Assembly: GCF_003600645.1 (NCBI RefSeq)
Contig: NZ_CP032482.1
Coordinates: 930,001 to 994,000, forward strand
Length of the DNA: 64,000 nt
Direction: 5' to 3'
DNA from: Yersinia rochesterensis
GTDB lineage: Bacteria > Pseudomonadota > Gammaproteobacteria > Enterobacterales > Enterobacteriaceae
Shown piece by piece: positions 1-64,000 of this stretch. The translations under genes and the position numbers were made by a program. The notes beneath the pieces were generated by a model. That model saw only the letters and a list, made by a program, of their open reading frames with translations, had not been told where the DNA came from and ran no database searches. Position 1 is the stretch's first letter, and each line of letters starts with the position of its first letter.

Positions 1-1
1 T

Positions 2-226
2 ATTGAGGTGTTTGTGGACACGCCATTGGCGATTTGCGAAGCCCGCGACCCGAAAGGATTGTATAAAAAAGCCCGTGCCGGAGAGCTGAAAAATTTCACC
101 GGTATCGACTCTGTTTATGAATTTCCTGAGCATCCTGATACTCGCTTGCAAGGTGAACAATTAGTAACAAATTTGATTGAACAATTGTTAGACGTGCTGC
201 GTGGTCGAGCTATTATCAAATCCTAA
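2..226 (+). CDS. cysC: adenylyl-sulfate kinase, C-terminal part (cut by window edge)
   Basis: The window opens inside this gene in frame 2; 74 codons and the TAA stop remain. The visible part reads [19 protein letters not shown] followed by [10 protein letters not shown] and FTGIDSVYE, which is the conserved C-terminal half of APS kinase. The enzyme phosphorylates adenylyl sulfate to PAPS in assimilatory sulfate reduction in the cytoplasm. The ATP-binding P-loop lies outside the window. ygbE follows on the same strand, as in other enterobacteria, which supports the assignment. Confidence 0.93.
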
Positions 227-285
227 TATAGCTGCTGGCAAAACGTCCTGAGAGCGTGCCGGTAAACTGTGCCCACAGGATTTGT

Positions 286-603
286 ATGCAAAATATCACC
301 CAAATTATTATCGACGAACAGCAGGAACGGGAGGAACCGTCATACTCCTTTCTTGGCGGTGTTACTGGCTTTGTCTTCTATTGGTTGGCGTTCGCGATTC
401 CATTCTTTGTTTACGGCCCCAATACTGTCTTTTTCTTGCTCTACACCTGGCCGTTTTTTTTGGCTTTGATGCCCGTTTCAGTGCTGATCGGCATTACGCT
501 GAGTATGCTATCGCGCGGTAATGTGCTTATCACTGTAGGTGGGTCTGGGATTGCAGTGGTGTGCTTATTCTGGATGTTATTTACATTCCTCACCGGCTGG
601 TGA
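286..603 (+). CDS. ygbE: YgbE-type inner membrane protein (DUF3561)
   Basis: A 105-residue protein from ATG 286, which has AGGA five bases upstream; an in-frame GTG at 256 has no comparable site. After a charged N-terminus (residues 1-20) there are about three hydrophobic stretches, including GFVFYWLAFAIPFFVYG and FFLLYTWPFFLALMPVSVLIG, so it should sit in the inner membrane. The core YG.NT.FF..YTWPFFLALMPV matches my memory of E. coli YgbE, and the place next to cysC is the same. Its function is unknown. It may be co-transcribed with the cys genes, but no sulfur-specific site was identified. Confidence 0.8.
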   Translation: MQNITQIIIDEQQEREEPSYSFLGGVTGFVFYWLAFAIPFFVYGPNTVFFLLYTWPFFLALMPVSVLIGITLSMLSRGNVLITVGGSGIAVVCLFWMLFTFLTGW

Positions 604-613
604 GGGCTAAATC

Positions 614-649
614 AGCGGGCTGTTTGGTTTGCTCCAATGACAACCCGCT
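614..649 (-). terminator. possible terminator of the amino acid ABC operon
   Basis: Ten-base arms 614-623 and 640-649 (AGCGGGCTGT / ACAACCCGCT) form a stem just past the stop of the minus-strand ATPase gene. On the minus strand the one imperfect position is a G-U pair, so the stem is better in that direction. There is no clear U-run, so it may only be a 3'-end stabilising hairpin. Confidence 0.35.
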
Positions 650-664
650 ACAAGTTCAATCTGC

Positions 665-1399
665 TTATCCTTGCGCAGAAAGTACCTTGCTAAGAAATGC
701 TTGGGTGCGCGGGTTGGTTGGGGCAGTAAATATCTCTTCCGGTTTACCCTCTTCCTGAATAACCCCTTGATCAATAAACAATACCCGATCGGCAACATCA
801 CGGGCAAAGCCCATTTCATGGGTCACTACCACCATGGTCATCCCCTCCAGAGCCAATGCTTTCATCACCGCCAGCACTTCGCCCACCAGTTCCGGATCGA
901 GCGCGGAGGTTGGCTCGTCAAACAGCATGATTTTCGGCTCCATTGCCAAAGCTCTGGCAATCGCTACCCGCTGCTGTTGTCCACCCGAAAGACTGCTGGG
1001 GTAAGCATCAATTTTGTCCAGTAAACCGACTTTGCGCAGCAATAATTCAGCCCGTTCAATAGCTTGTGCGCGGGACAGTTTTTTGACATCCATGGGCGCC
1101 ATGATCAGGTTTTCCAGCACCGTCATATGCGGAAACAGATTAAAGCGCTGGAACACCATGCCGACACTTTCGCGCATGCGGTTGAGATCGGTTTTGGGGT
1201 TATGGATCTCAAAACCATTCACGGTGATTTCACCACCGGACAAGGTTTCTAGCGCATTAATACAGCGCAAAAAGGTACTTTTTCCGGAGCCAGATGGGCC
1301 AATTATGCAGACGACTTCTTTTGGCTGAATTTCGCATGAAATCCCCCGCAGCACATGGGTTTCGCCAAATTGTTTTTGCAGGTTATGTACGTGAATCAC
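665..1399 (-). CDS. polar amino acid ABC transporter, ATP-binding subunit (GlnQ family)
   Basis: 244 residues, the usual size of GlnQ/HisP/ArtP ATPases. Walker [10 protein letters not shown] is near residue 35, the Q-loop is in [15 protein letters not shown], the signature LSGGQQQR is near 137, Walker [15 protein letters not shown] follows, and the H-loop is in [10 protein letters not shown]. It powers import by the permease encoded immediately upstream, with which it overlaps by 17 bases; the start is a GTG. The usual family substrates are glutamine, histidine, arginine, cystine and similar polar amino acids; the sequence alone does not decide between them. It is the last gene of a minus-strand operon SBP-permease-ATPase. 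Confidence 0.9.
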
Positions 1400-2150
1400 T
1401 TTTACCGAACCTCGTTTCCATATGCCGGACTAACAGCGAAAGTATGAATGTAATAACCCAATAAACCACCGAAATGACCAGGTAGGGTTCCCAATAAGTG
1501 GCATAGGCCCCGGAAACAGTGCGCGCGGCATAGGCTAAGTCTGCCAGCCCGATGGCAGATGCCAACGACGAATCTTTTACAATAGCAATGGCGTTGTTGC
1601 CCAGTGGCGGCAGCATACGGCGGAAAGCCTGCGGTAGGATAACCTTGCGCATGGTTTTGCCGTAGCTCATACCCAGGGAGCGGGAGGCTTCCATCTGGCC
1701 GCGATCAATAGATTGAATACCCGCGCGGAAAATCTCAGAAACATAAGCTCCGGCGTTCAATGTGATAGCCACGATACAAGATAAAAACGCGCCGTAATCA
1801 GAACGTAGCATTCTGGCAAAATCAGAGGACATAATGCCATTGGTGACCAGAATGCCATCCCGAGGGTTGATAAACAGCGGCACCAAAGCAAAGTGCACCA
1901 CCATTATCTGCACAAAGAGCGGTGTCCCGCGAATGGCGCTGATATAGATACGCACCGGCCATTGAACAAAGTAATACAGTATTGGCTTCCAGATACCATG
2001 AGGTGCTTGCGCTAATCGCCCCAGACCGAGTGTTAATCCCCAGGTCGTCCCTAAAATCACACAAATAATGGTGCACTTTATTGTCATCCAGGCACCGTCC
2101 ATAAACAGTGGGGCGTATTCCTGAATGATTTCCCAACGAAATCCCGACAT
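1383..2150 (-). CDS. polar amino acid ABC transporter, permease (HisM/GlnP family)
   Basis: 255 residues from ATG 2150 (an in-frame TTG lies two codons upstream). Several transmembrane stretches are visible, and the EAA loop [32 protein letters not shown] near residues 160-190 contacts the ATPase. The N-terminus [18 protein letters not shown] is typical of the His/Glu/Gln/Arg permease family. Only one permease gene is present, so the channel is presumably a homodimer. A long stem-loop separates it from the upstream binding-protein gene, which suggests lower expression of the membrane subunits than of the binding protein. Confidence 0.88.
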
Positions 2151-2172
2151 AAGCAATCCAAATACCTTTATT

Positions 2173-2211
2173 CATTGGCGCTACAGCATGGTGACTGCTG
2201 TAACGCCAATG
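2173..2211 (-). other. intergenic stem-loop between binding protein and permease
   Basis: Arms 2173-2188 and 2196-2211 are 16 bases long and complementary apart from one G-U-type position, with a 7-base loop. The element lies in the transcribed gap of the ABC importer operon. Structures at this position commonly protect the upstream binding-protein message or reduce read-through (known from malE-malF and hisJ-hisQ); here that role is inferred. There is no U-run, so it is not a standard terminator. Confidence 0.7.
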
Positions 2212-2253
2212 ACTTTGGGTCTAAAAAGTGTATTAAAAAATGTATTAAAAAAG

Positions 2254-3027
2254 TTATTTTGTAGGCAGCGTCGGAACCTGAGCATCAAACCATTTTTCAT
2301 AAATTTTGGCATAAGTGCCGTCAGCCACGATTTTTTGCAGGCCACTGTTGATTTTACTGCGTAATTCTTCGTTACCTTTCGCTACCGCGATGCCGAAGTA
2401 TTGGCGCTCAAATTTATCATCAGCCACCAGTTCAAAAGCTTTTTCTGGGTGGGTTTTTAGGTAGAACTTGGCAACACCCACATCACCGACTGCGGCGGCG
2501 ATACCATCTTCATATAACTCTTGCAGCATCAGCGGCGTATTATCAAAGCGCTTGATTGCGGTACTGTTTTTGCCCAGAACATCGGAAACTACGATATCCC
2601 CAGTGCTGGAATTCACGACGCCAACATTCAGGTTTTTCAATGCGGCAATAGAATCAACTTTAGAGCCTTTAGGAACCACAATGGTTTGTTCGGCCGGGAA
2701 GTAAGGGTCAGAGAAATCAACCATTTGCTTACGTTTATCAGTAATCGTGATACCGGAAATAATGATGTCGCGATCACCAGAACCTAAAGTGGCAAAAATA
2801 CCTTCCCACGGTGTATTCACTAATTTGACCTGAAAACCTTCAGCTTTACCGATAGCTTTAATGATATCGATATCAAAACCTTCCAGTTGTTTTTGGCTGT
2901 TTTCATACTCAAATGGGCGATAGGTCCCCCCAGAGCCGACCACATAAGTGGGTTCAGCGGCAATAGCCGTACCCGCAGACAACACGGCTGCCAAGCAAGT
3001 CCCAACCAACATTAAACGTTTAAACAT
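2254..3027 (-). CDS. polar amino acid ABC transporter, periplasmic binding protein
   Basis: 257 residues from ATG 3027, chosen because GGGAGA lies six bases upstream and a standard signal peptide follows (MFKRLMLVGTCLAAVLSAGTAIA, cleavage before AEP). The mature protein is an SBP_bac_3 type II binding fold: TYRPFEYEN, GFDIDIIKAIG, DRDIIISGITITDKRKQMVDFSDPYF and YGIAVAKGN-like segments are the ligand-pocket landmarks of GlnH/HisJ/ArtJ proteins. It captures a polar amino acid in the periplasm for the permease and ATPase downstream. The exact substrate is not decided by the motifs that can be seen. Confidence 0.88.
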   Translation of the reverse strand: MFKRLMLVGTCLAAVLSAGTAIAAEPTYVVGSGGTYRPFEYENSQKQLEGFDIDIIKAIGKAEGFQVKLVNTPWEGIFATLGSGDRDIIISGITITDKRKQMVDFSDPYFPAEQTIVVPKGSKVDSIAALKNLNVGVVNSSTGDIVVSDVLGKNSTAIKRFDNTPLMLQELYEDGIAAAVGDVGVAKFYLKTHPEKAFELVADDKFERQYFGIAVAKGNEELRSKINSGLQKIVADGTYAKIYEKWFDAQVPTLPTK

Positions 3028-3076
3028 GTGAATCTCCCGGTTAAAAGGTAAAGATGAATGAAAGTATGATTTTTTA

Positions 3077-3099
3077 TTTATGCAGTTTGAGTGCATAAA
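3077..3099. promoter_or_regulatory. inverted repeat upstream of the amino acid ABC operon
   Basis: Perfect 8-base arms TTTATGCA and TGCATAAA at 3077-3084 and 3092-3099 flank a 7-base spacer, about 50 bases upstream of the binding-protein start. It could be an operator dyad or a leader hairpin. It does not clearly match the ArgR, TyrR or Lrp consensus as I know them, so no regulator is named. Confidence 0.4.
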
Positions 3100-3403
3100 A
3101 ATAAACTTTTATAACTGTAAACTCAACTATAATGGGGGTTATTTATTTATGGCGACATTAAATATGCATATTTAATTTGCTGACTGGCATAAGACAATGG
3201 AAAAAATACCTTTTCCAGTGTTTATCTCTGCGTGGTGTTGTTGTGTTATTAATCGACAATGGCGGGGGAAAGAATGCTGAAAATTAGCATTTAATGACAT
3301 TTTGTCGAGTTACGTGGTATTTTTGCCGGAAATCGTCCTTAATCTGCGCCTTGTGGCCTATTTCCGTCACAGAGTGGAGTCCGACGAAAAGTTGTGGGAT
3401 GAT

Positions 3404-3601
3404 TATACCCGTCATACTTCAAGTTGCATGTGTGTTGGCTGTCTTCGTTCACCCCAGTCACTTACTTGTGTAAGCTCCTGAGGATTATGGGCCTCATTAG
3501 AGGCTCACCCTGCGGGCCAGCGCAGGCGCTGTTCAAATTGGTTTACAACCAATTTGTCGCTCAGTTGCTGCCTTCCTGCAACTCGAATTATTTACGGTAT
3601 A
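3404..3601. repeat. ERIC element, long form with an internal insertion
   Basis: The ends are imperfect inverted repeats (TATACCCGTCATACTTCAAG at the left, CTCGAATTATTTACGGTATA at the right). The core reads CACCCCAGTCACTTACTT followed by GTAAGCTCCTGAGGATTA, the classic ERIC centre. The element is about 198 bases rather than about 127; the extra bases (roughly 3487-3560) hold small inverted repeats, including perfect 10-base arms at 3534-3543 and 3547-3556 with a 3-base loop. It sits in the 596-base gap before ftsB, between the divergent ABC operon and the ftsB promoter region. Short reading frames in it are not genes. Confidence 0.9.
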
Positions 3602-3623
3602 GGCAGTTTTTCAGGGGGCGGGA

Positions 3624-3947
3624 ATGGGAAAACTTACGCTACTATTGCTGATTTTACTTGGCTGGCTACAGTATTCATTGTGGTTGGGCAAGAATGGTGT
3701 TCATGATTTTGTTCGGGTTAAGGATGACGTGGCGCTCCAAGAGGGCAATAACGGCAAACTTAAAGCCCGAAATGATCAGCTATTTGCTGAAATCGATGAT
3801 TTAAACGGTGGTCAAGAGGCTATCGAAGAACGCGCACGTAACGAGCTGGGTATGATTAAACCCGGCGAAAGTTTCTATCGTCTGGTTCCTGACCAATCCA
3901 GACGTAATGCGGGTATCCCTTCGACGCCAAATAACGCACAACAATAA
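3624..3947 (+). CDS. ftsB: cell division protein FtsB
   Basis: 107 residues with a single N-terminal transmembrane helix ([19 protein letters not shown], residues 3-22) and then a periplasmic coiled coil ([40 protein letters not shown] split over residues 36-75). FtsB forms a complex with FtsL and FtsQ at the division septum and helps activate septal wall synthesis. The GGGGCGGG stretch just before ATG 3624 provides a ribosome site. It is followed after three bases by ispD, the normal enterobacterial order. The C-terminal Q/N-rich tail is longer than the E. coli one by memory. Confidence 0.93.
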
Positions 3948-3950
3948 ATA

Positions 3951-4709
3951 ATGAGTAATTTCGCAGTTTCCCTTTCTGACGTCGTTGCACCCGAAGCTAT
4001 TGCGCCTGAAATTATAGCCATAGTACCGGCGGCGGGTATTGGCAGCCGCATGCAAGCTGATTGCCCTAAGCAGTATTTAATTGTGGGGGGCAAGACAATC
4101 ATTGAACACGCAATTGTTTCTTTGCTGAGTCACCCACGAATTCAGCGGGTTGTTGTTGTCATACATCCGCAAGACACGCAATTCTCAAGGTTATCTATCG
4201 CCGGAGATCCTCGCATCAGTATTGTTCACGGCGGTGACCAGCGAGCTGATTCTGTGATGGCGGGTTTGCAGCAAGCAGGGCAGGCCGAATGGGCGCTGGT
4301 TCATGATGCGGCTCGCCCGTGTTTGCACCAAAGCGACCTTGAAAAATTGCTGGCAATTATTGAACACAGCAAGGTCGGTGGTATTCTGGCAGCGCCGGTT
4401 CGTGACACCATGAAGCGCAGTGAACCAGGTGTGCAAGCCATTGCTCATACTGTTGATCGCCAAGCGCTGTGGCATGCGCTGACACCGCAACTTTTCCCGC
4501 TTGAGTTATTAAAAATGTGCTTATCCCGCGCCCTACAAGACGGCGCGCTGGTCACTGATGAAGCTTCAGCATTAGAGCATTGCGGTTATCATCCGATACT
4601 GATTTCAGGGCGTTCGGATAATATCAAAGTGACGCGCCCAGAGGATTTGGCGCTGGCAGAATTTTATTTAACCCAACGGCAGTCCCCAAATTCATTGGAG
4701 TGCAATTAA
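3951..4709 (+). CDS. ispD: 2-C-methyl-D-erythritol 4-phosphate cytidylyltransferase
   Basis: 252 residues. It transfers CMP from CTP to MEP in the non-mevalonate isoprenoid pathway. The nucleotide-binding signature [12 protein letters not shown] is at about residues 23-34, followed by K(Q)YL and the conserved VHDAARPC near residue 118. The end of the fold shows [12 protein letters not shown]. The stop overlaps the ispF start by one base (TAATG), so the two are translationally linked. The N-terminus is about 20 residues longer than the catalytic fold requires; the start at ATG 3951 sits three bases after the ftsB stop. Confidence 0.95.
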
Positions 4710-5197
4710 TGCGAATTGGTCATGGTTTCGATGTTCATAAATTTGGTGAAAATGGCAGCGGCCCACTGATTATTGGTGGGGTGCGCATCCCTTACGAAAA
4801 GGGTTTAGTGGCGCATTCAGATGGCGATGTTGCATTACATGCTGCCACCGATGCATTACTGGGGGCCGCCGCATTAGGTGATATCGGCAAGTTATTCCCC
4901 GATACTGACCCGGCCTTTAAAGGTGCTGACAGCCGCGCTTTATTGCGTGAAGCATACCGCCGCATTCTGGCTAAGGGGTACAAACTGGGTAATCTGGATA
5001 TTACGATTATCGCCCAAGCCCCTAAAATGGCCCCCCATATCCCGCAAATGCGCGTTCATTTGGCGGAAGACCTACAATGTCATATGGATGATATCAACGT
5101 AAAAGCCACCACCACTGAACAGCTTGGTTTTACTGGCCGTGGTGAGGGAATTGCGTGTGAAGCCGTGGCGCTATTAATTAAAGTTGAGCAGGTTTAA
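4709..5197 (+). CDS. ispF: 2-C-methyl-D-erythritol 2,4-cyclodiphosphate synthase
   Basis: 162 residues from ATG 4709, with GGAG nine bases upstream; [13 protein letters not shown] is the canonical start. The zinc ligands D8/H10 (GFDVH) and H42 ([11 protein letters not shown]) are present, as are the substrate loop [11 protein letters not shown] and the C-terminal [19 protein letters not shown]. It forms the cyclic diphosphate in the step two after IspD in the MEP pathway. The enzyme acts as a trimer. Confidence 0.96.
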
Positions 5198-5207
5198 GGC
5201 ATAACTG

Positions 5208-6257
5208 ATGGATATGGAAAATCTAACCTGGCTGCACGGCAAACCCAAGGCAAGTGGCATTTTAAAAGCCAATCCAGAAGACTTTGTGGTGGTCGAAGAT
5301 TTGGGATTTGAGCCGGACGGTGAAGGCGAGCATTTATTGGTTCGTATCCGCAAAAATGGCTGTAACACCCAATTTGTTGCGGATTATCTGGCGCGTTTCG
5401 CCAAGATCCACCCGCGGTTGGTGAGTTATGCCGGTTTGAAAGATCGTCACGCCGTCACCGAGCAATGGTTCTGTTTGCACTTACCAGGTAAAGAAGCGCC
5501 GGATCTTGCTACTTTCGAACTGGAAGGCTGTGAAGTGTTGGAGTCGGTGCGTCAGAAAAGAAAACTGCGTATTGGCTCACTGAAAGGCAATGCTTTTACT
5601 TTGGTGTTGCGCCACATAACTGATAATCAGGACGTCGAACAGCGATTGCAGCAGATTGCCGCTCATGGTGTGCCGAACTATTTTGGTAGCCAGCGCTTTG
5701 GCCGCGGAGGCAATAATCTGGTGCAGGCGCGTTTGTGGGCGAATAATGAAATTCGAGTAAAAGAGCGCAGTAAACGCAGCTTTTACTTATCCGCCAGCCG
5801 TAGCGCGATGTTCAACCTGATTAGCAGTAGCCGTTTAGCTCAACAGCAGGCGACGACTGTACTGGACGGTGATGCCTTGCAGCTATCAGGGCGCGGCAGT
5901 TGGTTTGTGGCCGGGGCTGATGAATTGGCCTTGTTACAGCAGCGGGTCGATGCGGGCGAATTGAATGTAACCGCTCCGTTGCCTGGCGATGGTGAGCTGG
6001 GTACTCAGGGCGCGGCATTAGCTTTCGAACAAGCATGTTTAGCTGATCAAACCGAGCTATTGGCACTGATTAAGCGCGAACGTGTCGAAGGTGCGCGCCG
6101 GGCTATCTTACTCAAACCGCAAAATATGCAGTGGAACTGGTGGGATGAGGTCACTTTGGAACTCAGTTTCTGGTTACCCGCCGGTAGTTTTGCCACCAGT
6201 GTGGTGCGGGAAATCATGAATCAGGATAATGCCGATGCTGCGGATATTGCTGAGTAA
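5208..6257 (+). CDS. truD: tRNA pseudouridine(13) synthase
   Basis: 349 residues, the normal length. TruD converts U13 of tRNA-Glu to pseudouridine. Conserved elements are [22 protein letters not shown], split by the motif [16 protein letters not shown], then [16 protein letters not shown], which holds the catalytic aspartate (D in LKDRHA, about residue 80), and [16 protein letters not shown]. Two in-frame ATGs (5208 and 5214) are possible. The 3' end overlaps surE by 29 bases. Confidence 0.95.
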
Positions 6258-6999
6258 CGATGACGGAATTACTGCGCCGGGCATACAGACGTTGGCAGCC
6301 GCATTGCGGGAGTTTGCGCTGGTACAAATCGTAGCGCCCGATCGTAATCGAAGCGGCTCCTCCAATGCCTTGACGCTAGATAGCGCTCTGCGTATTACCA
6401 CCTTATCTAATGGCGACATTGCAGTGCAGCAAGGTACGCCGACCGATTGCGTCTATCTGGGGGTCAATGCATTAATGCGTCCCCGACCAGATATTGTGGT
6501 TTCCGGCATCAATGCTGGCCCTAATCTGGGGGACGATGTTATCTACTCCGGTACCGTGGCGGCAGCGATGGAAGGGCGACATTTGGGTTTCCCTGCTTTG
6601 GCTGTCTCACTTAATGGGCATCAGCACTATGCAACGGCGGCAGCAGTCACTTGTCGTATCTTGCGCGCGTTACAACATAAACCGTTGCATACGGGCAAAA
6701 TACTGAATATTAATGTACCTGATTTACCCTTATCTCAAATTAAAGGGATTCGGGTAACACGTTGTGGTAGCCGCCATCCAGCAGAGCAGGTATTTTGTCA
6801 ACAAGACCCGCGCGGGCAAGATCTCTACTGGATTGGGCCTCCGGGGGAGAAGTTTGATGTGGCGGAAGACACTGATTTTGCAGCGGTTGAACAAGGCTAT
6901 GTGTCTATCACGCCGTTGCAGGTTGATTTAACAGCCTATGGGGCTCAAAACGTGGTTGAAAACTGGTTAGCCAATGCAGAGGTTGACGGGGAATGGTAA
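6229..6999 (+). CDS. surE: 5'/3'-nucleotidase SurE
   Basis: 256 residues. SurE is a survival protein with nucleotide phosphatase activity in stationary phase. The metal site is visible as LLSNDDGI near the N-terminus (paired aspartates), with N in [11 protein letters not shown] and the [25 protein letters not shown] block. AGGA lies upstream of ATG 6229; ATG 6235 gives [11 protein letters not shown] and is equally possible. It overlaps truD by 29 bases and pcm by 7, which points to one operon ispD-ispF-truD-surE-pcm. Confidence 0.95.
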
Positions 7000-7619
7000 A
7001 TAAGCGCATGCAAACATTGTTGATGCTGTTACGTCAGCAAGGTATTCGGGACGAGCGCTTGCTACAGGCGATCGAAGCAGTGCCGCGCGAGCGTTTTGTT
7101 GATGAGGCACTGGCCCATAAAGCCTACGAGAACACAGCCTTGCCTATAGGTTCTGGGCAAACTATTTCTCAGCCTTATATGGTGGCGCGCATGACGGAGT
7201 TGTTGCAATTGACACCCACTTCGCGCGTATTAGAGATAGGCACCGGTTCGGGTTATCAAACGGCTATTTTGGCGCATTTGGTCGAACATGTATGCTCAGT
7301 TGAACGAATCAAAGGGTTACAGTGGCAGGCAAAACGTCGCCTGAAACAGCTGGATCTGCATAATGTCTCTACTCGCCATGGTGATGGCTGGCTAGGTTGG
7401 GCATCACGCGGGCCATTTGATGCGATCATTGTGACCGCTGCTCCACCAGAAATACCGAATGCTTTACTTGAGCAATTGGATGAGGGTGGGATATTGGTCC
7501 TGCCTGTGGGAGAACAGGCTCAAACCTTGAAATATGTGCAGCGCCGTCATAATGAGTTCCAGGTTGAGACGGTAGAAGCCGTGCGTTTTGTTCCTTTAGT
7601 TAAAGGGGAATTGGCTTGA
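6993..7619 (+). CDS. pcm: protein-L-isoaspartate O-methyltransferase
   Basis: 208 residues. It repairs isoaspartyl residues in aged proteins using S-adenosylmethionine. The family motif [13 protein letters not shown] and the SAM-binding motif [15 protein letters not shown] are intact, with later motif [13 protein letters not shown]. The ATG lies inside the last codons of surE. Pcm and SurE are both stationary-phase survival factors, and rpoS lies just downstream. Confidence 0.96.
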
Positions 7620-7794
7620 AAAAATATCATTATTTCAGTCTTAACCTTTGACTAAAGTCGAAGTACAGTTTTCTTGTGCTAAAGATTGGACAAAAATCAG
7701 TAACATAAATTTTATGGTATGGCAGCGGCGCTATTGATAGCATGCGCGCATCTATATTGGATATATCGCTTAATATTGCTGTCATGGGGGAAGC

Positions 7795-8778
7795 ATGAGC
7801 ACGGGAAGCCCAATGATTACATTACGCCGGGTAGCGGCATGTACGGTTATGAGTTTATGGTTGGTTGGTTGTAGCAATGATAATACAACATCCGCGCCAA
7901 TCAGCAGTGTCGGTGGTGATCGCTCTGGTACCATGCTAAGTGGTTCGGACACCAATAGTTCTGGTGAGCGCATCGTTTATAACCGTAGTTACGACAATAT
8001 CCCCAAAGGAAGCTACAGCGGTAATACCTATACCGTTAAGCGTGGTGACACGCTGTTTTATATTGCCTGGATAACGGGGAGTGACTTCCGTGATCTGGCG
8101 GCAAAAAACAATATTGCAGAGCCTTATAGCCTGAATGTGGGGCAATCTATTCAGTTGGGTAATGGTTCTAGTGGTGGAATGTTAGCCGCGACTGATGCCA
8201 CATCGAGTGGAATAGCAAAACCGCCTGCAAATATTCAGAACACAACTACAACGGTTGATTCTCAATCAACTAGCGCGTATTCTGAAAACTCGGGTAAACA
8301 GAATGTTGGCAAAATGTTGCCAGCGTCAGGCGCTGTTGTCGCTACAACTGCACCTGTTATCGCGCCGAGCAGTCCAATCAGTGACCCTACCAGCAATGGT
8401 AGTCCAGTCAGTAACTGGAAATGGCCAACTGAAGGTAAAACGATCGATAGTTTCTCTGCTTCCGAAGGGGGAAATAAAGGGATTGATATCGCCGGTTCCC
8501 GTGGGCAACCTATCTTCGCTACAGCAAATGGGCGAGTTGTGTATGCTGGGAACGCACTGCGTGGTTACGGTAATCTTATTATCATCAAACACAATGATGA
8601 TTACCTGAGCGCCTACGCTCATAACGATACAATGCTGGTCCGGGAACAAGAAGAAGTGAAGGCGGGTCAAAAAATAGCAACCATGGGTAGCACCGGAACC
8701 AGTTCAGTAAGATTGCACTTTGAAATTCGTTACAAGGGGAAATCCGTAAACCCGCTGCGTTACCTTCCGCAGCGATAG
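7795..8778 (+). CDS. nlpD: murein hydrolase activator NlpD
   Basis: 327 residues. The N-terminal signal peptide ends in the lipobox LVGC (Cys about residue 26), so the protein is a lipoprotein. A LysM domain ([28 protein letters not shown], interrupted here for length) lies around residues 78-122, then a Ser/Thr-rich linker, then an M23-type domain from about 205. The M23 domain lacks the metal-binding His-x-x-x-Asp residues (it reads NKGIDIAG), consistent with NlpD being an activator of AmiC rather than an active peptidase. In enterobacteria the main rpoS promoter lies inside nlpD; I did not locate it precisely. Confidence 0.95.
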
Positions 8779-8783
8779 ATTGG

Positions 8784-8804
8784 GCAGAATACGCTGTATT
8801 CTGC
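8784..8804 (+). other. hairpin in the nlpD-rpoS gap
   Basis: Perfect 9-base arms GCAGAATAC and GTATTCTGC with a 3-base loop lie between the nlpD stop and the rpoS ribosome site (TAGGAG). No U-run follows. It lies within the long rpoS leader, which in relatives is folded and opened by small RNAs; whether this hairpin takes part is not known. Confidence 0.6.
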
Positions 8805-8832
8805 TCGCCGGATTCACGGGTAGGAGCAGCAT

Positions 8833-9831
8833 ATGAGCCAAAATACGCTGAAAGTTAACGAGTTGCATGAAGATGCTGATTTTGATGAAAACAGTACGGA
8901 AACTGAAATTTTCGACGAAAAAGCATCAGTAGAAGATGAACCTACTGAAAGCGAGTTAGCAGAAGATGAGCTGTTGGCGCAAGGTGTTACCCAGCGAGTG
9001 CTGGATGCAACGCAGCTCTATCTTGGTGAGATTGGTTATTCACCGTTATTGACCGCAGAAGAAGAGGTTTATTTTGCCCGGCGTGCATTGCGCGGAGATG
9101 TGCCTTCACGCCGGCGTATGATCGAAAGTAACTTGCGGTTGGTGGTGAAGATCGCCCGCCGTTACAGTAATCGCGGTTTAGCGCTGCTGGATTTGATTGA
9201 AGAGGGTAACCTTGGCTTAATCCGTGCAGTGGAAAAATTTGACCCTGAACGCGGTTTCCGTTTCTCCACTTATGCCACTTGGTGGATACGCCAGACGATT
9301 GAACGGGCAATAATGAACCAAACCCGTACTATCCGTTTGCCTATTCATATCGTTAAAGAATTAAACGTTTATTTGCGTACAGCGCGAGAGCTTTCCCATA
9401 AGTTGGATCATGAACCGAGTGCGGAAGAGATTGCTGAGCAACTCGACAGACCGGTCGACGATGTGAGCCGTATGTTACGCCTTAATGAACGTATCACTTC
9501 TGTTGATACACCTTTAGGCGGCGACTCAGAGAAAGCCTTATTAGATATTCTGTCTGACGAAAATGAAAACGGCCCAGAAGATACGACGCAAGACGACGAT
9601 ATGAAGCAAAGTATCGTTAAATGGCTGTTTGAATTGAATGCAAAACAGCGCGAAGTTTTGGCCCGTCGTTTTGGTCTGTTAGGGTATGAAGCTGCAACAT
9701 TAGAAGATGTTGGTCGTGAGATTGGTTTAACACGTGAACGTGTGCGCCAGATTCAAGTTGAAGGTTTACGTCGTTTGCGGGAAATTCTGCAAGCACAGGG
9801 CCTGAGCATTGAAGCATTGTTCCGCGAATAA
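8833..9831 (+). CDS. rpoS: RNA polymerase sigma factor RpoS (sigma-38)
   Basis: 332 residues, the usual length. After an acidic N-terminal segment come region 1.2 ([21 protein letters not shown]), region 2 ([33 protein letters not shown], and [16 protein letters not shown] for -10 recognition) and region 4 ([28 protein letters not shown]) for -35 contact. It directs general stress and stationary-phase transcription. TAGGAG lies upstream of the ATG. The gene ends before a strong shared terminator with convergent mutS. Confidence 0.98.
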
Positions 9832-9850
9832 GCGCAGTTGAGAAAACATA

Positions 9851-9881
9851 AAAACGGTGAACTGATGTTCACCGTTTTTTT
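9851..9881. terminator. bidirectional terminator between rpoS and mutS
   Basis: Arms AAAACGGTGAAC (9851-9862) and GTTCACCGTTTT (9867-9878) with a 4-base loop, flanked by a T-run on the right and an A-run on the left. It can therefore end rpoS transcripts on the plus strand and mutS transcripts on the minus strand. Confidence 0.92.
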
Positions 9882-9907
9882 ATGGCTAAAATTAATAGCT
9901 GGCGGGG

Positions 9908-12463
9908 TTACACCATGTTTTTCAGGCGATAAATCCATTCAAGTGCCTGACGTGGCGACAGTGAATCTGGGTCCAGGGCTTCTAATGCTTCCACCGCTGG
10001 CGGTACCTCTTCATTTAACAGTGTCAGTTGTGAACCATCAATCTTACTTGCTGCTGCATTATTCGATAACGATTCCAATTCTTTCAGTTTTTGCCGCGCG
10101 CGTTTAATTACATCTCGTGGCACACCGGCCAAGGCTGCAACGGCTAAACCATAACTTTTACTCGCCGCGCCATCTTGCACACTGTGCATAAAGGCGATGG
10201 TTTCACCATGTTCCAGTGCATCAAGATGAACATTGACCACGCCTTCCATTTTTTCCGGTAGGGTCGTCAGCTCAAAATAATGAGTCGCGAATAGGGTCAT
10301 GGCTTTGATCCGGCTAGCCAGATTTTCCGCACAAGCCCAAGCCAGTGACAAACCATCATAGGTTGATGTACCGCGGCCAATTTCATCCATCAACACCAAA
10401 CTTTGCTCGGTAGCGTTATGTAGAATATTGGCTGTTTCTGTCATTTCGACCATGAAGGTAGAACGGCCAGATGCCAAGTCATCAGCGGCACCGACACGGG
10501 TGAAGATACGATCAACCGGCCCAATGGTGGCTTGATCCGCCGGAACGTAACTCCCCATATGCGCCAGCAACACGATTAACGCCGTTTGGCGCATATAAGT
10601 ACTTTTACCGCCCATATTGGGGCCAGTAATGATCAACATGCGCCGCTGCGGTGACAAGGTTAGCGGGTTAGAAATGAAAGGTTCGCTGAGTACCTGTTCC
10701 ACCACTGGATGGCGGCCCCCGATAATCTTGATCCCCGGTTTGTCACTCAAAACAGGGCAGCTATAGTTGAGTGTTTCCGCTCTTTCGGCCAAGTTTGCCA
10801 AAACATCCAGTTCAGCCAGCGCATTGGCGCTGATTTGTAATTCGGGTAGATGCGGCAGCAGCAGGTCGAAAATCTCTTCGTACAAACCTTTTTCAATCGC
10901 CAGAGCTTTGCCTTTAGAGGTCAGAACTTTGTCTTCATACTCTTTCAGCTCAGGAATGATGTAGCGCTCGGCATTCTTCAGGGTTTGTCTGCGAACATAA
11001 TGGATTGGCACCAGATGGCTTTGGCCCCGACTGACCTGAATGAAGTAGCCATGAACGCCATTAAAACCTACTTTTAGTGTATCCAGACCCAGTTTTTCGC
11101 GCTCACGGATTTCCAACCGGTCCAAATAATCGGTCGCACCATCAGCCAACGCCCGCCATTCATCTAATTCTGCATTGTATCCCGGCGCAATAACGCCACC
11201 ATCACGCACTAATACTGGCGGTGCTTCAACAATCGCGCGTTCCAACAAGTTTTGTAATTCATCAAATTGACCGACTTGTGACAGCAAATTTTGTATATGG
11301 GGAACATCCAGCGGTTGTAATAGCCGATGAATTTCAGGTAGTTGCTGGAATGCATGGCGCATTCTTGCCAAATCTCTCGGACGTGCGGTTCGCAGTGCCA
11401 GGCGAGCCAAAATACGTTCTAAATCACCAACCTGACGCAACGGCGTTTGCAGTTCAGCGGTAATATCTTGCAAGCCGCCAATGGCTTGTTGGCGATCGGT
11501 CAACACCTTAGTGTCACGGATTGGCATATGCAGCCAGCGTTTCAGCATGCGGCTACCCATGGCCGTCACACTGCAATCAAGGATAGCGGCCAGTGTATTT
11601 TCCATTCCTCCGGACAAATTCTGGGTCAGTTCGAGATTGCGGCGGGTCGCAGCATCCATAACAATGCCATCTTGCTGGCGCTCCATGGTCAAACCACGGA
11701 TATGAGGCAGGGAAGTGCGCTGGGTATCTTTGACATATTGCAGCAGACAGCCCGCAGCCCGCAGTGCTTGATGGGATTGTTCAACCCCAAAACCAATTAA
11801 ATCGCGGGTACCAAATTGCAGATTAAGCTGCTGTTTGGCTGTTTCCAGCTCAAACTCCCATAATGGGCGGCGGCGTAAGCCATGTCGATTTTCTATCAAT
11901 GACATGGGCTCGAAATTTTCTGGATAAAGTAACTCTGCGGGATGGGTGCGTTGTAACTCGGCAGCCATAGTCTCAAGGTCTGCGGGTTCCGCAACTCTAA
12001 AACGGCCTGAACTGATATCCAGTGTTGCATAGCCAAATCCGCGAGCATCCTGCCAGATAGCTGCCAGCAGATTATCTTGCCGTTCTTGCAGCAAGGCTTC
12101 ATCACTCACGGTGCCGGGGGTGACGATACGCACCACTTTGCGCTCAACTGGCCCTTTGCTGGTGGCCGGGTCGCCGATTTGCTCGCAGATAGCGGCTGAT
12201 TCACCCAATTGAACCAGTTTTGCCAGATAGTTCTCTATTGAATGATAGGGAACACCGGCCATAGGAATAGGTTCACCGGCGGAAGAGCCCCGTCTCGTCA
12301 GTGAGATATCCAGTAACTGTGACGCGCGTTTGGCATCACTGTAGAATAGTTCATAAAAATCGCCCATCCGATAAAACAGCAAGATGTCAGGGTGTTGGGC
12401 CTTAAGCCGATGATACTGCTGCATCATCGGGGTGTGGGAATCTAGCTTATCAGTATTATTCAT
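9908..12463 (-). CDS. mutS: DNA mismatch repair protein MutS
   Basis: 851 residues, full length. The mismatch-reading Phe-x-Glu is in [11 protein letters not shown] near residue 36. The ATPase has Walker [14 protein letters not shown] (about residue 613), Walker [17 protein letters not shown] and ATHYFELT, and a C-terminal region used for tetramer formation. MutS recognises mismatches and recruits MutL. The gene is convergent with rpoS. No strong ribosome site is seen before ATG 12463; an ATG 12 codons in is an alternative, but the conserved N-terminus favours the longer form. Confidence 0.97.
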
Positions 12464-12569
12464 GCGGTTATGTTTTCTAGTTAAGTCCTTTTTCCAGCCG
12501 ATATACTAGCCCAGCAGCCGGGAAACTGACATAGCTAAAAACTCGAGAAGACTCGCAAACAAAGCAGAT

Positions 12570-12591
12570 TAGCCCCTAAACTCAGGGGCTA
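12570..12591 (-). terminator. possible terminator after the Wzy/PglL-like gene
   Basis: Arms TAGCCCCT and AGGGGCTA with a 6-base loop lie about 30 bases past the stop of the minus-strand membrane protein gene and upstream of mutS. No good U-run follows on the minus strand, so termination strength is uncertain. Confidence 0.45.
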
Positions 12592-12622
12592 TGCATTGAT
12601 CTGTCAGCTTATTGGGTGGAGA

Positions 12623-14287
12623 CTACCTGAATGCAGGATTTTGAGGGAACAGCGCGTGAGCGGTATCTCGCAGGTGCCTGGCCTGAGAGAGGTCATTTTG
12701 ATATTGGGTAATCATGATAAGGCTTAGATAAACATTTGGATCATTATGCAATTGAATGTATTGCTCGGCCCATACGCGGAACTGAGTCAGTAACGCGGGA
12801 TCAGGATTTTGGTTAAATTGCAGTAACAAATTGATGTGCCGAATGTATTGATACCTTTCCCACTGGATATAGGGATTTATCAGCTTATCTAACGGCTGCA
12901 TGTCAACCAAACCACTCCTTTCACTCAGTGTCAGTACACGGCCAGTTTTGAAACCCGTCACCATAAAGATCAGGGTGCATAATGCGGATAGCACAATAGC
13001 GCCCTGTAGCCAGCGTCGCCATTGGGGTGGGGGGGAGATAATGGGTACCAACATGTTTTCTGGCACCATCAAGCGGCCCAGTAAAATCAACACCAGCCAG
13101 TGACCAGCAGATTGATAAAGAGGCAGCTCGGTCATCAGATGCAAAGCTATCGGCAAAGTTAGTACCCAGAGAGGGAAAACTGTCTTAGGTTGAATCAATA
13201 GTGGCTTTATATACCCGGCAGCCAATACTAGCATCCCAACTAAAGCCACGATGCCGCCCTCAACCCAGCCATAAAGCACTTCATTATGTGGATGAGAAGG
13301 GTAAACCGAGCCATCGAATACCAGCCCGTTCTGCACTAATTCGTGGGCAAAGGTAGATTCAAAGCTACCGTATCCCCAGCCCAGCCATGGACGTTGTTGT
13401 ATCATCTGCCAGGTATATTCCAGCATTAGCCAGCGTTCTCGGTTGCTGGTGCCTTTTGATACCAGCATGCTGACGTTCATCTGTTCCTGTAGATAAAAGG
13501 CACCCAACAGACTGACCAGGCTGAATAGCCACAACCAAGCTATTTTTCGCTGACGCCAGTAATAGAAGGAAAGCAATGATAGGGTTATGACCCCGCCAAC
13601 CCAGCCAATGCGCGATTGTAATAGCATTAATATACCGGGGAAAACCAGCAGCGTGAGGGTGCCTATGCCACGTATGATGCGATTGCCCGAGGCCATAAAC
13701 AGGTAGGCCGCGATGCCATAGCCTGTTGCCAGATAACTGGCCAGCACATTGGTTTGCTGAAACATGCCATAGGGGCGCTCGGCAATATCAAATTCCATCC
13801 AGTTATCTGCTGTAAAAACAAACCATTGCAGTAAAGTTAGCATGGCCTGGCCCCAAGAAGACAACAGTATTAACAGTAACCATGCCTGTCGTGCATCGTG
13901 ATTTAGTTTCAGCCGAAACAGCCCAAGCAGTAGTATTATCCCTCCCCACAAACCGAGCACTCGCGGTAACCAAGCATCTATATGCTGTAATGATGCGGGC
14001 CACAATCCTGGAAGTGTCAGCAGCAGCGCACCAAACAACAGCCACAGATGACTCGGAGCGGTCACTGAGTGGGCCTCTGCACTTTGTGGCCAATAGAGCA
14101 TAATCACTAACAGTGCCATCATGGCCCAGATGACAATATTATGAGGAAGATGAAGCCCGGCACCACCTCGATTGATTTCATAGTGCATCATGGAAACAAA
14201 CGTAATGACCATGAGCAGCAAAACAATAAGGTTAACTTTTCGTGTAGGAAAAGTGTTTTTTATCGATGTAAGAAAGAATAATTTCAT
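12623..14287 (-). CDS. Wzy/PglL-family membrane glycan ligase or O-oligosaccharyltransferase
   Basis: 554 residues from ATG 14287 (a TTG three codons earlier is less likely). There are about twelve hydrophobic segments in the first 430 residues, then a hydrophilic tail of about 110 residues. The periplasmic loop has SRIGWVGG, YTWQMIQQRPWLGWGYGSF and YPSHPHNEVLYGWVEGG; the HPHN-x(7)-EGG pattern is typical of the O-antigen ligase/polymerase superfamily and especially PglL-type enzymes, which have a C-terminal Wzy_C_2 tail. Family members transfer lipid-linked glycans to lipid A core or to pilin-like proteins. It stands alone, with no glycan synthesis genes nearby, so acceptor and donor are unknown. 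It lies beside the fimbrial regulator, but pilin glycosylation is only a guess. Confidence 0.72.
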   Translation of the reverse strand: MKLFFLTSIKNTFPTRKVNLIVLLLMVITFVSMMHYEINRGGAGLHLPHNIVIWAMMALLVIMLYWPQSAEAHSVTAPSHLWLLFGALLLTLPGLWPASLQHIDAWLPRVLGLWGGIILLLGLFRLKLNHDARQAWLLLILLSSWGQAMLTLLQWFVFTADNWMEFDIAERPYGMFQQTNVLASYLATGYGIAAYLFMASGNRIIRGIGTLTLLVFPGILMLLQSRIGWVGGVITLSLLSFYYWRQRKIAWLWLFSLVSLLGAFYLQEQMNVSMLVSKGTSNRERWLMLEYTWQMIQQRPWLGWGYGSFESTFAHELVQNGLVFDGSVYPSHPHNEVLYGWVEGGIVALVGMLVLAAGYIKPLLIQPKTVFPLWVLTLPIALHLMTELPLYQSAGHWLVLILLGRLMVPENMLVPIISPPPQWRRWLQGAIVLSALCTLIFMVTGFKTGRVLTLSERSGLVDMQPLDKLINPYIQWERYQYIRHINLLLQFNQNPDPALLTQFRVWAEQYIQLHNDPNVYLSLIMITQYQNDLSQARHLRDTAHALFPQNPAFR

Positions 14288-14389
14288 TATTTTCAAATTG
14301 TTACTGTTTTGTGAGCTGTATTGGCGGTTAGCGGGTTAACTCATTATTTGGCGTATTGAGTCATAAATGCTCAATAAGAGTGGTTTCAT

Positions 14390-14653
14390 TTATTTTTCAG
14401 TCGGATAAGCAATAAACCAGCGTAGTGAGTTCATTACTTTGGTTTCTGACATTCTGGCTCTATTCTCATCAACTAACTTCATTAATACCAATCTTGCCGT
14501 ATAAATATCCAGCTGTGCTTTATCAGCCAGCTCTCTTGTCTTGGGCCAATTGATAACTGGGGGAAGTGATTCAGTAAACTGTTCCTTCAGAACATTACAG
14601 TGTTCTTCCAATATACCCATGACTTCTTCTTTACGTTGATCCTTAGGTTTCAT
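14390..14653 (-). CDS. PapI/FaeA-like winged-helix fimbrial regulator
   Basis: 87 residues from ATG 14653 with AGGA eight bases upstream. The segment TRELADKAQLDIYTARLVLMKL followed by VDENRARMSETKVMNSLRWFIAY (written in two parts) fits the small winged helix of PapI/FaeA proteins, where a helix-turn-helix around an A.....Y.AR..L..L core is followed by a W-containing wing. PapI proteins bind DNA together with Lrp at GATC-containing sites and switch fimbrial operons between phases. The gene is divergent from an MR/P-like fimbrial operon across a gap with three regularly spaced GATC sites, which strongly supports this reading. The N-terminal 35 residues are longer than in PapI. No PapB-like gene is present. 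Confidence 0.65.
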   Translation of the reverse strand: MKPKDQRKEEVMGILEEHCNVLKEQFTESLPPVINWPKTRELADKAQLDIYTARLVLMKLVDENRARMSETKVMNSLRWFIAYPTEK

Positions 14654-15176
14654 TGATTAATTCCTCATGAAATTTATCTTGTTAAGAATATCTTATTTTC
14701 TATTTCTTATATTCTCACTGCGGGGTTTATATTTCATACATTCCACTAAGACGTTTCCTACAAATAAAAAGACTATTCATACAGATATTGGTGTTTTCTC
14801 TTATTTATTTTATATTGTTTTTGAAATCCTTATTTTAACTTTGGAAACTGGGTCGTGAAAACTTAACAATTAGGCCCAGCTAATGAGTCTGGTAACTATT
14901 TTATTAAATTCAATCGGTCAGTGAAATATCTTTCTTTATATCTAAAAAAATTATTGTGGTCTAAATAAAATTAGTCATTTATTTCAATAACTTAAATTTA
15001 TAAGTATATAATAAAACCGCGCTTACCTCTGAAATTACCAAAAGTGTCATTAAGGTTTAAATGTATTATTACTAAGATTTTTCTGCTTTTTGTATTAAAT
15101 TTATAAGGCTTTAATGTCGATTGTAATTTGACTTATGGAATAAGCAATCATTAATTTTGAAAAAATGACTTTTAGC

Positions 15177-15302
15177 GATCTAATGTGTCGATTTGCTCAT
15201 TTTTGTAGTGGTATATGTCGAGAGTGCAATGTTTTTCGATCAAAGTTATCGATATTATTGTTTTAAATTGGTTAATTAAGATAAAGACTCTGAATTTTGA
15301 TC
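15177..15302. promoter_or_regulatory. three GATC sites at exact 61-bp spacing (candidate Dam/Lrp switch)
   Basis: GATC occurs at 15177, 15238 and 15299 and nowhere else in the 934-base gap between the PapI-like gene and the major pilin gene. Each is preceded by a T-run (TTTTAGC, TTTTTC, AATTTT). The first two also share GATC-N7-TCGAT. The sequence around them is strongly AT-rich. Dam methylation of GATC sites inside Lrp (or OxyR) sites is the known basis of phase variation in pap-type operons. The rest of the gap (14654-15170) shows nothing that I can identify. Confidence 0.6.
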
Positions 15303-15447
15303 TATTGAATTAAATAGCTATCAATTAGAGCGCTATGTTTGTATTATCTGCGTCGAACAAAAAGGGCTCTGTCGTTATTTAAATATTTTATTAAGGTGTA
15401 GGCGTTCTTAAATGTCTCCATTATGACTTTATAGCTCTAAGCAGTTC

Positions 15448-15547
15448 GCGGTTTATAATCTTGTATTTTCACAACAAGAAACCGCATGAAAATTTATGTT
15501 TAAAACAACTTCGATGCGGTATTTACCTTGATTTTATTAAGGTAAAT
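15448..15547 (+). other. structured leader of the major pilin mRNA
   Basis: Three hairpins lie just before the pilin start. Hairpin 1 pairs 15448-15454 with 15479-15485 and, inside it, 15460-15464 with 15474-15478. Hairpin 2 pairs 15481-15487 with 15514-15520 and shares bases 15481-15485 with hairpin 1, so the two cannot both form. Hairpin 3 pairs 15521-15529 with 15539-15547 (perfect 9 bp). There is no U-run, so transcript stability or translation control is more likely than termination. Confidence 0.5.
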
Positions 15548-15587
15548 CAGCGGGCAAAACTTTAATTGTGTATAAAGGAATTATGTA

Positions 15588-16112
15588 ATGAAAATGAATA
15601 AAACGATTTTGGCTGCAGCTTTGGTATTGGGTTTTGCTTCTGTGGCTAACGCTGCTGACCAGGGTCAAGGTACTGTAACTTTCAATGGTTCTATCATTGA
15701 TGCACCTTGCTCAATCGCTGCAGGTTCAGATGCACAGACTGTTGAAATGGGCCAGATCTCTAACGTGGCACTGCAGAATGGCGGCAAATCATCTTCACAT
15801 AATTTCCAAATCAAATTGGAAAGCTGTGACATCGCTACCCTGAAAACTGTAACTACCACTTTCGGCGGTGCAGAATCAGCAGCAGTAGCTGGCCTGTTGG
15901 GTATCACTGGCGTAGCTGAAGGCGCTGGTATCGCAATCGTTGATGGTACTGGTTTACCTATTAAACTGGGTACTGCGACTAAGCCGCAGACTCTGGTTGT
16001 TGGTAACAACACCCTGGCATTCTCTGCTTACCTGCAGGGCAGCACTGTATCTGACGCTATCAAACCAGGTAGCTTCTCAAGCGTAGCTGACTTCACCCTA
16101 GCTTACCAATAA
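15588..16112 (+). CDS. major fimbrial subunit (FimA/MrpA-like pilin)
   Basis: 174 residues with a Sec signal peptide (MKMNKTILAAALVLGFASVANA). The mature protein starts ADQGQGTVTFNGSIIDAPCSIA, has the pilin disulfide pair (Cys in APCSI and in LESCDI) and ends in ADFTLAYQ, the donor-strand motif with penultimate Tyr. It forms the fimbrial rod by chaperone-usher assembly. AGGA lies eight bases before the ATG. A strong terminator directly downstream should make this the most abundant transcript of the operon. Codon use is highly biased, as in well-expressed genes. Confidence 0.92.
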   Translation: MKMNKTILAAALVLGFASVANAADQGQGTVTFNGSIIDAPCSIAAGSDAQTVEMGQISNVALQNGGKSSSHNFQIKLESCDIATLKTVTTTFGGAESAAVAGLLGITGVAEGAGIAIVDGTGLPIKLGTATKPQTLVVGNNTLAFSAYLQGSTVSDAIKPGSFSSVADFTLAYQ

Positions 16113-16129
16113 GCATCATTTTCTAATTC

Positions 16130-16158
16130 GACATGCGGATTTTTCCGCATGTCTTTTT
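16130..16158 (+). terminator. terminator/attenuator after the major pilin gene
   Basis: Perfect 10-base arms GACATGCGGA and TCCGCATGTC with a TTTT loop and a following T-run. It lies between the major pilin gene and the rest of the operon, so partial read-through would set a high ratio of major pilin to usher and minor subunits. Confidence 0.92.
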
Positions 16159-16197
16159 CTCTTGAGAAAGATACGTGCTGGATGAGTTAGGTGATTT

Positions 16198-16743
16198 ATG
16201 TCCAAGTCATTTTTTTTGATAGTGCCTCCTTCCTTACTGATGGCGTCATTGCTGAGTCTTCCGGTAATGGCTGATCCCATGAAAACAGATTGGGGCCGCG
16301 TGAGTATGGAAGGAAGTATTACTGATACCGCTTGCGCTATAGATCCGGGAAGTTTGGAACAAACCATTGATATGGCAATTCTGCCTATCGGTCAGTTGGT
16401 TCAGAACGGCGTTGGAGATGACCATCCCTTTGCGATCCGTTTGCTAGATTGCACGATAGTTCATCCCGATCCAGACAAATCGAACCGGCAGCATTTTGCC
16501 GTGACATTTGACGGCGCTGCGGACGGTAATAATTTTGCGGTTTACGGAGAAGCCGAAGGAGTCGCAATGCAAATCATTGATGATAAAGGCAATGCATCAA
16601 CTCCAGGGGTAGCATCACCGGAAATAAATATCATCCCTGCTGATCTGAAACTCAATTATGCCCTGCGGTTAGTGGGCAATGGCAAGATGCTGCGTGCTGG
16701 AACTTATCATTCTAGCGTTCGTTTCAAATTGGATTATTACTGA
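16198..16743 (+). CDS. minor fimbrial subunit (MrpB-like)
   Basis: 181 residues. A signal peptide is followed by DPMKTDWGRVSMEGSITDTACAID; Cys pairs in DTACAI and LLDCTI match the pilin fold, and the protein ends in SVRFKLDYY, a donor-strand C-terminus. Its position between major pilin and usher matches mrpB of Proteus MR/P fimbriae, a possible terminator subunit. The level of identity was not measured. The usher gene starts six bases after its stop. Confidence 0.82.
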   Translation: MSKSFFLIVPPSLLMASLLSLPVMADPMKTDWGRVSMEGSITDTACAIDPGSLEQTIDMAILPIGQLVQNGVGDDHPFAIRLLDCTIVHPDPDKSNRQHFAVTFDGAADGNNFAVYGEAEGVAMQIIDDKGNASTPGVASPEINIIPADLKLNYALRLVGNGKMLRAGTYHSSVRFKLDYY

Positions 16744-16748
16744 TTTCA

Positions 16749-19310
16749 ATGAGTAAGGTGACATATCCCATGGTATCCGCTCGTTCCATTACCTCCGGTA
16801 TTGCCTGTCGTGATTTATTGCGAATTCTGATTGCTGTTGCATTAAGTGGCAATGCGTATGGTGTGTTTGCTAGTGATGATATTCAGTTTAATACAGATGT
16901 GCTGGATACCAAGGATCGCGCTAACTTTGACCTGAGCCAGTTCTCCCAACGCGGTTATATCATGCCCGGGAGTTATAACTTATTGGTTAGTATGAATAAG
17001 CAGGAACTCAGTGAACAGCCGATTGTATTCTATGTTTCTGAGAAAGATCCCAAAAAAAGTGAGGCGTGTTTATCACCTCAGTTAATTGAATTACTGGCAT
17101 TGAAAGAAGATAGCTTCAAAAAGCTAACCTGGTCGCGTGATGGGGAATGTCTGGATATCAGCAGCTTGCCCGGCTTGACTGTGGAGGGCGATTTGGCCAC
17201 TTCATCGCTGCACCTGAGTGTGCCGCAAGCCTGGTTGGAATACAGCGAACCAGATTGGGATCCGCCATCTCGTTGGGAAGACGGTCTTCCCGGTGTGCTA
17301 TTTGACTACAACCTGTTAGGCCAGTTGAACCGCCAGCAAAAGAGCAATACCAGCAATAACACCTTGAGCGGGAACGGAACCACCGGCGCTAACTTAGGTG
17401 CCTGGCGCCTGCGTGCAGATTGGCAGTCGCGTATCGATCAGAATTCTGATGCAGAGTCTAATCGCAAATGGGATTGGAGCCGTTATTACGCTTACCGTGC
17501 TATCCCGAATTTGGGTGCTAAGTTGACGTTGGGTGAAGATTTTCTGAACTCTGCCATTTTTGATAGCTTCCGCTTCAACGGCGCTAGCCTGGCGACAGAT
17601 GACAATATGTTACCGCCGAATTTGCGTGGCTATGCACCTGAGATTACCGGTGTTGCCCGAACCAATGCGCGGGTCATTGTGAGTCAGCAAGGGCGTGTGT
17701 TGAGTGAAACACTGGTCGCTGCCGGTCCTTTCCGCATCCAAAACTTGAACAGTTTTGTTTCTGGGACGCTGGATGTACGAGTCGAAGAGCTTGATGGACA
17801 AGTCCAACGATTTCAGGTGAATACCGCCAGTATTCCTTACCTGACCCGCCCTGGTATGGTGCGCTACCGCGTGGCCGCAGGTAAGCCTTCGAGTATCGGG
17901 CATCGCTCTGAAGGGCCGGTATTTGGTACCGGGGAATTCTCTTGGGGGATCAATAGCGGTTGGTCATTGTTTGGTGGTGGGATCAGTGGCGAAAACGAAT
18001 ATCAAGCGGCATCCATGGGGATTGGCCGTGACTTGATGGAATTTGGTGCAGTGTCGGTTGATATGACCCAATCTTGGGCCACTTTACCCGATAAAGGCAC
18101 TTTGAGTGGTGGCTCTTATCGAGTCAACTATTCGAAAAACTTTCAGGAAACAGGCAGTCAGGTGACGTTTGCTGGCTATCGCTTCTCTGAACGTAATTTT
18201 ATGACTATGACGGAATATCTCGACACACGTTATCGCGGTAATACCGTGGGCGGTAATAAAGAGATGTACACCATCAGCTTCAACCAGCAATTTCAGGATC
18301 TGGGGCTGAGCGCGTATTTGAACTATAGCCATCAAACATATTGGGATCGCTCGGCGAATGACCGCTATAACCTGTCACTCTCGCGCTATTTTGATATTGG
18401 CAAAGTGAAAAACGTCAGTATGACATTCTCGGCTTTCCGCAACCGTTATAACGAAAGCAATGATGATGGGGTGTATCTGTCCTTGTCTATGCCGATTGGC
18501 AACACTGCAACGATCAGTTATAGCGCGTCAGTCAATGGCCGTGAAAACAGCCAGCGAGTGGGGTATTCCGATCGCATAGATGCTCATAACAACTACCAGA
18601 TCAATACCGGCGTAGCACGTAGCGGCGCGTTGGTCAGTGGTAACTATAACCACATTGGTAGTAGTGCGGATATTAACGCCAATGCCAGTTATCAGGAAGG
18701 CCAATATTCTTCCGTTGGTGTCGGTGTTCAGGGCGGGGCCACTATCACGGCTGAAGGCGGGGCGCTACATCGGGTGAATACGCTTGGTGGAACCCGACTG
18801 TTACTTGATACCCAAGGGGTATCCGGTGTTCCAGTTCAGGGATATGGCTCGTCAATACGCACCAACCGGTTTGGTAAAGCGGTAGTCGGTGATGTGAATA
18901 GCTATTACCGCAACCGGGCCAGTATAGATATTGATAACCTGGCGGATGATGTTGAGGCCAGAGGAACCGTAGCACAGGTCACACTGACTGAAGGTGCTAT
19001 TGGTTATCGCCGCTTTAATGTGATTTCCGGCGAAAAAGCGATGGCCATGATACGCATGGCAGATGGCACCTCACCGCCATTTGGGGCCACCGTATTAAAT
19101 GAAAATAAGCAAGAGACCGGCATTGTTAACGACGACGGTTCCACTTATCTCAGTGGGATAAAAACCGGTGAAACTATGTCAGTAAACTGGAATGGGAAGG
19201 CGCAATGCAGCATCACCTTACCGAAAGCACTTTCTCCGGCAATACTGGCGAATCTACTGCTGCCTTGCCAGCCGATAGCGGCGGGGAATAAGCCCCCGGC
19301 ATCAGAGTAG
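16749..19310 (+). CDS. fimbrial outer-membrane usher protein
   Basis: 853 residues, in the normal range for ushers. After the signal region comes the N-terminal chaperone-binding domain (IQFNTDVLDTKDRANFDLSQFSQ, given here as its start), then the beta-barrel with plug (WRLRADWQ, GENEYQAASMGIGRDL, SGNYNHIGSSADINANASYQ) and two C-terminal domains (GFGKAVV-like RFGKAVVGDVNSYYRN and PPFGATVLNENKQETGIVNDDG). It is the outer-membrane pore through which pilins are secreted and ordered. It resembles FimD/MrpC family ushers. Confidence 0.93.
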   Translation: MSKVTYPMVSARSITSGIACRDLLRILIAVALSGNAYGVFASDDIQFNTDVLDTKDRANFDLSQFSQRGYIMPGSYNLLVSMNKQELSEQPIVFYVSEKDPKKSEACLSPQLIELLALKEDSFKKLTWSRDGECLDISSLPGLTVEGDLATSSLHLSVPQAWLEYSEPDWDPPSRWEDGLPGVLFDYNLLGQLNRQQKSNTSNNTLSGNGTTGANLGAWRLRADWQSRIDQNSDAESNRKWDWSRYYAYRAIPNLGAKLTLGEDFLNSAIFDSFRFNGASLATDDNMLPPNLRGYAPEITGVARTNARVIVSQQGRVLSETLVAAGPFRIQNLNSFVSGTLDVRVEELDGQVQRFQVNTASIPYLTRPGMVRYRVAAGKPSSIGHRSEGPVFGTGEFSWGINSGWSLFGGGISGENEYQAASMGIGRDLMEFGAVSVDMTQSWATLPDKGTLSGGSYRVNYSKNFQETGSQVTFAGYRFSERNFMTMTEYLDTRYRGNTVGGNKEMYTISFNQQFQDLGLSAYLNYSHQTYWDRSANDRYNLSLSRYFDIGKVKNVSMTFSAFRNRYNESNDDGVYLSLSMPIGNTATISYSASVNGRENSQRVGYSDRIDAHNNYQINTGVARSGALVSGNYNHIGSSADINANASYQEGQYSSVGVGVQGGATITAEGGALHRVNTLGGTRLLLDTQGVSGVPVQGYGSSIRTNRFGKAVVGDVNSYYRNRASIDIDNLADDVEARGTVAQVTLTEGAIGYRRFNVISGEKAMAMIRMADGTSPPFGATVLNENKQETGIVNDDGSTYLSGIKTGETMSVNWNGKAQCSITLPKALSPAILANLLLPCQPIAAGNKPPASE

Positions 19311-19409
19311 AAAGCTTGGGTAATGAACCTGCGGATAACCGCGGGTTCTAATAAGAGAAAATATTCGGTGCCACCAGGTTCTGACAAAATTAATTCGAAG
19401 GAAAAAGTA

Positions 19410-20156
19410 ATGAAATTGAATAACAAACTGCGTATCACCACGATTTTGGTGACGGCACTTATGACTCAGCAAGCAACAGCAGCGATTGCACTGGATAGAA
19501 CCCGGGCCATTCTTAATGGCGGCGATAAGTCCATTAGCTTGAATATCAGCAACCAGAATAAGGAATTGCCTTATCTGGCGCAGGGTTGGATTGAAGATGA
19601 GCAGGGTAACAAGATCAATTCACCATTGACGGTGGTTCCACCGGTTCAGCGGGTAGAACCCGGTGCAATGAGTCAGTTAAAAATACAGACATTGCCGGCA
19701 GTGAGTCAGTTACCGCAAGACCGGGAAACCGTGTTCTATTTTAACTTGCGTGAAATTCCACCGCGCTCGGACAAGCCCAATACTTTGCAAATTGCTTTGC
19801 AAACGCGCATCAAACTTTTCTACCGCCCAGTGGGCATCGTGCCCCAAAAGGCCGACATGTCGACACCTTGGCAGGAGAAGTTACAGCTGACTCGTCAGGG
19901 CGATAGTTATCAGGTTAATAACCCGACACCGTATTACATCACATTGGTCGATGCCAGTGAGAGCAAAACCGGGAAAACAGCTGCGGGCTTCAAGCCACTG
20001 ATGATTGCGCCAAAAGCGCAGGGTATGTTGGAAGTCAGTGCCGCCGCATTGGGTAGTAAACCAGTGCTGACTTATGTCAATGATTTCGGTGGCCGGCCAA
20101 AACTGATATTTGGCTGCACGGGTAGCACCTGTTCTGTGGTTGAAAGCATCAAGTAA
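19410..20156 (+). CDS. periplasmic fimbrial chaperone (PapD/MrpD family)
   Basis: 248 residues from ATG 19410, with GAAGGA upstream and a signal peptide ending TQQATAA. The G1 and F1 motifs of PapD-type chaperones are present: IALDRTRAILNGGDKSISLNISN at the N-terminus and ETVFYFNLREIPPRS, with the pilin-anchoring Arg in LDRTR and Lys in TRIKLFYRP. The short F1-G1 loop indicates an FGS chaperone that assembles thick pili. It folds the pilins in the periplasm and delivers them to the usher encoded just upstream. Confidence 0.92.
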   Translation: MKLNNKLRITTILVTALMTQQATAAIALDRTRAILNGGDKSISLNISNQNKELPYLAQGWIEDEQGNKINSPLTVVPPVQRVEPGAMSQLKIQTLPAVSQLPQDRETVFYFNLREIPPRSDKPNTLQIALQTRIKLFYRPVGIVPQKADMSTPWQEKLQLTRQGDSYQVNNPTPYYITLVDASESKTGKTAAGFKPLMIAPKAQGMLEVSAAALGSKPVLTYVNDFGGRPKLIFGCTGSTCSVVESIK

Positions 20157-20227
20157 CGGCGTATTTCTGGGCGCTGCATAAGAAGACAGGGCGGATGTCA
20201 GGCTGAACAATGAATAAGGAATATGGG

Positions 20228-20785
20228 ATGACTGTTGTTTTTAGGGGAATAGTTACCCGGCTGACTCCGATGGCCATGATGCCCATCATTAAGATGACAG
20301 CCATTGTAGGGGCGGTGACCGCAGTGATGACATTATTGTTAAGCGGCTCTGCATGGGCGCTAACTAAGACTGCGACGGTCAATGTTTCGGTCACTATTTT
20401 TGCTGCACCGCCTTGTGAGATTAACAGCAACAACACGATTAACGTCAGTTTCGGCGATAGCGTCCTGACATCCAATATTGATGGAGTCAACTACAAGCAG
20501 CCGGTGAACTATACGCTGAACTGTACTGCGGCAGCATCTAATGCACTGAAAATAAGTATTAAGGGGAATGGTGCGACTTTTGATACCAGTCTCTTGAAAA
20601 CCAGCAATTCAGGTTTGGGGATCAAATTGATGCGCGATGGGCAGCCACTTGCACTTAACGCGACATCCAATTTTACCTATCCCAATGTTCCTGCATTGCA
20701 GGCGGTACTGATCAAACAAACAAATGCGACGTTGAGCACCGGCTATTTTTCCGGCACAGCGACTCTGGTTGTGGAGTATCAATAA
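20228..20785 (+). CDS. minor fimbrial subunit (PapE/F/K-like, MrpE position)
   Basis: 185 residues from ATG 20228, which has AAGGA seven bases upstream; ATG 20210 in the same frame lacks one. The mature part begins LTKTATVNVSVTIFAAPPCEIN and has the second Cys in YTLNCTAA, with the C-terminus SGTATLVVEYQ. This family (SFGDSV..SNIDGVNYKQPVNYTLNC pattern) includes PapE, PapF and PapK tip-fibrillum pilins. The stop overlaps the next gene's ATG by one base. Confidence 0.82.
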   Translation: MTVVFRGIVTRLTPMAMMPIIKMTAIVGAVTAVMTLLLSGSAWALTKTATVNVSVTIFAAPPCEINSNNTINVSFGDSVLTSNIDGVNYKQPVNYTLNCTAAASNALKISIKGNGATFDTSLLKTSNSGLGIKLMRDGQPLALNATSNFTYPNVPALQAVLIKQTNATLSTGYFSGTATLVVEYQ

Positions 20786-21279
20786 TGAATATCAACTCGC
20801 TTATTTCGCGCTGTTCAGTTGCAGTAGTGCTGGTTGTTGGTAGTACGTTGGCCTATGCGGACAACATGCTGTTCTCGGGTACATTAATTAATCCCGCTCC
20901 TTGTGTCATTAATGGGGGCAAAATTATTGATGTACCTTTTGGGGAAAATCTGGGTGTGAACAAGATTGATGGCATCAATTATACCCAAGCGGTGCCTTAC
21001 AGCATAATCTGTGAAACGGTCGGCAGCAGTTTGGAATTGGGTATCACGGTAGTGAGCGCATCTGTTGCTACATTTGATCCCGCAGCGATACAAACCAATG
21101 TTAGGGATTTGGGTGTCCGTATTCTAAAAAATGGCGTTTCTTTTCCGCTGAATACCCGTGTTGCCTATGACAAAAATAACCCGCCGGTACTGAAAGCCGT
21201 TCCTATTAAGGCGACGGGCGCAACATTAAGTGAAGGCAGTTTTGAGGCTACCGCCACGTTATTAGTGGATTATCAATAG
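20785..21279 (+). CDS. minor fimbrial subunit (PapF/K-like, MrpF position)
   Basis: 164 residues with a signal peptide ending LAYA. It shares with the preceding protein the layout PAPCVINGG, VPFGENLGVNKIDGINYTQAVPY and C-terminus ATATLLVDYQ, so the two look like divergent duplicates. Both belong to the tip-pilin type that links the rod to the adhesin. Starts on the TAATG overlap. Confidence 0.82.
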   Translation: MNINSLISRCSVAVVLVVGSTLAYADNMLFSGTLINPAPCVINGGKIIDVPFGENLGVNKIDGINYTQAVPYSIICETVGSSLELGITVVSASVATFDPAAIQTNVRDLGVRILKNGVSFPLNTRVAYDKNNPPVLKAVPIKATGATLSEGSFEATATLLVDYQ

Positions 21280-21285
21280 GATCAA

Positions 21286-21834
21286 ATGATGACTAATTTA
21301 AATCTGCTGATGCGCCGTGGGCGAACTATTTTAAGTATTCTGATTCTGAATATTTTTTGGGCTATACCTGCATCGGCTGCTGATAATATGCGTTTTCATG
21401 GCGCATTAGTTGCCGAACCTTGCACAATTCGCCCAGGTGATGAAGCCATTAGTTTGAATTTCGGTACGGTAGTCGACAAATATCTATATTCGAATCAGCG
21501 TACTTTGGGAAAACAATTCCAAATACACCTGGTTGATTGTGACATTAGTCTGGGTACCACGGCCAATATTAAGTTTACAGGGAATGATAATCTTAAATTA
21601 CCTGGGTTATTAGCCGTCGATGGTAATGATGTCGGAATAGCCATTGGTCTTGAAACATTGGCAGGGAAAGCTTTGCCCCTTAATCAGTCAAGTGATGATA
21701 TTGCGCTTGATACAGGTAACAACATTATTACCTTGAAAGCTTATGTTCAGGGTGAGCCAGATGCAATAACTCAACGCACGATTAAACGCGGTGAGTTCAG
21801 TGCCGTTGCAACATTTAATCTGCAATATTATTAA
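21286..21834 (+). CDS. minor fimbrial subunit (MrpG position)
   Basis: 182 residues with a signal peptide ending PASA. It belongs to the FimA-like pilin type: MRFHGALVAEPCTIRPGD, HLVDCDISLG, and SAVATFNLQYY at the end. It follows the previous gene by six bases, with AGG before tandem ATGs. It is closer to the major-pilin type than to the two preceding tip pilins, and probably acts as an adaptor between rod and tip. Confidence 0.8.
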   Translation: MMTNLNLLMRRGRTILSILILNIFWAIPASAADNMRFHGALVAEPCTIRPGDEAISLNFGTVVDKYLYSNQRTLGKQFQIHLVDCDISLGTTANIKFTGNDNLKLPGLLAVDGNDVGIAIGLETLAGKALPLNQSSDDIALDTGNNIITLKAYVQGEPDAITQRTIKRGEFSAVATFNLQYY

Positions 21835-21910
21835 TGGGTTCCCCCACTAATTTTATTTCAATAAGAATATTTCAATACTGAAATTTATTATCAACAGCTT
21901 AAATGCCGAT

Positions 21911-22759
21911 ATGCGGATAGAGACAATGGAACTTAAACGAATGACACAGCCTAATATGCGCTTAAGTAGTCAATATTTCTGGCTAATTGCTTGCGTGCTG
22001 TTTTTATTTCCACTTTATAGCCAGGCCAGTGCTTGGGTTTCGACACAAACGCGAGTAGGGCAACAATACCAAGGAACATTCTCTTGGCCGAGCGAAGAAA
22101 TGCAGGGGGTACTTTGTACTGCTGCATCTTGTTCTGTGGCGATATGTCACTACTCGACGGCGGCCAATGCTGAAATATGTGGTAACCCATCCAATGCCTT
22201 GACGCGAGTTATTGTTCCTCAAGGGGCAACGGCAGAGGTGATGAGAGCAGCCTTTATTGCTAAAAATGGGGTGTCGGGAAGTTGGGGTACTGTGACACCT
22301 GACCCATTGCGTGCGGCTGGTAGCTGCTTTGGTGTGATGTATTGGCAAGGTTCGAATGATAATAATACCAGTGGTAGGGTTATTCCCGGCTCTTATTGTG
22401 GCGCTGTTCCACCGACCCCGGAAACCTGTGAAATCACCGGTGATGTCTATATCAATTATGGTTCACTTAATCAGCAAAGTGTTGATGGTGCAATAAAAAG
22501 TGAGCCATTAAACATCAAATGCACAGTCAGAACATCGCTGAAATTAACTCTGGTAGGTAGCAAAAGTATCAACCTTGGACAAAGCGGTAAACTGACCTCA
22601 ACATTAAAAATGTCAGGGCAAGATCTATACAATGGTGTCACGATAAGCGCTGGTGTTGGGCAGACACCTTTCCCGATTGAATCAACACTTCATTCGGTGG
22701 GATTACCTGATGCGGGCACCTTTAGTGGTAGTGGAGTGGTTATTATGTCATACCTCTAA
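21911..22759 (+). CDS. fimbrial tip adhesin (MrpH-like two-domain)
   Basis: 282 residues from ATG 21911; ATGs at 21926 and 21941 are alternatives, and none has a strong ribosome site. A signal peptide (LIACVLFLFPLYSQASA) is followed by an N-terminal domain rich in Cys (residues to about 175: LCTAASCSVAICHYST, EICGN, SCFGVMYWQ, SYCGAVPP) and a C-terminal pilin domain (ETCEITGDVYINYGSLNQ, NIKCTV, ending VIMSYL). Length, last place in the operon and architecture match MrpH, whose lectin-like domain needs zinc; zinc ligands here were not verified. Receptor unknown. Confidence 0.78.
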   Translation: MRIETMELKRMTQPNMRLSSQYFWLIACVLFLFPLYSQASAWVSTQTRVGQQYQGTFSWPSEEMQGVLCTAASCSVAICHYSTAANAEICGNPSNALTRVIVPQGATAEVMRAAFIAKNGVSGSWGTVTPDPLRAAGSCFGVMYWQGSNDNNTSGRVIPGSYCGAVPPTPETCEITGDVYINYGSLNQQSVDGAIKSEPLNIKCTVRTSLKLTLVGSKSINLGQSGKLTSTLKMSGQDLYNGVTISAGVGQTPFPIESTLHSVGLPDAGTFSGSGVVIMSYL

Positions 22760-22771
22760 ATACAGATTTAT

Positions 22772-22843
22772 ATGTACTCACTGGCTGAGTACATGATTAA
22801 TATAAATATAAAATAGCGCTTTAAATTCGCTATTTTTATATTT
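22772..22843. terminator. two hairpins after the fimbrial operon
   Basis: The first has perfect 9-base arms ATGTACTCA and TGAGTACAT (22772-22780, 22786-22794). The second has AAATAGCG (22811-22818) and CGCTATTT (22828-22835), flanked by A-rich and T-rich runs that make it terminator-like in both directions. The remaining gap to the peptide gene (to 23086) is AT-rich and should hold its promoter; TTGTAA with TATAAA 18 bases downstream, near 22940-22970, is a weak candidate. Confidence 0.65.
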
Positions 22844-23086
22844 GTATTTCGGGTCGTTTTACTGTTGTTTTATTATGGCAGTGGGTGCCCGTGGCATTTA
22901 TTTGTGTTTTTTTGAAATTAAATAAATGTTATATTTTGGTTGTAATGCATTGCGTTAATATAGTATAAATTCACTGCGTTAGATTAATGAGGTGTTAGCA
23001 ATAAACCTGAAATTAAAAACGCATACTTCAATGGGCTATTAAATAATAGGCTATAAATTTTTTATTTTCCTTTAAGGATTTTTCTC

Positions 23087-23275
23087 ATGAAAAAAATGAA
23101 CATGGCTGAAGCAAATACAATCGTTGGCGGTACTGGCGTAACTTGTAAAGATACTTACGAGTGGTTGTCAGGTAGCACTACTTTGACTTGCCAGGCTATT
23201 ACTACTTGTACTGACAAGCACGGTACAGTGACTAGCCGTACAGCTACAGCTACCAACGTTGCTAACTGCAAATAA
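23087..23275 (+). CDS. small secreted peptide precursor with double-glycine leader
   Basis: 62 residues with AAGGA ten bases before the ATG. The 15-residue leader MKKMNMAEANTIVGG fits the double-glycine rule: hydrophobic Met at -12, Glu at -8, Ile at -4, Gly at -2 and -1. The 47-residue product has Cys at 20, 35, 41 and 61 of the precursor, enough for two disulfides, and is rich in Thr (TCQAITTCTDKHGTVTSRTA). It resembles, from memory, the small enterobacterial proteins called DUF4762; this was not checked. The C39 peptidase-ABC exporter and the DsbA-like protein encoded downstream are natural partners for cleavage and disulfide formation. Activity (bacteriocin, toxin or signal) is unknown, and no obvious immunity gene was recognised. 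Confidence 0.8.
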   Translation: MKKMNMAEANTIVGGTGVTCKDTYEWLSGSTTLTCQAITTCTDKHGTVTSRTATATNVANCK

Positions 23276-23323
23276 GATATAAATTAAATATTCGTTAATT
23301 CTTATCGATATTTAAAAGTATCC

Positions 23324-23370
23324 CAGGTAAGTGCGGGAGGGATTTCTGTACTTGCCTGATTTATTTCTTT
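23324..23370 (+). terminator. leaky terminator between peptide and export/modification genes
   Basis: Arms CAGGTAAGT (23324-23332) and ACTTGCCTG (23350-23358) pair with one G-U, and a T-rich run follows. The long loop makes it modest. It would allow strong expression of the peptide with lower expression of the ten genes downstream, a layout common for secreted peptides. The rest of the 211-base gap shows nothing else clear. Confidence 0.55.
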
Positions 23371-23504
23371 AAATGTGTCACCGATGCTTAAATTCAAGAA
23401 TTTTCGCATTAACTGAGTGTTAGAAAGACTATTTCGTGGGCATAAATGTTATTTAATTCTGTTTATGTCTTACCTGAACTCTGATTGTGAATAGAACTGA
23501 ATCT

Positions 23505-24188
23505 ATGTCTACTGAAAAAAATATGTTTAGGAGTAAGGGATTTTTTATAGGCTACACACTGTTAGTTATCCTTATTTCTTCATTGATAACAACGGCCTAT
23601 TTCCACTATTTCGTTCTTAATCAGGATGAACAGGAAACCCTATTCGCTGTCAGCAGCAGTGAAGTTGAAAACAGCCCAATCAAAGACGATAAAACGATTA
23701 TCGAGATCTTCTCTTATGGCTGCCATTACTGCGCCATCAATGAAGAGAATGTGACCCAATTAGAAAACCGCATGCCAGAAGGGACGCGTTTTGTCCGCCT
23801 ACATATCAGCAGCGATAAAACCACCGGCTTGGGGCGTTTTGCACCTATTTTCGCGACCTTATCGGTCATGGGCATTGAACCGCAACATCGCCAAAGTGCT
23901 TACAAAGCGGTGCTTGAAGACAACATCGACCTGAGTGATAACAGCCAGCTCGAAACCTGGCTAAAAGCCAATGACATTGACGTTGCCAAATATCAGCAAG
24001 TGAGCCAGTCAGCTGAAGTGAAAGAGTTATTAGCTTATATGACGGCGGTAACCGCACATTACAAAGTTGACGCCACTCCGACCTTTATTGTCGGTAAAAA
24101 ATGGATAGCGCTACAGGATCGTCAATTCCCGGCGTTCTCAGACCATCTCTTGTCATTACTCGAGCACGATAAGGCGCTGGAGAAATAA
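23505..24188 (+). CDS. membrane-anchored DsbA-like thiol oxidoreductase
   Basis: 227 residues from ATG 23505; GTG 23487 and ATG 23523 are possible starts. One N-terminal transmembrane helix (FFIGYTLLVILISSLITTAYF) anchors a periplasmic thioredoxin fold. The active site is IFSYGCHYCAINE (CHYC, compare CPHC of DsbA) and the cis-Pro loop is DATPTFIVG. DsbA-type enzymes insert disulfides into exported proteins. Its place directly after a four-cysteine peptide suggests that the peptide is its client; that is inference. It ends at an ATG overlap with the next gene. Confidence 0.85.
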   Translation: MSTEKNMFRSKGFFIGYTLLVILISSLITTAYFHYFVLNQDEQETLFAVSSSEVENSPIKDDKTIIEIFSYGCHYCAINEENVTQLENRMPEGTRFVRLHISSDKTTGLGRFAPIFATLSVMGIEPQHRQSAYKAVLEDNIDLSDNSQLETWLKANDIDVAKYQQVSQSAEVKELLAYMTAVTAHYKVDATPTFIVGKKWIALQDRQFPAFSDHLLSLLEHDKALEK

Positions 24189-25144
24189 TGAGGCTGTTAG
24201 CCGTATGGAGCTATTTCGCCTGGAGAAATCAGCTCGACAAACTGGCGTTTAGTGGGCGCTTACTCGCCCGCTGGCAGGGAAAAATAGCTATCTGGCTGTT
24301 GCGGCACGGTGATTATCGTTTCTTATTGATGCTCGGCGCTTTGCGCCGGGCTTTAGGTTTGGTTTCACGGCATCAGAAAAATCTGGCGCGGGTGGCGGCG
24401 GCGAATAGCCAGTGTTTATTGGGAAGCCACAATCGCCCATCGGTACAGAATTTTATTCGCACGGCACAGCGCCGTCAGGTGTTAGAGCTGGCCGCAACTT
24501 ATGGTCAAAATCGGCGAATTTTAGCTCAGTTAGCGGCCTGTACTGAGCAGCTAGATAGCCAGGTGAGTGCGCTACATGAGGCCGGTTCGCCGGTTATTCT
24601 CGCGCCGCTGCACATGGTTTCTGATGTGCTCGCGGGCATGGTGGGCGCGGCGGCTTATCCGGGGCAGGCCACCGTGGTGGTTTCAGCCAGTGCCGAGGCT
24701 TATCAAGAGCAGGCGCGGCAAATGGGTGGAGTGAATATTTCCTATTGTTCTATCCATGCAGACAGCCGAGCCATCGCCGGTAACTTGATGGATGCCATCA
24801 TGGAAGCCGCCGAACATAAGCGGAATATTATGATTTTTCCGGATATTACGCCGGATTACACCGTCAATAACCAGCCAGCAGAAACGGCAAAAATGTCCTG
24901 CCAGTTGTTTAACCGCCCTGCCAATTTGCACAGCGGGATTATTCGCCTTGCCAGAGCATTGTCAGCGCAGGTGGTTTTTTATTATCTGTATTACGACAAA
25001 GAAATAAAAATTCATATTTATCCTGCGTTTAGTGCGCGGGAAATAAAAAGTAAATTACCTGAATTGATTGAAACATCAATGACGCAGCATCCGCAAGATT
25101 GGCTGTTATGGCACTCACATTCATTATTTTTTATTAATGAATAA
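24188..25144 (+). CDS. LpxL/HtrB-like acyltransferase
   Basis: 318 residues. The central part, SPVILAPLHMVSDVLAGMVG (His142, Asp146), resembles the active-site region of lipid A late acyltransferases, but the spacing is H-x3-D rather than the usual H-x4-D/E. IMIFPDITPDYTVNNQ and the C-terminal WLLWHSHSLFF also recall LpxL/LpxM. These enzymes move an acyl chain from acyl-ACP to an acceptor at the inner membrane. Here a dedicated ACP, ketosynthase, dehydratase and ketoreductase are encoded in the same operon, so the donor is likely their product. The acceptor could be the peptide or a lipid; this is not known. It starts on the stop codon of the DsbA-like gene. Confidence 0.7.
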   Translation: MRLLAVWSYFAWRNQLDKLAFSGRLLARWQGKIAIWLLRHGDYRFLLMLGALRRALGLVSRHQKNLARVAAANSQCLLGSHNRPSVQNFIRTAQRRQVLELAATYGQNRRILAQLAACTEQLDSQVSALHEAGSPVILAPLHMVSDVLAGMVGAAAYPGQATVVVSASAEAYQEQARQMGGVNISYCSIHADSRAIAGNLMDAIMEAAEHKRNIMIFPDITPDYTVNNQPAETAKMSCQLFNRPANLHSGIIRLARALSAQVVFYYLYYDKEIKIHIYPAFSAREIKSKLPELIETSMTQHPQDWLLWHSHSLFFINE

Positions 25145-25169
25145 TGTCACTTACAAAGAATAGTAGAAA

Positions 25170-27320
25170 ATGGAAAAGATAATCCCAACGTTAGTTTTTC
25201 AAAGCGAAACCAATGAGTGTGGTTTGGCCTGTATTGCGATGCTGGCACAGACGCAAGGCATTAACGCACCACTGGAAAGCTTACGGGAGCGCTATCCTGC
25301 CTCTGCACACGGCACGTCACTGGCTACGCTTTGTACTATTTTATCTGAGTTGGCCATACCGGCTTATCCGGTGGTATTTGAACATCAGGAATTGTCGGCT
25401 TTACCGCTACCGGCCATTTTGCACTATGGCGCAAACCATTATGTCTTGCTCGCCTACCGTAAAGGCAATTACGTCTGTGTCATGAACCCGGCTATCGGGC
25501 AGCAATTATTGCCGATGGATGCATTAAAAGCAGAAATCAGCGGCTACGCACTGGTGCTTGACTCAGAAACACCTGCGGACCCTGAAGCGGCGAAGAAGAT
25601 TGAACACAGCAAGCGGCTCAGTGCGCTCGACTGCATGAGTTTGAAAGAAACCGCCAGTGTTCGGGGTATTTACTGGCTGATGACGCTGGCATTTCTTATC
25701 TCCCTGACACTGTTTATTATGCCGACCATGGTCAGTAGCGCCATTAATGACGTGTTTTCTTCGGCGGGCGATAAAGATTTCCCTTATTTCTATTTTCTCC
25801 TGGCGTTTGTGGTGTCCACTTCACTCGCTTTTTGCGTGCGATACATCACCGAGCGTTATATCAAACACTTTGTGGTGCTTAACAGCGTCGCCGGTTTCTC
25901 CCGCTTACTAAGTCACTCGCTTAACTTCTTTGATAAGCGAGCGCCGGGTGACATCTTCAGCCGATTCTCGAACTGGCAGATGGCCGCAACCCAAAAAATA
26001 GAGCTGGATAACGGCCTGCGTACCGACTGGATAATCGGTGCCATCGCGCTGGCAGTGATGTGCTATATGAGCCCACTGTTGGCGATGGTGTCTGCTATCG
26101 GCGTTATGTTGATGGGGCTTATCAGTATTTGGGCCATCTATCGTGACCGCTATTACACTCAGCAGTTACAGGTGAAAAGTGCTGAGCAAAGTGATTTTAT
26201 TCTGGAAACCATTCAAGGTTTTTCCACCATTAAATCTGCCGGTTTATCCAGCCAACGCCAAGGGATGTTTGCGGGCCTTGCGCTGTCATTGTTCACGGCG
26301 TTACAGAAAAAGAAAATCTACGATCAGGTTAAAAATAGCCTGTATCAGCTGATTGGCAGTCTGGAAATGGTGTTCTTTATGCTGCTGGCTTTGCCATTGT
26401 TGAAGCAGGGGACACTGAGCTTGGGCGAATTCTTTGCTTACAGTTTCGTGCGCGAGATTTTCACCTCGTACATCACCAAAATTTTCTACGCTATTTTGCA
26501 AAAAAACCAGTTGCACGTCATTGATATCCGCGCGCGTGACCTGTTCCCTGCCGGGCAGTCAACGCCGTCGGAGAAGAGTTCAGCAATCCCAACCGCGCCG
26601 CCCACATTTGCACATAAGTTGGTTTATCAGAATATTCGTTTTGCCTACGACGCCAGCCAGCCGGTATTGCGCGATTTGTCGTTGTCACTGACACGCGGGC
26701 AAAGTGTGGCGATCATCGGTGAGTCCGGTGCCGGGAAAAGTACCTTGCTGAAAGTGATGGCGGGATTGATGCCGCCACAACAAGGGCAGGTATTGGTCGA
26801 TGGCGAAGCTGTCGATTTCCAGCAGGCCCATGCGCTGTTTTTCCTGCAAAGTCAGGAAGACATTCTGTTTAATGCCTCGGTATTACAAAACATCACTTTG
26901 TTTGATGGGAATCTGGACACCAATAAACTTCAACGTATCGAGCGCTCATTACAAGGGCTGCAATTAACGTCAGTTATCAATAAGTTGCCAGGCGGCCTCA
27001 GTGCGCTGGTGCGTGAAAGCCACGCCGCACTCTCTTTGGGACAACGCCAGCGGTTGTTACTGGCCCGCGCCATGTACAGCGATTGCCCGGTTTTGGTGCT
27101 GGATGAACCCACCGCCAATCTGGACGAAGACACCGCCCAGCAGGTGATGCAGGCTTTGTTGGCCCATTGCCGTGAATATCAGAAAACATTGATAACGGTG
27201 ACCCACAGTGAAAGTGTCTTGCCGCTGTTTGATAAGGTTGTCCGCTTGGATGATGGCCAGTTGGCACATTTTACTCAGCCAGCGACGTCAAATCGCCTGA
27301 CACCTGCGGCGGTTAACTGA
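25170..27320 (+). CDS. C39 peptidase-containing ABC exporter
   Basis: 716 residues, the usual layout of bacteriocin exporters. Residues 1-125 form a C39 peptidase: Gln11, Cys17 (QSETNECGLACIAML) and His90 (GANHYVLL) are present, but the third catalytic position is Asn106 (MNPAIG) where Asp is usual. Six transmembrane segments follow at about 165-460. The ATPase has Walker A GESGAGKST near 517, signature LSLGQRQR (not LSGGQ) near 620, Walker B VLVLDEPTANLD and H-loop VTHSE. It should remove the double-glycine leader and export the peptide. It is encoded 25 bases after the acyltransferase. Confidence 0.92.
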   Translation: MEKIIPTLVFQSETNECGLACIAMLAQTQGINAPLESLRERYPASAHGTSLATLCTILSELAIPAYPVVFEHQELSALPLPAILHYGANHYVLLAYRKGNYVCVMNPAIGQQLLPMDALKAEISGYALVLDSETPADPEAAKKIEHSKRLSALDCMSLKETASVRGIYWLMTLAFLISLTLFIMPTMVSSAINDVFSSAGDKDFPYFYFLLAFVVSTSLAFCVRYITERYIKHFVVLNSVAGFSRLLSHSLNFFDKRAPGDIFSRFSNWQMAATQKIELDNGLRTDWIIGAIALAVMCYMSPLLAMVSAIGVMLMGLISIWAIYRDRYYTQQLQVKSAEQSDFILETIQGFSTIKSAGLSSQRQGMFAGLALSLFTALQKKKIYDQVKNSLYQLIGSLEMVFFMLLALPLLKQGTLSLGEFFAYSFVREIFTSYITKIFYAILQKNQLHVIDIRARDLFPAGQSTPSEKSSAIPTAPPTFAHKLVYQNIRFAYDASQPVLRDLSLSLTRGQSVAIIGESGAGKSTLLKVMAGLMPPQQGQVLVDGEAVDFQQAHALFFLQSQEDILFNASVLQNITLFDGNLDTNKLQRIERSLQGLQLTSVINKLPGGLSALVRESHAALSLGQRQRLLLARAMYSDCPVLVLDEPTANLDEDTAQQVMQALLAHCREYQKTLITVTHSESVLPLFDKVVRLDDGQLAHFTQPATSNRLTPAAVN

Positions 27321-28504
27321 TGCGTATCACTATGACGAACAAGAAACTGCGTTTATCGCTGGCATTACTGTTGTTGCTGGTCATCGGCGGCGGGATTGCG
27401 CTGTCATTATCGGGCAATCAGCAGGATGCCCCGCAGCTCACCGAAACCATTGGGCGCGGTGATATTGAAAAGTACGTCATGGCGACCGGCAGTTTAAAAC
27501 CGTCATTACAGGTCAATGTGGGCGCGCAGGTTAACGGGCAGTTAACCAAACTTTATGTCAAACAGGGCGACCGCGTGACCCGTGGTCAGCTGTTGGCGGA
27601 GATTGACCCGACCTTGCAGCAGAATGAATTGCGCAAGTCAGAAGCCGAATTACAAAGTGCGCAGGCGCAAAAACAAGTGGCTCAAGCTCTGCTACGCCAA
27701 TATCAGTTGGAGTTGCGCCGTCAGCAAACATTGCTCGCGGAAAACGCGGGCGTGAAAAGTACGCTAGAGAAAGCGCAGGCGCAATACGAGAGTCAGGTAG
27801 CACAATTACGTGTTAACGAAGCTTTGATTGAGCAAAGTCAGGTCGCACGGGAAACGGCAAAAGCTAATTTAGCTTTTACTCGGATTATGGCGCCGATTGA
27901 CGGCGAAGTGTTGGGCATCGTCACCAAAGAGGGGCAAACCATCGTTTCCTCACAGACAGCCCCGACCATTCTGGTGTTGGCGAATGTCGATACCATGACG
28001 GTCAACACCCGCATTTCAGAAACCGACATTCTTAAAGTCAGTGTTGGGCAGCCATTGTGGTTCTATGTGGTGGCTGACCCCGAGCGCCGCTATGAAAGCC
28101 AGATGGGGGCTATCCAGGCGGCCTCTACCGACAGTTTGCGCGAAGACAGCACCGTGCCACAGACAAACCAGCAACCTTCAGCGGTTTATTACAATGGCAT
28201 ATTCAATATCGCCAACAGTGAGCGGTTATTACGCACCTCAATGACTGCGCAAGTATTCATCATTACCGCACAGGCAAAAAATGTGCTGCGGGTGCCGCTG
28301 GCGGCTCTTGGTGAGCAACAGTCGGATAAACGCTATCGCGTCGTTGTGAGTCAAAATGGCGGCAGTAAAGGCCAGAAAACCACGGTGCGTTGGGTGTTGC
28401 TCGGCTTGCGTAATGACCAATATGCCGAAGTAAAAGAGGGGCTGGAACCGGGTGAACAGGTCGTGCTGACGGGGATGCCGTCGGGAGCTAACAATGCAGA
28501 TTAA
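27320..28504 (+). CDS. MacA-like periplasmic adaptor (HlyD/RND family)
   Basis: 394 residues with one N-terminal membrane anchor (LALLLLLVIGGGIALSL). The order lipoyl half (GDIEKYVMATGSLKP, VNVGAQVNGQLTKLYVKQGDRV), long alpha hairpin (about residues 90-180, Gln/Ala/Glu-rich), second lipoyl half (TRIMAPIDGEVLGIVTKEGQTI) and beta-barrel is that of MacA. MacA joins MacB to an outer-membrane channel. It begins on the exporter stop codon and overlaps the MacB-like gene by 11 bases, so it most likely serves MacB rather than the C39 exporter, though both are possible. Confidence 0.9.
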   Translation: MRITMTNKKLRLSLALLLLLVIGGGIALSLSGNQQDAPQLTETIGRGDIEKYVMATGSLKPSLQVNVGAQVNGQLTKLYVKQGDRVTRGQLLAEIDPTLQQNELRKSEAELQSAQAQKQVAQALLRQYQLELRRQQTLLAENAGVKSTLEKAQAQYESQVAQLRVNEALIEQSQVARETAKANLAFTRIMAPIDGEVLGIVTKEGQTIVSSQTAPTILVLANVDTMTVNTRISETDILKVSVGQPLWFYVVADPERRYESQMGAIQAASTDSLREDSTVPQTNQQPSAVYYNGIFNIANSERLLRTSMTAQVFIITAQAKNVLRVPLAALGEQQSDKRYRVVVSQNGGSKGQKTTVRWVLLGLRNDQYAEVKEGLEPGEQVVLTGMPSGANNAD

Positions 28505-30470
28505 TGCTGTTCATACCGCTGATGCTAACCGCAACCCATTGATTCAACTCAAGGGGATTTATCGTCATTTTACGTCCGGCACAGAGTCGGTGGCGGTGCT
28601 TAAGGATATTTCGCTGTCAATTCACAGTGGCGAAATGGTGGCGATTATTGGGGCTTCCGGCTCGGGTAAATCGACGCTGATGAATATCATCGGCTGTCTG
28701 GATAAACCGACGCAGGGCGAGATGTCAATCCACAACATCCCGACGCGGCAGGCCAGCAGTGAACAGTTGGCGCAATTACGCAGCCAATACATTGGTTTTA
28801 TTTTTCAGCGCTATCATCTGATGCCGTATCTCACGGCAATGGAGAATGTGGTGATCCCGGCACTTTATACCGCGATGACCACCGCCGAACGTCAGGAGCG
28901 CGCAGCTTATTTGTTACGCCGTCTGGGGCTGGGCCAGCATTTGTTGCACAAACCGGCACAGTTGTCGGGCGGGCAACAGCAGCGGGTGAGTATTGCCCGC
29001 GCGCTGATGAATGGTGCCGGGATTATTCTGGCCGATGAGCCGACCGGCGCACTCGACAGCGCCAGCGGGCAGGAGCTGATGGGCATTTTGCACGGCCTAC
29101 ACCAGTCTGGCCACACCATTATTATCGTGACTCATGACCGCAATATCGCCAATCAGGCGCAGCGTATCATCGAGATTAGTGACGGTGAAATCATTGCAGA
29201 TCGCAATAATGAGGCTATCGGCACAACCGCCATTCACGCCGCGTTACCTAACCCGGTTGCCACGGGCCGCCCACACTGGTGGTTGAGTGTGAGAGAAGCT
29301 ATCAAGATGGCGTGGCGCGCCCTACTGGGTCACCGAATTCGCGCCTTTTTATCTATGCTGGGCATCATTATCGGTATTTCGTCGGTGGTTTCTTCCATGG
29401 CGGTCGGGGAAGGTGCTCGTCAGGAAATCCTGAGTGAAATCAGCCAGCTGGGTGTCAGTAACATGGAAATTCGCCCAGGACTTGGCTGGGATAAGCCGCG
29501 CCCTGATTTTGAGCGCGCCCTCAGTGTGGCGGATGTCGATTTACTCAGCCGCCAGCCCTATGTCGAGAACCTGTCGCCAGTGGTCAGTAAAACGGTGACG
29601 GCGATTCATGGGGACAAACAAGTGATGATTTTGCTCTCCGGGGTCGGCCAGGGTTTCTTCAAGGCGAGCGGGCTGAATATTATGACCGGCGATAGCCTTA
29701 GACAACAGCATGTTAATGCCCGCGAGCCGGTGGTTATTTTGCAACCCGAGCTTAGCGATACCCTGTTTGCTGCCGGGCAAAATCCTATTGGCGAAATTGT
29801 CCAACTGGACGGCATCCCCTTGCGGGTGATTGGTGTTGCTAAGCGCGCCGGTTCGTCCTATGGCGGATTATTGACGGCCTGGATGCCCTATACCTCTCTC
29901 TCTGAGCGTATTTCGGGTGATATTCCGCTGGAATCTATAGCTGTGCAGATTGGTGAAAACTACAGCTTGAATGAAGTGCAGCGCGATATCGAAAAGGTGC
30001 TGGACAGGGCGCATGGTCAGCGGGACTTTTTCATTCTGAGCAATGACCAGATGAACCGAGCGATTCAGAAAACCTCTGATTCGATGACGCTGCTGATCAC
30101 CTCCATCGCCGCGATTTCACTGCTGGTGGGTGGGGTGGGCGTGATGAATATCATGTTGGTGTCGGTGACTGAGCGCACCCATGAAATCGGTATCCGCCTG
30201 TCGGTAGGTGCCCGCCCGAGTGACATCATGACCCAGTTCCTGATTGAGGCGGTGGTTATCTGCACCCTCGGTGGCTTGATTGGTATTGTTGGCTCCGCGT
30301 TGGCGGGGGTGGTTTTCTCGTGGGTTACCCAAGAATTCACCATGATTTTCACCTGGCCGCCGTTAGTGATGGCGTGCAGTTTCTCTGCACTTATCGGGTT
30401 AGGTTTTGGCTTTTTCCCAGCGCGCAATGCCGCTCGTTTGCACCCCACTGAGGCATTGGCACGAGAATGA
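28494..30470 (+). CDS. MacB-like ABC efflux pump
   Basis: 658 residues, close to MacB length. The N-terminal ATPase has Walker A GASGSGKSTLMNI near 58, signature [15 protein letters not shown] near 160, Walker B IILADEPTGALD and H-loop VTHDRN. A first transmembrane helix (about 285-305) precedes a large periplasmic domain, and three C-terminal helices form the FtsX core (MTLLITSIAAISLLVGGVGVMNIMLVSVTERTHEIGIR in part). MacB drives a periplasmic molecule through a MacA-outer membrane channel, using ATP hydrolysis in the cytoplasm. Known substrates include heat-stable enterotoxin and siderophores; here the oxidised peptide is a candidate. Confidence 0.93.
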   Translation: MQINAVHTADANRNPLIQLKGIYRHFTSGTESVAVLKDISLSIHSGEMVAIIGASGSGKSTLMNIIGCLDKPTQGEMSIHNIPTRQASSEQLAQLRSQYIGFIFQRYHLMPYLTAMENVVIPALYTAMTTAERQERAAYLLRRLGLGQHLLHKPAQLSGGQQQRVSIARALMNGAGIILADEPTGALDSASGQELMGILHGLHQSGHTIIIVTHDRNIANQAQRIIEISDGEIIADRNNEAIGTTAIHAALPNPVATGRPHWWLSVREAIKMAWRALLGHRIRAFLSMLGIIIGISSVVSSMAVGEGARQEILSEISQLGVSNMEIRPGLGWDKPRPDFERALSVADVDLLSRQPYVENLSPVVSKTVTAIHGDKQVMILLSGVGQGFFKASGLNIMTGDSLRQQHVNAREPVVILQPELSDTLFAAGQNPIGEIVQLDGIPLRVIGVAKRAGSSYGGLLTAWMPYTSLSERISGDIPLESIAVQIGENYSLNEVQRDIEKVLDRAHGQRDFFILSNDQMNRAIQKTSDSMTLLITSIAAISLLVGGVGVMNIMLVSVTERTHEIGIRLSVGARPSDIMTQFLIEAVVICTLGGLIGIVGSALAGVVFSWVTQEFTMIFTWPPLVMACSFSALIGLGFGFFPARNAARLHPTEALARE

Positions 30471-31885
30471 AAAGATTAATTAACACCATGTTATTTAAAA
30501 GCTTAGTGCTAATGACCAGCTTGGTGCTAGCGGGCTGCGGCGCATTACTGAAAAGTGACTATCAGCGCCCGATGGTGTCAATCCCCGACGAATGGCGGAT
30601 TAAAGACAGTGGCAGCAGTTACCTGCATCACAGTGTGCACTGGTGGGAAAATTTCGACGACCCACAATTGTCAGAAAGCATCAGCCGCATGTTGGTCAGT
30701 AATAATGACTTGACCACTGCGGGCTTGAAGTTACAGCAAGCGCGTTTGACGGCTGGGCTGACCAATACCAATATGACCCCGAATGTCACCTTGACTGGAG
30801 GGGGGAGTAACACCCGATCTCTGAATGAGAATACCGAGCCGCGTGAAAACTATAACACCTCGTTTGGGTTGAGTTACGAGCTGGATTTGTGGGGCAAACT
30901 GGCCCGCGCTCGTGAGCAATCCGCCTGGTTGGTCAATGCCACTGAACAGGATCGGCAGGTCACTGCCCTGTTATTGATTGGAACCACGGCCGATCTTTAT
31001 TGGCAGATTGCGAAATTTAACCAGCAGTTAGGTTACCAACAGACGGCGCTGGCTATCTCGCAAGACACTCTCAAAATTGTGAGCGCGCGACTGAAGGCGG
31101 GGGATGCCAGTGAAATCGAGCTGTTGCAGGCGCAGCAAGCTTTGCTGGACAGGCAAAATCAGTATCAAAATATCGAGCAGCAGCGCGAAGTTGCGCGTAA
31201 CGCCATGGCGTTGCTGTTTAACCGCGCCCCTAATTATCGTCAGGCGGAGCGCCAGTCATTGGATTTACAGCAACAGGTGCCGATTGCCGCCAGTTTACCG
31301 CTAGAAGTTATTGCCCAGCGCCCGGATGTACAGGCTGCCGAGTGGCGTTTGCGCGCCGCTTTAGCCGGGTCTGATGTGGCAAAACTGAATTTCTACCCGA
31401 CACTTTCGCTGGGGGCCGCATTGGACGCCGGTAACTCGGTGTTTTCGCAATGGTTTAGTAACCCGAGCCGGACACTCAGTGTCAACAGTGCGCTGCCTTT
31501 CTTGCAGTGGAATACGGTGCAGCTCACCATCGACCAGTCAAAGCTGGATGTGAAATTAGCCGCTGTCGATTTCCGCACCAAAGTCTACAGCGCACTGAAA
31601 GATGTCGACGACGCCATGATAGGGCGGTTGAGTTATCAGCAACAAAAACAGAATCAGTGGCAGAACCTGCAACTCAGCCAGCGTCGGCTTAGCCTGACGA
31701 ACAGCCAGTATCAAGCAGGTGCCGTTTCATTTCAGACCTTACTGGATGCGCAGGATGCCCTGCTGACCAGTGAAACCAGTTTGCTCGAACTTCAATATAA
31801 CTATCTGAATGCCACCATGAAATTGTGGTTAGCATTAGGTGGCGGTGTTGATAACAGCAGGGACAGTAAAGGAATTAAATCATGA
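30467..31885 (+). CDS. outer-membrane efflux lipoprotein (OprM/NodT family)
   Basis: 472 residues. The signal peptide ends in lipobox LAGC (about residue 24), so it is a lipoprotein of the OprM/CusC type rather than TolC. The repeated hairpin structure is visible: WWENFDDPQLSESISRML, SYELDLWGKLARAREQS, then the repeat QRPDVQAAEWRLRAALAGSDVAK and DVDDAMIGRLSYQQQ. It provides the outer-membrane conduit for the adaptor and pump genes directly upstream. It starts inside the last codon of the MacB-like gene and ends inside the start of the ketosynthase gene, both 4-base overlaps. Confidence 0.92.
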   Translation: MKRLINTMLFKSLVLMTSLVLAGCGALLKSDYQRPMVSIPDEWRIKDSGSSYLHHSVHWWENFDDPQLSESISRMLVSNNDLTTAGLKLQQARLTAGLTNTNMTPNVTLTGGGSNTRSLNENTEPRENYNTSFGLSYELDLWGKLARAREQSAWLVNATEQDRQVTALLLIGTTADLYWQIAKFNQQLGYQQTALAISQDTLKIVSARLKAGDASEIELLQAQQALLDRQNQYQNIEQQREVARNAMALLFNRAPNYRQAERQSLDLQQQVPIAASLPLEVIAQRPDVQAAEWRLRAALAGSDVAKLNFYPTLSLGAALDAGNSVFSQWFSNPSRTLSVNSALPFLQWNTVQLTIDQSKLDVKLAAVDFRTKVYSALKDVDDAMIGRLSYQQQKQNQWQNLQLSQRRLSLTNSQYQAGAVSFQTLLDAQDALLTSETSLLELQYNYLNATMKLWLALGGGVDNSRDSKGIKS

Positions 31886-33132
31886 CGAACACAGTTAAAC
31901 AGCGCCGGGTTGTTGTCACCGGTTACGGCTCGGTAACTCCTCTGGGCATGACTGCGCAGCAAAGCTGGGCCGCCATTATGGATAACAAATTAGGTTATCG
32001 CTATTACGATAAATCCGAGCAGGGCATTAAATCGCGCTTTTTTGGCCTGTTGGATGCGGAACCCAATTTGAAGTCAGTTCCAGCGGCCATACGCCGCCGC
32101 CTGCCGCGCTATGCCCGGTTGGCATTGGCCGCTGCCCGCGAAGCGATGCAGATGGCGTTCGCTGAGAAATCTGTTGCAGATTATTATGATTTGCTCGATT
32201 GCGGCACCATTATCGGCAGCGGCTGGGCCGGGCAGGATGAAACCCACGATAACTATGAAGGCTATCTGGAAACCGGGCTGGGCACGCCGTTCGGCTGTTT
32301 CTTGTCGATGCCGAATGCCGGTACCGCCGCCTGTAGTTTGTACTGGGGATTGCGCGGCTATCAGAATTCCCCGATTGCTGCCTGTGCGACCGGCACCATT
32401 GCGATCGGCGATGCATTTGAAATCATCCGTAGCGGGCGAGCATCAATGATGTTGGCGGGAGCGGGTGAATCTCTACGCAGTGATGCAGCAGTGTGGAATA
32501 TCGATATTTTAGGTGCATTGGCGCGCGAGCAAGAAGATGCCAGCAAAGCCAGCTGCCCATTCAGTTTGGACCGAAACGGCTTTGTATTATCCGAAGGCGC
32601 GGCGGTATTGTGTCTGGAAGAGCGGGAAGGGGCGATTGCTCGTGGTGCCAACATTCTCGGCGAAATTAAAGGTTACGGTAACTATTCCGATGCCTTTGAT
32701 TTCACTGCACCGGCGGAAGACAGGGTTGCTCGGGTGAAAACTATTCAGCATGCCTTGCAGCAAGCGGGTTTGAGCGCCGACGAGATTGATTACGTGAACT
32801 TGCACGGCACCTCGACTCAGCTTAATGACCTGAATGAAACCCAATCCATTAAACAGGCCTTTGGCGCTGCGGCTTATACTACGCCACTGTCCAGCACCAA
32901 ATCCTATTCCGGCCATTTGATTGCGGCGGCGGGCAGCTTTGAATCCATTATTTGTCTGCAAGCGTTGGCGCATCAGATAATGCCCGCGACTTGTAATCTG
33001 AAAAATGCTGACCCGCAATGTGACCTTGATTACATCAGCGAAGGGCATCGGCCAAAAGTTTTGCGCAACACGCTAAACCTGAGTTTCGGCTTTGGTGGCG
33101 CGAATGCCGCATTGGTTATCGGGTTGGATTAA
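31882..33132 (+). CDS. beta-ketoacyl-ACP synthase (FabF-like)
   Basis: 416 residues of thiolase fold. Catalytic Cys168 is in SPIAACATGTIAIGDA (ACATG where FabF has ACATS), and the two catalytic histidines are in NLHGTST and YSGHLIAAAG. FSLDRNGFVLSEGAAVLCLE and the C-terminal SFGFGGANAALV match FabF/FabB. It condenses acyl chains with malonyl-ACP. Its occurrence in an export operon with its own ACP, dehydratase and ketoreductase suggests a specialised acyl chain, as in aryl polyene or peptide-acylation loci. No malonyl transferase or enoyl reductase is encoded, so these would come from primary metabolism or be dispensable. Confidence 0.92.
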   Translation: MTNTVKQRRVVVTGYGSVTPLGMTAQQSWAAIMDNKLGYRYYDKSEQGIKSRFFGLLDAEPNLKSVPAAIRRRLPRYARLALAAAREAMQMAFAEKSVADYYDLLDCGTIIGSGWAGQDETHDNYEGYLETGLGTPFGCFLSMPNAGTAACSLYWGLRGYQNSPIAACATGTIAIGDAFEIIRSGRASMMLAGAGESLRSDAAVWNIDILGALAREQEDASKASCPFSLDRNGFVLSEGAAVLCLEEREGAIARGANILGEIKGYGNYSDAFDFTAPAEDRVARVKTIQHALQQAGLSADEIDYVNLHGTSTQLNDLNETQSIKQAFGAAAYTTPLSSTKSYSGHLIAAAGSFESIICLQALAHQIMPATCNLKNADPQCDLDYISEGHRPKVLRNTLNLSFGFGGANAALVIGLD

Positions 33133-33134
33133 GC

Positions 33135-33977
33135 ATGACTGTTAACACGACGTTTAACTCGATTTTTAACTACAACTATAACTATAACCTCAGTGATGCG
33201 GAGCGTTGGGCGGAGTTTTCCGGCGATTACAACCCGATCCATTTTGATCTGCAACATGCACAGCATTTGGGGCAGGAACAACTGACTGTCCACGGGATGC
33301 GCGCCATGCTGGATATCAAGTATCAGCTCAGCACGGCGTTATTGCCGATATTGCCGCCAGTGGAGTTTCTACGTTTTAACGCCCGCTTACGTCAACCGGT
33401 ACAGTGCCATATGCCGTATCAGCTACAAGTCAGTCAAATGCCAGAGCAGGTGAGTGGCAATCTGATTGATATTAGCAGCGGTGAGAATTGCTTTAACGGC
33501 AAGCTGCGCAGTGCGCCCGCACTGGTACAAACTGACAACGAACAGTGGGCATCTTTGTCTGCGGACGAGGTTTTCCAGTCAAGCCAGCAATTCCTGGGTG
33601 ACGCATCACAACCGGCTGAATGCTGGGGATTTTTTGATGCCCTGCTATTTAAATTGCTGGTTGCCGCGCCGCAAACACTGGCCACCGCCAAACAGGTATT
33701 ACCGGGGATTGAGGCGGAAACTTTGATTGATGTTTTCAAGTATGTGCCGGTTATCCAAACTCACCATGATGTGCATTTCAGTGCAGATTTACTGCGCATC
33801 AATAACCCGAATCTATTTGTCCGCAGTGCATTGCACTACGCCATCGAGCCGACACTGATTGTCGGCAACCCGACTGATGGCTGGGTATTGCGCGCGGCTA
33901 TTGCGGCCCGTTCCGACTTAGGGCCATTAATTACCACAGCTGTAACATTGAAAACGTGGCCGTTAGCCGCGCATTAA
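33135..33977 (+). CDS. MaoC-like hot-dog dehydratase
   Basis: 280 residues. The first half has the hydratase-2 motif SGDYNPIHFD with LTVHGMRAML, the catalytic Asp/His signature of R-specific enoyl hydratases and 3-hydroxyacyl dehydratases. The second half (from about 150) may be a second hot-dog fold without the motif. It probably dehydrates or hydrates the 3-hydroxyacyl-ACP made by the ketoreductase. The N-terminus carries an odd Asn-Tyr alternation (NYNYNYN) from a small tandem repeat at about 33169-33189. It follows the ketosynthase after two bases. Confidence 0.78.
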   Translation: MTVNTTFNSIFNYNYNYNLSDAERWAEFSGDYNPIHFDLQHAQHLGQEQLTVHGMRAMLDIKYQLSTALLPILPPVEFLRFNARLRQPVQCHMPYQLQVSQMPEQVSGNLIDISSGENCFNGKLRSAPALVQTDNEQWASLSADEVFQSSQQFLGDASQPAECWGFFDALLFKLLVAAPQTLATAKQVLPGIEAETLIDVFKYVPVIQTHHDVHFSADLLRINNPNLFVRSALHYAIEPTLIVGNPTDGWVLRAAIAARSDLGPLITTAVTLKTWPLAAH

Positions 33978-33991
33978 AAAAGGATAAGATC

Positions 33992-34240
33992 ATGGAAAAG
34001 TATCAACACGTTTATGACACTGTATGTGAAATGTTGTGTGACGCCAAAGACTTAGAGATGTCTGCATTATCACCTGAAATGCCACTGCATCAGTTAAAAC
34101 TCGACAGTCTGGATTATGTCGAATTGATGGTGCTGGCAAAGCGCGAATTCGGCGCGACGCTGAATGCTGAAATGTTTATGGAAAATCCGGACATGACTTT
34201 AGGAGAGCTTTGCCAGAAGTTGGCCGAGCAAAAGAAATAA
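33992..34240 (+). CDS. acyl carrier protein
   Basis: 82 residues from ATG 33992, preceded by AAGGATAAGATC. The phosphopantetheine site is Ser39 in LKLDSLDYVEL, and the protein is short, acidic and predicted helical, as usual for ACP. It differs clearly from housekeeping AcpP (two Cys near the N-terminus, M-rich loop), so it is likely dedicated to this operon. It should carry the growing chain and donate it to the acyltransferase. It needs a phosphopantetheinyl transferase from elsewhere. Confidence 0.92.
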   Translation: MEKYQHVYDTVCEMLCDAKDLEMSALSPEMPLHQLKLDSLDYVELMVLAKREFGATLNAEMFMENPDMTLGELCQKLAEQKK

Positions 34241-34244
34241 TATT

Positions 34245-34979
34245 ATGAGCAAGCAATGGGTGTTAATTACCGGCGGCAGCCGTGGTATTGGTCGCGCTTT
34301 GGTCGAAGAACTGGCTAAAGAGTGGAATGTGGTGTTTACCTGGCGCAATGGTGAGCAACAGAGCCGCGATGTTATCGACAGCTGTGAAGGGTTGCCCGGT
34401 AAGGTGACCAGCTATCGCTGTGACGGCAGCAATGAAGCGGATGTCGATGCACTTGCGCCGCAATTGTTAGAGAAGTATGGCCCACCCGGCGCGGTAATTC
34501 ATAATGCCGGTATTACCGGTGACAGCTTACATATTCAGCAGAATGGTGATAACTGGCGCAATGTGCTGGATACTAATCTTAATGCGGTTTTCTACTGGAA
34601 TAAGCATGTTTTGCCAGCAATGATGATGCAGGGCGAAGGTGCCGTGTTGCTGATGTCCTCAGTGACCGCGATAAAAGGCAATATCGGCCAGAGCGCTTAT
34701 GGTGCCAGTAAAGCGGCGATGATTGGCCTTGGCCGCTCACTGGCGCTTGAGATGGGCCGCTTTAATATTCGAGTTAACTGCCTATTGCCGGGGGTGATCG
34801 ACAGCGATATGACGCGCGACATGCCTGCCGATGCCTTAAAAGGATTGCGTAAACAAATACCTTTACGGCGTTTGGGAAGTGCGCAGGAAGTTGCTCGTGT
34901 CAGTGCTTTTATGGTCGGTAATGATAGCCGCTATATGACTGGCCAGACCTTGGTGTTGGATGGTGGGTTAACGGCGTGA
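34245..34979 (+). CDS. 3-oxoacyl-ACP reductase (FabG-like)
   Basis: 244 residues of short-chain dehydrogenase. The NADPH-binding GGSRGIG, the NAG motif (IHNAGIT), Ser in LLMSSVTAIKG and the catalytic Tyr/Lys in SAYGASKAAM are intact, as is the C-terminal MTGQTLVLDGG. It reduces the 3-ketoacyl-ACP made by the ketosynthase. It is the last gene of the operon, four bases after the ACP stop. Without an enoyl reductase, the set would yield hydroxylated or unsaturated chains; this is inference. Confidence 0.93.
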   Translation: MSKQWVLITGGSRGIGRALVEELAKEWNVVFTWRNGEQQSRDVIDSCEGLPGKVTSYRCDGSNEADVDALAPQLLEKYGPPGAVIHNAGITGDSLHIQQNGDNWRNVLDTNLNAVFYWNKHVLPAMMMQGEGAVLLMSSVTAIKGNIGQSAYGASKAAMIGLGRSLALEMGRFNIRVNCLLPGVIDSDMTRDMPADALKGLRKQIPLRRLGSAQEVARVSAFMVGNDSRYMTGQTLVLDGGLTA

Positions 34980-35021
34980 TGAAAGTTGCCATGGATGGCA
35001 ATGTCATCAAAGTCATAGGCT

Positions 35022-35047
35022 ATTGCCAGCCCATATGCGCTGGCAAT
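35022..35047. terminator. hairpin between the peptide operon and the PheC-like gene
   Basis: Perfect 9-base arms ATTGCCAGC and GCTGGCAAT with an 8-base loop lie between the convergent ends of the ketoreductase gene and the PheC-like gene. Neither side has a good U-run, so it may be a weak shared terminator. Confidence 0.45.
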
Positions 35048-35056
35048 CAAAAGTCG

Positions 35057-35821
35057 CTACTCGGATATATTCCATTTATGCGCTAATGTGGATTTTGTCT
35101 CACCTGCCAGCCACTGATTGACTTCTTTCAATAATGGCTGATTATCTTTCGCCATCATATACACTTTGTAGCTGCCGGTGCCGGGTAATATTTCCGGTGT
35201 TGCGACACAAAATACGCCAGGCTCTTTGCTCTGGTAATAATCCCCTTCGATTAAGTCAGTAAACATAATATCCGCACTTTGATCTCGGACTCCCTGCAAA
35301 TTAGCCACGTTATCTTGGGTTCGGATGATTTGGGCTTGCTTGATATTGGCATCGACAAACGATTGATTGGTACCACCTGGATTGACAATAACTTTCACCG
35401 CTTCGCGATCAATCGCCGCCAATGTGGGGAATTTTTTGGATTGCTGGCAATTAGCTAAGGCAATTTTGCCGTTCTTCACCACCGGGCTGGATAATGAGAA
35501 TTGCGCTGCGCGGCCGGGTGTTTCTGTGACGCCACCCATCGCGATATCAAACTTGTCTGCCGCTAAATCTTCAGAAAGTGTTGGCCAACTACTTGGTACA
35601 AAATTGACTTTAAGCTTCAGACTTTCGCCCAGGGATTTTGCCATATCAATATCGTAACCAATCAATTCCCCCTGTTTATTATGAAAGGCCAAAGGGGCGT
35701 AGTCACCGGGAACACCAATCCGTAATTCCCCACTTTGTTTTATTTCTTGCCAATTTTTCGCTAAAAGCGGTTGGCTGCTAATTAATGCTACGACCATAAT
35801 TCCCAGAGGTAATTTCTTCAT
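35057..35821 (-). CDS. periplasmic solute-binding / cyclohexadienyl dehydratase-like protein
   Basis: 254 residues with signal peptide (MKKLPLGIMVVALISSQPLLA) and AGGA before the ATG. The fold is that of SBP_bac_3 proteins: ELRIGVPGDYAPLAF, IGYDIDMAKSLGESL, FDIAMGGVTETPGRAAQFSLS. The segment VIVNPGGTNQSFVDANI is characteristic of periplasmic PheC-type cyclohexadienyl dehydratases, which make phenylpyruvate from prephenate. It could equally be an orphan amino acid binding protein. No permease or ATPase genes adjoin, which favours an enzyme. Confidence 0.68.
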   Translation of the reverse strand: MKKLPLGIMVVALISSQPLLAKNWQEIKQSGELRIGVPGDYAPLAFHNKQGELIGYDIDMAKSLGESLKLKVNFVPSSWPTLSEDLAADKFDIAMGGVTETPGRAAQFSLSSPVVKNGKIALANCQQSKKFPTLAAIDREAVKVIVNPGGTNQSFVDANIKQAQIIRTQDNVANLQGVRDQSADIMFTDLIEGDYYQSKEPGVFCVATPEILPGTGSYKVYMMAKDNQPLLKEVNQWLAGETKSTLAHKWNISE

Positions 35822-35899
35822 TTTATTCCTGCTTTTTTATAAAATTCAAAATGAGAATAACGTGATGTCTTATTTTTAATCAATGATTTTATGAGTGAA

Positions 35900-35933
35900 A
35901 CATCCGTAGTTTATCGACACTACGGATGTTTTT
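35900..35933. terminator. terminator downstream of the cytochrome c peroxidase gene
   Basis: Perfect 11-base arms ACATCCGTAGT (35900-35910) and ACTACGGATGT (35919-35929). T-runs on both outer sides make it usable in both directions. It ends the minus-strand peroxidase transcript before the PheC-like gene's promoter. Confidence 0.85.
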
Positions 35934-35965
35934 CTGGATTGGCCGTTTTTTGATATTAATCACGA

Positions 35966-37387
35966 CTATTGATGTGGAATATATTCCCCAGTTAGGCTTT
36001 CAAGGAAGGCGACGATATCTTTGACGTCTTGCGGTGGCAGGCTAGTCCCCACTTGATATTTCAACATCATTTCAACAGCCTGATTTAAATCTTCGGCTTG
36101 TGCATCGTGGAAATAAGGTGCTGTCAAAGCAATGTTCCGCAGGCCCGGTGTTTTAAAACGGTGCATATCACGGGGATCTTTAGTGACATTAAAACGTCCT
36201 TGGTCATCGGTTGTCAGCTCTTTTGAGCGATCTGCAAAGTAATTATTTTTTAATCCCATGAGGTCATAGGACTGCCCACCAATATTTTTACCCACGTGGC
36301 AAGTGTCACATTTATTTTGCTGGAATAAAGCTAGGCCGTTTTTTTGGCTGGCAGTCAGAGCATTAACATCGCCTTTCAAATAGCGATCAAAAGGACTATT
36401 CGGCGTGGTCAGCGTTTTCTCAAACTCAGCAATAGCATCAGTAATAGTGTGCTCGGAATAGCCTTGCGGATAAACTTGAACAAACTCCTGTGTTAATTGT
36501 GCATCCTGTTGCAGTTTATTAATAATGTCAGCCCACGAGGCTGATGCCATTTCCACCGGATTCAATGGTGGCCCACCAGCCTGTTGCTGTAAATCAACGG
36601 CGCGACCATCCCAGAATTGATTCACATTGAACACGGCATTGAAGACTGTTGGCGCATTTATTCCGCCTTTCTGACCATCAACGCCGGTTGAGGTCGCCAA
36701 ATTATCGACCCCACCTTTAGAGAGCAGGTGGCAACTGGCGCAGGAGACGGTGTTATCGCTGGACAACCGTGGATCGTGGAAGAGGCGGGAACCCAATGCC
36801 ACTTTTTGACTATCGATGGGCAAGGCATCTGGCAGCGGTTGTAATGTCAGATGTTGCATGTCGCTGCTGCTGGTGGAGGGGAAATGTTCCGCCCGCTGTG
36901 CTTTCACCCAATCAAGAATCTGATTTCTTTCTTCAACATTGAGACCTGAAGCCCAGTGTAAAACAGCAAAACGCTGTGGTGGCATTTGTTCGCGAGCAAT
37001 GGCCGATTCGATTTTTGCTAAATCAGCCTCCGGTACTGCGTGATTTTCTTTAATCGCCAATAAGGTCGGTTCCAGTGAGAAATATTGGCTACCTTGTTGA
37101 ATATCGTAATCCATTAATTGTTTCACGCCTGGGATCGCAGCATAAAAAGGCAGAGATGCACTGCTGGTATGGCAATAATCGCAACCCTTTTGATAAAACA
37201 GATTGCTGATTTGTTGGTTAGTTATTTTTGTATTGCTTGCCGAGGGGGATGTATCCTGAGATCGTTTTTTTTCCCCGTTGATTAATGTGTTACTGCGTGC
37301 GTTATCCGTCATGTAGATATAACCTGCTACGCCCAGATAACCTGCAATTACTAATATACCTCCGCCAATTAGCCATTTTCTTATCAC
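35966..37387 (-). CDS. ccp: tri-heme cytochrome c peroxidase (YhjA/Ccp type)
   Basis: 473 residues, GTG start with AGGAG eight bases upstream. An N-terminal membrane helix (residues 5-25) anchors the protein facing the periplasm. Three CxxCH haem sites are present: CDYCH (Cys69-His73) in an extra N-terminal domain, CASCH near 213-217 and CDTCH near 355-360. The last two belong to the classic bacterial di-haem peroxidase (MauG/CcpA family). It reduces hydrogen peroxide using electrons from the quinol pool; in E. coli Ccp supports respiration on peroxide without oxygen. It is transcribed alone. Confidence 0.92.
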   Translation of the reverse strand: MIRKWLIGGGILVIAGYLGVAGYIYMTDNARSNTLINGEKKRSQDTSPSASNTKITNQQISNLFYQKGCDYCHTSSASLPFYAAIPGVKQLMDYDIQQGSQYFSLEPTLLAIKENHAVPEADLAKIESAIAREQMPPQRFAVLHWASGLNVEERNQILDWVKAQRAEHFPSTSSSDMQHLTLQPLPDALPIDSQKVALGSRLFHDPRLSSDNTVSCASCHLLSKGGVDNLATSTGVDGQKGGINAPTVFNAVFNVNQFWDGRAVDLQQQAGGPPLNPVEMASASWADIINKLQQDAQLTQEFVQVYPQGYSEHTITDAIAEFEKTLTTPNSPFDRYLKGDVNALTASQKNGLALFQQNKCDTCHVGKNIGGQSYDLMGLKNNYFADRSKELTTDDQGRFNVTKDPRDMHRFKTPGLRNIALTAPYFHDAQAEDLNQAVEMMLKYQVGTSLPPQDVKDIVAFLESLTGEYIPHQ

Positions 37388-37497
37388 AGCAGCACTCCTT
37401 TGTTGTGTGGAAAGCGGTATTCGCTTTCACATTTATGTATTTACCCTGCTAATAACCTTATTTATTTAATGGGATTATCTCTGGGTTGTGCTGAGGG

Positions 37498-37878
37498 ATG
37501 GTTGACTTTTATCAAGCTACTGGAGCAGCTTTGCCTATCATTGAGATAGTCTTTGCCTATGGAATAAGAGAGCTGCTGGTAATTACTGAGCAAACGCCGA
37601 GTTATTGGCGCGGCACCGCACAGTACGGTTTTATGGAATGGCCGTATATTCCGGCGTTATTACAAGGCATTACTGATATGGATTGTCAGTTTGAACTGGA
37701 TGATGTGACTTATTTTTCAGGTCATAAAACCATTGTGGGCCGTGAGGATGGCAGGTGATTACCCGCATTGGAACGGAGCAGCTTTGCTTTCATGGTCAGA
37801 AATTTCATTCATGTGACCAATTATTATCATCTGCCGAGTGATAAAGGGGTGGAGATCTGCCGCCGGGTTGCTATTTAG
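37498..37878 (+). pseudogene. probable broken gene, unknown family
   Basis: The open part (37498-37758, 86 codons) encodes TPSYWRGTAQYGFMEWPYIPALLQGI and ends at TGA. The same frame continues past the stop with a plausible protein end (VTNYYHLPSDKGVEI, stop near 37878), while the +1 frame around 37740-37800 encodes DYPHWNGAALLSWSEISFM. This pattern suggests one or two frameshifts in a formerly longer gene. I do not recognise the family; no ribosome site is convincing. Confidence 0.4.
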
Positions 37879-37906
37879 TTGATAATAAAGTGGCTCGCCA
37901 ATAAAA

Positions 37907-37939
37907 AACCGCCAGCGGAAACATGATCCACTGGCGGCT
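37907..37939 (-). terminator. terminator of the elongation factor G gene
   Basis: Arms CCGCCAG (37909-37915) and CTGGCGG (37931-37937), extended by inner GG/CC pairs, lie about 30 bases past the stop. On the minus strand the hairpin is followed by TTTTTTA, a good U-run. Confidence 0.9.
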
Positions 37940-37968
37940 TGGTTTGTTATTTTACATGTAGGGCAGAG

Positions 37969-40077
37969 TTAGGCTTTAGTGCCTCGTGCGGCAATAATGG
38001 CATCGGCCACATTACGTGGTGCTTCAGCGTAATGCTTGAATTCCATAGTATAAGTCGCGCGCCCCTGTGACATGGAACGCAACACGGTGGAATAACCGAA
38101 CATTTCTGATAACGGCACTTCCGCCCGGATGATTTTCCCGCCACCGACCATCTCTTCCATGCCTTGCACCAAGCCACGGCGAGAGGAAAGGTCGCCCATC
38201 ACATTACCGGCATATTCTTCTGGTGTTTCCACTTCGACGCTCATCACTGGCTCGAGGATCACCGGTGAGGCGCGCTTAACCGCTTCTTTAAAACCAAAGA
38301 TGGCGGCCATTTTAAACGCCAGTTCCGATGAGTCCACTTCGTGATAAGAACCGAACGTCAAGGTCACTTTCACATCCACCACCGGATAACCGGCCAGAAC
38401 CCCGGTATTGGTGGCTTCCAGTACGCCTTTTTCTACGGCACCGATATATTCACGCGGCACTACACCGCCTTTAGTCGCATCAACAAAAGCAAAGCCGCTG
38501 CCCGGAGCCTGCGGTTCGAGAGTAAAGACCACATGGCCGTATTGCCCTTTACCGCCGGATTGACGAACAAATTTGCCTTCAACATCTGTGACGGTCTTGC
38601 GCACGGTTTCGCGGTAAGTGACTTGTGGTTTACCGATATTGGCTTCCACACCGAACTCGCGTTTCATGCGGTCGACAATGATCTCCAGATGCAATTCACC
38701 CATGCCGGAGATAATGGTCTGGCCGGACTCCTCGTCAGTCCGGATACGGAATGACGGATCTTCCGATGCCAGACGTTGCAGTGCCAGCCCCATTTTCTCT
38801 TGATCGGCCTTGGTCTTAGGTTCAATCGCTTGTGAAATTACCGGCTCAGGGAATTCCATTCGCACCAGCGTAATTACCGCATCTGGGTCACACAGGGTTT
38901 CCCCAGTGGTGACATCCTTCAAGCCGACACAGGCGGCGATATCACCGGCGCGGATTTCATCCACTTCAATCCGGTTATTGGCATGCATCTGAACAATACG
39001 GCCAATACGTTCTTTTTTGCCGCGAATCGGGTTGTAAACACTGTCGCCTTTGCTCAATACACCTGAGTAGACGCGCACGAAAGTCAGCTGGCCGACATAG
39101 GGGTCGGTCATCAATTTGAACGCCAGCGCCGAGAATTTTTCATTATCATCGGCCTTGCGGCTCACTTCATTACCGTCTTCATCTGTGCCGCTGACCGGCG
39201 GAATATCTATTGGCGATGGCATCAGTTCAACCACTGCATCCAACATGCGCTGCACACCTTTGTTCTTAAAAGCACTGCCGCACATCATCGGTTGAATTTC
39301 ACCGGCAATAGTCCGGATGCGCAGACCTTGGGTAATTTCATCCACCGTCAGGTCGCCGGTTTCCAGATATTCGGTCATCAGTGCTTCAGAAGCTTCAGCC
39401 GCCTCGGAGACCATTTTCTCGCGCCATTCATTGGCGGTCGCCAGCAAGTTTTCTGGGATGGGTTCATAGCTAAACGTCATGCCCTGAGAAGCTTCATCCC
39501 AGATAATGGCGCGCATCAGGCGCAAATCTACCACGCCGGTGAAGTGCTCTTCACTGCCGATGGGGATCACAATGGGCACTGGATTGGCTTTCAGACGATC
39601 AATCATCATCTGGCGGACGCGGAAAAAATCAGCGCCGGGGCGGTCCATTTTATTAACGAATGCTAAACGTGGAACACGATATTTATTGGCCTGACGCCAG
39701 ACAGTTTCGGATTGTGGCTGCACGCCACCGACCGCGTCATACACCATGACCGCACCATCAAGCACCCGCATGGAACGCTCCACTTCTATCGTGAAATCCA
39801 CGTGTCCGGGGGTGTCGATAATGTTGATGCGGTGATCGGGTAAGGTTCCGTCCATCCCTTTCCAGAAACAGGTCACGGCAGCCGATGTAATGGTAATGCC
39901 ACGTTCCTGCTCCTGTGCCATCCAGTCAGTAGTCGCGCCGCCATCATGCACTTCACCCAGCTTATGACTGACGCCGGTATAGAACAAAATACGCTCGGTG
40001 GTGGTGGTTTTGCCGGCGTCGATGTGGGCGGAGATACCAATGTTGCGATAGCGCTCGATAGGAGTTTTACGTGCCAT
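37969..40077 (-). CDS. fusA: elongation factor G, second-type copy outside the str operon
   Basis: 702 residues, full length. G1 [14 protein letters not shown], switch [14 protein letters not shown] (VNKMDRPG) and the C-terminal domains IV-V ([39 protein letters not shown]) are intact, so it should be a working translocase GTPase. It differs from the housekeeping enterobacterial FusA as I recall it in many internal positions (for example [25 protein letters not shown], [16 protein letters not shown] region), and no rpsL, rpsG or tuf adjoins. It is monocistronic, divergent from an ArsR-type regulator with a dyad operator between. Role unknown; stress-specific or inhibitor-tolerant translation are guesses. 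Confidence 0.92.
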
Positions 40078-40204
40078 ATTAAGTCCTTAATGATAATGGC
40101 AATTTCGGGGTGGGCGGTGTTATGCCCTACCGGGAAGTTGTGAGTTTGGTTTAAGTTCAGCATTGCTGCTAATGATCACTTGATCGCCACTAGTATAATC
40201 TCAC

Positions 40205-40224
40205 TGTACGAATATACACGTACA
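40205..40224. promoter_or_regulatory. candidate operator dyad between the EF-G and ArsR-family genes
   Basis: TGTACG and CGTACA are perfect inverted arms separated by 8 bases. Overlapping sequence on the minus strand has a possible -10 (TATACT) about 10 bases downstream, so a bound repressor could block the EF-G gene promoter. Size and symmetry fit ArsR-family operators. Nearby at 40277-40286 is a run of ten G. Confidence 0.5.
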
Positions 40225-40276
40225 ATTTAATTATTTGTTCTGAAACTGTGCAATAATAGTGTTGAGCAATGGTTGA

Positions 40277-40286
40277 GGGGGGGGGG
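40277..40286 (+). repeat. homopolymer tract of ten G
   Basis: Ten consecutive G lie in the divergent promoter region, about 140 bases before the ArsR-type start and 200 before the EF-G start. Such tracts can change length by slipped-strand replication; an effect here is unproven. Confidence 0.8.
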
Positions 40287-40428
40287 TCATCATTGCATTA
40301 GAATTTTTAGTAGGGCCAAAATGGAGTATAGGCTATATTGCCGCCCGCTAAGGGTCGTTTTATATGGTCGAATCTGGCAGTTTGACGGGGAATTTGTTCG
40401 TCGTCTGTGACTTATTAATAGGAACACT

Positions 40429-40773
40429 ATGATTGCAAATCATCCTGAGCGTGAGCAGATCCGGCTGGAAAATGTGCTGACGGCTTTAGGTAATCCACTG
40501 CGGTTGGCGGTGGTGCGTAGATTGGCTGCGGGTGGTGAACATGCCTGTGGCACTTTGGTGCAAGGTTTATCTAAATCTACCCTGACACATCATTGGCGTG
40601 TATTGCGGGAAAGTGGTGTTATCTGGCAACGGCCTTGTGGTCGCGAGAGTTTGTTATCATTACGGCGCGATGATATTGATGCCCGCTTCCCCGGCCTGTT
40701 GGATGTGTTGCTCAATGCGGTAGCCAATGATGCGACTACCGATGAATCGACGGCAAAACATCTGCCGGAGTGA
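40429..40773 (+). CDS. ArsR-family winged-helix repressor
   Basis: 114 residues. LENVLTALGNPLRLAVVRRLAAGGEHACGTLVQGLSKSTLTHHWRVL (in two parts) is the ArsR fold with recognition helix SKSTLTHHWRVLRESGVIW. It lacks the metal-binding ELCVCDL motif, so it may sense something other than metal; a Cys at HACGTL is the only nearby candidate. It is divergent from the second EF-G gene and convergent with sorE, so regulation of the EF-G gene is the simplest hypothesis. Confidence 0.85.
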   Translation: MIANHPEREQIRLENVLTALGNPLRLAVVRRLAAGGEHACGTLVQGLSKSTLTHHWRVLRESGVIWQRPCGRESLLSLRRDDIDARFPGLLDVLLNAVANDATTDESTAKHLPE

Positions 40774-40814
40774 GTTGAGGGCGGTTATGATATCAACCGC
40801 CCTTGATTGGCAGG

Positions 40815-42065
40815 TTAAATCTCTTGGGCGTGCGCCAGGACAAAATCTTCGGCGGCTTTTGACCACAATCCATCAGTTTCGCGCAAAATGACTTGCAGTT
40901 CCTGTAATAACGGCGAATCTTGCTCGGTACTCATCAGTTCACTTAATGAGGTCAGGGGCATATTTTTGCCGGTATAAACCAACTTTTTACCGCCGATAAT
41001 TTGCGGTAAATTCAAGGTGGTTTCCGCCGCATCATTTAGCCCGAGAATGTGAGATACCACTTTCCCCGCGTTCACTTTCTTCGCTTCAATTAACTTCACC
41101 GCTTCGCGCATGTCGTCGGTATTACCGCCTGAGGTGCCGACATAATGGGTAAAGGAGTAATGGAGGTCGTAGAAATTAACCGACGCCATAAAATTCTTAT
41201 CCTGCGGGCCAGCAAAGAAATTAAAGCAGCCATCCGGAGCTAATAGGCTTGAAGCTAATGTGACCAACTCAGCTGAAGGGACGAAAACGAAGATATCGTC
41301 ATAACCTTTGCCCTCCGTCAGTGCCATTAAACGTTCAAACTGATCATCAGTGTGTTTGGTATTCAGATAATGCACTTGAGTCTGCGGCTCGCTCGGATAT
41401 AAGCGGGCGGCATAATCCAGCTTTTGCTGGTGGCGATCGGTAATAACCAATAATTGCGGATTAACGGGTCCATGCAACGCGTAATCAATGGCTAATAATC
41501 CCATCGGGCCGGTGCCACCCAGAATTAATACATTACCACCGGGTTTTATCCCCATTTTATGCTGATAAGTGCCGGGAACCAGATGGTAATTGGCATTAAA
41601 TGCACCGATAACACAAGACAGTGGCTCTACCAATGAACCTTCAAAATAACTTTCGCCTTCATATGGCAGCAAGCAATCTTGCTCCATAACTTCATTGGGA
41701 ATAACCACATGAGTGGCTTCACCGCCTACATAAGGGAAAGAATAGCCGGGACAATCTGGGCGGTCGGGTAATTGCAGATTAGCCTGAATCACATAACGGC
41801 TGCCGGGTTTGAATTTATGCTGCCACTTCTTACCAACTTGCAAAATATCGCCACAAAATTCATGACCAATAATAATCGGATTTTCTGCCACATTATCCGG
41901 CACTTTTTTATGGTCAGCGCCCAAATTGGCTTCTTTCCATGAAGAGAGACAAATACTGTCAGTCACGACAGTGGCCAGAATTTCATCATCGCCTATTTCC
42001 GGTAAGTCGAAGCTTTCCAGCCGCAGGTCATTCTTGCCATATAAACGCAGTGCTTTAGTTTTCAT
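40815..42065 (-). CDS. sorE: L-sorbose 1-phosphate reductase
   Basis: 416 residues from ATG 42065, preceded by GAGGTGG; a TTG five codons earlier is not needed. It is a zinc-type medium-chain dehydrogenase with GHEFCGDILQVG and a Rossmann GGTGPMGLLAIDYAL. It reduces L-sorbose 1-phosphate to D-glucitol 6-phosphate, the first step after PTS uptake. It is the last gene in the order sorCDFBAME, the same order as in Klebsiella. Confidence 0.9.
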   Translation of the reverse strand: MKTKALRLYGKNDLRLESFDLPEIGDDEILATVVTDSICLSSWKEANLGADHKKVPDNVAENPIIIGHEFCGDILQVGKKWQHKFKPGSRYVIQANLQLPDRPDCPGYSFPYVGGEATHVVIPNEVMEQDCLLPYEGESYFEGSLVEPLSCVIGAFNANYHLVPGTYQHKMGIKPGGNVLILGGTGPMGLLAIDYALHGPVNPQLLVITDRHQQKLDYAARLYPSEPQTQVHYLNTKHTDDQFERLMALTEGKGYDDIFVFVPSAELVTLASSLLAPDGCFNFFAGPQDKNFMASVNFYDLHYSFTHYVGTSGGNTDDMREAVKLIEAKKVNAGKVVSHILGLNDAAETTLNLPQIIGGKKLVYTGKNMPLTSLSELMSTEQDSPLLQELQVILRETDGLWSKAAEDFVLAHAQEI

Positions 42066-42150
42066 TTGGAACCACCTCAATTATTTGTAAATACAAAACA
42101 GCCGATCGAATAAAAAACTTCAAATAGAATAAAAAACCTCCCGGCATTAA

Positions 42151-42981
42151 TCAGGAAAGAATGCCAAGCCATGAGCCCAAAATTCCGAGGCCAAACAGGG
42201 AGAAGATGAGCCAAATAGGGTTAATTTTGCGCTTGAGTAAACGCATCATTAACAGGGTAAGCCCCAGCGCCAGCAAACCTGGGCAAAGCTGATCCAGAAT
42301 ATTCTGCACCGTCATGGTCACAGTGGTGCCGTCGTGACCCGGCGTTTTCGATATCACCAGCGGCACATTGATACTGGTCCATTTGGTGACCAATACCCCC
42401 ATGATAAACAAGCCCAAAATGGATGCGCCCTCGGTCAGTTTTTGCAGCAAATTCCCGCCAAGATCTTTGACGATATTGATGCCCTTGTTGAAACCGTATT
42501 GCAGACCGAACCATTTCAGCGCCAGGCGCACAGAATTAAAGGAAAGGAAGAACAGAATCGGCCCTAGCACATTACCACTCAGTGCCAGCGAGGCTCCCAA
42601 AGCGGCTGTGATTGGGCGCAAAGTCCCCCAAATCAACGGGTCACCGACCCCAGCCAGCGGCCCCATCAGCCCGATTTTCAAGCTATTGATTGCCCCTTCA
42701 TCAATATCCGCACCATTGGCTCGCGCCTCTTCCATCGCGGCGGTGACGCCAATTACTGGCCCACAAACTGCTGGAGTGGTGTTAAAGAACACTAAATGGC
42801 GTTTCAGGGCGGCAATTTGGTCTTCTTTTAGCGGATACAAGCGCTTAATGGCGGGTACCATGTCGTAGCAGAAACCCAGGCCGTGAATACGTTCATAGTT
42901 AAAAGAGGCCTGTTGCAAGTTACTGCGTAAAAACATTTTAAACAGATCAGACCGGGTTAATCGTTTGTTTAATGTGGTCAT
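42151..42981 (-). CDS. sorM: L-sorbose PTS permease IID component
   Basis: 276 residues, mannose-family EIID. The N-terminus LTRSDLFKMFLRSNLQQASFNYERIHGLGFCYDMVPAI is typical; LMGPLAGVGDPLIWGTLRPI lies in the middle and a C-terminal helix anchors it (WLIFSLFGLGILGSWLG). With SorA it forms the membrane channel that phosphorylates sorbose during uptake. GGAG lies ten bases before the ATG. Confidence 0.93.
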   Translation of the reverse strand: MTTLNKRLTRSDLFKMFLRSNLQQASFNYERIHGLGFCYDMVPAIKRLYPLKEDQIAALKRHLVFFNTTPAVCGPVIGVTAAMEEARANGADIDEGAINSLKIGLMGPLAGVGDPLIWGTLRPITAALGASLALSGNVLGPILFFLSFNSVRLALKWFGLQYGFNKGINIVKDLGGNLLQKLTEGASILGLFIMGVLVTKWTSINVPLVISKTPGHDGTTVTMTVQNILDQLCPGLLALGLTLLMMRLLKRKINPIWLIFSLFGLGILGSWLGILS

Positions 42982-42992
42982 GTCGGCGTCTC

Positions 42993-43790
42993 CTAATCTT
43001 CTAATTCATCAAGTTTGGCTTGGTTGGCTTGGGCTACAGCTGCTGCCGGTTTCTGATAAAGCGGGTTTAACTGGATATACAGCAAGGCAATAATCAGACC
43101 GATGCCGCCGAATGCGAGCAGGCTGAAACCGAGATAGCCTCCGACAATAAAACCGAGGAAGAAGAAGGGCATAAGGTATTTCACGCCCATCATGTTGAGC
43201 ACCATGGCGTAGCCGACCACCACGATAAATCCGCCCGCAATTTGCAACCCATGGGTCACTACCGTTGGAATAGCACTGAGCATATGGCTAACGGTATCGG
43301 CGCTGACAAAGATAGACACGATCAATACCGGAATGGCAACTCGCATGGCCTGAACCAACAATGCCGATACATGCATAAAATCAATCATGGCGAAATTGGC
43401 TGTTTCCGCGGCTCGGTCAGCTGCGTGCTGGAACGCTACAGTGATGGTGCGGGCAAAGACCGTCAATACTTGGCCAGCAGCGGCTACCGGCAGGGCAATG
43501 GCGATCCCGGTGGCAATATTCTGATGGCCGACAATCACCAGAATGGTGGCGATAATACTGGCGAGCGCAGAGTCGGGAGATTGCGCGGCACCCACATTCA
43601 TCCAACCAAGGGCGATTAACTCCAACGTACCGCCGAGGATAACGCCGGTGGTCATATCGCCAAGAATTAAACCAGTAATAGTGCAGGCGATTAATGGCCG
43701 GTGAGTTTGGAATTCATCCAGCACGCTGCCGATACCGGCAATGCATGAGAAAATAAAGATTAAGATTATTTGTAGTAAACTTATTTCCAT
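42993..43790 (-). CDS. sorA: L-sorbose PTS permease IIC component
   Basis: 265 residues from ATG 43790 with AGGGGT upstream. About six to eight hydrophobic helices; LIACTITGLILGDMTTGVILGGTLELIALGWMNVGAAQSPD (part) is the mannose-type EIIC signature. It forms the sugar channel with SorM. The gap of about 145 bases to sorB contains a weak inverted repeat (CAGGTT / AACCTG around 43870-43905) but no gene. Confidence 0.93.
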   Translation of the reverse strand: MEISLLQIILIFIFSCIAGIGSVLDEFQTHRPLIACTITGLILGDMTTGVILGGTLELIALGWMNVGAAQSPDSALASIIATILVIVGHQNIATGIAIALPVAAAGQVLTVFARTITVAFQHAADRAAETANFAMIDFMHVSALLVQAMRVAIPVLIVSIFVSADTVSHMLSAIPTVVTHGLQIAGGFIVVVGYAMVLNMMGVKYLMPFFFLGFIVGGYLGFSLLAFGGIGLIIALLYIQLNPLYQKPAAAVAQANQAKLDELED

Positions 43791-43935
43791 GGTGGACCCC
43801 TTTGGACAATACAACGCGGTCATCACTGCTATAGTCGTGGACTATAATTAAATAGTTGTATTGCCCAGGTTAAGTAATAGGATTTAAATGTTTAATAAAA
43901 CCTGAGTTATTATTTGTCTATTAATTGACGTGCCG

Positions 43936-44427
43936 TTATTTAGACTCCAACTCACGTAGTTTTTTAATCACATCCACATCAGGATCGGAAGTGACTACTC
44001 GTAAATCTAAATGAACACCACGTTCAGCTAATGCATAAAAGGCGTTAATATCATTTTTATCCACTGATACTGCTTTGGTTAATTGTGTTTTTCCTTGTTT
44101 AAAGGCCATGCCGCCAATATTAATCACGGAAATTTTCACGCCCTGATCTACCAATCGTAAAACATCATTTGGATTGGTGAATAAATAAAAAACTGTGTCG
44201 TTGATATAATTCGGGTTGTGATAAACTGCCACCGCCTTTTCAATATTAACGACATTCACTTTGATTCCCGGTGGTGCGGCCTGTTTTAATAATGTTTTCC
44301 GGATTTCATCGTTATAAACTTCGTCGCTACAAATAATAATACGCTCGGCTTTGGCTTCTTTGGCCCAAACCGTGGTGACCTGACCATGAATCAGCCGGTC
44401 GTCAATTCTTGCCAGATTGATTTTCAT
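43936..44427 (-). CDS. sorB: L-sorbose PTS IIB component
   Basis: 163 residues of mannose-family EIIB. The phosphorylated histidine is in DDRLIHGQVTTVWAK near residue 15. SVINIGGMAFKQGKTQLTKAVSVD fits the family C-terminal half. It passes phosphate from SorF to the sugar. Its start overlaps the sorF stop by four bases. Confidence 0.94.
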   Translation of the reverse strand: MKINLARIDDRLIHGQVTTVWAKEAKAERIIICSDEVYNDEIRKTLLKQAAPPGIKVNVVNIEKAVAVYHNPNYINDTVFYLFTNPNDVLRLVDQGVKISVINIGGMAFKQGKTQLTKAVSVDKNDINAFYALAERGVHLDLRVVTSDPDVDVIKKLRELESK

Positions 44428-44846
44428 ATAAAGTCGGCCTCTTCTTCTTCGCTATTTTGTTGGTGTCGGAATGACTGCACGCACTGTGTGCCGATATCGA
44501 GTAAATAGTCCGTCAGTTCTTCCGCCGCCATCACTTGCTGGTTATCAGCAATTTCCAATGCCAATGGCAAAGATAATCCGCTGATGACTTGAATTCGATT
44601 ATCACTGAATGCCAGACGCGCGGCGGCGTTATAAGGGCTGCCACCTTGTAAATCCACCGCAATTAGCCAGGCGTCATTGTGATTTTTTGCCATGACATCC
44701 TGCATTTTCTTCACTAAGTCTTCGGCGTTTTCGCCTCGGTTAAATAGCAGCGGGGTAATATTCTGTGTTTCGCCATACACCATATTGACGGAGTTGAGCA
44801 TTGAAACCGCTAAGTCACCGTGACCACAAAAAATGACATTAACCAT
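44424..44846 (-). CDS. sorF: L-sorbose PTS IIA component
   Basis: 140 residues of mannose-family EIIA. The active histidine is His9 in VIFCGHGDLAVSML, and DLQGGSPYNAAARL is the conserved family motif near 70. It accepts phosphate from HPr. A good GGAGG precedes the start. Confidence 0.94.
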   Translation of the reverse strand: MVNVIFCGHGDLAVSMLNSVNMVYGETQNITPLLFNRGENAEDLVKKMQDVMAKNHNDAWLIAVDLQGGSPYNAAARLAFSDNRIQVISGLSLPLALEIADNQQVMAAEELTDYLLDIGTQCVQSFRHQQNSEEEEADFI

Positions 44847-44857
44847 TATGCCTCCTG

Positions 44858-45664
44858 TTAACCGCGAGTTTTGCCGCCGGCAATGTTATAGGTCACACCA
44901 GTGATATAGCTGGCGCGTTCGGATAATAGGTAAGTGACGAAATCAGCAATTTCAGAGAGTTTCCCTGCCCGGCCAATTGGAATGGCATTCTTGGTATAAC
45001 CGTCGCGCAATTGTTCGACGGTGATATTGCGGGTGTAGGCCAGTGCTTCTTCATAATCGAGAGTGCGCAAACCGGTTTTTTCTAAAATGCCGGGTGCGAC
45101 ACCCACTACGCGGATACCGTATTTCCCCAGTTCTTTGGCCCATGAGCGGGTAAAGCTGTATAGCGCGGCTTTAGTCGCGGCATAGCAACTTTGGCCTTCT
45201 GAACCTTCCAATCCGCTTTCTGAGGTGAGGTTAATAATGACGCCGTTTTTATTTTCTATCATATTGCGTGCTACAGCTTGTGACATCAGATAGACCCCTT
45301 TCTGATTCACATTAACCATTTTTTCAAATTCATTATCTTTCAGTTCATATTGGCTATGACTTTGCTTGGGATCGACCAACAGTCGTGGGAGATTAATCCC
45401 CGCATTGTTGACCAGCGCATCAATATGCCCGTGTTGAGCCAAAATATTATCTATTGCGGCTTGTACGCTATTACGGTCAGAAATATCCAACTGAATAAAA
45501 TTCAATTGCGGATTATTTTTAATCTCACCCTCAAGTGGATTAACATCAGCTAATTGTACTTTGGCTCCCGCCGTCAGTAATTCTTCTACAATGGCATAAC
45601 CAATCCCTGACGCACCACCGGTGACAATAACCACTTTATCTTTTAAATTTAGCCAATCGCTCAT
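44858..45664 (-). CDS. sorD: D-glucitol 6-phosphate dehydrogenase (sorbitol-6-P 2-dehydrogenase)
   Basis: 268 residues from ATG 45664 with AGGGGAA upstream; an upstream in-frame ATG-containing extension has no site. A short-chain dehydrogenase: GGASGIGYAIVEEL, NNAGINLPR, catalytic SYxxxK as CYAATKAAL with Ser in NLTSESG. It oxidises glucitol 6-phosphate to fructose 6-phosphate, which enters glycolysis. It lies between sorC and sorF. Confidence 0.92.
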   Translation of the reverse strand: MSDWLNLKDKVVIVTGGASGIGYAIVEELLTAGAKVQLADVNPLEGEIKNNPQLNFIQLDISDRNSVQAAIDNILAQHGHIDALVNNAGINLPRLLVDPKQSHSQYELKDNEFEKMVNVNQKGVYLMSQAVARNMIENKNGVIINLTSESGLEGSEGQSCYAATKAALYSFTRSWAKELGKYGIRVVGVAPGILEKTGLRTLDYEEALAYTRNITVEQLRDGYTKNAIPIGRAGKLSEIADFVTYLLSERASYITGVTYNIAGGKTRG

Positions 45665-45784
45665 AATATTCCCCTGTCTATCTAATTTTGGATAATACTC
45701 GGCCACATACCGAAAGTATGATTTGTTAAAGGGTCTTTAGGTATTAAGGGGGCGTTAACCCCATAGTCATTATTAATGAATAAA

Positions 45785-46744
45785 TTACGCCGTGAGTTTT
45801 AATATCTCCTCGGCAGTTTCTTTGGTAGTCACCAGACTATTAATATACTTTCCTTTAATCGCGCCGATGATTCCGCTGATTTTATCGTGAGAGTGTGCAA
45901 TTCCAATGGAATAACGGGCTTTCTTAATTTTGTCTAATTGAATAGTAATGGTTTTATCCGAGATATAAGTTTCTACCTGATTACCTTGTAAATCATAAAA
46001 GCGCGAGCAGATATCCCCGGCGACCTGCCGGTCATTAAAGTGGTCAATAACATCGCTACCATAAAAAGCGCGCCAGGTAGAGTTTCCCGAAATATTGGGA
46101 GAGCCAATACCGAATATAGCGATATCCAACCGCTGCCAATAATCAGCAATCGCCTGATAATGCTGAGATTGCACAATGCCATCGCGGATAACACTTTCTT
46201 CCAGAATGGCCGGGAAATCGATCAACAATGACTCGCCTTTTAATTTCATCGCAGCGCTGTAGACCAGCGTATTAACATGAAAGCGGCTTTCCAACTTACC
46301 TGAAGGGCCGCCAACCATAGGAATACAGGTTAATTGGCGCGATACCGACGAGGTATCCATCTGCTCAACCAGTGTGGCAATCGCACTGCCCCAGGAGAAG
46401 CCCAGAATATCGCCATTTTCAATAATTCTATTCAGTAATGCGCTGCACTGTTTTGCCATCAGTATTAGTTGATTTTCTGGCGATGAGTCCTGTTCGCAAG
46501 AAACAACAATTGCCTCACGTAATTTAAAGCGCGATTTCAACTGCTGTTCCAACAACAAATTTTCGTTATAGTTATAGTTGATTGAAATAGTGACAATGCC
46601 TTGTTCGCGTACTTTTTTGAGCATTCGGCTGATGCTGGTGCGGTAAATCCCCAGCGCCCGCGCTATCTCAGCTTGTGTGAAATTTTGCTCATAATACATT
46701 TGTGCAACTTTCACCATCAGGCGCAGATCATCGCTCTTTTCCAT
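45785..46744 (-). CDS. sorC: sorbose operon regulator SorC
   Basis: 319 residues from ATG 46744, with GAGG upstream. The N-terminal helix-turn-helix is in NFTQAEIARALGIYRTSISRMLKKV; the remaining sugar-binding domain has GFSWGSAIATLVEQM and IFGIGSPN. SorC both represses and activates the operon depending on sorbose, and it is the first gene. A candidate operator overlaps the bases just upstream of this start. Confidence 0.93.
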   Translation of the reverse strand: MEKSDDLRLMVKVAQMYYEQNFTQAEIARALGIYRTSISRMLKKVREQGIVTISINYNYNENLLLEQQLKSRFKLREAIVVSCEQDSSPENQLILMAKQCSALLNRIIENGDILGFSWGSAIATLVEQMDTSSVSRQLTCIPMVGGPSGKLESRFHVNTLVYSAAMKLKGESLLIDFPAILEESVIRDGIVQSQHYQAIADYWQRLDIAIFGIGSPNISGNSTWRAFYGSDVIDHFNDRQVAGDICSRFYDLQGNQVETYISDKTITIQLDKIKKARYSIGIAHSHDKISGIIGAIKGKYINSLVTTKETAEEILKLTA

Positions 46745-46755
46745 TTCAGCCTCTT

Positions 46756-46767
46756 GCACATTTGTGC
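46756..46767. promoter_or_regulatory. SorC operator candidate 1
   Basis: GCACATTTGTGC, a dyad of GCACA and TGTGC two bases apart, lies 12 bases upstream of the sorC ATG, next to its ribosome site. Two further copies lie at 46900 and 47037. Confidence 0.6.
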
Positions 46768-46899
46768 AGATTTCATTAAGTTATCTATGACTTGATATAA
46801 TCACTTTCTATTTTTTAAGTCAAAAGCATAAAATAATGAATCTCATTACAATAGTACAATAATCCACTAATTATCATCTTTAAATTAACTTCAGATATC

Positions 46900-46911
46900 G
46901 CACATCTGTGC
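46900..46911. promoter_or_regulatory. SorC operator candidate 2
   Basis: GCACATCTGTGC, the second copy of the GCACA-N2-TGTGC dyad, in the AT-rich 5' region of sorC, which should contain the sor promoter. Confidence 0.6.
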
Positions 46912-47032
46912 AATTATCTTTAATGGTATGATTTATATTACATAATTGGAAAAGCGGTTTTTGTGTCGGTCTACTTTATTCCGAACAAATATTCGATTTT
47001 TATCACATTTTTATTTTGCGTAATAGTGTGGG

Positions 47033-47052
47033 ATTTGCACATATGTGCAAAT
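47033..47052. promoter_or_regulatory. SorC operator candidate 3
   Basis: The dyad GCACATATGTGC extends to a perfect 20-base palindrome with outer ATTT and AAAT. It is the farthest from sorC, just before the 3' hairpin of the nitrilase operon. The region between copies holds no gene. Confidence 0.65.
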
Positions 47053-47067
47053 AAAGTCTATTGCAGA

Positions 47068-47099
47068 ATAACTCCCGGCGATAATTAGCCGAGAGTTAT
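47068..47099 (-). terminator. hairpin after the nitrilase gene
   Basis: Arms ATAACTCCCGGC (47068-47079) and GCCGAGAGTTAT (47088-47099) pair over 12 positions with one G-U-type pair. It ends the amide operon on the minus strand, but U-run support is poor. Confidence 0.6.
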
Positions 47100-47111
47100 C
47101 TGGGCAGAGGC

Positions 47112-48845
47112 TTAATTCAGCAGCGGTTTATAGTGATGGGGCTGGCGCATGGCGACCAAATCTTTACGGCGCACCACATTGGTAGGGTAGGGGCTGCCCG
47201 CGAGTGAGCGAGTATCAATTGTCTGTGTGACGGCTTGCGTTTCTTGCCAAAGCAGCCGCTCAAGCCGTGGAAAAGTAAAGGTTTCTGGCCCGAATACTCC
47301 GCTATATCCCCCGCGCTCATTGATGTCATCGACGACATTAGCAAAGGCCAGATAAAGATTATTTTCCCCTGCGCGGGTTCTGAATAAGTGCCAGTGCAGT
47401 GGGTCGGCTCCAGTCGGAATGGGGTAATTTTGCACCACAGCACTGCCCTTATGCGCGGCAGTAAAACCGGCCGGCAGGGCGGCGGAACAGGCGATAATAT
47501 CGCAACCCATCAGGGCCAAAATGCGCGCTGATTCAGGTAACAAAGCATCATGGCCCAATAGCAATCCGACCCTGCCGAGCGCCGTATCAAACACCCGCCA
47601 GTATTCCCCTGCGCTGGCCCACTGTTGATTTTGTTGAGAAAGATGGATTTGCCGATAAGTGCCGATTATCCCCTCTGGCCCAAACAAAACCTGTGTGTTG
47701 TAGTTTTTATCCTGCTGTTTTTCGGCCATCCCCACCACCAGATAGACCCGCAATTTCATAGCCAGGCGAGCTAACGCCTGCACGGCTGGGCTTTCTGGTG
47801 TTTGAGCATCAGCCGCGCCTGCGTGATAGCCGGTCAGGGCTAATTCCGGGAAGACAATTAGTTCGCTACCTTGTTGTAAAACGGCGTTTTCTGTCATGGC
47901 GGTAATGGTCGCCAGATTGTCCTCTACCTGTTCAGTTGAGCAGAACTGCGCCACCGTGATGCGGCTCTGTTTGCCCGCAGGCAAAGGCTGCTGCCCGTAA
48001 AGCCCAAAGAAATCCTGCGGATTCCATAAAAAACTGTCACTTAATAGTGAGTGATAATAGTCAGGGCGGCGCTGCTCAAACACCAATTCGCCCAAGACCT
48101 GGCGCTGGCGGCTGCGGCTGATATCAACTTCGGCATAAGCTATTCCGTTGCCGTCATCCACCACTGCTGCAATGTTGCCATCAGGTTCAATAATGCAGCT
48201 ACCGCCGCTAAATTGGACTCCGCGCTCTAGCCCCCAGCGATTGCTTTCCAGTAAATAGCAGCCATTTTCCATGGCTCGGCTGATCCAGTAAGGTGCGGGT
48301 GTGCGCTCCGCCAGCCAATTGCTGATATGGCAAATTACATCAGCGCCATCCAGCGCCAGCAAACGGGCGGTTTCGGGAAAGTGAATATCCATACAGACCA
48401 ACATGCCAATACGCCCCAGCGGCGTATCAAACACTTGATGCCCGACATCCCCTGCTGCGGCCCATTTAGGTTCTGAAATATAAGGATGACTTTTGCGATG
48501 GCAACCAATGACCCCATGCGGCCCGATGAGTACCGCACTGTTGTAATACAGCGCGGTTTGCGGGTCTACCTCCGGCATTCCTAACACGATATAGCATTGA
48601 TAACGTTGGGCTAATTCAGTGAATCGGGCGGTGCTTTCGCCGGGAACGGTTTCGACCATTGGCGCGATTTCCTGTCGGTCAAACCAACAGTAGCCGGTGG
48701 TCGCCATTTCGGGGGTAGTAATCAGGCGAGCACCTTTTTGTGCCGCCTGTTCTACCAATGCCAATAACTGCTGCACATTTGCCTCTTTGGCAAACATGAG
48801 GGGTTCAAACTGAATGGCGGCTGCAAGATAAGGGGCTATCGACAT
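47112..48845 (-). CDS. two-domain nitrilase-superfamily hydrolase, second domain degenerate
   Basis: 577 residues from ATG 48845, which has GAGGAT upstream. It is a tandem of two carbon-nitrogen hydrolase domains. Domain 1 has the full triad: Glu46 (TTPEMATTGY), Lys118 (CHRKSHPY) and Cys151 (LVCMDIHFPE). Domain 2 (about 295-560) keeps Glu334 (VFPELALTGY) but has Gln399 where Lys is expected (TYRQIHL) and Gly431 where Cys is expected (LLLGHDALLPE), so it should be inactive. Being the last gene of an amide uptake operon, it probably cleaves an amide or nitrile to ammonia. Substrate unknown. Confidence 0.88.
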   Translation of the reverse strand: MSIAPYLAAAIQFEPLMFAKEANVQQLLALVEQAAQKGARLITTPEMATTGYCWFDRQEIAPMVETVPGESTARFTELAQRYQCYIVLGMPEVDPQTALYYNSAVLIGPHGVIGCHRKSHPYISEPKWAAAGDVGHQVFDTPLGRIGMLVCMDIHFPETARLLALDGADVICHISNWLAERTPAPYWISRAMENGCYLLESNRWGLERGVQFSGGSCIIEPDGNIAAVVDDGNGIAYAEVDISRSRQRQVLGELVFEQRRPDYYHSLLSDSFLWNPQDFFGLYGQQPLPAGKQSRITVAQFCSTEQVEDNLATITAMTENAVLQQGSELIVFPELALTGYHAGAADAQTPESPAVQALARLAMKLRVYLVVGMAEKQQDKNYNTQVLFGPEGIIGTYRQIHLSQQNQQWASAGEYWRVFDTALGRVGLLLGHDALLPESARILALMGCDIIACSAALPAGFTAAHKGSAVVQNYPIPTGADPLHWHLFRTRAGENNLYLAFANVVDDINERGGYSGVFGPETFTFPRLERLLWQETQAVTQTIDTRSLAGSPYPTNVVRRKDLVAMRQPHHYKPLLN

Positions 48846-48900
48846 GATTATCCTCATAAATTCTTAATGATGTATTGGGGTGGCTCCGAATAATCGAAAC

Positions 48901-49539
48901 TCAGTTTTTCCGGTTGTTGGCGGCTCCTGGGGTGGTCCAGGAGAAAATATCATTGGCCTGAATCAGTGCGCATGAAATCTCTTCGACGGTAATGCGTTTG
49001 TCCATGGCCTGATGGCGCAGGATCTCGTAGGCCTGTTCTTCACCAATGCTGTGCATCCGCATCAGGATGGCTTTGGCCTCACTGACCTGGCGGACTCCCA
49101 GCACTTTTTTCTCCAGCCGCTCAATACGTTCACTCATCTGTCGCTGCTGTTGGGCATGGTGCAAAGCAAACACCATCGCCGATAGCAAACCGGAGGCGCG
49201 CAGGGGGGTAGTGATTGTGGTATCCGCGCCCATTTTGAGTGCTTGGTCAATAAATGTGGGGTTTTCATAGGCGATAACCGCTATCAGAGCATGTTTGTTG
49301 GGAGCGAACCAGGAAACATCCGGTTCTGGGTTATCTGACTGTAATGCATAGAAAATTAAATCAGTGTCGGCGGGGAGTTGTTCGGGAATGGGCCAGAAAG
49401 CTTGAACTTTAAACCCCATCCGGCGCAAATGATTAGTCAGCGTTTCGCCATCATCGTCGTCGGGGTGTAACACGACACAGCGGACTCCGCGGCTGAGTAA
49501 GAGGGCGGTTGGGCTGATTCTGCTATCGCTAGGTCGCAT
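48901..49539 (-). CDS. AmiR-like ANTAR-domain antiterminator
   Basis: 212 residues. An N-terminal pseudo-receiver (VRCVVLHPDDDDGETLTNHL, about 15-120) leads into a coiled coil (QQRQMSERIERLEKKVLG) and a C-terminal ANTAR domain (VSEAKAILMRMHSIGEEQAYEILRHQAMDKRITVEEIS in part). ANTAR proteins bind nascent RNA and stop formation of a terminator. It overlaps the AmiC-like gene by 11 bases, so AmiC/AmiR coupling as in Pseudomonas is likely. A terminator hairpin in the leader of this operon (56572-56621) is the probable target. Confidence 0.88.
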   Translation of the reverse strand: MRPSDSRISPTALLLSRGVRCVVLHPDDDDGETLTNHLRRMGFKVQAFWPIPEQLPADTDLIFYALQSDNPEPDVSWFAPNKHALIAVIAYENPTFIDQALKMGADTTITTPLRASGLLSAMVFALHHAQQQRQMSERIERLEKKVLGVRQVSEAKAILMRMHSIGEEQAYEILRHQAMDKRITVEEISCALIQANDIFSWTTPGAANNRKN

Positions 49540-50695
49540 GTGGATACCCCACTGTCGTGAGTTTGGTGACCCAATCGCCCTGAATCTGGTGGGTCATATA
49601 GGGGTCGGGTTCGACGATGCGGCGAGATTCCTGCACGATAGTAAATTGCCCACTTTCATTCGCCATACCAATGCGCGGATAAAGCCCAGTATGTTGATTC
49701 AGCGGATCAATACGAATGCGGCCTTGTGGCGCATCAAACTGGCTCCCGCGCAGGGCGGCAGAAAGCGGATAAATATGGTCACTGCCGCACTCCGCCATAG
49801 CTTTGGCGAATAAATGCACCTGACTGTAGGTGGCTTCCCAATTCATGTCGGTGGTGAGTTCCGGCCCGAACTGTTGATGAAATTGTTTGAGTGCTGATTG
49901 ATTGGCTTGGGTGCCAATACTTTGGAAATAAGGGGCTGAACTGAAATGACCCTGTGCCACTTCCGCCCCCATAATGGCAATCTCTGTTTCTGATGTATTC
50001 AGGCTGCCAATAGGCATACGGGCAGGATCTAGCCCCGCGGCCTGATAAGCTTGATACAAGAAAGGGACAGTTTGTCCCACCACAGTGCTAAAGATGAAAT
50101 CTGGCTGCTTTTTGCTTATTTCCTCAATGATGGGCAAGAAAGCTTCATAAGGGGCATTCAGATCAAGGTAGCGCTCGCCGATAACCGCACCATCATGGCG
50201 TTGCAGAATTAGCTCCTGCATGTTGCGGTTACATTCGTAGGGGTAAATATAGCGCGAGCCAATCAAATACACGCGCGCGCCAAACTGCCCAGTTAAATAA
50301 TCCGCCAGTTGTACGCAGTTTTGATTGGGCGCAGCACCGCCATAGAAAATATTGTCAGAAAATTCAAAACCTTCATACAGTTGCGAATAGAACAGCAGCC
50401 GCCGATATTTTTCTACAATCGGCGACATAGCTTTGCGACTACTGGAGGTATAGCCGCCAAAAATCACATTAACCTCATGTTCGACAATGAGTTGCTCGGC
50501 CAAAGCACGGAACTGCGCATCATCAGATTGTGGGTCAAAATGAATCGCATTCAGCGGCCTGCCGTTGATGCCACCATGGTGGTTAATTTCAGCAATCGCC
50601 TGTGTCGCCCCACGCCATTGCGACAACTCTTGTGCCGCCGTCACTCCACTGAAAGAGTAGAGCAAGCCAATATTGACCGGGATATCTGAACTCAT
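49529..50695 (-). CDS. AmiC-like amide sensor
   Basis: 388 residues from ATG 50695 with AGG five bases upstream. It has the periplasmic-binding fold (VNIGLLYSFSGVTAAQELSQWRG, NVIFGGYTSSSRKAMSPI, YLIGSRYIYPYECNR) but no signal peptide, as in cytoplasmic AmiC of Pseudomonas. AmiC binds amides and releases AmiR. The next gene encodes an ANTAR protein, completing the pair. It is also related to the UrtA-type binding protein of the same operon. Confidence 0.86.
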   Translation of the reverse strand: MSSDIPVNIGLLYSFSGVTAAQELSQWRGATQAIAEINHHGGINGRPLNAIHFDPQSDDAQFRALAEQLIVEHEVNVIFGGYTSSSRKAMSPIVEKYRRLLFYSQLYEGFEFSDNIFYGGAAPNQNCVQLADYLTGQFGARVYLIGSRYIYPYECNRNMQELILQRHDGAVIGERYLDLNAPYEAFLPIIEEISKKQPDFIFSTVVGQTVPFLYQAYQAAGLDPARMPIGSLNTSETEIAIMGAEVAQGHFSSAPYFQSIGTQANQSALKQFHQQFGPELTTDMNWEATYSQVHLFAKAMAECGSDHIYPLSAALRGSQFDAPQGRIRIDPLNQHTGLYPRIGMANESGQFTIVQESRRIVEPDPYMTHQIQGDWVTKLTTVGYPHAT

Positions 50696-50743
50696 AGGCA
50701 CCTGCTTTCACTATTAAAAGGATGATTGTGCGAATGCGCATAA

Positions 50744-50765
50744 CCCCCCGGCGTATGCCGAGGGG
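50744..50765 (-). other. stem-loop between amidase and regulator genes
   Basis: Arms 50744-50752 and 50757-50765, nine base pairs with one G-U on the minus strand and a 4-base loop. It separates the amidase gene from the AmiC-like gene and may lower regulator expression. No U-run. Confidence 0.6.
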
Positions 50766-50774
50766 TAGGGATTA

Positions 50775-51761
50775 TTACGCTAAAAGTTCTTTGTTAAGCA
50801 TCGCGCCGACGGTGTATTTCGGGTCAACCATATTGCCCAGCCGCACTTTGCCGCATTGGCTCAGTAGCATGTAGGCATCCCACTGTTCGAAGCCAAAATC
50901 GGCCACTAACCAGTAAATAAGGTCACGATAAGCAATGCGGGTGGCATCCTCTAATGGGCGTGCGCTGCCGATACTCATGATGGTTTCGGCGTTTTCCATC
51001 CGTGGCCAGGAGAGTTGCCAGTTTTTAATCAAATCCACTTTGATGGTGGTGATGGAGGCGAACTCCACCGCAGTGCCGCAAATCTCGCCATCCCCCTGAC
51101 AAGCATGAGCATCACCAATAAACAGGCGGCCGCCGGGGGCGCGCACTGGCAGATAAGTAATGCTGCCCGGCCCGATGTCCGGCACGTCCATATTCCCGCC
51201 GTGATTATCCGGCGTTAGAGAATTGATAGAGTCAATTTCTGGCGACACACTCAGGGTGCCGATATGCGGCTTATAGGGCAGGGTATGGCGCTCGCTCCAG
51301 TAGACTTTTTCACTGTCGAGCTTAATCATGCGCACTTTTTCCGGCAGCGGGTCATTGAGCATGGCGGTCAAGTCGGTGCCGGTCAGCCCACCAAAGTGCG
51401 GGATCATGGCGCAGATGCCGTGCGGGTTAACCCCACGCGGTAACATGGATTCAATATAGACCGCAATAACATCGCCTTTCTCCGCACCATTGACCATGAT
51501 TGGGCCATTCTGCGGGTTGAGAAACGGCATTTTGAGCAGTTGGCTTGGGATATCTTGCTCCGAACTAATCGCCCCTTCGAAAGCATCTCGCGTGTCCACA
51601 ATCACCCGATCGCCCGGTTCAATGGTCAGCACCGGCGTTGAGTAAGGGCCGATAGTGTAGTGAAACTCTTTTTGCATCTCTTCCGTCAAATGGTGGGTTA
51701 CCGGTTTACGTCCCGCACCGACACCGCGTTTGACCATGATTGATTCTTCCAGCCATTTCAT
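50775..51761 (-). CDS. fmdA: formamidase/acetamidase (FmdA/AmdA family)
   Basis: 328 residues from ATG 51761 with GGAGA upstream. Family landmarks: VLTIEPGDRVIVDTRDAFEG, NPQNGPIMVNGAEKGDVIAV, MIPHFGG, and GRLFIGDAHACQGDGEICGTAVE, which holds the metal-binding acidic/His residues. It hydrolyses formamide or short amides to ammonia and the acid. It follows the importer ATPase genes in the same transcript, so imported amides can be used at once as nitrogen. Confidence 0.88.
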   Translation of the reverse strand: MKWLEESIMVKRGVGAGRKPVTHHLTEEMQKEFHYTIGPYSTPVLTIEPGDRVIVDTRDAFEGAISSEQDIPSQLLKMPFLNPQNGPIMVNGAEKGDVIAVYIESMLPRGVNPHGICAMIPHFGGLTGTDLTAMLNDPLPEKVRMIKLDSEKVYWSERHTLPYKPHIGTLSVSPEIDSINSLTPDNHGGNMDVPDIGPGSITYLPVRAPGGRLFIGDAHACQGDGEICGTAVEFASITTIKVDLIKNWQLSWPRMENAETIMSIGSARPLEDATRIAYRDLIYWLVADFGFEQWDAYMLLSQCGKVRLGNMVDPKYTVGAMLNKELLA

Positions 51762-51792
51762 TAGCAATTCTCCACGTAATTAGGGTATCCGG

Positions 51793-52512
51793 CTACAAAG
51801 CCAGGTGACGACGCATTAAAAGATCATCAGCAAGTTGTTGTTGTGAAAGGTTTTCTACCACCTGGCCTTTATCCATTACCGCACAACGTTGCGCGGCCCG
51901 CTGGATCATCGCGATATCCTGCTCGACCAGAATCACCGCCACATGCAGCTCGCGGGCAATGCGCACTAAAGTGTCGGCAATGATGTTGACGATAGAGGGC
52001 TGAACACCCTCAGAAGGTTCATCCAGCAATAACACTTTTGGCGATCCGACCAAGGCTCTGGCGATAGCTAACTGTTGTTGCTCGCCGCCACTCATGGTGC
52101 CGGCTTTTTGTTTGAGTCTTTGACGCAAAATCGGGAAGTAATCCAGTACCCGCTCCAGTAGGTCTTTGGCAAACTCGCGGTGTTCACGGACAAATTGCAT
52201 GCCGACTTGTAGATTTTCTGCCACCGTCAGGCCCGCAAATACCTCCCGCCCTTGCGGCACATAGCCAATCCCCAACCGGGCGCGGCGCTGCGGCGAGGCC
52301 TGGGTGATGTCAATTTCCCCTAACAAAATCTGCCCTTTTTTCGCCGGAACTGCGCCAATCAACGTGCGCATTAAGGTGGTTTTCCCCACGCCATTGCGGC
52401 CAATCAACCCCAAGACTTCTGCCGCGTGCAATTGCAGCACGACGCCATTGAGCACTTGCCCGCCGCCATAACCGCCAGTCAGCCCCTCTATTTGCAAAAC
52501 CACGTTATTCAT
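51793..52512 (-). CDS. amide/urea ABC importer, ATPase (UrtE/LivF type)
   Basis: 239 residues. Walker A GRNGVGKTTLMRTL near 38, signature MSGGEQQQLAIARAL near 140, Walker B VLLLDEPSEGVQPS, H-loop LVEQDIAM. LivF/UrtE-type second ATPase of a branched-chain/urea-type importer. Starts four bases before the stop of the other ATPase gene. Confidence 0.9.
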   Translation of the reverse strand: MNNVVLQIEGLTGGYGGGQVLNGVVLQLHAAEVLGLIGRNGVGKTTLMRTLIGAVPAKKGQILLGEIDITQASPQRRARLGIGYVPQGREVFAGLTVAENLQVGMQFVREHREFAKDLLERVLDYFPILRQRLKQKAGTMSGGEQQQLAIARALVGSPKVLLLDEPSEGVQPSIVNIIADTLVRIARELHVAVILVEQDIAMIQRAAQRCAVMDKGQVVENLSQQQLADDLLMRRHLAL

Positions 52513-53243
52513 ACCGCTTTCCCCAAATAGATATCCGCCACATCCTCGCGCGCCAGCACCTCGGCGGCATTGCCGTCAGCAAAAACTTGTCCGCCATGCA
52601 GGACGGTGACCTGTGAAGCTATTTGCCGCACGAATGTCATGTCGTGCTCTACCACCATCAGCGTCAGGCCATCATTTTGCATCTGCTTGATAAGTTCGCC
52701 GGTGAGATAAGTTTCATCGATAGATAAACCGGCGACTGGCTCATCAAGCATCAGCAGAGTGGGCTGTAGCGACACCGCCATGGCAATTTCCAACCACTGT
52801 TTCTTGCCGTGAGATAAATTACCGGCCAGTTGGTGATATTCAGTGCTGAGCTTAAAGCGCTCTAATAGCTCATCGACACTGACCGCCTGCGAGCGAACTT
52901 CTGGGCGTAAGTGACTGAGTGATAACTGTAAATGTTGCTCAACAGTCAGTTCCGGGAAAATGCCGGGGATCTGAAACTTAATACTCATGCCCATGCGAAT
53001 GCGCTGAAAGGGCGGCAGAGTATTCAGCCGCCGATTAAAGAAGCGGATATCCCCATCGCTTGGCGTATGTTCGCCAGTCAGCAATTTGAAAAAGGTACTT
53101 TTACCCGCGCCATTCGGGCCAATCACACAGCGGACTTCGCCACGGCGGATTTGCAAATCAACTTGATTGATAACCTGAATACCGCCAAAGCGTTTGCTTA
53201 GCCCACGGGTTTCGAGGATTAAATCTTGCGCTGTTTGATTCAT
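52509..53243 (-). CDS. amide/urea ABC importer, ATPase (UrtD/LivG type)
   Basis: 244 residues from ATG 53243, which has AAGGGGA upstream; longer in-frame starts would lie inside the permease gene. Walker A GPNGAGKSTFFKLLTG, signature LSHGKKQWLEIAMAV (LSHGK variant, typical of UrtD), Walker B LLMLDEPVAGLS, H-loop VVEHDMTF. It pairs with the UrtE-type ATPase. ATGA overlap with the permease gene upstream. Confidence 0.9.
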   Translation of the reverse strand: MNQTAQDLILETRGLSKRFGGIQVINQVDLQIRRGEVRCVIGPNGAGKSTFFKLLTGEHTPSDGDIRFFNRRLNTLPPFQRIRMGMSIKFQIPGIFPELTVEQHLQLSLSHLRPEVRSQAVSVDELLERFKLSTEYHQLAGNLSHGKKQWLEIAMAVSLQPTLLMLDEPVAGLSIDETYLTGELIKQMQNDGLTLMVVEHDMTFVRQIASQVTVLHGGQVFADGNAAEVLAREDVADIYLGKAV

Positions 53244-54298
53244 AGCGATTCCCCTTTTTTCTGACGAGCGGCAGACCAACGGGTGATTTTCTCCGCCAAC
53301 CAAGGCAAGAGGCCGTTGGGCGCGGCTAGCACCACAAACAGCAAAATGGCACCCAGCAAAATCATGGCGTATTCGCTGCCGTAAATAGCCAGCCATTGGG
53401 ATAGCCACACCAGCAGGGCGGTGATGACCGCAGTACCAAAAATATTTTTACGCCCGGCGGTCGCTACCCAAATAACTGGCATTGCGGCGGCGGTCAGCCC
53501 CATGGAGGACGGCGTGATATAAGAACCCCATAAGGTATACAGCGCACCGGATAACCCGGAGAGCACACCGCCGAGCACAAACACCAGTAATTGGTAGCGG
53601 CGGATATCAATCCCCAGCATTTCTGCCCGGCGCGGGTTCTCGCGGATAGAGGCCAGTGTCAGGCCAAAATTAGAGCGCAATAACCGCCGAACCCCCCAGT
53701 AAACACCAGCAAGCAGCAGAATAATCAGGTAGTAAAAGGCATTACCTTCCAGTGCCAGCAATTTGCCGTCGAACCACGGCAGGGAGAGTGGCGGCATGCC
53801 GGACATGCCATTAAAACCATTCAGTCGCGCACTGCCGATAGTCCATTGCGGGCCAGCGGTCTGCGACATAAAAGTTTCCAGCACCAGAGTGAAAGACAGG
53901 GTCACGATGCCGATAAAAATGCCGGTCACTCCGCCGTAAAACATCAAGTAACCCAGTGCCGCAGCCACCGCAGCGGCCACCAGCAAGGCCATAATCAAGC
54001 CCGACCAGGTGGAGAGCACACCATCGCCGAAATTCAACGTCATCACGCCGTAGGTGTAACCGGCAAGGCCAAAGAAGGCGGTCTGCCCGAAAGATAAAAT
54101 GCCGCCATGCCCCCACATTGCCGCCAACCCGATGGCACAGAATGTCCACAGGAGGAAGTAGGAAAAGTCGCCGATCATGGCGCTATCGACCACCAACGGC
54201 AGGGCGAGAGCGCCCGCCAGAATAAGCAGCGCAGCCAGCCGAGTGGTGGACGGCGTGCGTTGTTTTGCCGCCGATAAATGAACAGAAGTTGTTGTCAC
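53240..54298 (-). CDS. amide/urea ABC importer, permease (UrtC/LivM type)
   Basis: 352 residues from GTG 54298, which has AGGAG upstream. About ten hydrophobic segments; GLAAMWGHGGILSFGQTAFFGLAGYTYGV is the LivM/UrtC signature and LASIRENPRRAEMLGIDIRRYQLLVF is the ATPase-contact loop. One of two permeases of the importer. It ends overlapping the UrtD-type gene by four bases. Confidence 0.9.
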   Translation of the reverse strand: MTTTSVHLSAAKQRTPSTTRLAALLILAGALALPLVVDSAMIGDFSYFLLWTFCAIGLAAMWGHGGILSFGQTAFFGLAGYTYGVMTLNFGDGVLSTWSGLIMALLVAAAVAAALGYLMFYGGVTGIFIGIVTLSFTLVLETFMSQTAGPQWTIGSARLNGFNGMSGMPPLSLPWFDGKLLALEGNAFYYLIILLLAGVYWGVRRLLRSNFGLTLASIRENPRRAEMLGIDIRRYQLLVFVLGGVLSGLSGALYTLWGSYITPSSMGLTAAAMPVIWVATAGRKNIFGTAVITALLVWLSQWLAIYGSEYAMILLGAILLFVVLAAPNGLLPWLAEKITRWSAARQKKGESL

Positions 54299-54307
54299 AT
54301 GCAGCTC

Positions 54308-55177
54308 CTAGCGGTTACGGGTAAACAGGCTGCCAATACCGTTAGGTAATAAGCGGATAACCAAGACGGCGGTAACCAATAAGCCAACTTGCCCGGCTAA
54401 TTGCCCATACCAGGAATTCAGCCCAGTTTGTATTGCGCCTAATGCAATCGCTGCAGGAATGGTGCCAACAAGTACATTTGCGCCCCCCACAACCACCGAA
54501 ACAAAGGCTTGCACGATAAAACTGCTGCCCATGGTGGGGACGGCGGTCAGTGTTGGGGCATAAATGGCCCCTGCTAATCCAGCCAGCCCAGCCCCTAGCG
54601 CGAATGTCAGGGTATAAATCCGGTCAGTTTCCAAACCCAAACAAGAAGCCATGCGGGCATTTTGAATGGTGGCTCTGGCGCAAACACCGTAATTGGTGTG
54701 GAAAAATAGCCAATAGAGCACCATTAAAATGGCAATGGCGAAGAAGGGCAGTAATGCACGGTAAGTGGCAAACGAGTAGTCGCCGAGGGTGAAAGAGCCG
54801 AAAGGTGTCGACAACCCCTCCAGTGACGGGCCGGCAATCAGCAACATACTTTGCTGTACAATCAAACTGATAGCCCAAGTGGCGACCACGGAATCATACA
54901 AACGGCCATAGAGATGGCGCACCACCAGGCGCTCGACTACACCGCCGAAGAACGCCGCCGCCAAAGTGCCGGCCAGCATGGCAAAAGGCAGAGGCAAGCC
55001 CGCTTTATTCATCAGAATGGTGACATAAGCACCACACATAATGAATTCGCCGTGCGCCAGATTGATCACGCCCATCATGCCAAAAATAACCGCCAGCCCC
55101 AGTGCTGCCAGCACCAGATAGGCGAAGTTATCGCCAAACTGATAAATCACCGAATAGAGAAAGGATAGCGTTAACAT
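54308..55177 (-). CDS. amide/urea ABC importer, permease (UrtB/LivH type)
   Basis: 289 residues from ATG 55177 with AGGAT upstream. LAALGLAVIFGMMGVINLAHGEFIMCGAY is the UrtB/LivH signature; ARATIQNARMASCLGLETDRIYTLTFALGAGLAGLAGA (part) is the coupling loop. It forms the channel with the UrtC-type permease, ten bases downstream. Confidence 0.9.
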   Translation of the reverse strand: MLTLSFLYSVIYQFGDNFAYLVLAALGLAVIFGMMGVINLAHGEFIMCGAYVTILMNKAGLPLPFAMLAGTLAAAFFGGVVERLVVRHLYGRLYDSVVATWAISLIVQQSMLLIAGPSLEGLSTPFGSFTLGDYSFATYRALLPFFAIAILMVLYWLFFHTNYGVCARATIQNARMASCLGLETDRIYTLTFALGAGLAGLAGAIYAPTLTAVPTMGSSFIVQAFVSVVVGGANVLVGTIPAAIALGAIQTGLNSWYGQLAGQVGLLVTAVLVIRLLPNGIGSLFTRNR

Positions 55178-55229
55178 TGTTTGGCAATCCTGGGTGTCCT
55201 GATTGACACCATTGAAAATGGAGAACACA

Positions 55230-55258
55230 GGGAAGCCCGCCTGAGGCGGCCACTTCCC
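55230..55258 (-). other. stem-loop between binding protein and permease genes
   Basis: Outer arms GGGAAG and CTTCCC with inner CCGCC and GGCGG and a 3-base loop. Located in the gap between the UrtA-type and UrtB-type genes, a usual place for message-stabilising structures. Confidence 0.6.
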
Positions 55259-55274
55259 GACAAAATGACTCTAT

Positions 55275-56537
55275 TTAGGCTTTTTTCGGTGGAGATGATG
55301 GGGTGTATTGGCTGTTATCAGGTTTCACCGGCAAATCACAACCCGCTTCACCCAACCAATAAGGTTTGATGTCCGTCCACACTTTCGGGATTTCGATCGA
55401 GTGGTCGTCTTTCACATGAGCCAGATAGATGGTGTGGCTCAAATGATGACTTTTCGGATCGATACAGACTTTTCCTGAGGGGCCATCGGTACAAATATCA
55501 CCGCTTTCCAGTGACTTACGCACTGCGTCCATATCTGTACTGCCCGCCTTTTCTACGGCTGCTTTGTACAGATAAACTGCATCATAAGCATTGGCTGCTT
55601 CCTGATTGATGTAAGGCTCATTCGGGAATTTGGCATGGAAACGCTGTTTGAAATCATTGCTGGCGGGGCTATCCACCTCTTCAATGTAGTTAGCCGTGAT
55701 ATACATATCTTTCAGTGCCGGAGCTTTAAAGCGCTTGTGCTCATAAGCCTGGCCGACACTCACCGAGCTGCCCATAGGTAAGTTCAGTTTTGCCGCCGCT
55801 TGCTGCTCGTAATAAGAGGATTGATTGGCTCCGACCAGCAAGGTCATCACGAAATCAGGTTTGGCTTTCTGGATGTTTTGAATGGTTTGACCAAATTGTG
55901 AAACACTCAGCGGGATAAACTCCTCGCCCACCATGGTGCCGCCATTTTCTTCGACAATTTTGCGCACCCATTCAGCCGAGATTTGCCCAAAGTTATAGTC
56001 GGCGGCAATGGTGTAAACTTTTTTGCCGTACTTCTCCATCATCCACGGGATCAAAGTGGAGAATTGCTGTTCAGGCACGGCACCGGTGACAAACACATTA
56101 GAGTCACACACCCCGCCTTCATACTGATTGTTATACCAATAGAGCTGCTTTTCGCGATCCATTATTGGGCGGATAGCTTCGCGCGAGGCACTGGAAAATG
56201 CCCCGAATATCACATCCACTTTGTCATTTTTAATTAAGCGACGAGCCATTTGTTGAAAGCGGGTGTTATCGGATTGCGTATCGTATTTGACCAGCTCGAT
56301 TTGGCGTCCGAGTATGCCGCCTTTGGCATTAATTTCTTCTACAGCCAGCTCTGTGGCATGAATTTTGGGAATCACCGGTAAGGCAAAGTTACCGGATGCA
56401 TCTTCCAATAAACCGATTTTCACCGGTGTTTCTGCCGCCATCGCCATACCTGAGTAGGACACGGCAAATGCAGCTGCCAGCGCAATTGACAGCGTGGTGT
56501 GATGACACTTTATTTTGGACCATTTTGTTCTGAACAT
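55275..56537 (-). CDS. amide/urea ABC importer, periplasmic binding protein (UrtA/FmdD type)
   Basis: 420 residues from ATG 56537. A long signal peptide (about 33 residues, ending SGMAMAA before ETPVKIG) is followed by a type I periplasmic-binding fold: GLLEDASGNFALPVIPKIHATELAVEEINAKGG (part), VDVIFGAFSSASREAI, YWYNNQYEGG. Similar proteins bind urea or short amides. It is the first gene of the operon, so it should be the most expressed. The operon's enzymes (formamidase, nitrilase) favour amides over urea. Confidence 0.88.
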   Translation of the reverse strand: MFRTKWSKIKCHHTTLSIALAAAFAVSYSGMAMAAETPVKIGLLEDASGNFALPVIPKIHATELAVEEINAKGGILGRQIELVKYDTQSDNTRFQQMARRLIKNDKVDVIFGAFSSASREAIRPIMDREKQLYWYNNQYEGGVCDSNVFVTGAVPEQQFSTLIPWMMEKYGKKVYTIAADYNFGQISAEWVRKIVEENGGTMVGEEFIPLSVSQFGQTIQNIQKAKPDFVMTLLVGANQSSYYEQQAAAKLNLPMGSSVSVGQAYEHKRFKAPALKDMYITANYIEEVDSPASNDFKQRFHAKFPNEPYINQEAANAYDAVYLYKAAVEKAGSTDMDAVRKSLESGDICTDGPSGKVCIDPKSHHLSHTIYLAHVKDDHSIEIPKVWTDIKPYWLGEAGCDLPVKPDNSQYTPSSPPKKA

Positions 56538-56571
56538 AAGTACCCCGGCATTGGTTAAAAAGTGGGTCTGA

Positions 56572-56621
56572 AAAAAAGCCAAAAAAAAAGCCCGGCAAAG
56601 TCAGATGACATTGCGAGGGCT
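56572..56621 (-). promoter_or_regulatory. leader attenuator, probable ANTAR target
   Basis: Reading the minus strand, a hairpin (56589-56621; outer AGCCC with GGGCT, inner GCAA with TTGC) is followed by nine U (56581-56589) and more U-rich sequence, 35 bases before the binding-protein start. It is a classical terminator in a leader. Just upstream GGC-AATAGA-GCC can form a six-base-loop hairpin that uses the terminator's own GCC, so the two exclude each other. The first loop base A fits the ANTAR rule, but the fourth is A, not G. Confidence 0.7.
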
Positions 56622-56677
56622 CTATTGCCATAACCACAAGCCGACAACGTTGGCGTTCTTGCGGAGAAGTCATGGCC

Positions 56678-56707
56678 ACTATAAAAAGCATTTCGAGTGG
56701 TTGTCAA
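56678..56707 (-). promoter_or_regulatory. sigma-70 promoter of the amide operon
   Basis: On the minus strand TTGACA (56702-56707) is the -35 consensus and TATAGT (56678-56683) a one-mismatch -10, with 18 bases between. Predicted transcription start is near 56671, leaving a leader of about 135 bases that contains the attenuator. Confidence 0.65.
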
Positions 56708-56971
56708 CGAAGAATTTTCAATAAAAATCAAATAGTAAAATTGAAAATCGTTGCACTAAATCAGGGCTTTCTGTTGCACGAAAATAGCTCATTAATGCGC
56801 AAGCGCTAACGGCGGGTGAGGAAGAGCAAAGCGGTGAGATTAGCCAGGAAAAACTTGTGGAATATGGCGGTGGAGGTTAATAAATTGCACCAGTGGAGTG
56901 CTTAAAGTTTATTCAATATTTTGTCTGTTTTTATCGGTAAGATTTTTATTTGTCATCTTTTCATTTCTCAT

Positions 56972-57007
56972 AAAGCCAACCCCGGCGAAATCACCGAGGT
57001 TGGCTTT
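56972..57007. terminator. terminator downstream of the fumarase gene
   Basis: Perfect 10-base arms AAAGCCAACC and GGTTGGCTTT, with inner CGG/CCG pairing. It lies just past the fumarase stop on the minus strand. The 56710-56970 stretch upstream of the amide promoter shows no gene. Confidence 0.85.
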
Positions 57008-57012
57008 TACTG

Positions 57013-58656
57013 TTAACCGCAGCGGTTACATTTCTCTGCCTGAATCTGTTGGAAGAAATCATTACCTTTATCATCCACCAGGATAAAGGCCGGGAAATCT
57101 TCTACTTCAATTTTCCAGATGGCTTCCATCCCCAATTCAGGATATTCCACACATTCCAGACTTTTGATGCTATTTTGCGCCAACACCGCCGCAGGGCCGC
57201 CGATACTGCCCAGATAGAAACCGCCGTGTTTGTGACAAGCATCCGTCACTTGTTGGCTGCGGTTCCCTTTCGCCAGCATGATCATGCTGCCGCCGTGGGA
57301 TTGCAGCAGATCCACATAAGAATCCATGCGGCCCGCCGTGGTTGGCCCGAGTGAGCCGGAAGCATAACCTTCTGGTGTTTTGGCTGGCCCCGCGTAGTAA
57401 ATCGGATGATCTTTAATGTATTGCGGTAAACCTTCGCCGTTATCCAGCCGCTCTTTTAATTTGGCATGGGCAATATCGCGGCCAACAATAATAGTTCCGG
57501 TCAATGACAAGCGGGTAGAAACCGGATACTGCGACAGCTCTTTTAAGATATCGGCCATCGGGCGATTAAGGTCGATTTTGACCACTTTGCCTTCAGTGCT
57601 GTTGCGCAGATGCTCAGGGATATATTTCCCCGGATTTTGCTCCAGTTTTTCCAGCCAGATACCTTTGCGGTTAATTTTGCCTTTGATATTACGGTCAGCA
57701 GAGCAGGAAACTCCCATCCCAACCGGGCAAGATGCACCGTGGCGTGGCAGGCGAACCACGCGCACATCGTGAGCAAAGTACTTACCGCCAAATTGTGCGC
57801 CCAGACCTAAGTCTTGCGCGGCTGCCAATAATTCTTGTTCAAGCTGAACATCGCGGAAAGCTTGCCCGTGCTCATTCCCCTCTGTCGGCAGGCCATCATA
57901 ATATTTGGTGGAGGCCAGCTTGACGGTCTTGAGCGTGCTCTCAGCCGAGGTGCCGCCGATAACAAAAGCAATATGGTATGGTGGGCAAGCCGCCGTACCC
58001 AAAGTGCGCATTTTCTCAACCAGATAGTCTTTCAACTTACCCGGTGACAGCAGCGCTTTAGTTTCCTGATACAGATAGGTTTTGTTCGCTGAGCCGCCAC
58101 CTTTGGTGACGAACAGGAATTTGTAATCTTCGCCCTCGGTGCTGTACAGATCGATTTGCGCTGGCAGGTTGGTGCCGGTGTTCACTTCTTTGTACATATC
58201 CAGCGCCGCGTTTTGCGAGTAGCGCAGGTTATCCTCAATAAAAGTGTTATACACGCCGCGCGACAGGGCTTCGGCATCGTTACCGCCAGTCCAGACGCGT
58301 TGACCTTTTTTGCCCTGGATAATGGCGGTGCCAGTATCCTGACAGGTCGGTAAAATTCCTTTGGCCGAAATTTCTGAGTTACGCAGGAATTGCAGGGCAA
58401 CATATTTGTCATTTTCGCTGGCTTCGGGGTCATCCAAAATAGCGGCGACTTGCTTTTGGTGCGCGGGGCGGAGCAAGAATGAAGCGTCATGGAAAGCATG
58501 TTGGGCGAGGAGGGTCAGGGCTTCTGGCTCGACTTTCAGAATGTCGTGGCCTTCAAACTGTGTAACCGAGACGTGATTATTACTGACAAGGTAATACTCA
58601 GTATCGTCTTCCTTTAGTGGGAAGGGATCCTGATAGTGGAACGGTTTGTTTGACAT
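57013..58656 (-). CDS. fumA: class I fumarate hydratase
   Basis: 547 residues, the length of E. coli FumA/FumB. Iron-sulfur ligands are likely in [28 protein letters not shown] and nearby Cys residues. KGRR-like and [38 protein letters not shown] in the C-terminal half are typical of the family; it ends CNRCG. It interconverts fumarate and malate with a [4Fe-4S] cluster. GAGAAA precedes the ATG. It stands alone. Confidence 0.94.
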
Positions 58657-58892
58657 ATTTTTCTCACATTCAACATCTGTTAGCGAAAGTGTTCGATAAC
58701 AGAAACAATCGTTAGTGGAACCATTAGCTGAGCCAAGTCGATATTTTTTTAACTCTGACTTTGGCGATGATCTTACTATAGATTGTTAACGCGAGGCGAC
58801 GGCTCCAGCTCCTTAATAAAGGGTGGGTCTCATTTTCCGCACTTATCGATGGTTTTGGCAGGACGTTGGTGGGACACTGGCTGACCGCCAGT

Positions 58893-59022
58893 ACATATCT
58901 TTCATACTTGAAGTCGCAGGGTTGTTGGCTGCGCTCACTCACCCGAATCACTTGACTTCAGTAAGCTCATCGGGATTCATTCGCTTGCCGCCTGCCTACA
59001 ACTCCCATTATTTTGGCTATAG
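58893..59022. repeat. ERIC element, diverged
   Basis: About 130 bases with TTTCATACTTGAAGTCGCAG at the left, the core CTCACTCACCCGAATCACTT followed by CAGTAAGCTCATCGGGATTC, and CTTGCCGCCTGCC then ATTATTTTGGCTATA at the right. This matches the ERIC layout without the insertion seen in the first copy. It lies in the gap between fumA and the dms operon. Confidence 0.85.
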
Positions 59023-59142
59023 CACCGCTAAACTCTACCTGTTGATCCGCGCTTTTGGGTTCAATGACCCATTCTATAAATAAGGGTGTCTGTCACAAAT
59101 TGGCCATAAAGCCATGGAGATAACGTCATCCTCAGAGCTTTA

Positions 59143-59156
59143 TTGATACCAAACAA
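59143..59156. promoter_or_regulatory. candidate FNR site upstream of dmsA
   Basis: TTGAT-ACCA-AACAA differs at one position from the FNR consensus TTGAT-N4-ATCAA and lies about 200 bases before the dmsA start. DMSO reductase operons are FNR-activated in relatives, so a site is expected. The remaining gap (59023-59355) shows no gene. Confidence 0.4.
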
Positions 59157-59355
59157 CTCCCGCCCCACTCAAAAGAGGTAGGGTTGCTGGTGCGGGACGG
59201 GCTATTTATTATCCTAATTATAACAATTGCTGTCATTGGGCCACTGCGCTCAGTCTTAATCTCCCTCCCGCTGAATTACTCATTTTTTTGAATTAATCGG
59301 ATTCCATCCCTTGGGGTGTTATCTATTTTCTGGAATGCAACCAAGTGGGCATCTT

Positions 59356-61800
59356 ATGAAAGAGACCAATGAATCCCGGCTGTTTACGGCAGAAGTTTCT
59401 CGCCGAAAACTAGTCCAAACCACTCTTATCGGCGGCCTCGCCGTGGCGACTGGGGCATTTTCGTTACCCTTTTCGCGCACTGCCCGCGCGGTTCAATCTG
59501 CTATAAACCCGGCTAATGATGGCAAAGTGATATGGAGCGCTTGCACCGTTAACTGCGGCAGCCGCTGTCCATTACGCATGCATGTGGTTGATGATGAAAT
59601 TAAATACGTTGAAACCGACAATACCGGTGACGACAATTTTGAAGGTTTGCACCAAGTGCGAGCTTGTTTACGTGGCCGCTCCATGCGCCGCCGGGTGTAT
59701 AACCCTGACCGGTTGAAATACCCGATGAAACGTGTCGGCGCACGCGGGGAAGGCAAGTTCAAACGTATTTCATGGGATGAGGCTTTTGATACCCTCGCCG
59801 CCAGCATGAAAGGCATCATCAAGGAATATGGAAACGAAGCCATCTATCTGAATTACGGCACGGGTACACTGGGCGGCACCATGACCCGCTCGTGGCCGCC
59901 GGGTTCCACCTTATTGGCTCGGTTGATGAATTGCTGTGGCGGCTATCTCAATCATTATGGTGACTACAGCACAGCACAAATTGCTGCTGGCCTGAATTAC
60001 ACCTATGGCGGCTGGGCCGACGGTAATAGTCCTTCAGATATTGAAAACAGCAAACTGGTGGTGTTGTTTGGTAATAACCCCGGCGAAACCCGGATGAGCG
60101 GCGGTGGTGTGACTTATTATCTGGAGCAGGCAAGGGAGAAATCCAATGCCAAGATGATTGTGATTGACCCGCGTTATACCGATACCGCCGCCGGTCGTGA
60201 GGATGAATGGATCCCGCTGCGACCGGGGACGGATGCCGCACTCGCTTCTGCGCTAGCTTATGTGATGATCAGTGAGAATTTGGTGGATCAGCCGTTCCTC
60301 GATAAATACTGTGTTGGCTATGACGAGAAAACGCTACCGGAAAGTGCGCCGAAAAATAGCCATTATAAAGCCTATATTTTAGGGCAAGGTGCGGATGAAA
60401 CCGCTAAAACACCGCAATGGGCGGAGGCCATCACCGGTATTCCGGCGGCGAAAATTATTAAATTGGGGCGCGAAATCGGCTCGGTCAAGCCCGCTTATAT
60501 TGCGCAAGGCTGGGGGCCACAGCGCCATGCCAATGGTGAAACGGCCAGCCGTGCCATTGCCATGCTAGCGATCCTGACGGGCAACGTGGGGATCAATGGC
60601 GGTAATTCAGGTGCGCGTGAGGGGTCCTATAGCTTGCCGTTTGTCCGTATGCCGACTTTGGAAAACCCGGTTAAAACCAGTATTTCAATGTTCTTGTGGA
60701 CTGATGCCATTGAGCGCGGCCCAGAAATGACCGCCACCCGCGACGGGGTGCGAGGCAAAGATAAACTGGACGTGCCAATCAAGTTCATCTGGAACTACGC
60801 CAGTAATTGCCTGATTAATCAGCATGCTGAAATCAACCGCACCCATGACATTCTGCAAGATGATAAAAAATGCGAAATGATTGTGGTCATTGATAACCAC
60901 ATGACTTCGTCAGCCCAATATGCCGATATTATCCTGCCAGACTGCACCGCCTCTGAGCAGATGGATTTCTGCCTTGATGCTTCCAGCGGCAATATGGCCT
61001 ATGTGATTTTTGCTGATCAGGCCATCAAACCGCGCTTTGAATGCAAAAACATCTATGAAATGACCAGTGAGCTGGCAAAACGCATGGGGGTTGAGCAGCA
61101 ATTTACTGAAGGACGCACGCAGGAAGGTTGGTTGCGCCATCTTTATCAGCAATCACAACAGGCTATTCCTGAGTTGCCTTCATTCGAGGAGTTTCGCGAG
61201 CAGGGCATTTTTAAAAAGCGCGATCCGGCAGGGCACCATGTTGCCTATAAAGCATTCCGCGCCGATCCCTTGGCTAATCCGTTAACGACTCCATCGGGAA
61301 AAATCGAAATTTACTCTGCCGAATTGGCACAAATCGCCGCCACTTGGGAGTTGCAGCCGGACGATATTATTGATCCATTGCCAGTGTACGCCGCGGGTTT
61401 CGAGAGTTTTGACGACCCGTTAAACCAGAAATATCCATTGCAACTCACCGGCTTCCATTACAAAGCCAGAACTCACTCGACTTATGGCAACGTCGATGTA
61501 CTAAAAGCTTCCTGCCGCCAGGAAATGTGGATTAACCCACTCGATGCCAGAGAGCGCGACATCAAAAATGGCGATCTTGTGCGGATCTTCAATGGCCGTG
61601 GTGAAGTCCAAATTGATGCAAAAGTCACACCGCGCATGATGCCAGGTGTGGTGGCGCTAGGGGAGGGGGCGTGGTACAGCCCGGATAAAAACCGCATCGA
61701 CAGGGCCGGCAGTATTAACGTATTGACCACACAGCGCCCCTCTCCGTTGGCGAAAGGGAATCCATCCCATACCAACCTCGTTCAAGTAACCAAGGCTTAA
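59356..61800 (+). CDS. dmsA: anaerobic dimethyl sulfoxide reductase, catalytic subunit A
   Basis: 814 residues from ATG 59356, the same length as E. coli DmsA. A twin-arginine signal (SRRKLVQTTLIGGLAVATG) is followed by CTVNCGSRCPLRMH (iron-sulfur region) and the molybdopterin blocks GTGTLGGTMTRSWPPG, GDYSTAQIAAGLNYTYGGWADG (as parts), FGNNPGETRMSGGG and SGKIEIYSAELAQI. The serine in GDYS is the probable molybdenum ligand. It reduces DMSO or TMAO in the periplasm. Very close to E. coli DmsA along its length. Confidence 0.94.
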   Translation: MKETNESRLFTAEVSRRKLVQTTLIGGLAVATGAFSLPFSRTARAVQSAINPANDGKVIWSACTVNCGSRCPLRMHVVDDEIKYVETDNTGDDNFEGLHQVRACLRGRSMRRRVYNPDRLKYPMKRVGARGEGKFKRISWDEAFDTLAASMKGIIKEYGNEAIYLNYGTGTLGGTMTRSWPPGSTLLARLMNCCGGYLNHYGDYSTAQIAAGLNYTYGGWADGNSPSDIENSKLVVLFGNNPGETRMSGGGVTYYLEQAREKSNAKMIVIDPRYTDTAAGREDEWIPLRPGTDAALASALAYVMISENLVDQPFLDKYCVGYDEKTLPESAPKNSHYKAYILGQGADETAKTPQWAEAITGIPAAKIIKLGREIGSVKPAYIAQGWGPQRHANGETASRAIAMLAILTGNVGINGGNSGAREGSYSLPFVRMPTLENPVKTSISMFLWTDAIERGPEMTATRDGVRGKDKLDVPIKFIWNYASNCLINQHAEINRTHDILQDDKKCEMIVVIDNHMTSSAQYADIILPDCTASEQMDFCLDASSGNMAYVIFADQAIKPRFECKNIYEMTSELAKRMGVEQQFTEGRTQEGWLRHLYQQSQQAIPELPSFEEFREQGIFKKRDPAGHHVAYKAFRADPLANPLTTPSGKIEIYSAELAQIAATWELQPDDIIDPLPVYAAGFESFDDPLNQKYPLQLTGFHYKARTHSTYGNVDVLKASCRQEMWINPLDARERDIKNGDLVRIFNGRGEVQIDAKVTPRMMPGVVALGEGAWYSPDKNRIDRAGSINVLTTQRPSPLAKGNPSHTNLVQVTKA

Positions 61801-61811
61801 GGAGCTAACTG

Positions 61812-62426
61812 ATGACGCAATATGGTTTTTACATCGACTCCAGCCGCTGCACGGGGTGCAAAACTTGCGAACTGGCTTGCAAGGATTTCAAAAACTTATC
61901 AACTGATGTCAGTTTCCGGCGCATTTACGAATATGCCGGAGGTGACTGGCAGCAGGATAACGGTGCATGGCATCAGAATGTGTTTGCTTACTATCTGTCT
62001 ATCGCCTGCAACCATTGTAGTGATCCCGCCTGTACCAAAGTGTGCCCGAGTGGCGCGATGCATAAGCGCGATGATGGTTTTGTGGTGGTGAACGAGGATA
62101 TTTGTATTGGTTGCCGCTACTGCCATATGGCTTGCCCGTACGGTGCACCGCAATATGACGAAGCAAAAGGGCATATGACTAAGTGTGACGGTTGCTACGA
62201 GCGAGTGGCAGCAGGTAAAAAACCGATATGTGTTGATTCCTGTCCATTGCGGGCGCTGGATATGGCCCCTATCGATGAATTGCGAGAGAAATATGGTGAG
62301 TTAGCCGAAGTCGCACCACTGCCAGCCGCGCATTTTACCTTACCGAATATTGTCGTGAAACCAAATGCCAACAGCCGCCCGGTCAGAGATACCACCGGTC
62401 ATCTGGCAAATCCGAAGGAGGTATAA
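61812..62426 (+). CDS. dmsB: DMSO reductase iron-sulfur subunit B
   Basis: 204 residues with four Cys clusters for four [4Fe-4S] centres: CTGCKTCELACKDFK, CNHCSDPACTKVCPSGAM, CIGCRYCHMACPYGA and CDGCYERVAAGKKPICVDSC. It passes electrons from DmsC to DmsA. GGAG lies close to the ATG, 11 bases after the dmsA stop. Confidence 0.95.
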   Translation: MTQYGFYIDSSRCTGCKTCELACKDFKNLSTDVSFRRIYEYAGGDWQQDNGAWHQNVFAYYLSIACNHCSDPACTKVCPSGAMHKRDDGFVVVNEDICIGCRYCHMACPYGAPQYDEAKGHMTKCDGCYERVAAGKKPICVDSCPLRALDMAPIDELREKYGELAEVAPLPAAHFTLPNIVVKPNANSRPVRDTTGHLANPKEV

Positions 62427-62427
62427 C

Positions 62428-63279
62428 ATGGGTATGGGATGGCATGAATGGCCACTAATGGTCTTTACAGTACTGGGGCAGTGCGTGGTCGGGGGCTTTA
62501 TTGTCCTGGGGCTGACACTGCTATTTGGCGGCTTGAGCCGCGGGCAGCAACAGCGGGTTCACCGCAGTATGTTTGTCTTGTGGGTGCTAATGGCGCTGGC
62601 CTTTATCGCCTCGACGCTGCACCTTGGCTCGCCGATGCGGGCATTCAACTCATTAAATCGCATCGGAGAATCAGCACTGAGCAATGAGATAGCGGCCGGT
62701 TCGCTGTTCTTTGCCGTAGCGGGTTTTTACTGGTTACTGGCCGTATTGGATAAGATGCCCGCTGTACTGGGTAAGATCTGGCTAGTGGTGGCGATGATGT
62801 TGGGCGTGGTATTCGTTTATGCCATGTGCCGGGTTTATTCCATTGATACGGTTCCGACGTGGGATAATCTTTATACTCCGCTGAGTTTTGTGCTAACCGT
62901 CTTTATCGGCGGGCCGATTTTGGGTTATCTGCTGCTGCAATTGGCTGATATTCATGGGCGAGCAATGCTGCAATTGCCGATGATCAGTGTATTGGCGCTG
63001 ATTATCAGTATCGCCAGTGTCATTATGCAGGCGGCGAGTTTGCCGCTGATTTACAGCTCAGTACAGCAAGCTTCCGAGCTTATTCCTCATTATGGCACCT
63101 TGATGGTCTGGCGCTTGGTATTGTTGGTATTGGGGTTGGGATGCTGGATTTGCCCGTTAATCCGAGGGCGCGCGCCCATGACTCTCGGAATGATTTTTGC
63201 CATGTTATTGATTATTATTGCTGAATTGATTGGCCGTGGCGTGTTTTATGGGCTGCATATGACGGTGGGAATGACATGA
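62428..63279 (+). CDS. dmsC: DMSO reductase membrane anchor subunit C
   Basis: 283 residues from ATG 62428, with a perfect AAGGAGGT seven bases upstream. Eight hydrophobic segments. WHEWPLMVFTVLGQCVVGGFIV at the N-terminus and ASTLHLGSPMRAFNSLNRIGESALSNE are the DmsC landmarks. It oxidises menaquinol and holds DmsAB at the membrane. Its end overlaps the chaperone gene by four bases. Confidence 0.93.
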   Translation: MGMGWHEWPLMVFTVLGQCVVGGFIVLGLTLLFGGLSRGQQQRVHRSMFVLWVLMALAFIASTLHLGSPMRAFNSLNRIGESALSNEIAAGSLFFAVAGFYWLLAVLDKMPAVLGKIWLVVAMMLGVVFVYAMCRVYSIDTVPTWDNLYTPLSFVLTVFIGGPILGYLLLQLADIHGRAMLQLPMISVLALIISIASVIMQAASLPLIYSSVQQASELIPHYGTLMVWRLVLLVLGLGCWICPLIRGRAPMTLGMIFAMLLIIIAELIGRGVFYGLHMTVGMT

Positions 63280-63881
63280 TTTATCAGCAGGTTGAACTGA
63301 CGGGGCGAGTCTTAGGTATATTGTTTTATTGTGAGCCAGATAGCCCTGAATGCAGTGATATTGTGGCGCAATTGAGCAATGGCTCATGGGCCGCACAGTG
63401 GCCTTATGGATCTGAAGAACAATTGCTGCCAATTGCGGCTTTATTGGCGCAATCGGCAGGTGAAGAAACACGAGAAGAAGCCTGGCAGCGGCTGTTTATT
63501 GGCCCTTATGCTTTGCCCGCGCCACCTTGGGGCTCCGTCTATCTCGATAAAGAAATTGTGTTATTTGGCGACTCCACCCTAAAACTGCGTAACTGGATGG
63601 CGCAAAAGCATGTAGAAGTCACATTGGAACAGGGAGAACCGGAGGATCAGTTCGGTTTAATGCTCATGATGGCCGCCTGGCTGGCAGAACATCAACCTGC
63701 TGATTTACCCGAGTTACTGGCAGATCATTTACTGCCATGGGGGTATCGTTATTTAGCTTTGCAGCAGTCTGCTGCGGGGCATCCGTTTTATCAAGGGTTG
63801 GCCGAGTTAGCCACTCTGACACTTACCCATTGGCAACATGAATTGCAGGTAACTCCAGCAGTGGTTGAGATATATCACTGA
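63276..63881 (+). CDS. dmsD: Tat proofreading chaperone (DmsD/TorD family)
   Basis: 201 residues, all-helical. EEAWQRLFIGPYALPAPPWGSVYLDKE holds the E.W..LF.GP.....PPWGSV signature of DmsD, and DQFGLMLMMAAWLAEHQ follows. It binds the twin-arginine leader of DmsA until the molybdenum cofactor is in place. The ATGA overlap with dmsC places it in the same operon. Confidence 0.92.
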   Translation: MIYQQVELTGRVLGILFYCEPDSPECSDIVAQLSNGSWAAQWPYGSEEQLLPIAALLAQSAGEETREEAWQRLFIGPYALPAPPWGSVYLDKEIVLFGDSTLKLRNWMAQKHVEVTLEQGEPEDQFGLMLMMAAWLAEHQPADLPELLADHLLPWGYRYLALQQSAAGHPFYQGLAELATLTLTHWQHELQVTPAVVEIYH

Positions 63882-63898
63882 ACAAGCTCATCTCTTCA

Positions 63899-63924
63899 AG
63901 CCCATCTTCTGATGGGTTTTTCTT
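63899..63924 (+). terminator. terminator of the dms operon
   Basis: AGCCCATC and GATGGGTT pair around a 4-base loop, followed by TTTTTCTT. It is about 18 bases past the dmsD stop. The remaining bases to 64000 show nothing I can identify. Confidence 0.9.
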
Positions 63925-64000
63925 ATTAAAAACACCTTTTCTCCGTGTTCTTCTTTGTTGTTTTAGCTAATGTTTTCCTCAATCGACGCGTTTGTGACCT

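What the first reader, a model, noticed from the sequence alone, without database searches (positions are those of the whole stretch)
23087..34979. A disulfide peptide with its own folding, acylation, fatty-acid synthesis and two-pump export operon
Seen: a 62-residue double-glycine precursor with four Cys, then ten tightly packed genes (DsbA-like, LpxL-like acyltransferase, C39-ABC, MacA, MacB, outer-membrane channel, ketosynthase, MaoC-like dehydratase, ACP, ketoreductase). Known: C39-ABC exporters cleave such leaders; DsbA-like proteins oxidise Cys; MacAB pumps export periplasmic molecules; ACP-linked chains feed LpxL-like enzymes. Inferred: the peptide is exported to the periplasm, oxidised, perhaps lipidated, and then sent out through MacAB. 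I know of no described system with this full set, so it may be a new class of lipid-associated microcin or signal.
Basis: partly seen in the sequence, partly recalled or inferred. Interest (0 to 1): 0.95.

Follow-up and report, generated by a model that had tools for sequence, protein, structure and literature searches.

The report
Fimbria-linked acyl-peptide export system
Beside the genes for an adhesive surface hair, this Yersinia carries a gene set, found in 26 genera of its bacterial family, for a small cysteine-rich peptide plus proteins predicted to export it, fold it and likely attach a fatty acid that the same genes would make, which would be an undescribed way of coating bacteria that cling to surfaces.

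Summary
Confirmed: a 62-aa double-glycine precursor with four Cys (DUF4762, function unknown) precedes DsbA-like, LpxL-like, C39-ABC, MacA, MacB, outer-membrane channel, ketosynthase, MaoC-like, ACP and ketoreductase genes. Of 392 family genomes 47 carry the LpxL-like gene; 46 of these also have a precursor candidate. In E. coli, machinery and a precursor encoded elsewhere on the same plasmid occur in the same 9 of 5426 genomes. DsbA tracks the cysteines: five DsbA-less loci have 2-Cys precursors (a 4-Cys exception has an apparently broken dsbA). Two distant relatives keep only a GG peptide, LpxL-like enzyme, C39-ABC and MacAB (one also a channel): the minimal core. Besides Cys, only Lys44 and Gly46 are invariant in the peptide core. 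Best reading: a likely acylated, disulfide-bonded peptide exported in two steps to act with fimbriae, working like Aat/dispersin-CexE but built from unrelated parts. Acylation and function are inferred, not shown.

The parts
23087..23275 (+). precursor peptide, 62 aa: 15-aa double-glycine leader + 47-aa core with four Cys and an invariant Lys-x-Gly (DUF4762)
   Evidence: 64 relatives: GG, Cys35, Cys41, Lys44, Gly46, Cys61 in 64 of 64; Cys20 in 63
23324..23358 (+). RNA hairpin between precursor and the machinery genes (attenuator/terminator-like; role inferred: more precursor than machinery)
   Evidence: z -3.85; 7 of 8 other loci folded there have z -2.39 or lower, the eighth, L058, -0.38
23487..24188 (+). 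membrane-anchored DsbA-like oxidoreductase, CHYC active site (start possibly 23505)
   Evidence: anchor seen in the sequence
24188..25144 (+). LpxL/PatA-fold acyltransferase with an HX3D motif
   Evidence: H142, D146 invariant in 46 rows; 55 of 55
25170..27320 (+). C39-peptidase ABC exporter (Cys and His kept; the usual Asp, recalled, is Asn)
   Evidence: sequences printed
27320..28504 (+). MacA-like periplasmic adaptor
28494..30470 (+). MacB-like ABC transporter
   Evidence: E 1.8e-177 to a solved MacB, nearly full length
30467..31885 (+). outer-membrane channel (OEP family), lipoprotein-like N-terminus
   Evidence: N-terminus seen in the sequence
31882..33132 (+). FabF-like ketosynthase
   Evidence: (ACATG and HGTST in 55 of 55)
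33135..33977 (+). MaoC-like dehydratase
   Evidence: D-x-NP-[IV]-H in 52 of 52
33986..34240 (+). acyl carrier protein
34245..34979 (+). FabG-like ketoreductase
15588..22759 (+). chaperone-usher fimbrial cluster (subunits, usher 16749-19310, chaperone 19323-20156, MrpH-like tip adhesin 21911-22759), linked partner of the peptide system

Best explanation
This is a fimbria-linked peptide system: a double-glycine precursor with four cysteines is encoded beside a chaperone-usher fimbrial cluster, together with proteins that would cut off its leader and move it to the periplasm (C39-ABC), oxidise it (DsbA-like), likely acylate it (LpxL-like enzyme with the operon's own KS/KR/DH/ACP chain) and send it out through a MacAB-type pump. 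Proposed order: (1) KS, KR, MaoC-like DH and ACP make or tailor an acyl chain (inferred; no enoyl reductase is encoded in the set, so it may stay unsaturated or borrow the host's). (2) The LpxL-fold enzyme, which should face the cytoplasm like LpxL, moves that chain onto the precursor, most likely on the invariant core Lys44 (inferred; the free N-terminus after cleavage is the other candidate). (3) The C39-ABC cuts after Gly-Gly and delivers the core to the periplasm (inferred from the family). (4) The anchored DsbA makes two disulfides (inferred, supported by covariation). (5) MacA-MacB-OMF lifts the acyl-peptide across the outer membrane (inferred). (6) It coats the cell or the fimbriae and tunes how the fimbriae stand off or stick (inferred, by analogy with dispersin/CexE).
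For: Co-occurrence both ways: of 392 family genomes 47 hold the LpxL-like gene and 45 a DUF4762 hit; 41 hold both by search, and 5 of the other 6 LpxL-like genomes have a precursor candidate on inspection, so 46 of 47. E. coli: machinery in 9 of 5426 genomes, precursor elsewhere on the same replicons in the same 9; PLSDB: the same 10 E. coli and 2 Salmonella plasmids. DsbA-cysteine covariation: five DsbA-less loci (G035, G379, G267, G270, pE41) have 2-Cys cores, and the DsbA-less G395 locus has a Cys-free GG peptide. A precursor-dsbA cassette has moved between species: 93-95% DNA identity of precursor, gap and dsbA to Y. rohdei (L005) and Y. frederiksenii (L010), against 73-90% for the other genes. 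Minimal core GG peptide + LpxL-like + C39-ABC + MacAB without matches to the fatty-acid genes in two other families of the order: the acyltransferase belongs to the peptide system, not only to the fatty-acid genes. Lys44 and Gly46 invariant in 64 of 64 at 29-94% identity; a [DG]KxG motif in 15 of the 16 precursors tabulated, the window's included. Fimbriae: usher within 11 kb in 35 of 35 testable genomes, 2.85 expected; two usher clades; Yersinia machinery groups with type-B machinery although its ushers group with type A, one A clade rejected. Precedent: Aat/CexE.
Against: No acylated product is known, and an acyl acceptor other than the peptide is not excluded. The HX3D motif differs from the HX4D/E recalled for LpxL. 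If acylation is cytoplasmic, the acyl chain must pass the C39 exporter; I looked up no precedent. Invariant Lys44 could be structural. Salmonella plasmid L078 has a 4-Cys precursor but no intact DsbA-like frame. Sets without a nearby usher match exist: L074, L138, L137, L133/L149/L153, the E. coli plasmid operons, pE41, the Chimaeribacter plasmid, the G267/G270 stretches and, in 10-kb flanks not extended, L012 and L013. The AU test was run after a first tree had been seen, and the 11-kb limit was set after the distances were seen. The peptide's predicted fold is unmatched, so it is not structurally shown to be dispersin-like.
Confidence: 0.55

Rival explanations
1. The fatty-acid genes and the LpxL-like enzyme make or modify a separate lipid (a surface lipid, LPS or phospholipid), which MacAB exports; the peptide is exported unacylated beside it.
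For: LpxL and PatA acylate glycolipids (known families; fold match), and MacAB-TolC is said to transport outer-membrane glycolipids and lipopeptides (PMC8277102 passages). pE41 and G267/G270 keep the fatty-acid genes with a different peptide.
Against: In two other families the LpxL-like gene is kept next to a GG peptide, C39-ABC and MacAB without matches to the fatty-acid genes; the peptide co-occurs with the acyltransferase in 46 of 47 genomes.
Confidence: 0.2
2. It is a class II (double-glycine) microcin that kills competitors, with unusual maturation; the fimbrial neighbourhood is an ecological coincidence or co-regulation.
For: 15-aa GG leader, C39-ABC, small disulfide peptide, exchange of a precursor-dsbA cassette between species; plasmid carriage.
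Against: No immunity gene was seen in the window: the precursor-dsbA gap has no listed ORF of 40 aa or more, and the set ends with KR (not searched systematically elsewhere). Fimbrial linkage with a partner swap is not a microcin trait that I know. The adaptor is MacA-type and MacB is present as well.
Confidence: 0.15
3. The peptide is an unacylated part or regulator of the fimbria (capping, cross-linking or assembly factor).
For: Usher clades and linkage; DsbA-like proteins occur in some fimbrial operons (recalled, not tested).
Against: The peptide comes with its own likely outer-membrane route (MacAB + OMF) separate from the usher, and pairs with two fimbrial types whose ushers are about 30% identical.
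Confidence: 0.08

Closest known systems
Aat lipoprotein secretion system with dispersin (Aap) / CexE (PMC7943197, PMC7344145)
   Same: Export of a small secreted protein from the periplasm with its own acyltransferase (AatD) and a MacAB-like pump plus outer-membrane protein (AatB and AatPC are called homologues of MacA and MacB); expression tied to regulators of pili; substrate gene often apart from the pump genes, as in the E. coli plasmids here.
   Different: Sec signal instead of GG leader and C39; Lnt-type AatD acting on the N-terminal Gly instead of an LpxL/PatA-fold enzyme; no dedicated fatty-acid or DsbA genes among AatPABCD; substrate of about 10-12 kDa instead of a 47-residue core (no sequence comparison was made here).
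Class II microcins (colicin V type; recalled)
   Same: 15-aa double-glycine leader, C39-ABC exporter, small peptide with Cys.
   Different: MacAB plus acyltransferase plus fatty-acid genes, no immunity gene seen in the window, fimbrial linkage.
Pyoverdine PvdE / PvdRT-OpmQ (PvdRT-OpmQ; PvdE and acyl steps recalled)
   Same: Inner-membrane ABC step, periplasmic maturation, MacAB-type second step; acylated intermediate.
   Different: Non-ribosomal siderophore; acyl chain removed before release.
MacAB-TolC export of heat-stable enterotoxin II (and 95 passages)
   Same: Small peptide taken from the periplasm by MacAB.
   Different: Sec leader and housekeeping pump; no sequence comparison was made here.
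Lipidated ribosomal peptides (goadvionins, selidamides, lipolanthines; recalled)
   Same: Acylation of a ribosomal peptide, in some with fatty-acid or polyketide genes next to the precursor.
   Different: GNAT-type or other acylation enzymes, no MacAB, no fimbriae (all recalled).

Membership tests
Pfam DUF4762 (PF15959) | profile score over the curated cut-off | tested here: met
   41.1 bits against 27
LpxL/HtrB acyltransferase family (PF03279) | profile score over the curated cut-off | tested here: not met
   19.3 bits against 22.3; some relatives carry the domain in the precomputed column
LpxL/HtrB acyltransferase family (PF03279) | LpxM/PatA fold | tested here: met
LpxL/HtrB acyltransferase family (PF03279) | HX4(D/E) catalytic motif (recalled) | tested here: not met
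   HX3D in 46 of 46 and 55 of 55
Class II microcin | double-glycine leader and C39-ABC exporter | tested here: met
Class II microcin | immunity gene beside the precursor | tested here: inconclusive
   none seen in the window's gaps; immunity proteins can be short and were not searched for in all loci
Class II microcin | antibacterial activity | not testable with these tools
   needs an assay
Aat / glycine-acylated lipoprotein secretion system | MacAB-like pump with dedicated acyltransferase and secreted substrate | tested here: met
   as a gene arrangement only (compared with PMC7943197)
Aat / glycine-acylated lipoprotein secretion system | Lnt-type AatD and Sec-exported Aap/CexE homologue | tested here: not met
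   the acyltransferase of the set has the LpxM/PatA fold and the substrate has a GG leader; works like it, is not a member
Chaperone-usher fimbrial locus | usher, chaperone and subunits | tested here: met
   for usher, chaperone, one subunit and the tip adhesin of 15588-22759; genome-wide ushers
Acylated ribosomal peptide | fatty acyl group on the peptide | not testable with these tools
   needs mass spectrometry

The most novel reading that the evidence does not exclude
A second, independently built class of bacterial lipopeptide secretion system: a double-glycine peptide acylated on an internal lysine by an LpxL-fold enzyme fed by its own fatty-acid synthase, oxidised, exported in two ABC-driven steps and used as a surface or pilus coat, repeatedly recruited by different chaperone-usher fimbriae across the Enterobacterales.
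Probability: 0.4. Interest if true: 0.92.

Novelty: new variant of a known kind. Interest (0 to 1): 0.8.

Why it matters
[quoted passage not shown] A second one with unrelated enzymes would show convergent evolution towards acyl-coated fimbriated cells, give DUF4762 a role, add an LpxL-fold protein acyltransferase, and suggest that some chaperone-usher fimbriae work with a small secreted partner. It also gives a tractable test: one precursor, one acyltransferase, one mass.

Tried and rejected
Considered and rejected: an ordinary lipoprotein (the leader is a GG type, not a Sec lipobox type); passive vertical linkage to one fimbrial island (the usher and machinery trees conflict); chance fimbrial linkage (2.85 of 35 expected; the P value printed there assumes independent placement and is not a real probability, because lineages are related and the 11-kb limit was set after the distances were seen).

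Rows dropped: nine near-duplicate rows before the machinery tree; loci with short C39 or MacB frames (L007, L062, L104, L080) and the degraded L045 were left out of it. G074 was left out of the fimbria count because its contig is 14 kb. In that count 31 distances were computed; four genomes were read off other calls: G162 and G378, G296 and G387 from tblastn matches, and the usher in G387 looks partial. Lists of ushers were cut; the counts per genome used come from their genome tables. Of the 15 type-B usher rows two are the same G378 gene and one (L110) stands by a precursor without machinery. The G296 usher region (L111) gave no full frame and is not in that tree. Only six of G176's other ushers were fetched. 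The precursor of L110 was read to 62 residues only.
Full report
What is there. The precursor is 62 aa and belongs to Pfam DUF4762, a family without a function. It has a 15-aa double-glycine leader and a 47-aa core with four Cys. The genes from the DsbA-like one on overlap or nearly touch. A strong RNA hairpin sits between precursor and DsbA-like gene (z -3.85). Eight other loci were folded there, and 7 of 8 have z -2.39 or lower (L058: -0.38). This fits a precursor made in excess of its machinery (inferred). The genome is an unnamed Yersinia; the nearest of the loci returned is Y. thracica (97% over the LpxL-like protein).

How conserved it is. A scan of genome contigs with the LpxL-like protein gave 15 loci (ten Yersinia, three Serratia, Enterobacillus, Pluralibacter); 15 of 15 hold matches to all eleven genes in the same order. 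A family-wide search gave DUF4762 in 45 of 392 genomes (40 over the cut-off; 26 of 154 genera). I fetched 40 of the places: 37 of 40 hold the machinery (fragments in L045, no KR match in L041, no maoC and KR match in L070). The other three are one contig end (L057) and two precursors away from any machinery (L061, L067), in genomes that have the machinery elsewhere. The converse search with the LpxL-like alignment gave 47 of the same 392 genomes (26 of 154 genera), and I have looked at a stretch from each of the 47. 41 of these are among the 45. Of the six others, G253 has a 4-Cys precursor, G035 and G379 have a 2-Cys precursor, G267 and G270 have a 2-Cys double-glycine peptide before macA, and G286 has none that I could find. 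So 46 of 47 have a precursor candidate. Two of six genomes of the genus lack both genes (G257, G380).

Plasmids. The set is on plasmids of E. coli, Salmonella, Serratia marcescens and Chimaeribacter. In the E. coli and Salmonella plasmids looked at, the precursor is not next to the machinery but elsewhere on the plasmid. Machinery (at least 80% of the query) and precursor occur in the same 9 of 5426 E. coli genomes, on the same nine replicons, and on the same 12 PLSDB plasmids of E. coli and Salmonella (two Streptomyces hits at E 0.5 are taken as chance). The machinery therefore probably serves this peptide even in trans.

Cysteines and DsbA. Five loci without a DsbA-like match (G035, G379, G267, G270, plasmid pE41) all encode precursors with two Cys in the core, while the precursors tabulated from loci with a DsbA-like gene have four or five. 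Against this, the Salmonella plasmid L078 has a 4-Cys precursor and no DsbA-like match; a short frame in that place suggests a broken gene. G286 and the Chimaeribacter plasmid have neither DsbA-like match nor precursor. Outside the family, G395 has a Cys-free double-glycine peptide and no DsbA match; G491 has a double-glycine peptide with two Cys in the part printed and no DsbA match. In Y. rohdei (L005) and Y. frederiksenii (L010) the precursor, gap and dsbA are 93-95% identical to the window at DNA level, while the other genes are 73-90%. This looks like a cassette exchange that joins precursor and DsbA.

The peptide. In 64 aligned rows (relatives 29-94% identical to the window) the leader GG, three Cys, Lys44 and Gly46 are in 64 of 64 and Cys20 in 63. 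The motif [DG]KxG is also in 15 of 16 precursors tabulated (the window's included), 2-Cys ones among them; L148 has RKDG instead. Lys44 is the only invariant core residue able to take an acyl amide, apart from the free N-terminus after cleavage, so it is my candidate acceptor (inferred). The predicted core is a three-stranded sheet (mean pLDDT 80, pTM 0.54) without a clear fold match.

Directly upstream in the window lies a chaperone-usher cluster with an MrpH-like tip adhesin. Ushers were searched genome-wide in 36 genomes that hold the set. In 35 of 35 testable genomes an usher lies within 11 kb of a set: 31 distances, the rest. Expected for random placement with the same usher numbers: 2.85. 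Two layouts exist: type A, fimbriae upstream of the precursor; type B, mostly downstream of the ketoreductase, with a recombinase of the Phage_integrase family (FimB/E-like, recalled) and LuxR-type regulators. Linked ushers form one A clade (23 rows, 100/100) and one B clade (15 rows, 14 genes, 100/99), apart from six unlinked ushers of one Yersinia. But the Yersinia machinery groups with type-B machinery: one clade of all type-A machinery is rejected (42 rows, LG+G4; log-likelihood difference 164, p-AU 3.7e-40; the grouping had been seen in a first tree). So the system has apparently changed its fimbrial partner and kept a fimbrial partner, which argues for a joint function. Beyond the 36 genomes, G253 and G035 also have an usher within 5 kb of KR. 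Sets without an usher match in the stretches fetched: L074 (one of three sets in G337), L138 (second set in G070), L137/L152 (G327), L133/L149/L153 (G286), the E. coli plasmid operons, pE41, the Chimaeribacter plasmid, the G267/G270 stretches, and L012 and L013, whose 10-kb flanks were not extended. One E. coli and one Salmonella plasmid precursor lie near genes annotated as adhesin regulators, the latter also near an F4-type usher.

Mechanism. Shown: gene content, order, co-occurrence, DsbA-cysteine covariation, predicted acyltransferase fold, fimbrial linkage, conflict of trees. Inferred: acyl chain made by KS/KR/DH/ACP, transfer by the LpxL-like enzyme to the precursor (Lys44), cleavage and export by C39-ABC, oxidation by DsbA, second export step by MacAB-OMF, and a coat or anti-collapse role for fimbriated cells. 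The nearest working model is Aat with dispersin/CexE. [quoted passage not shown]). Expression is tied to pilus regulators (PMC7344145: abstract and introduction read). From PMC7315649 only the listed abstract was seen: dispersin overcomes attraction between fimbriae and cell surface. From PMC8277102 passages were seen. The present system shares this logic but not the parts, so it works like Aat and is not a member.

Rivals. A separate lipid product (0.2), a microcin (0.15) and an unacylated fimbrial part (0.08) remain. The separate-lipid rival is weakened by the minimal core without fatty-acid genes; the microcin rival by the absence of an immunity gene in the window and by the fimbrial linkage. 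Only mass spectrometry and deletions will decide.

Noticed in passing
L089:11998-14004 (E. coli VTB97432v chromosome): A remnant of the set (3' part of the ketosynthase, dehydratase, ACP, ketoreductase) sits between IS fragments, followed by polysaccharide deacetylase, glycosyltransferase, phosphoethanolamine-transferase and lpxM-annotated genes; the plasmid copy in L077 is also followed by the deacetylase and glycosyltransferase.
   Followed up: no
L082:7933-11828 (Serratia proteamaculans plasmid): Ketosynthase, MaoC-like and ACP genes of the same kind stand behind an RHS gene, with no peptide or pump annotated nearby; annotation seen only.
   Followed up: no
L053, L054, L056, L139: Two precursors in tandem; in L139 (G337) the pair has no machinery in the 20 kb fetched, so it would be processed in trans. 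G337 holds three sets and further precursors.
   Followed up: partly
window 24188-25144 and relatives: Public names for the LpxL-like acyltransferase are often 'ABC transporter', a likely misannotation.
   Followed up: yes
L150:3393-10269 (G395) and L156:2531-10248 (G491): Minimal relatives in other families: double-glycine peptide, LpxL-like enzyme, C39-ABC, MacA, MacB (and an outer-membrane channel in L156) without matches to the fatty-acid genes; L156 has a second similar precursor at 11166-11456.
   Followed up: partly
L050 (G355): The precursor is identical to P0148 of Citrobacter rodentium, a mouse model organism, next to a chaperone-usher cluster; whether this is its Gcf fimbria could not be checked.
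   Followed up: partly
L080, L133/L149 (Chimaeribacter plasmid and G286): Machinery without a precursor or DsbA-like match (a 64-aa ORF stands in that place) and, in the plasmid record, a split C39-ABC gene: apparently decaying sets.
   Followed up: partly
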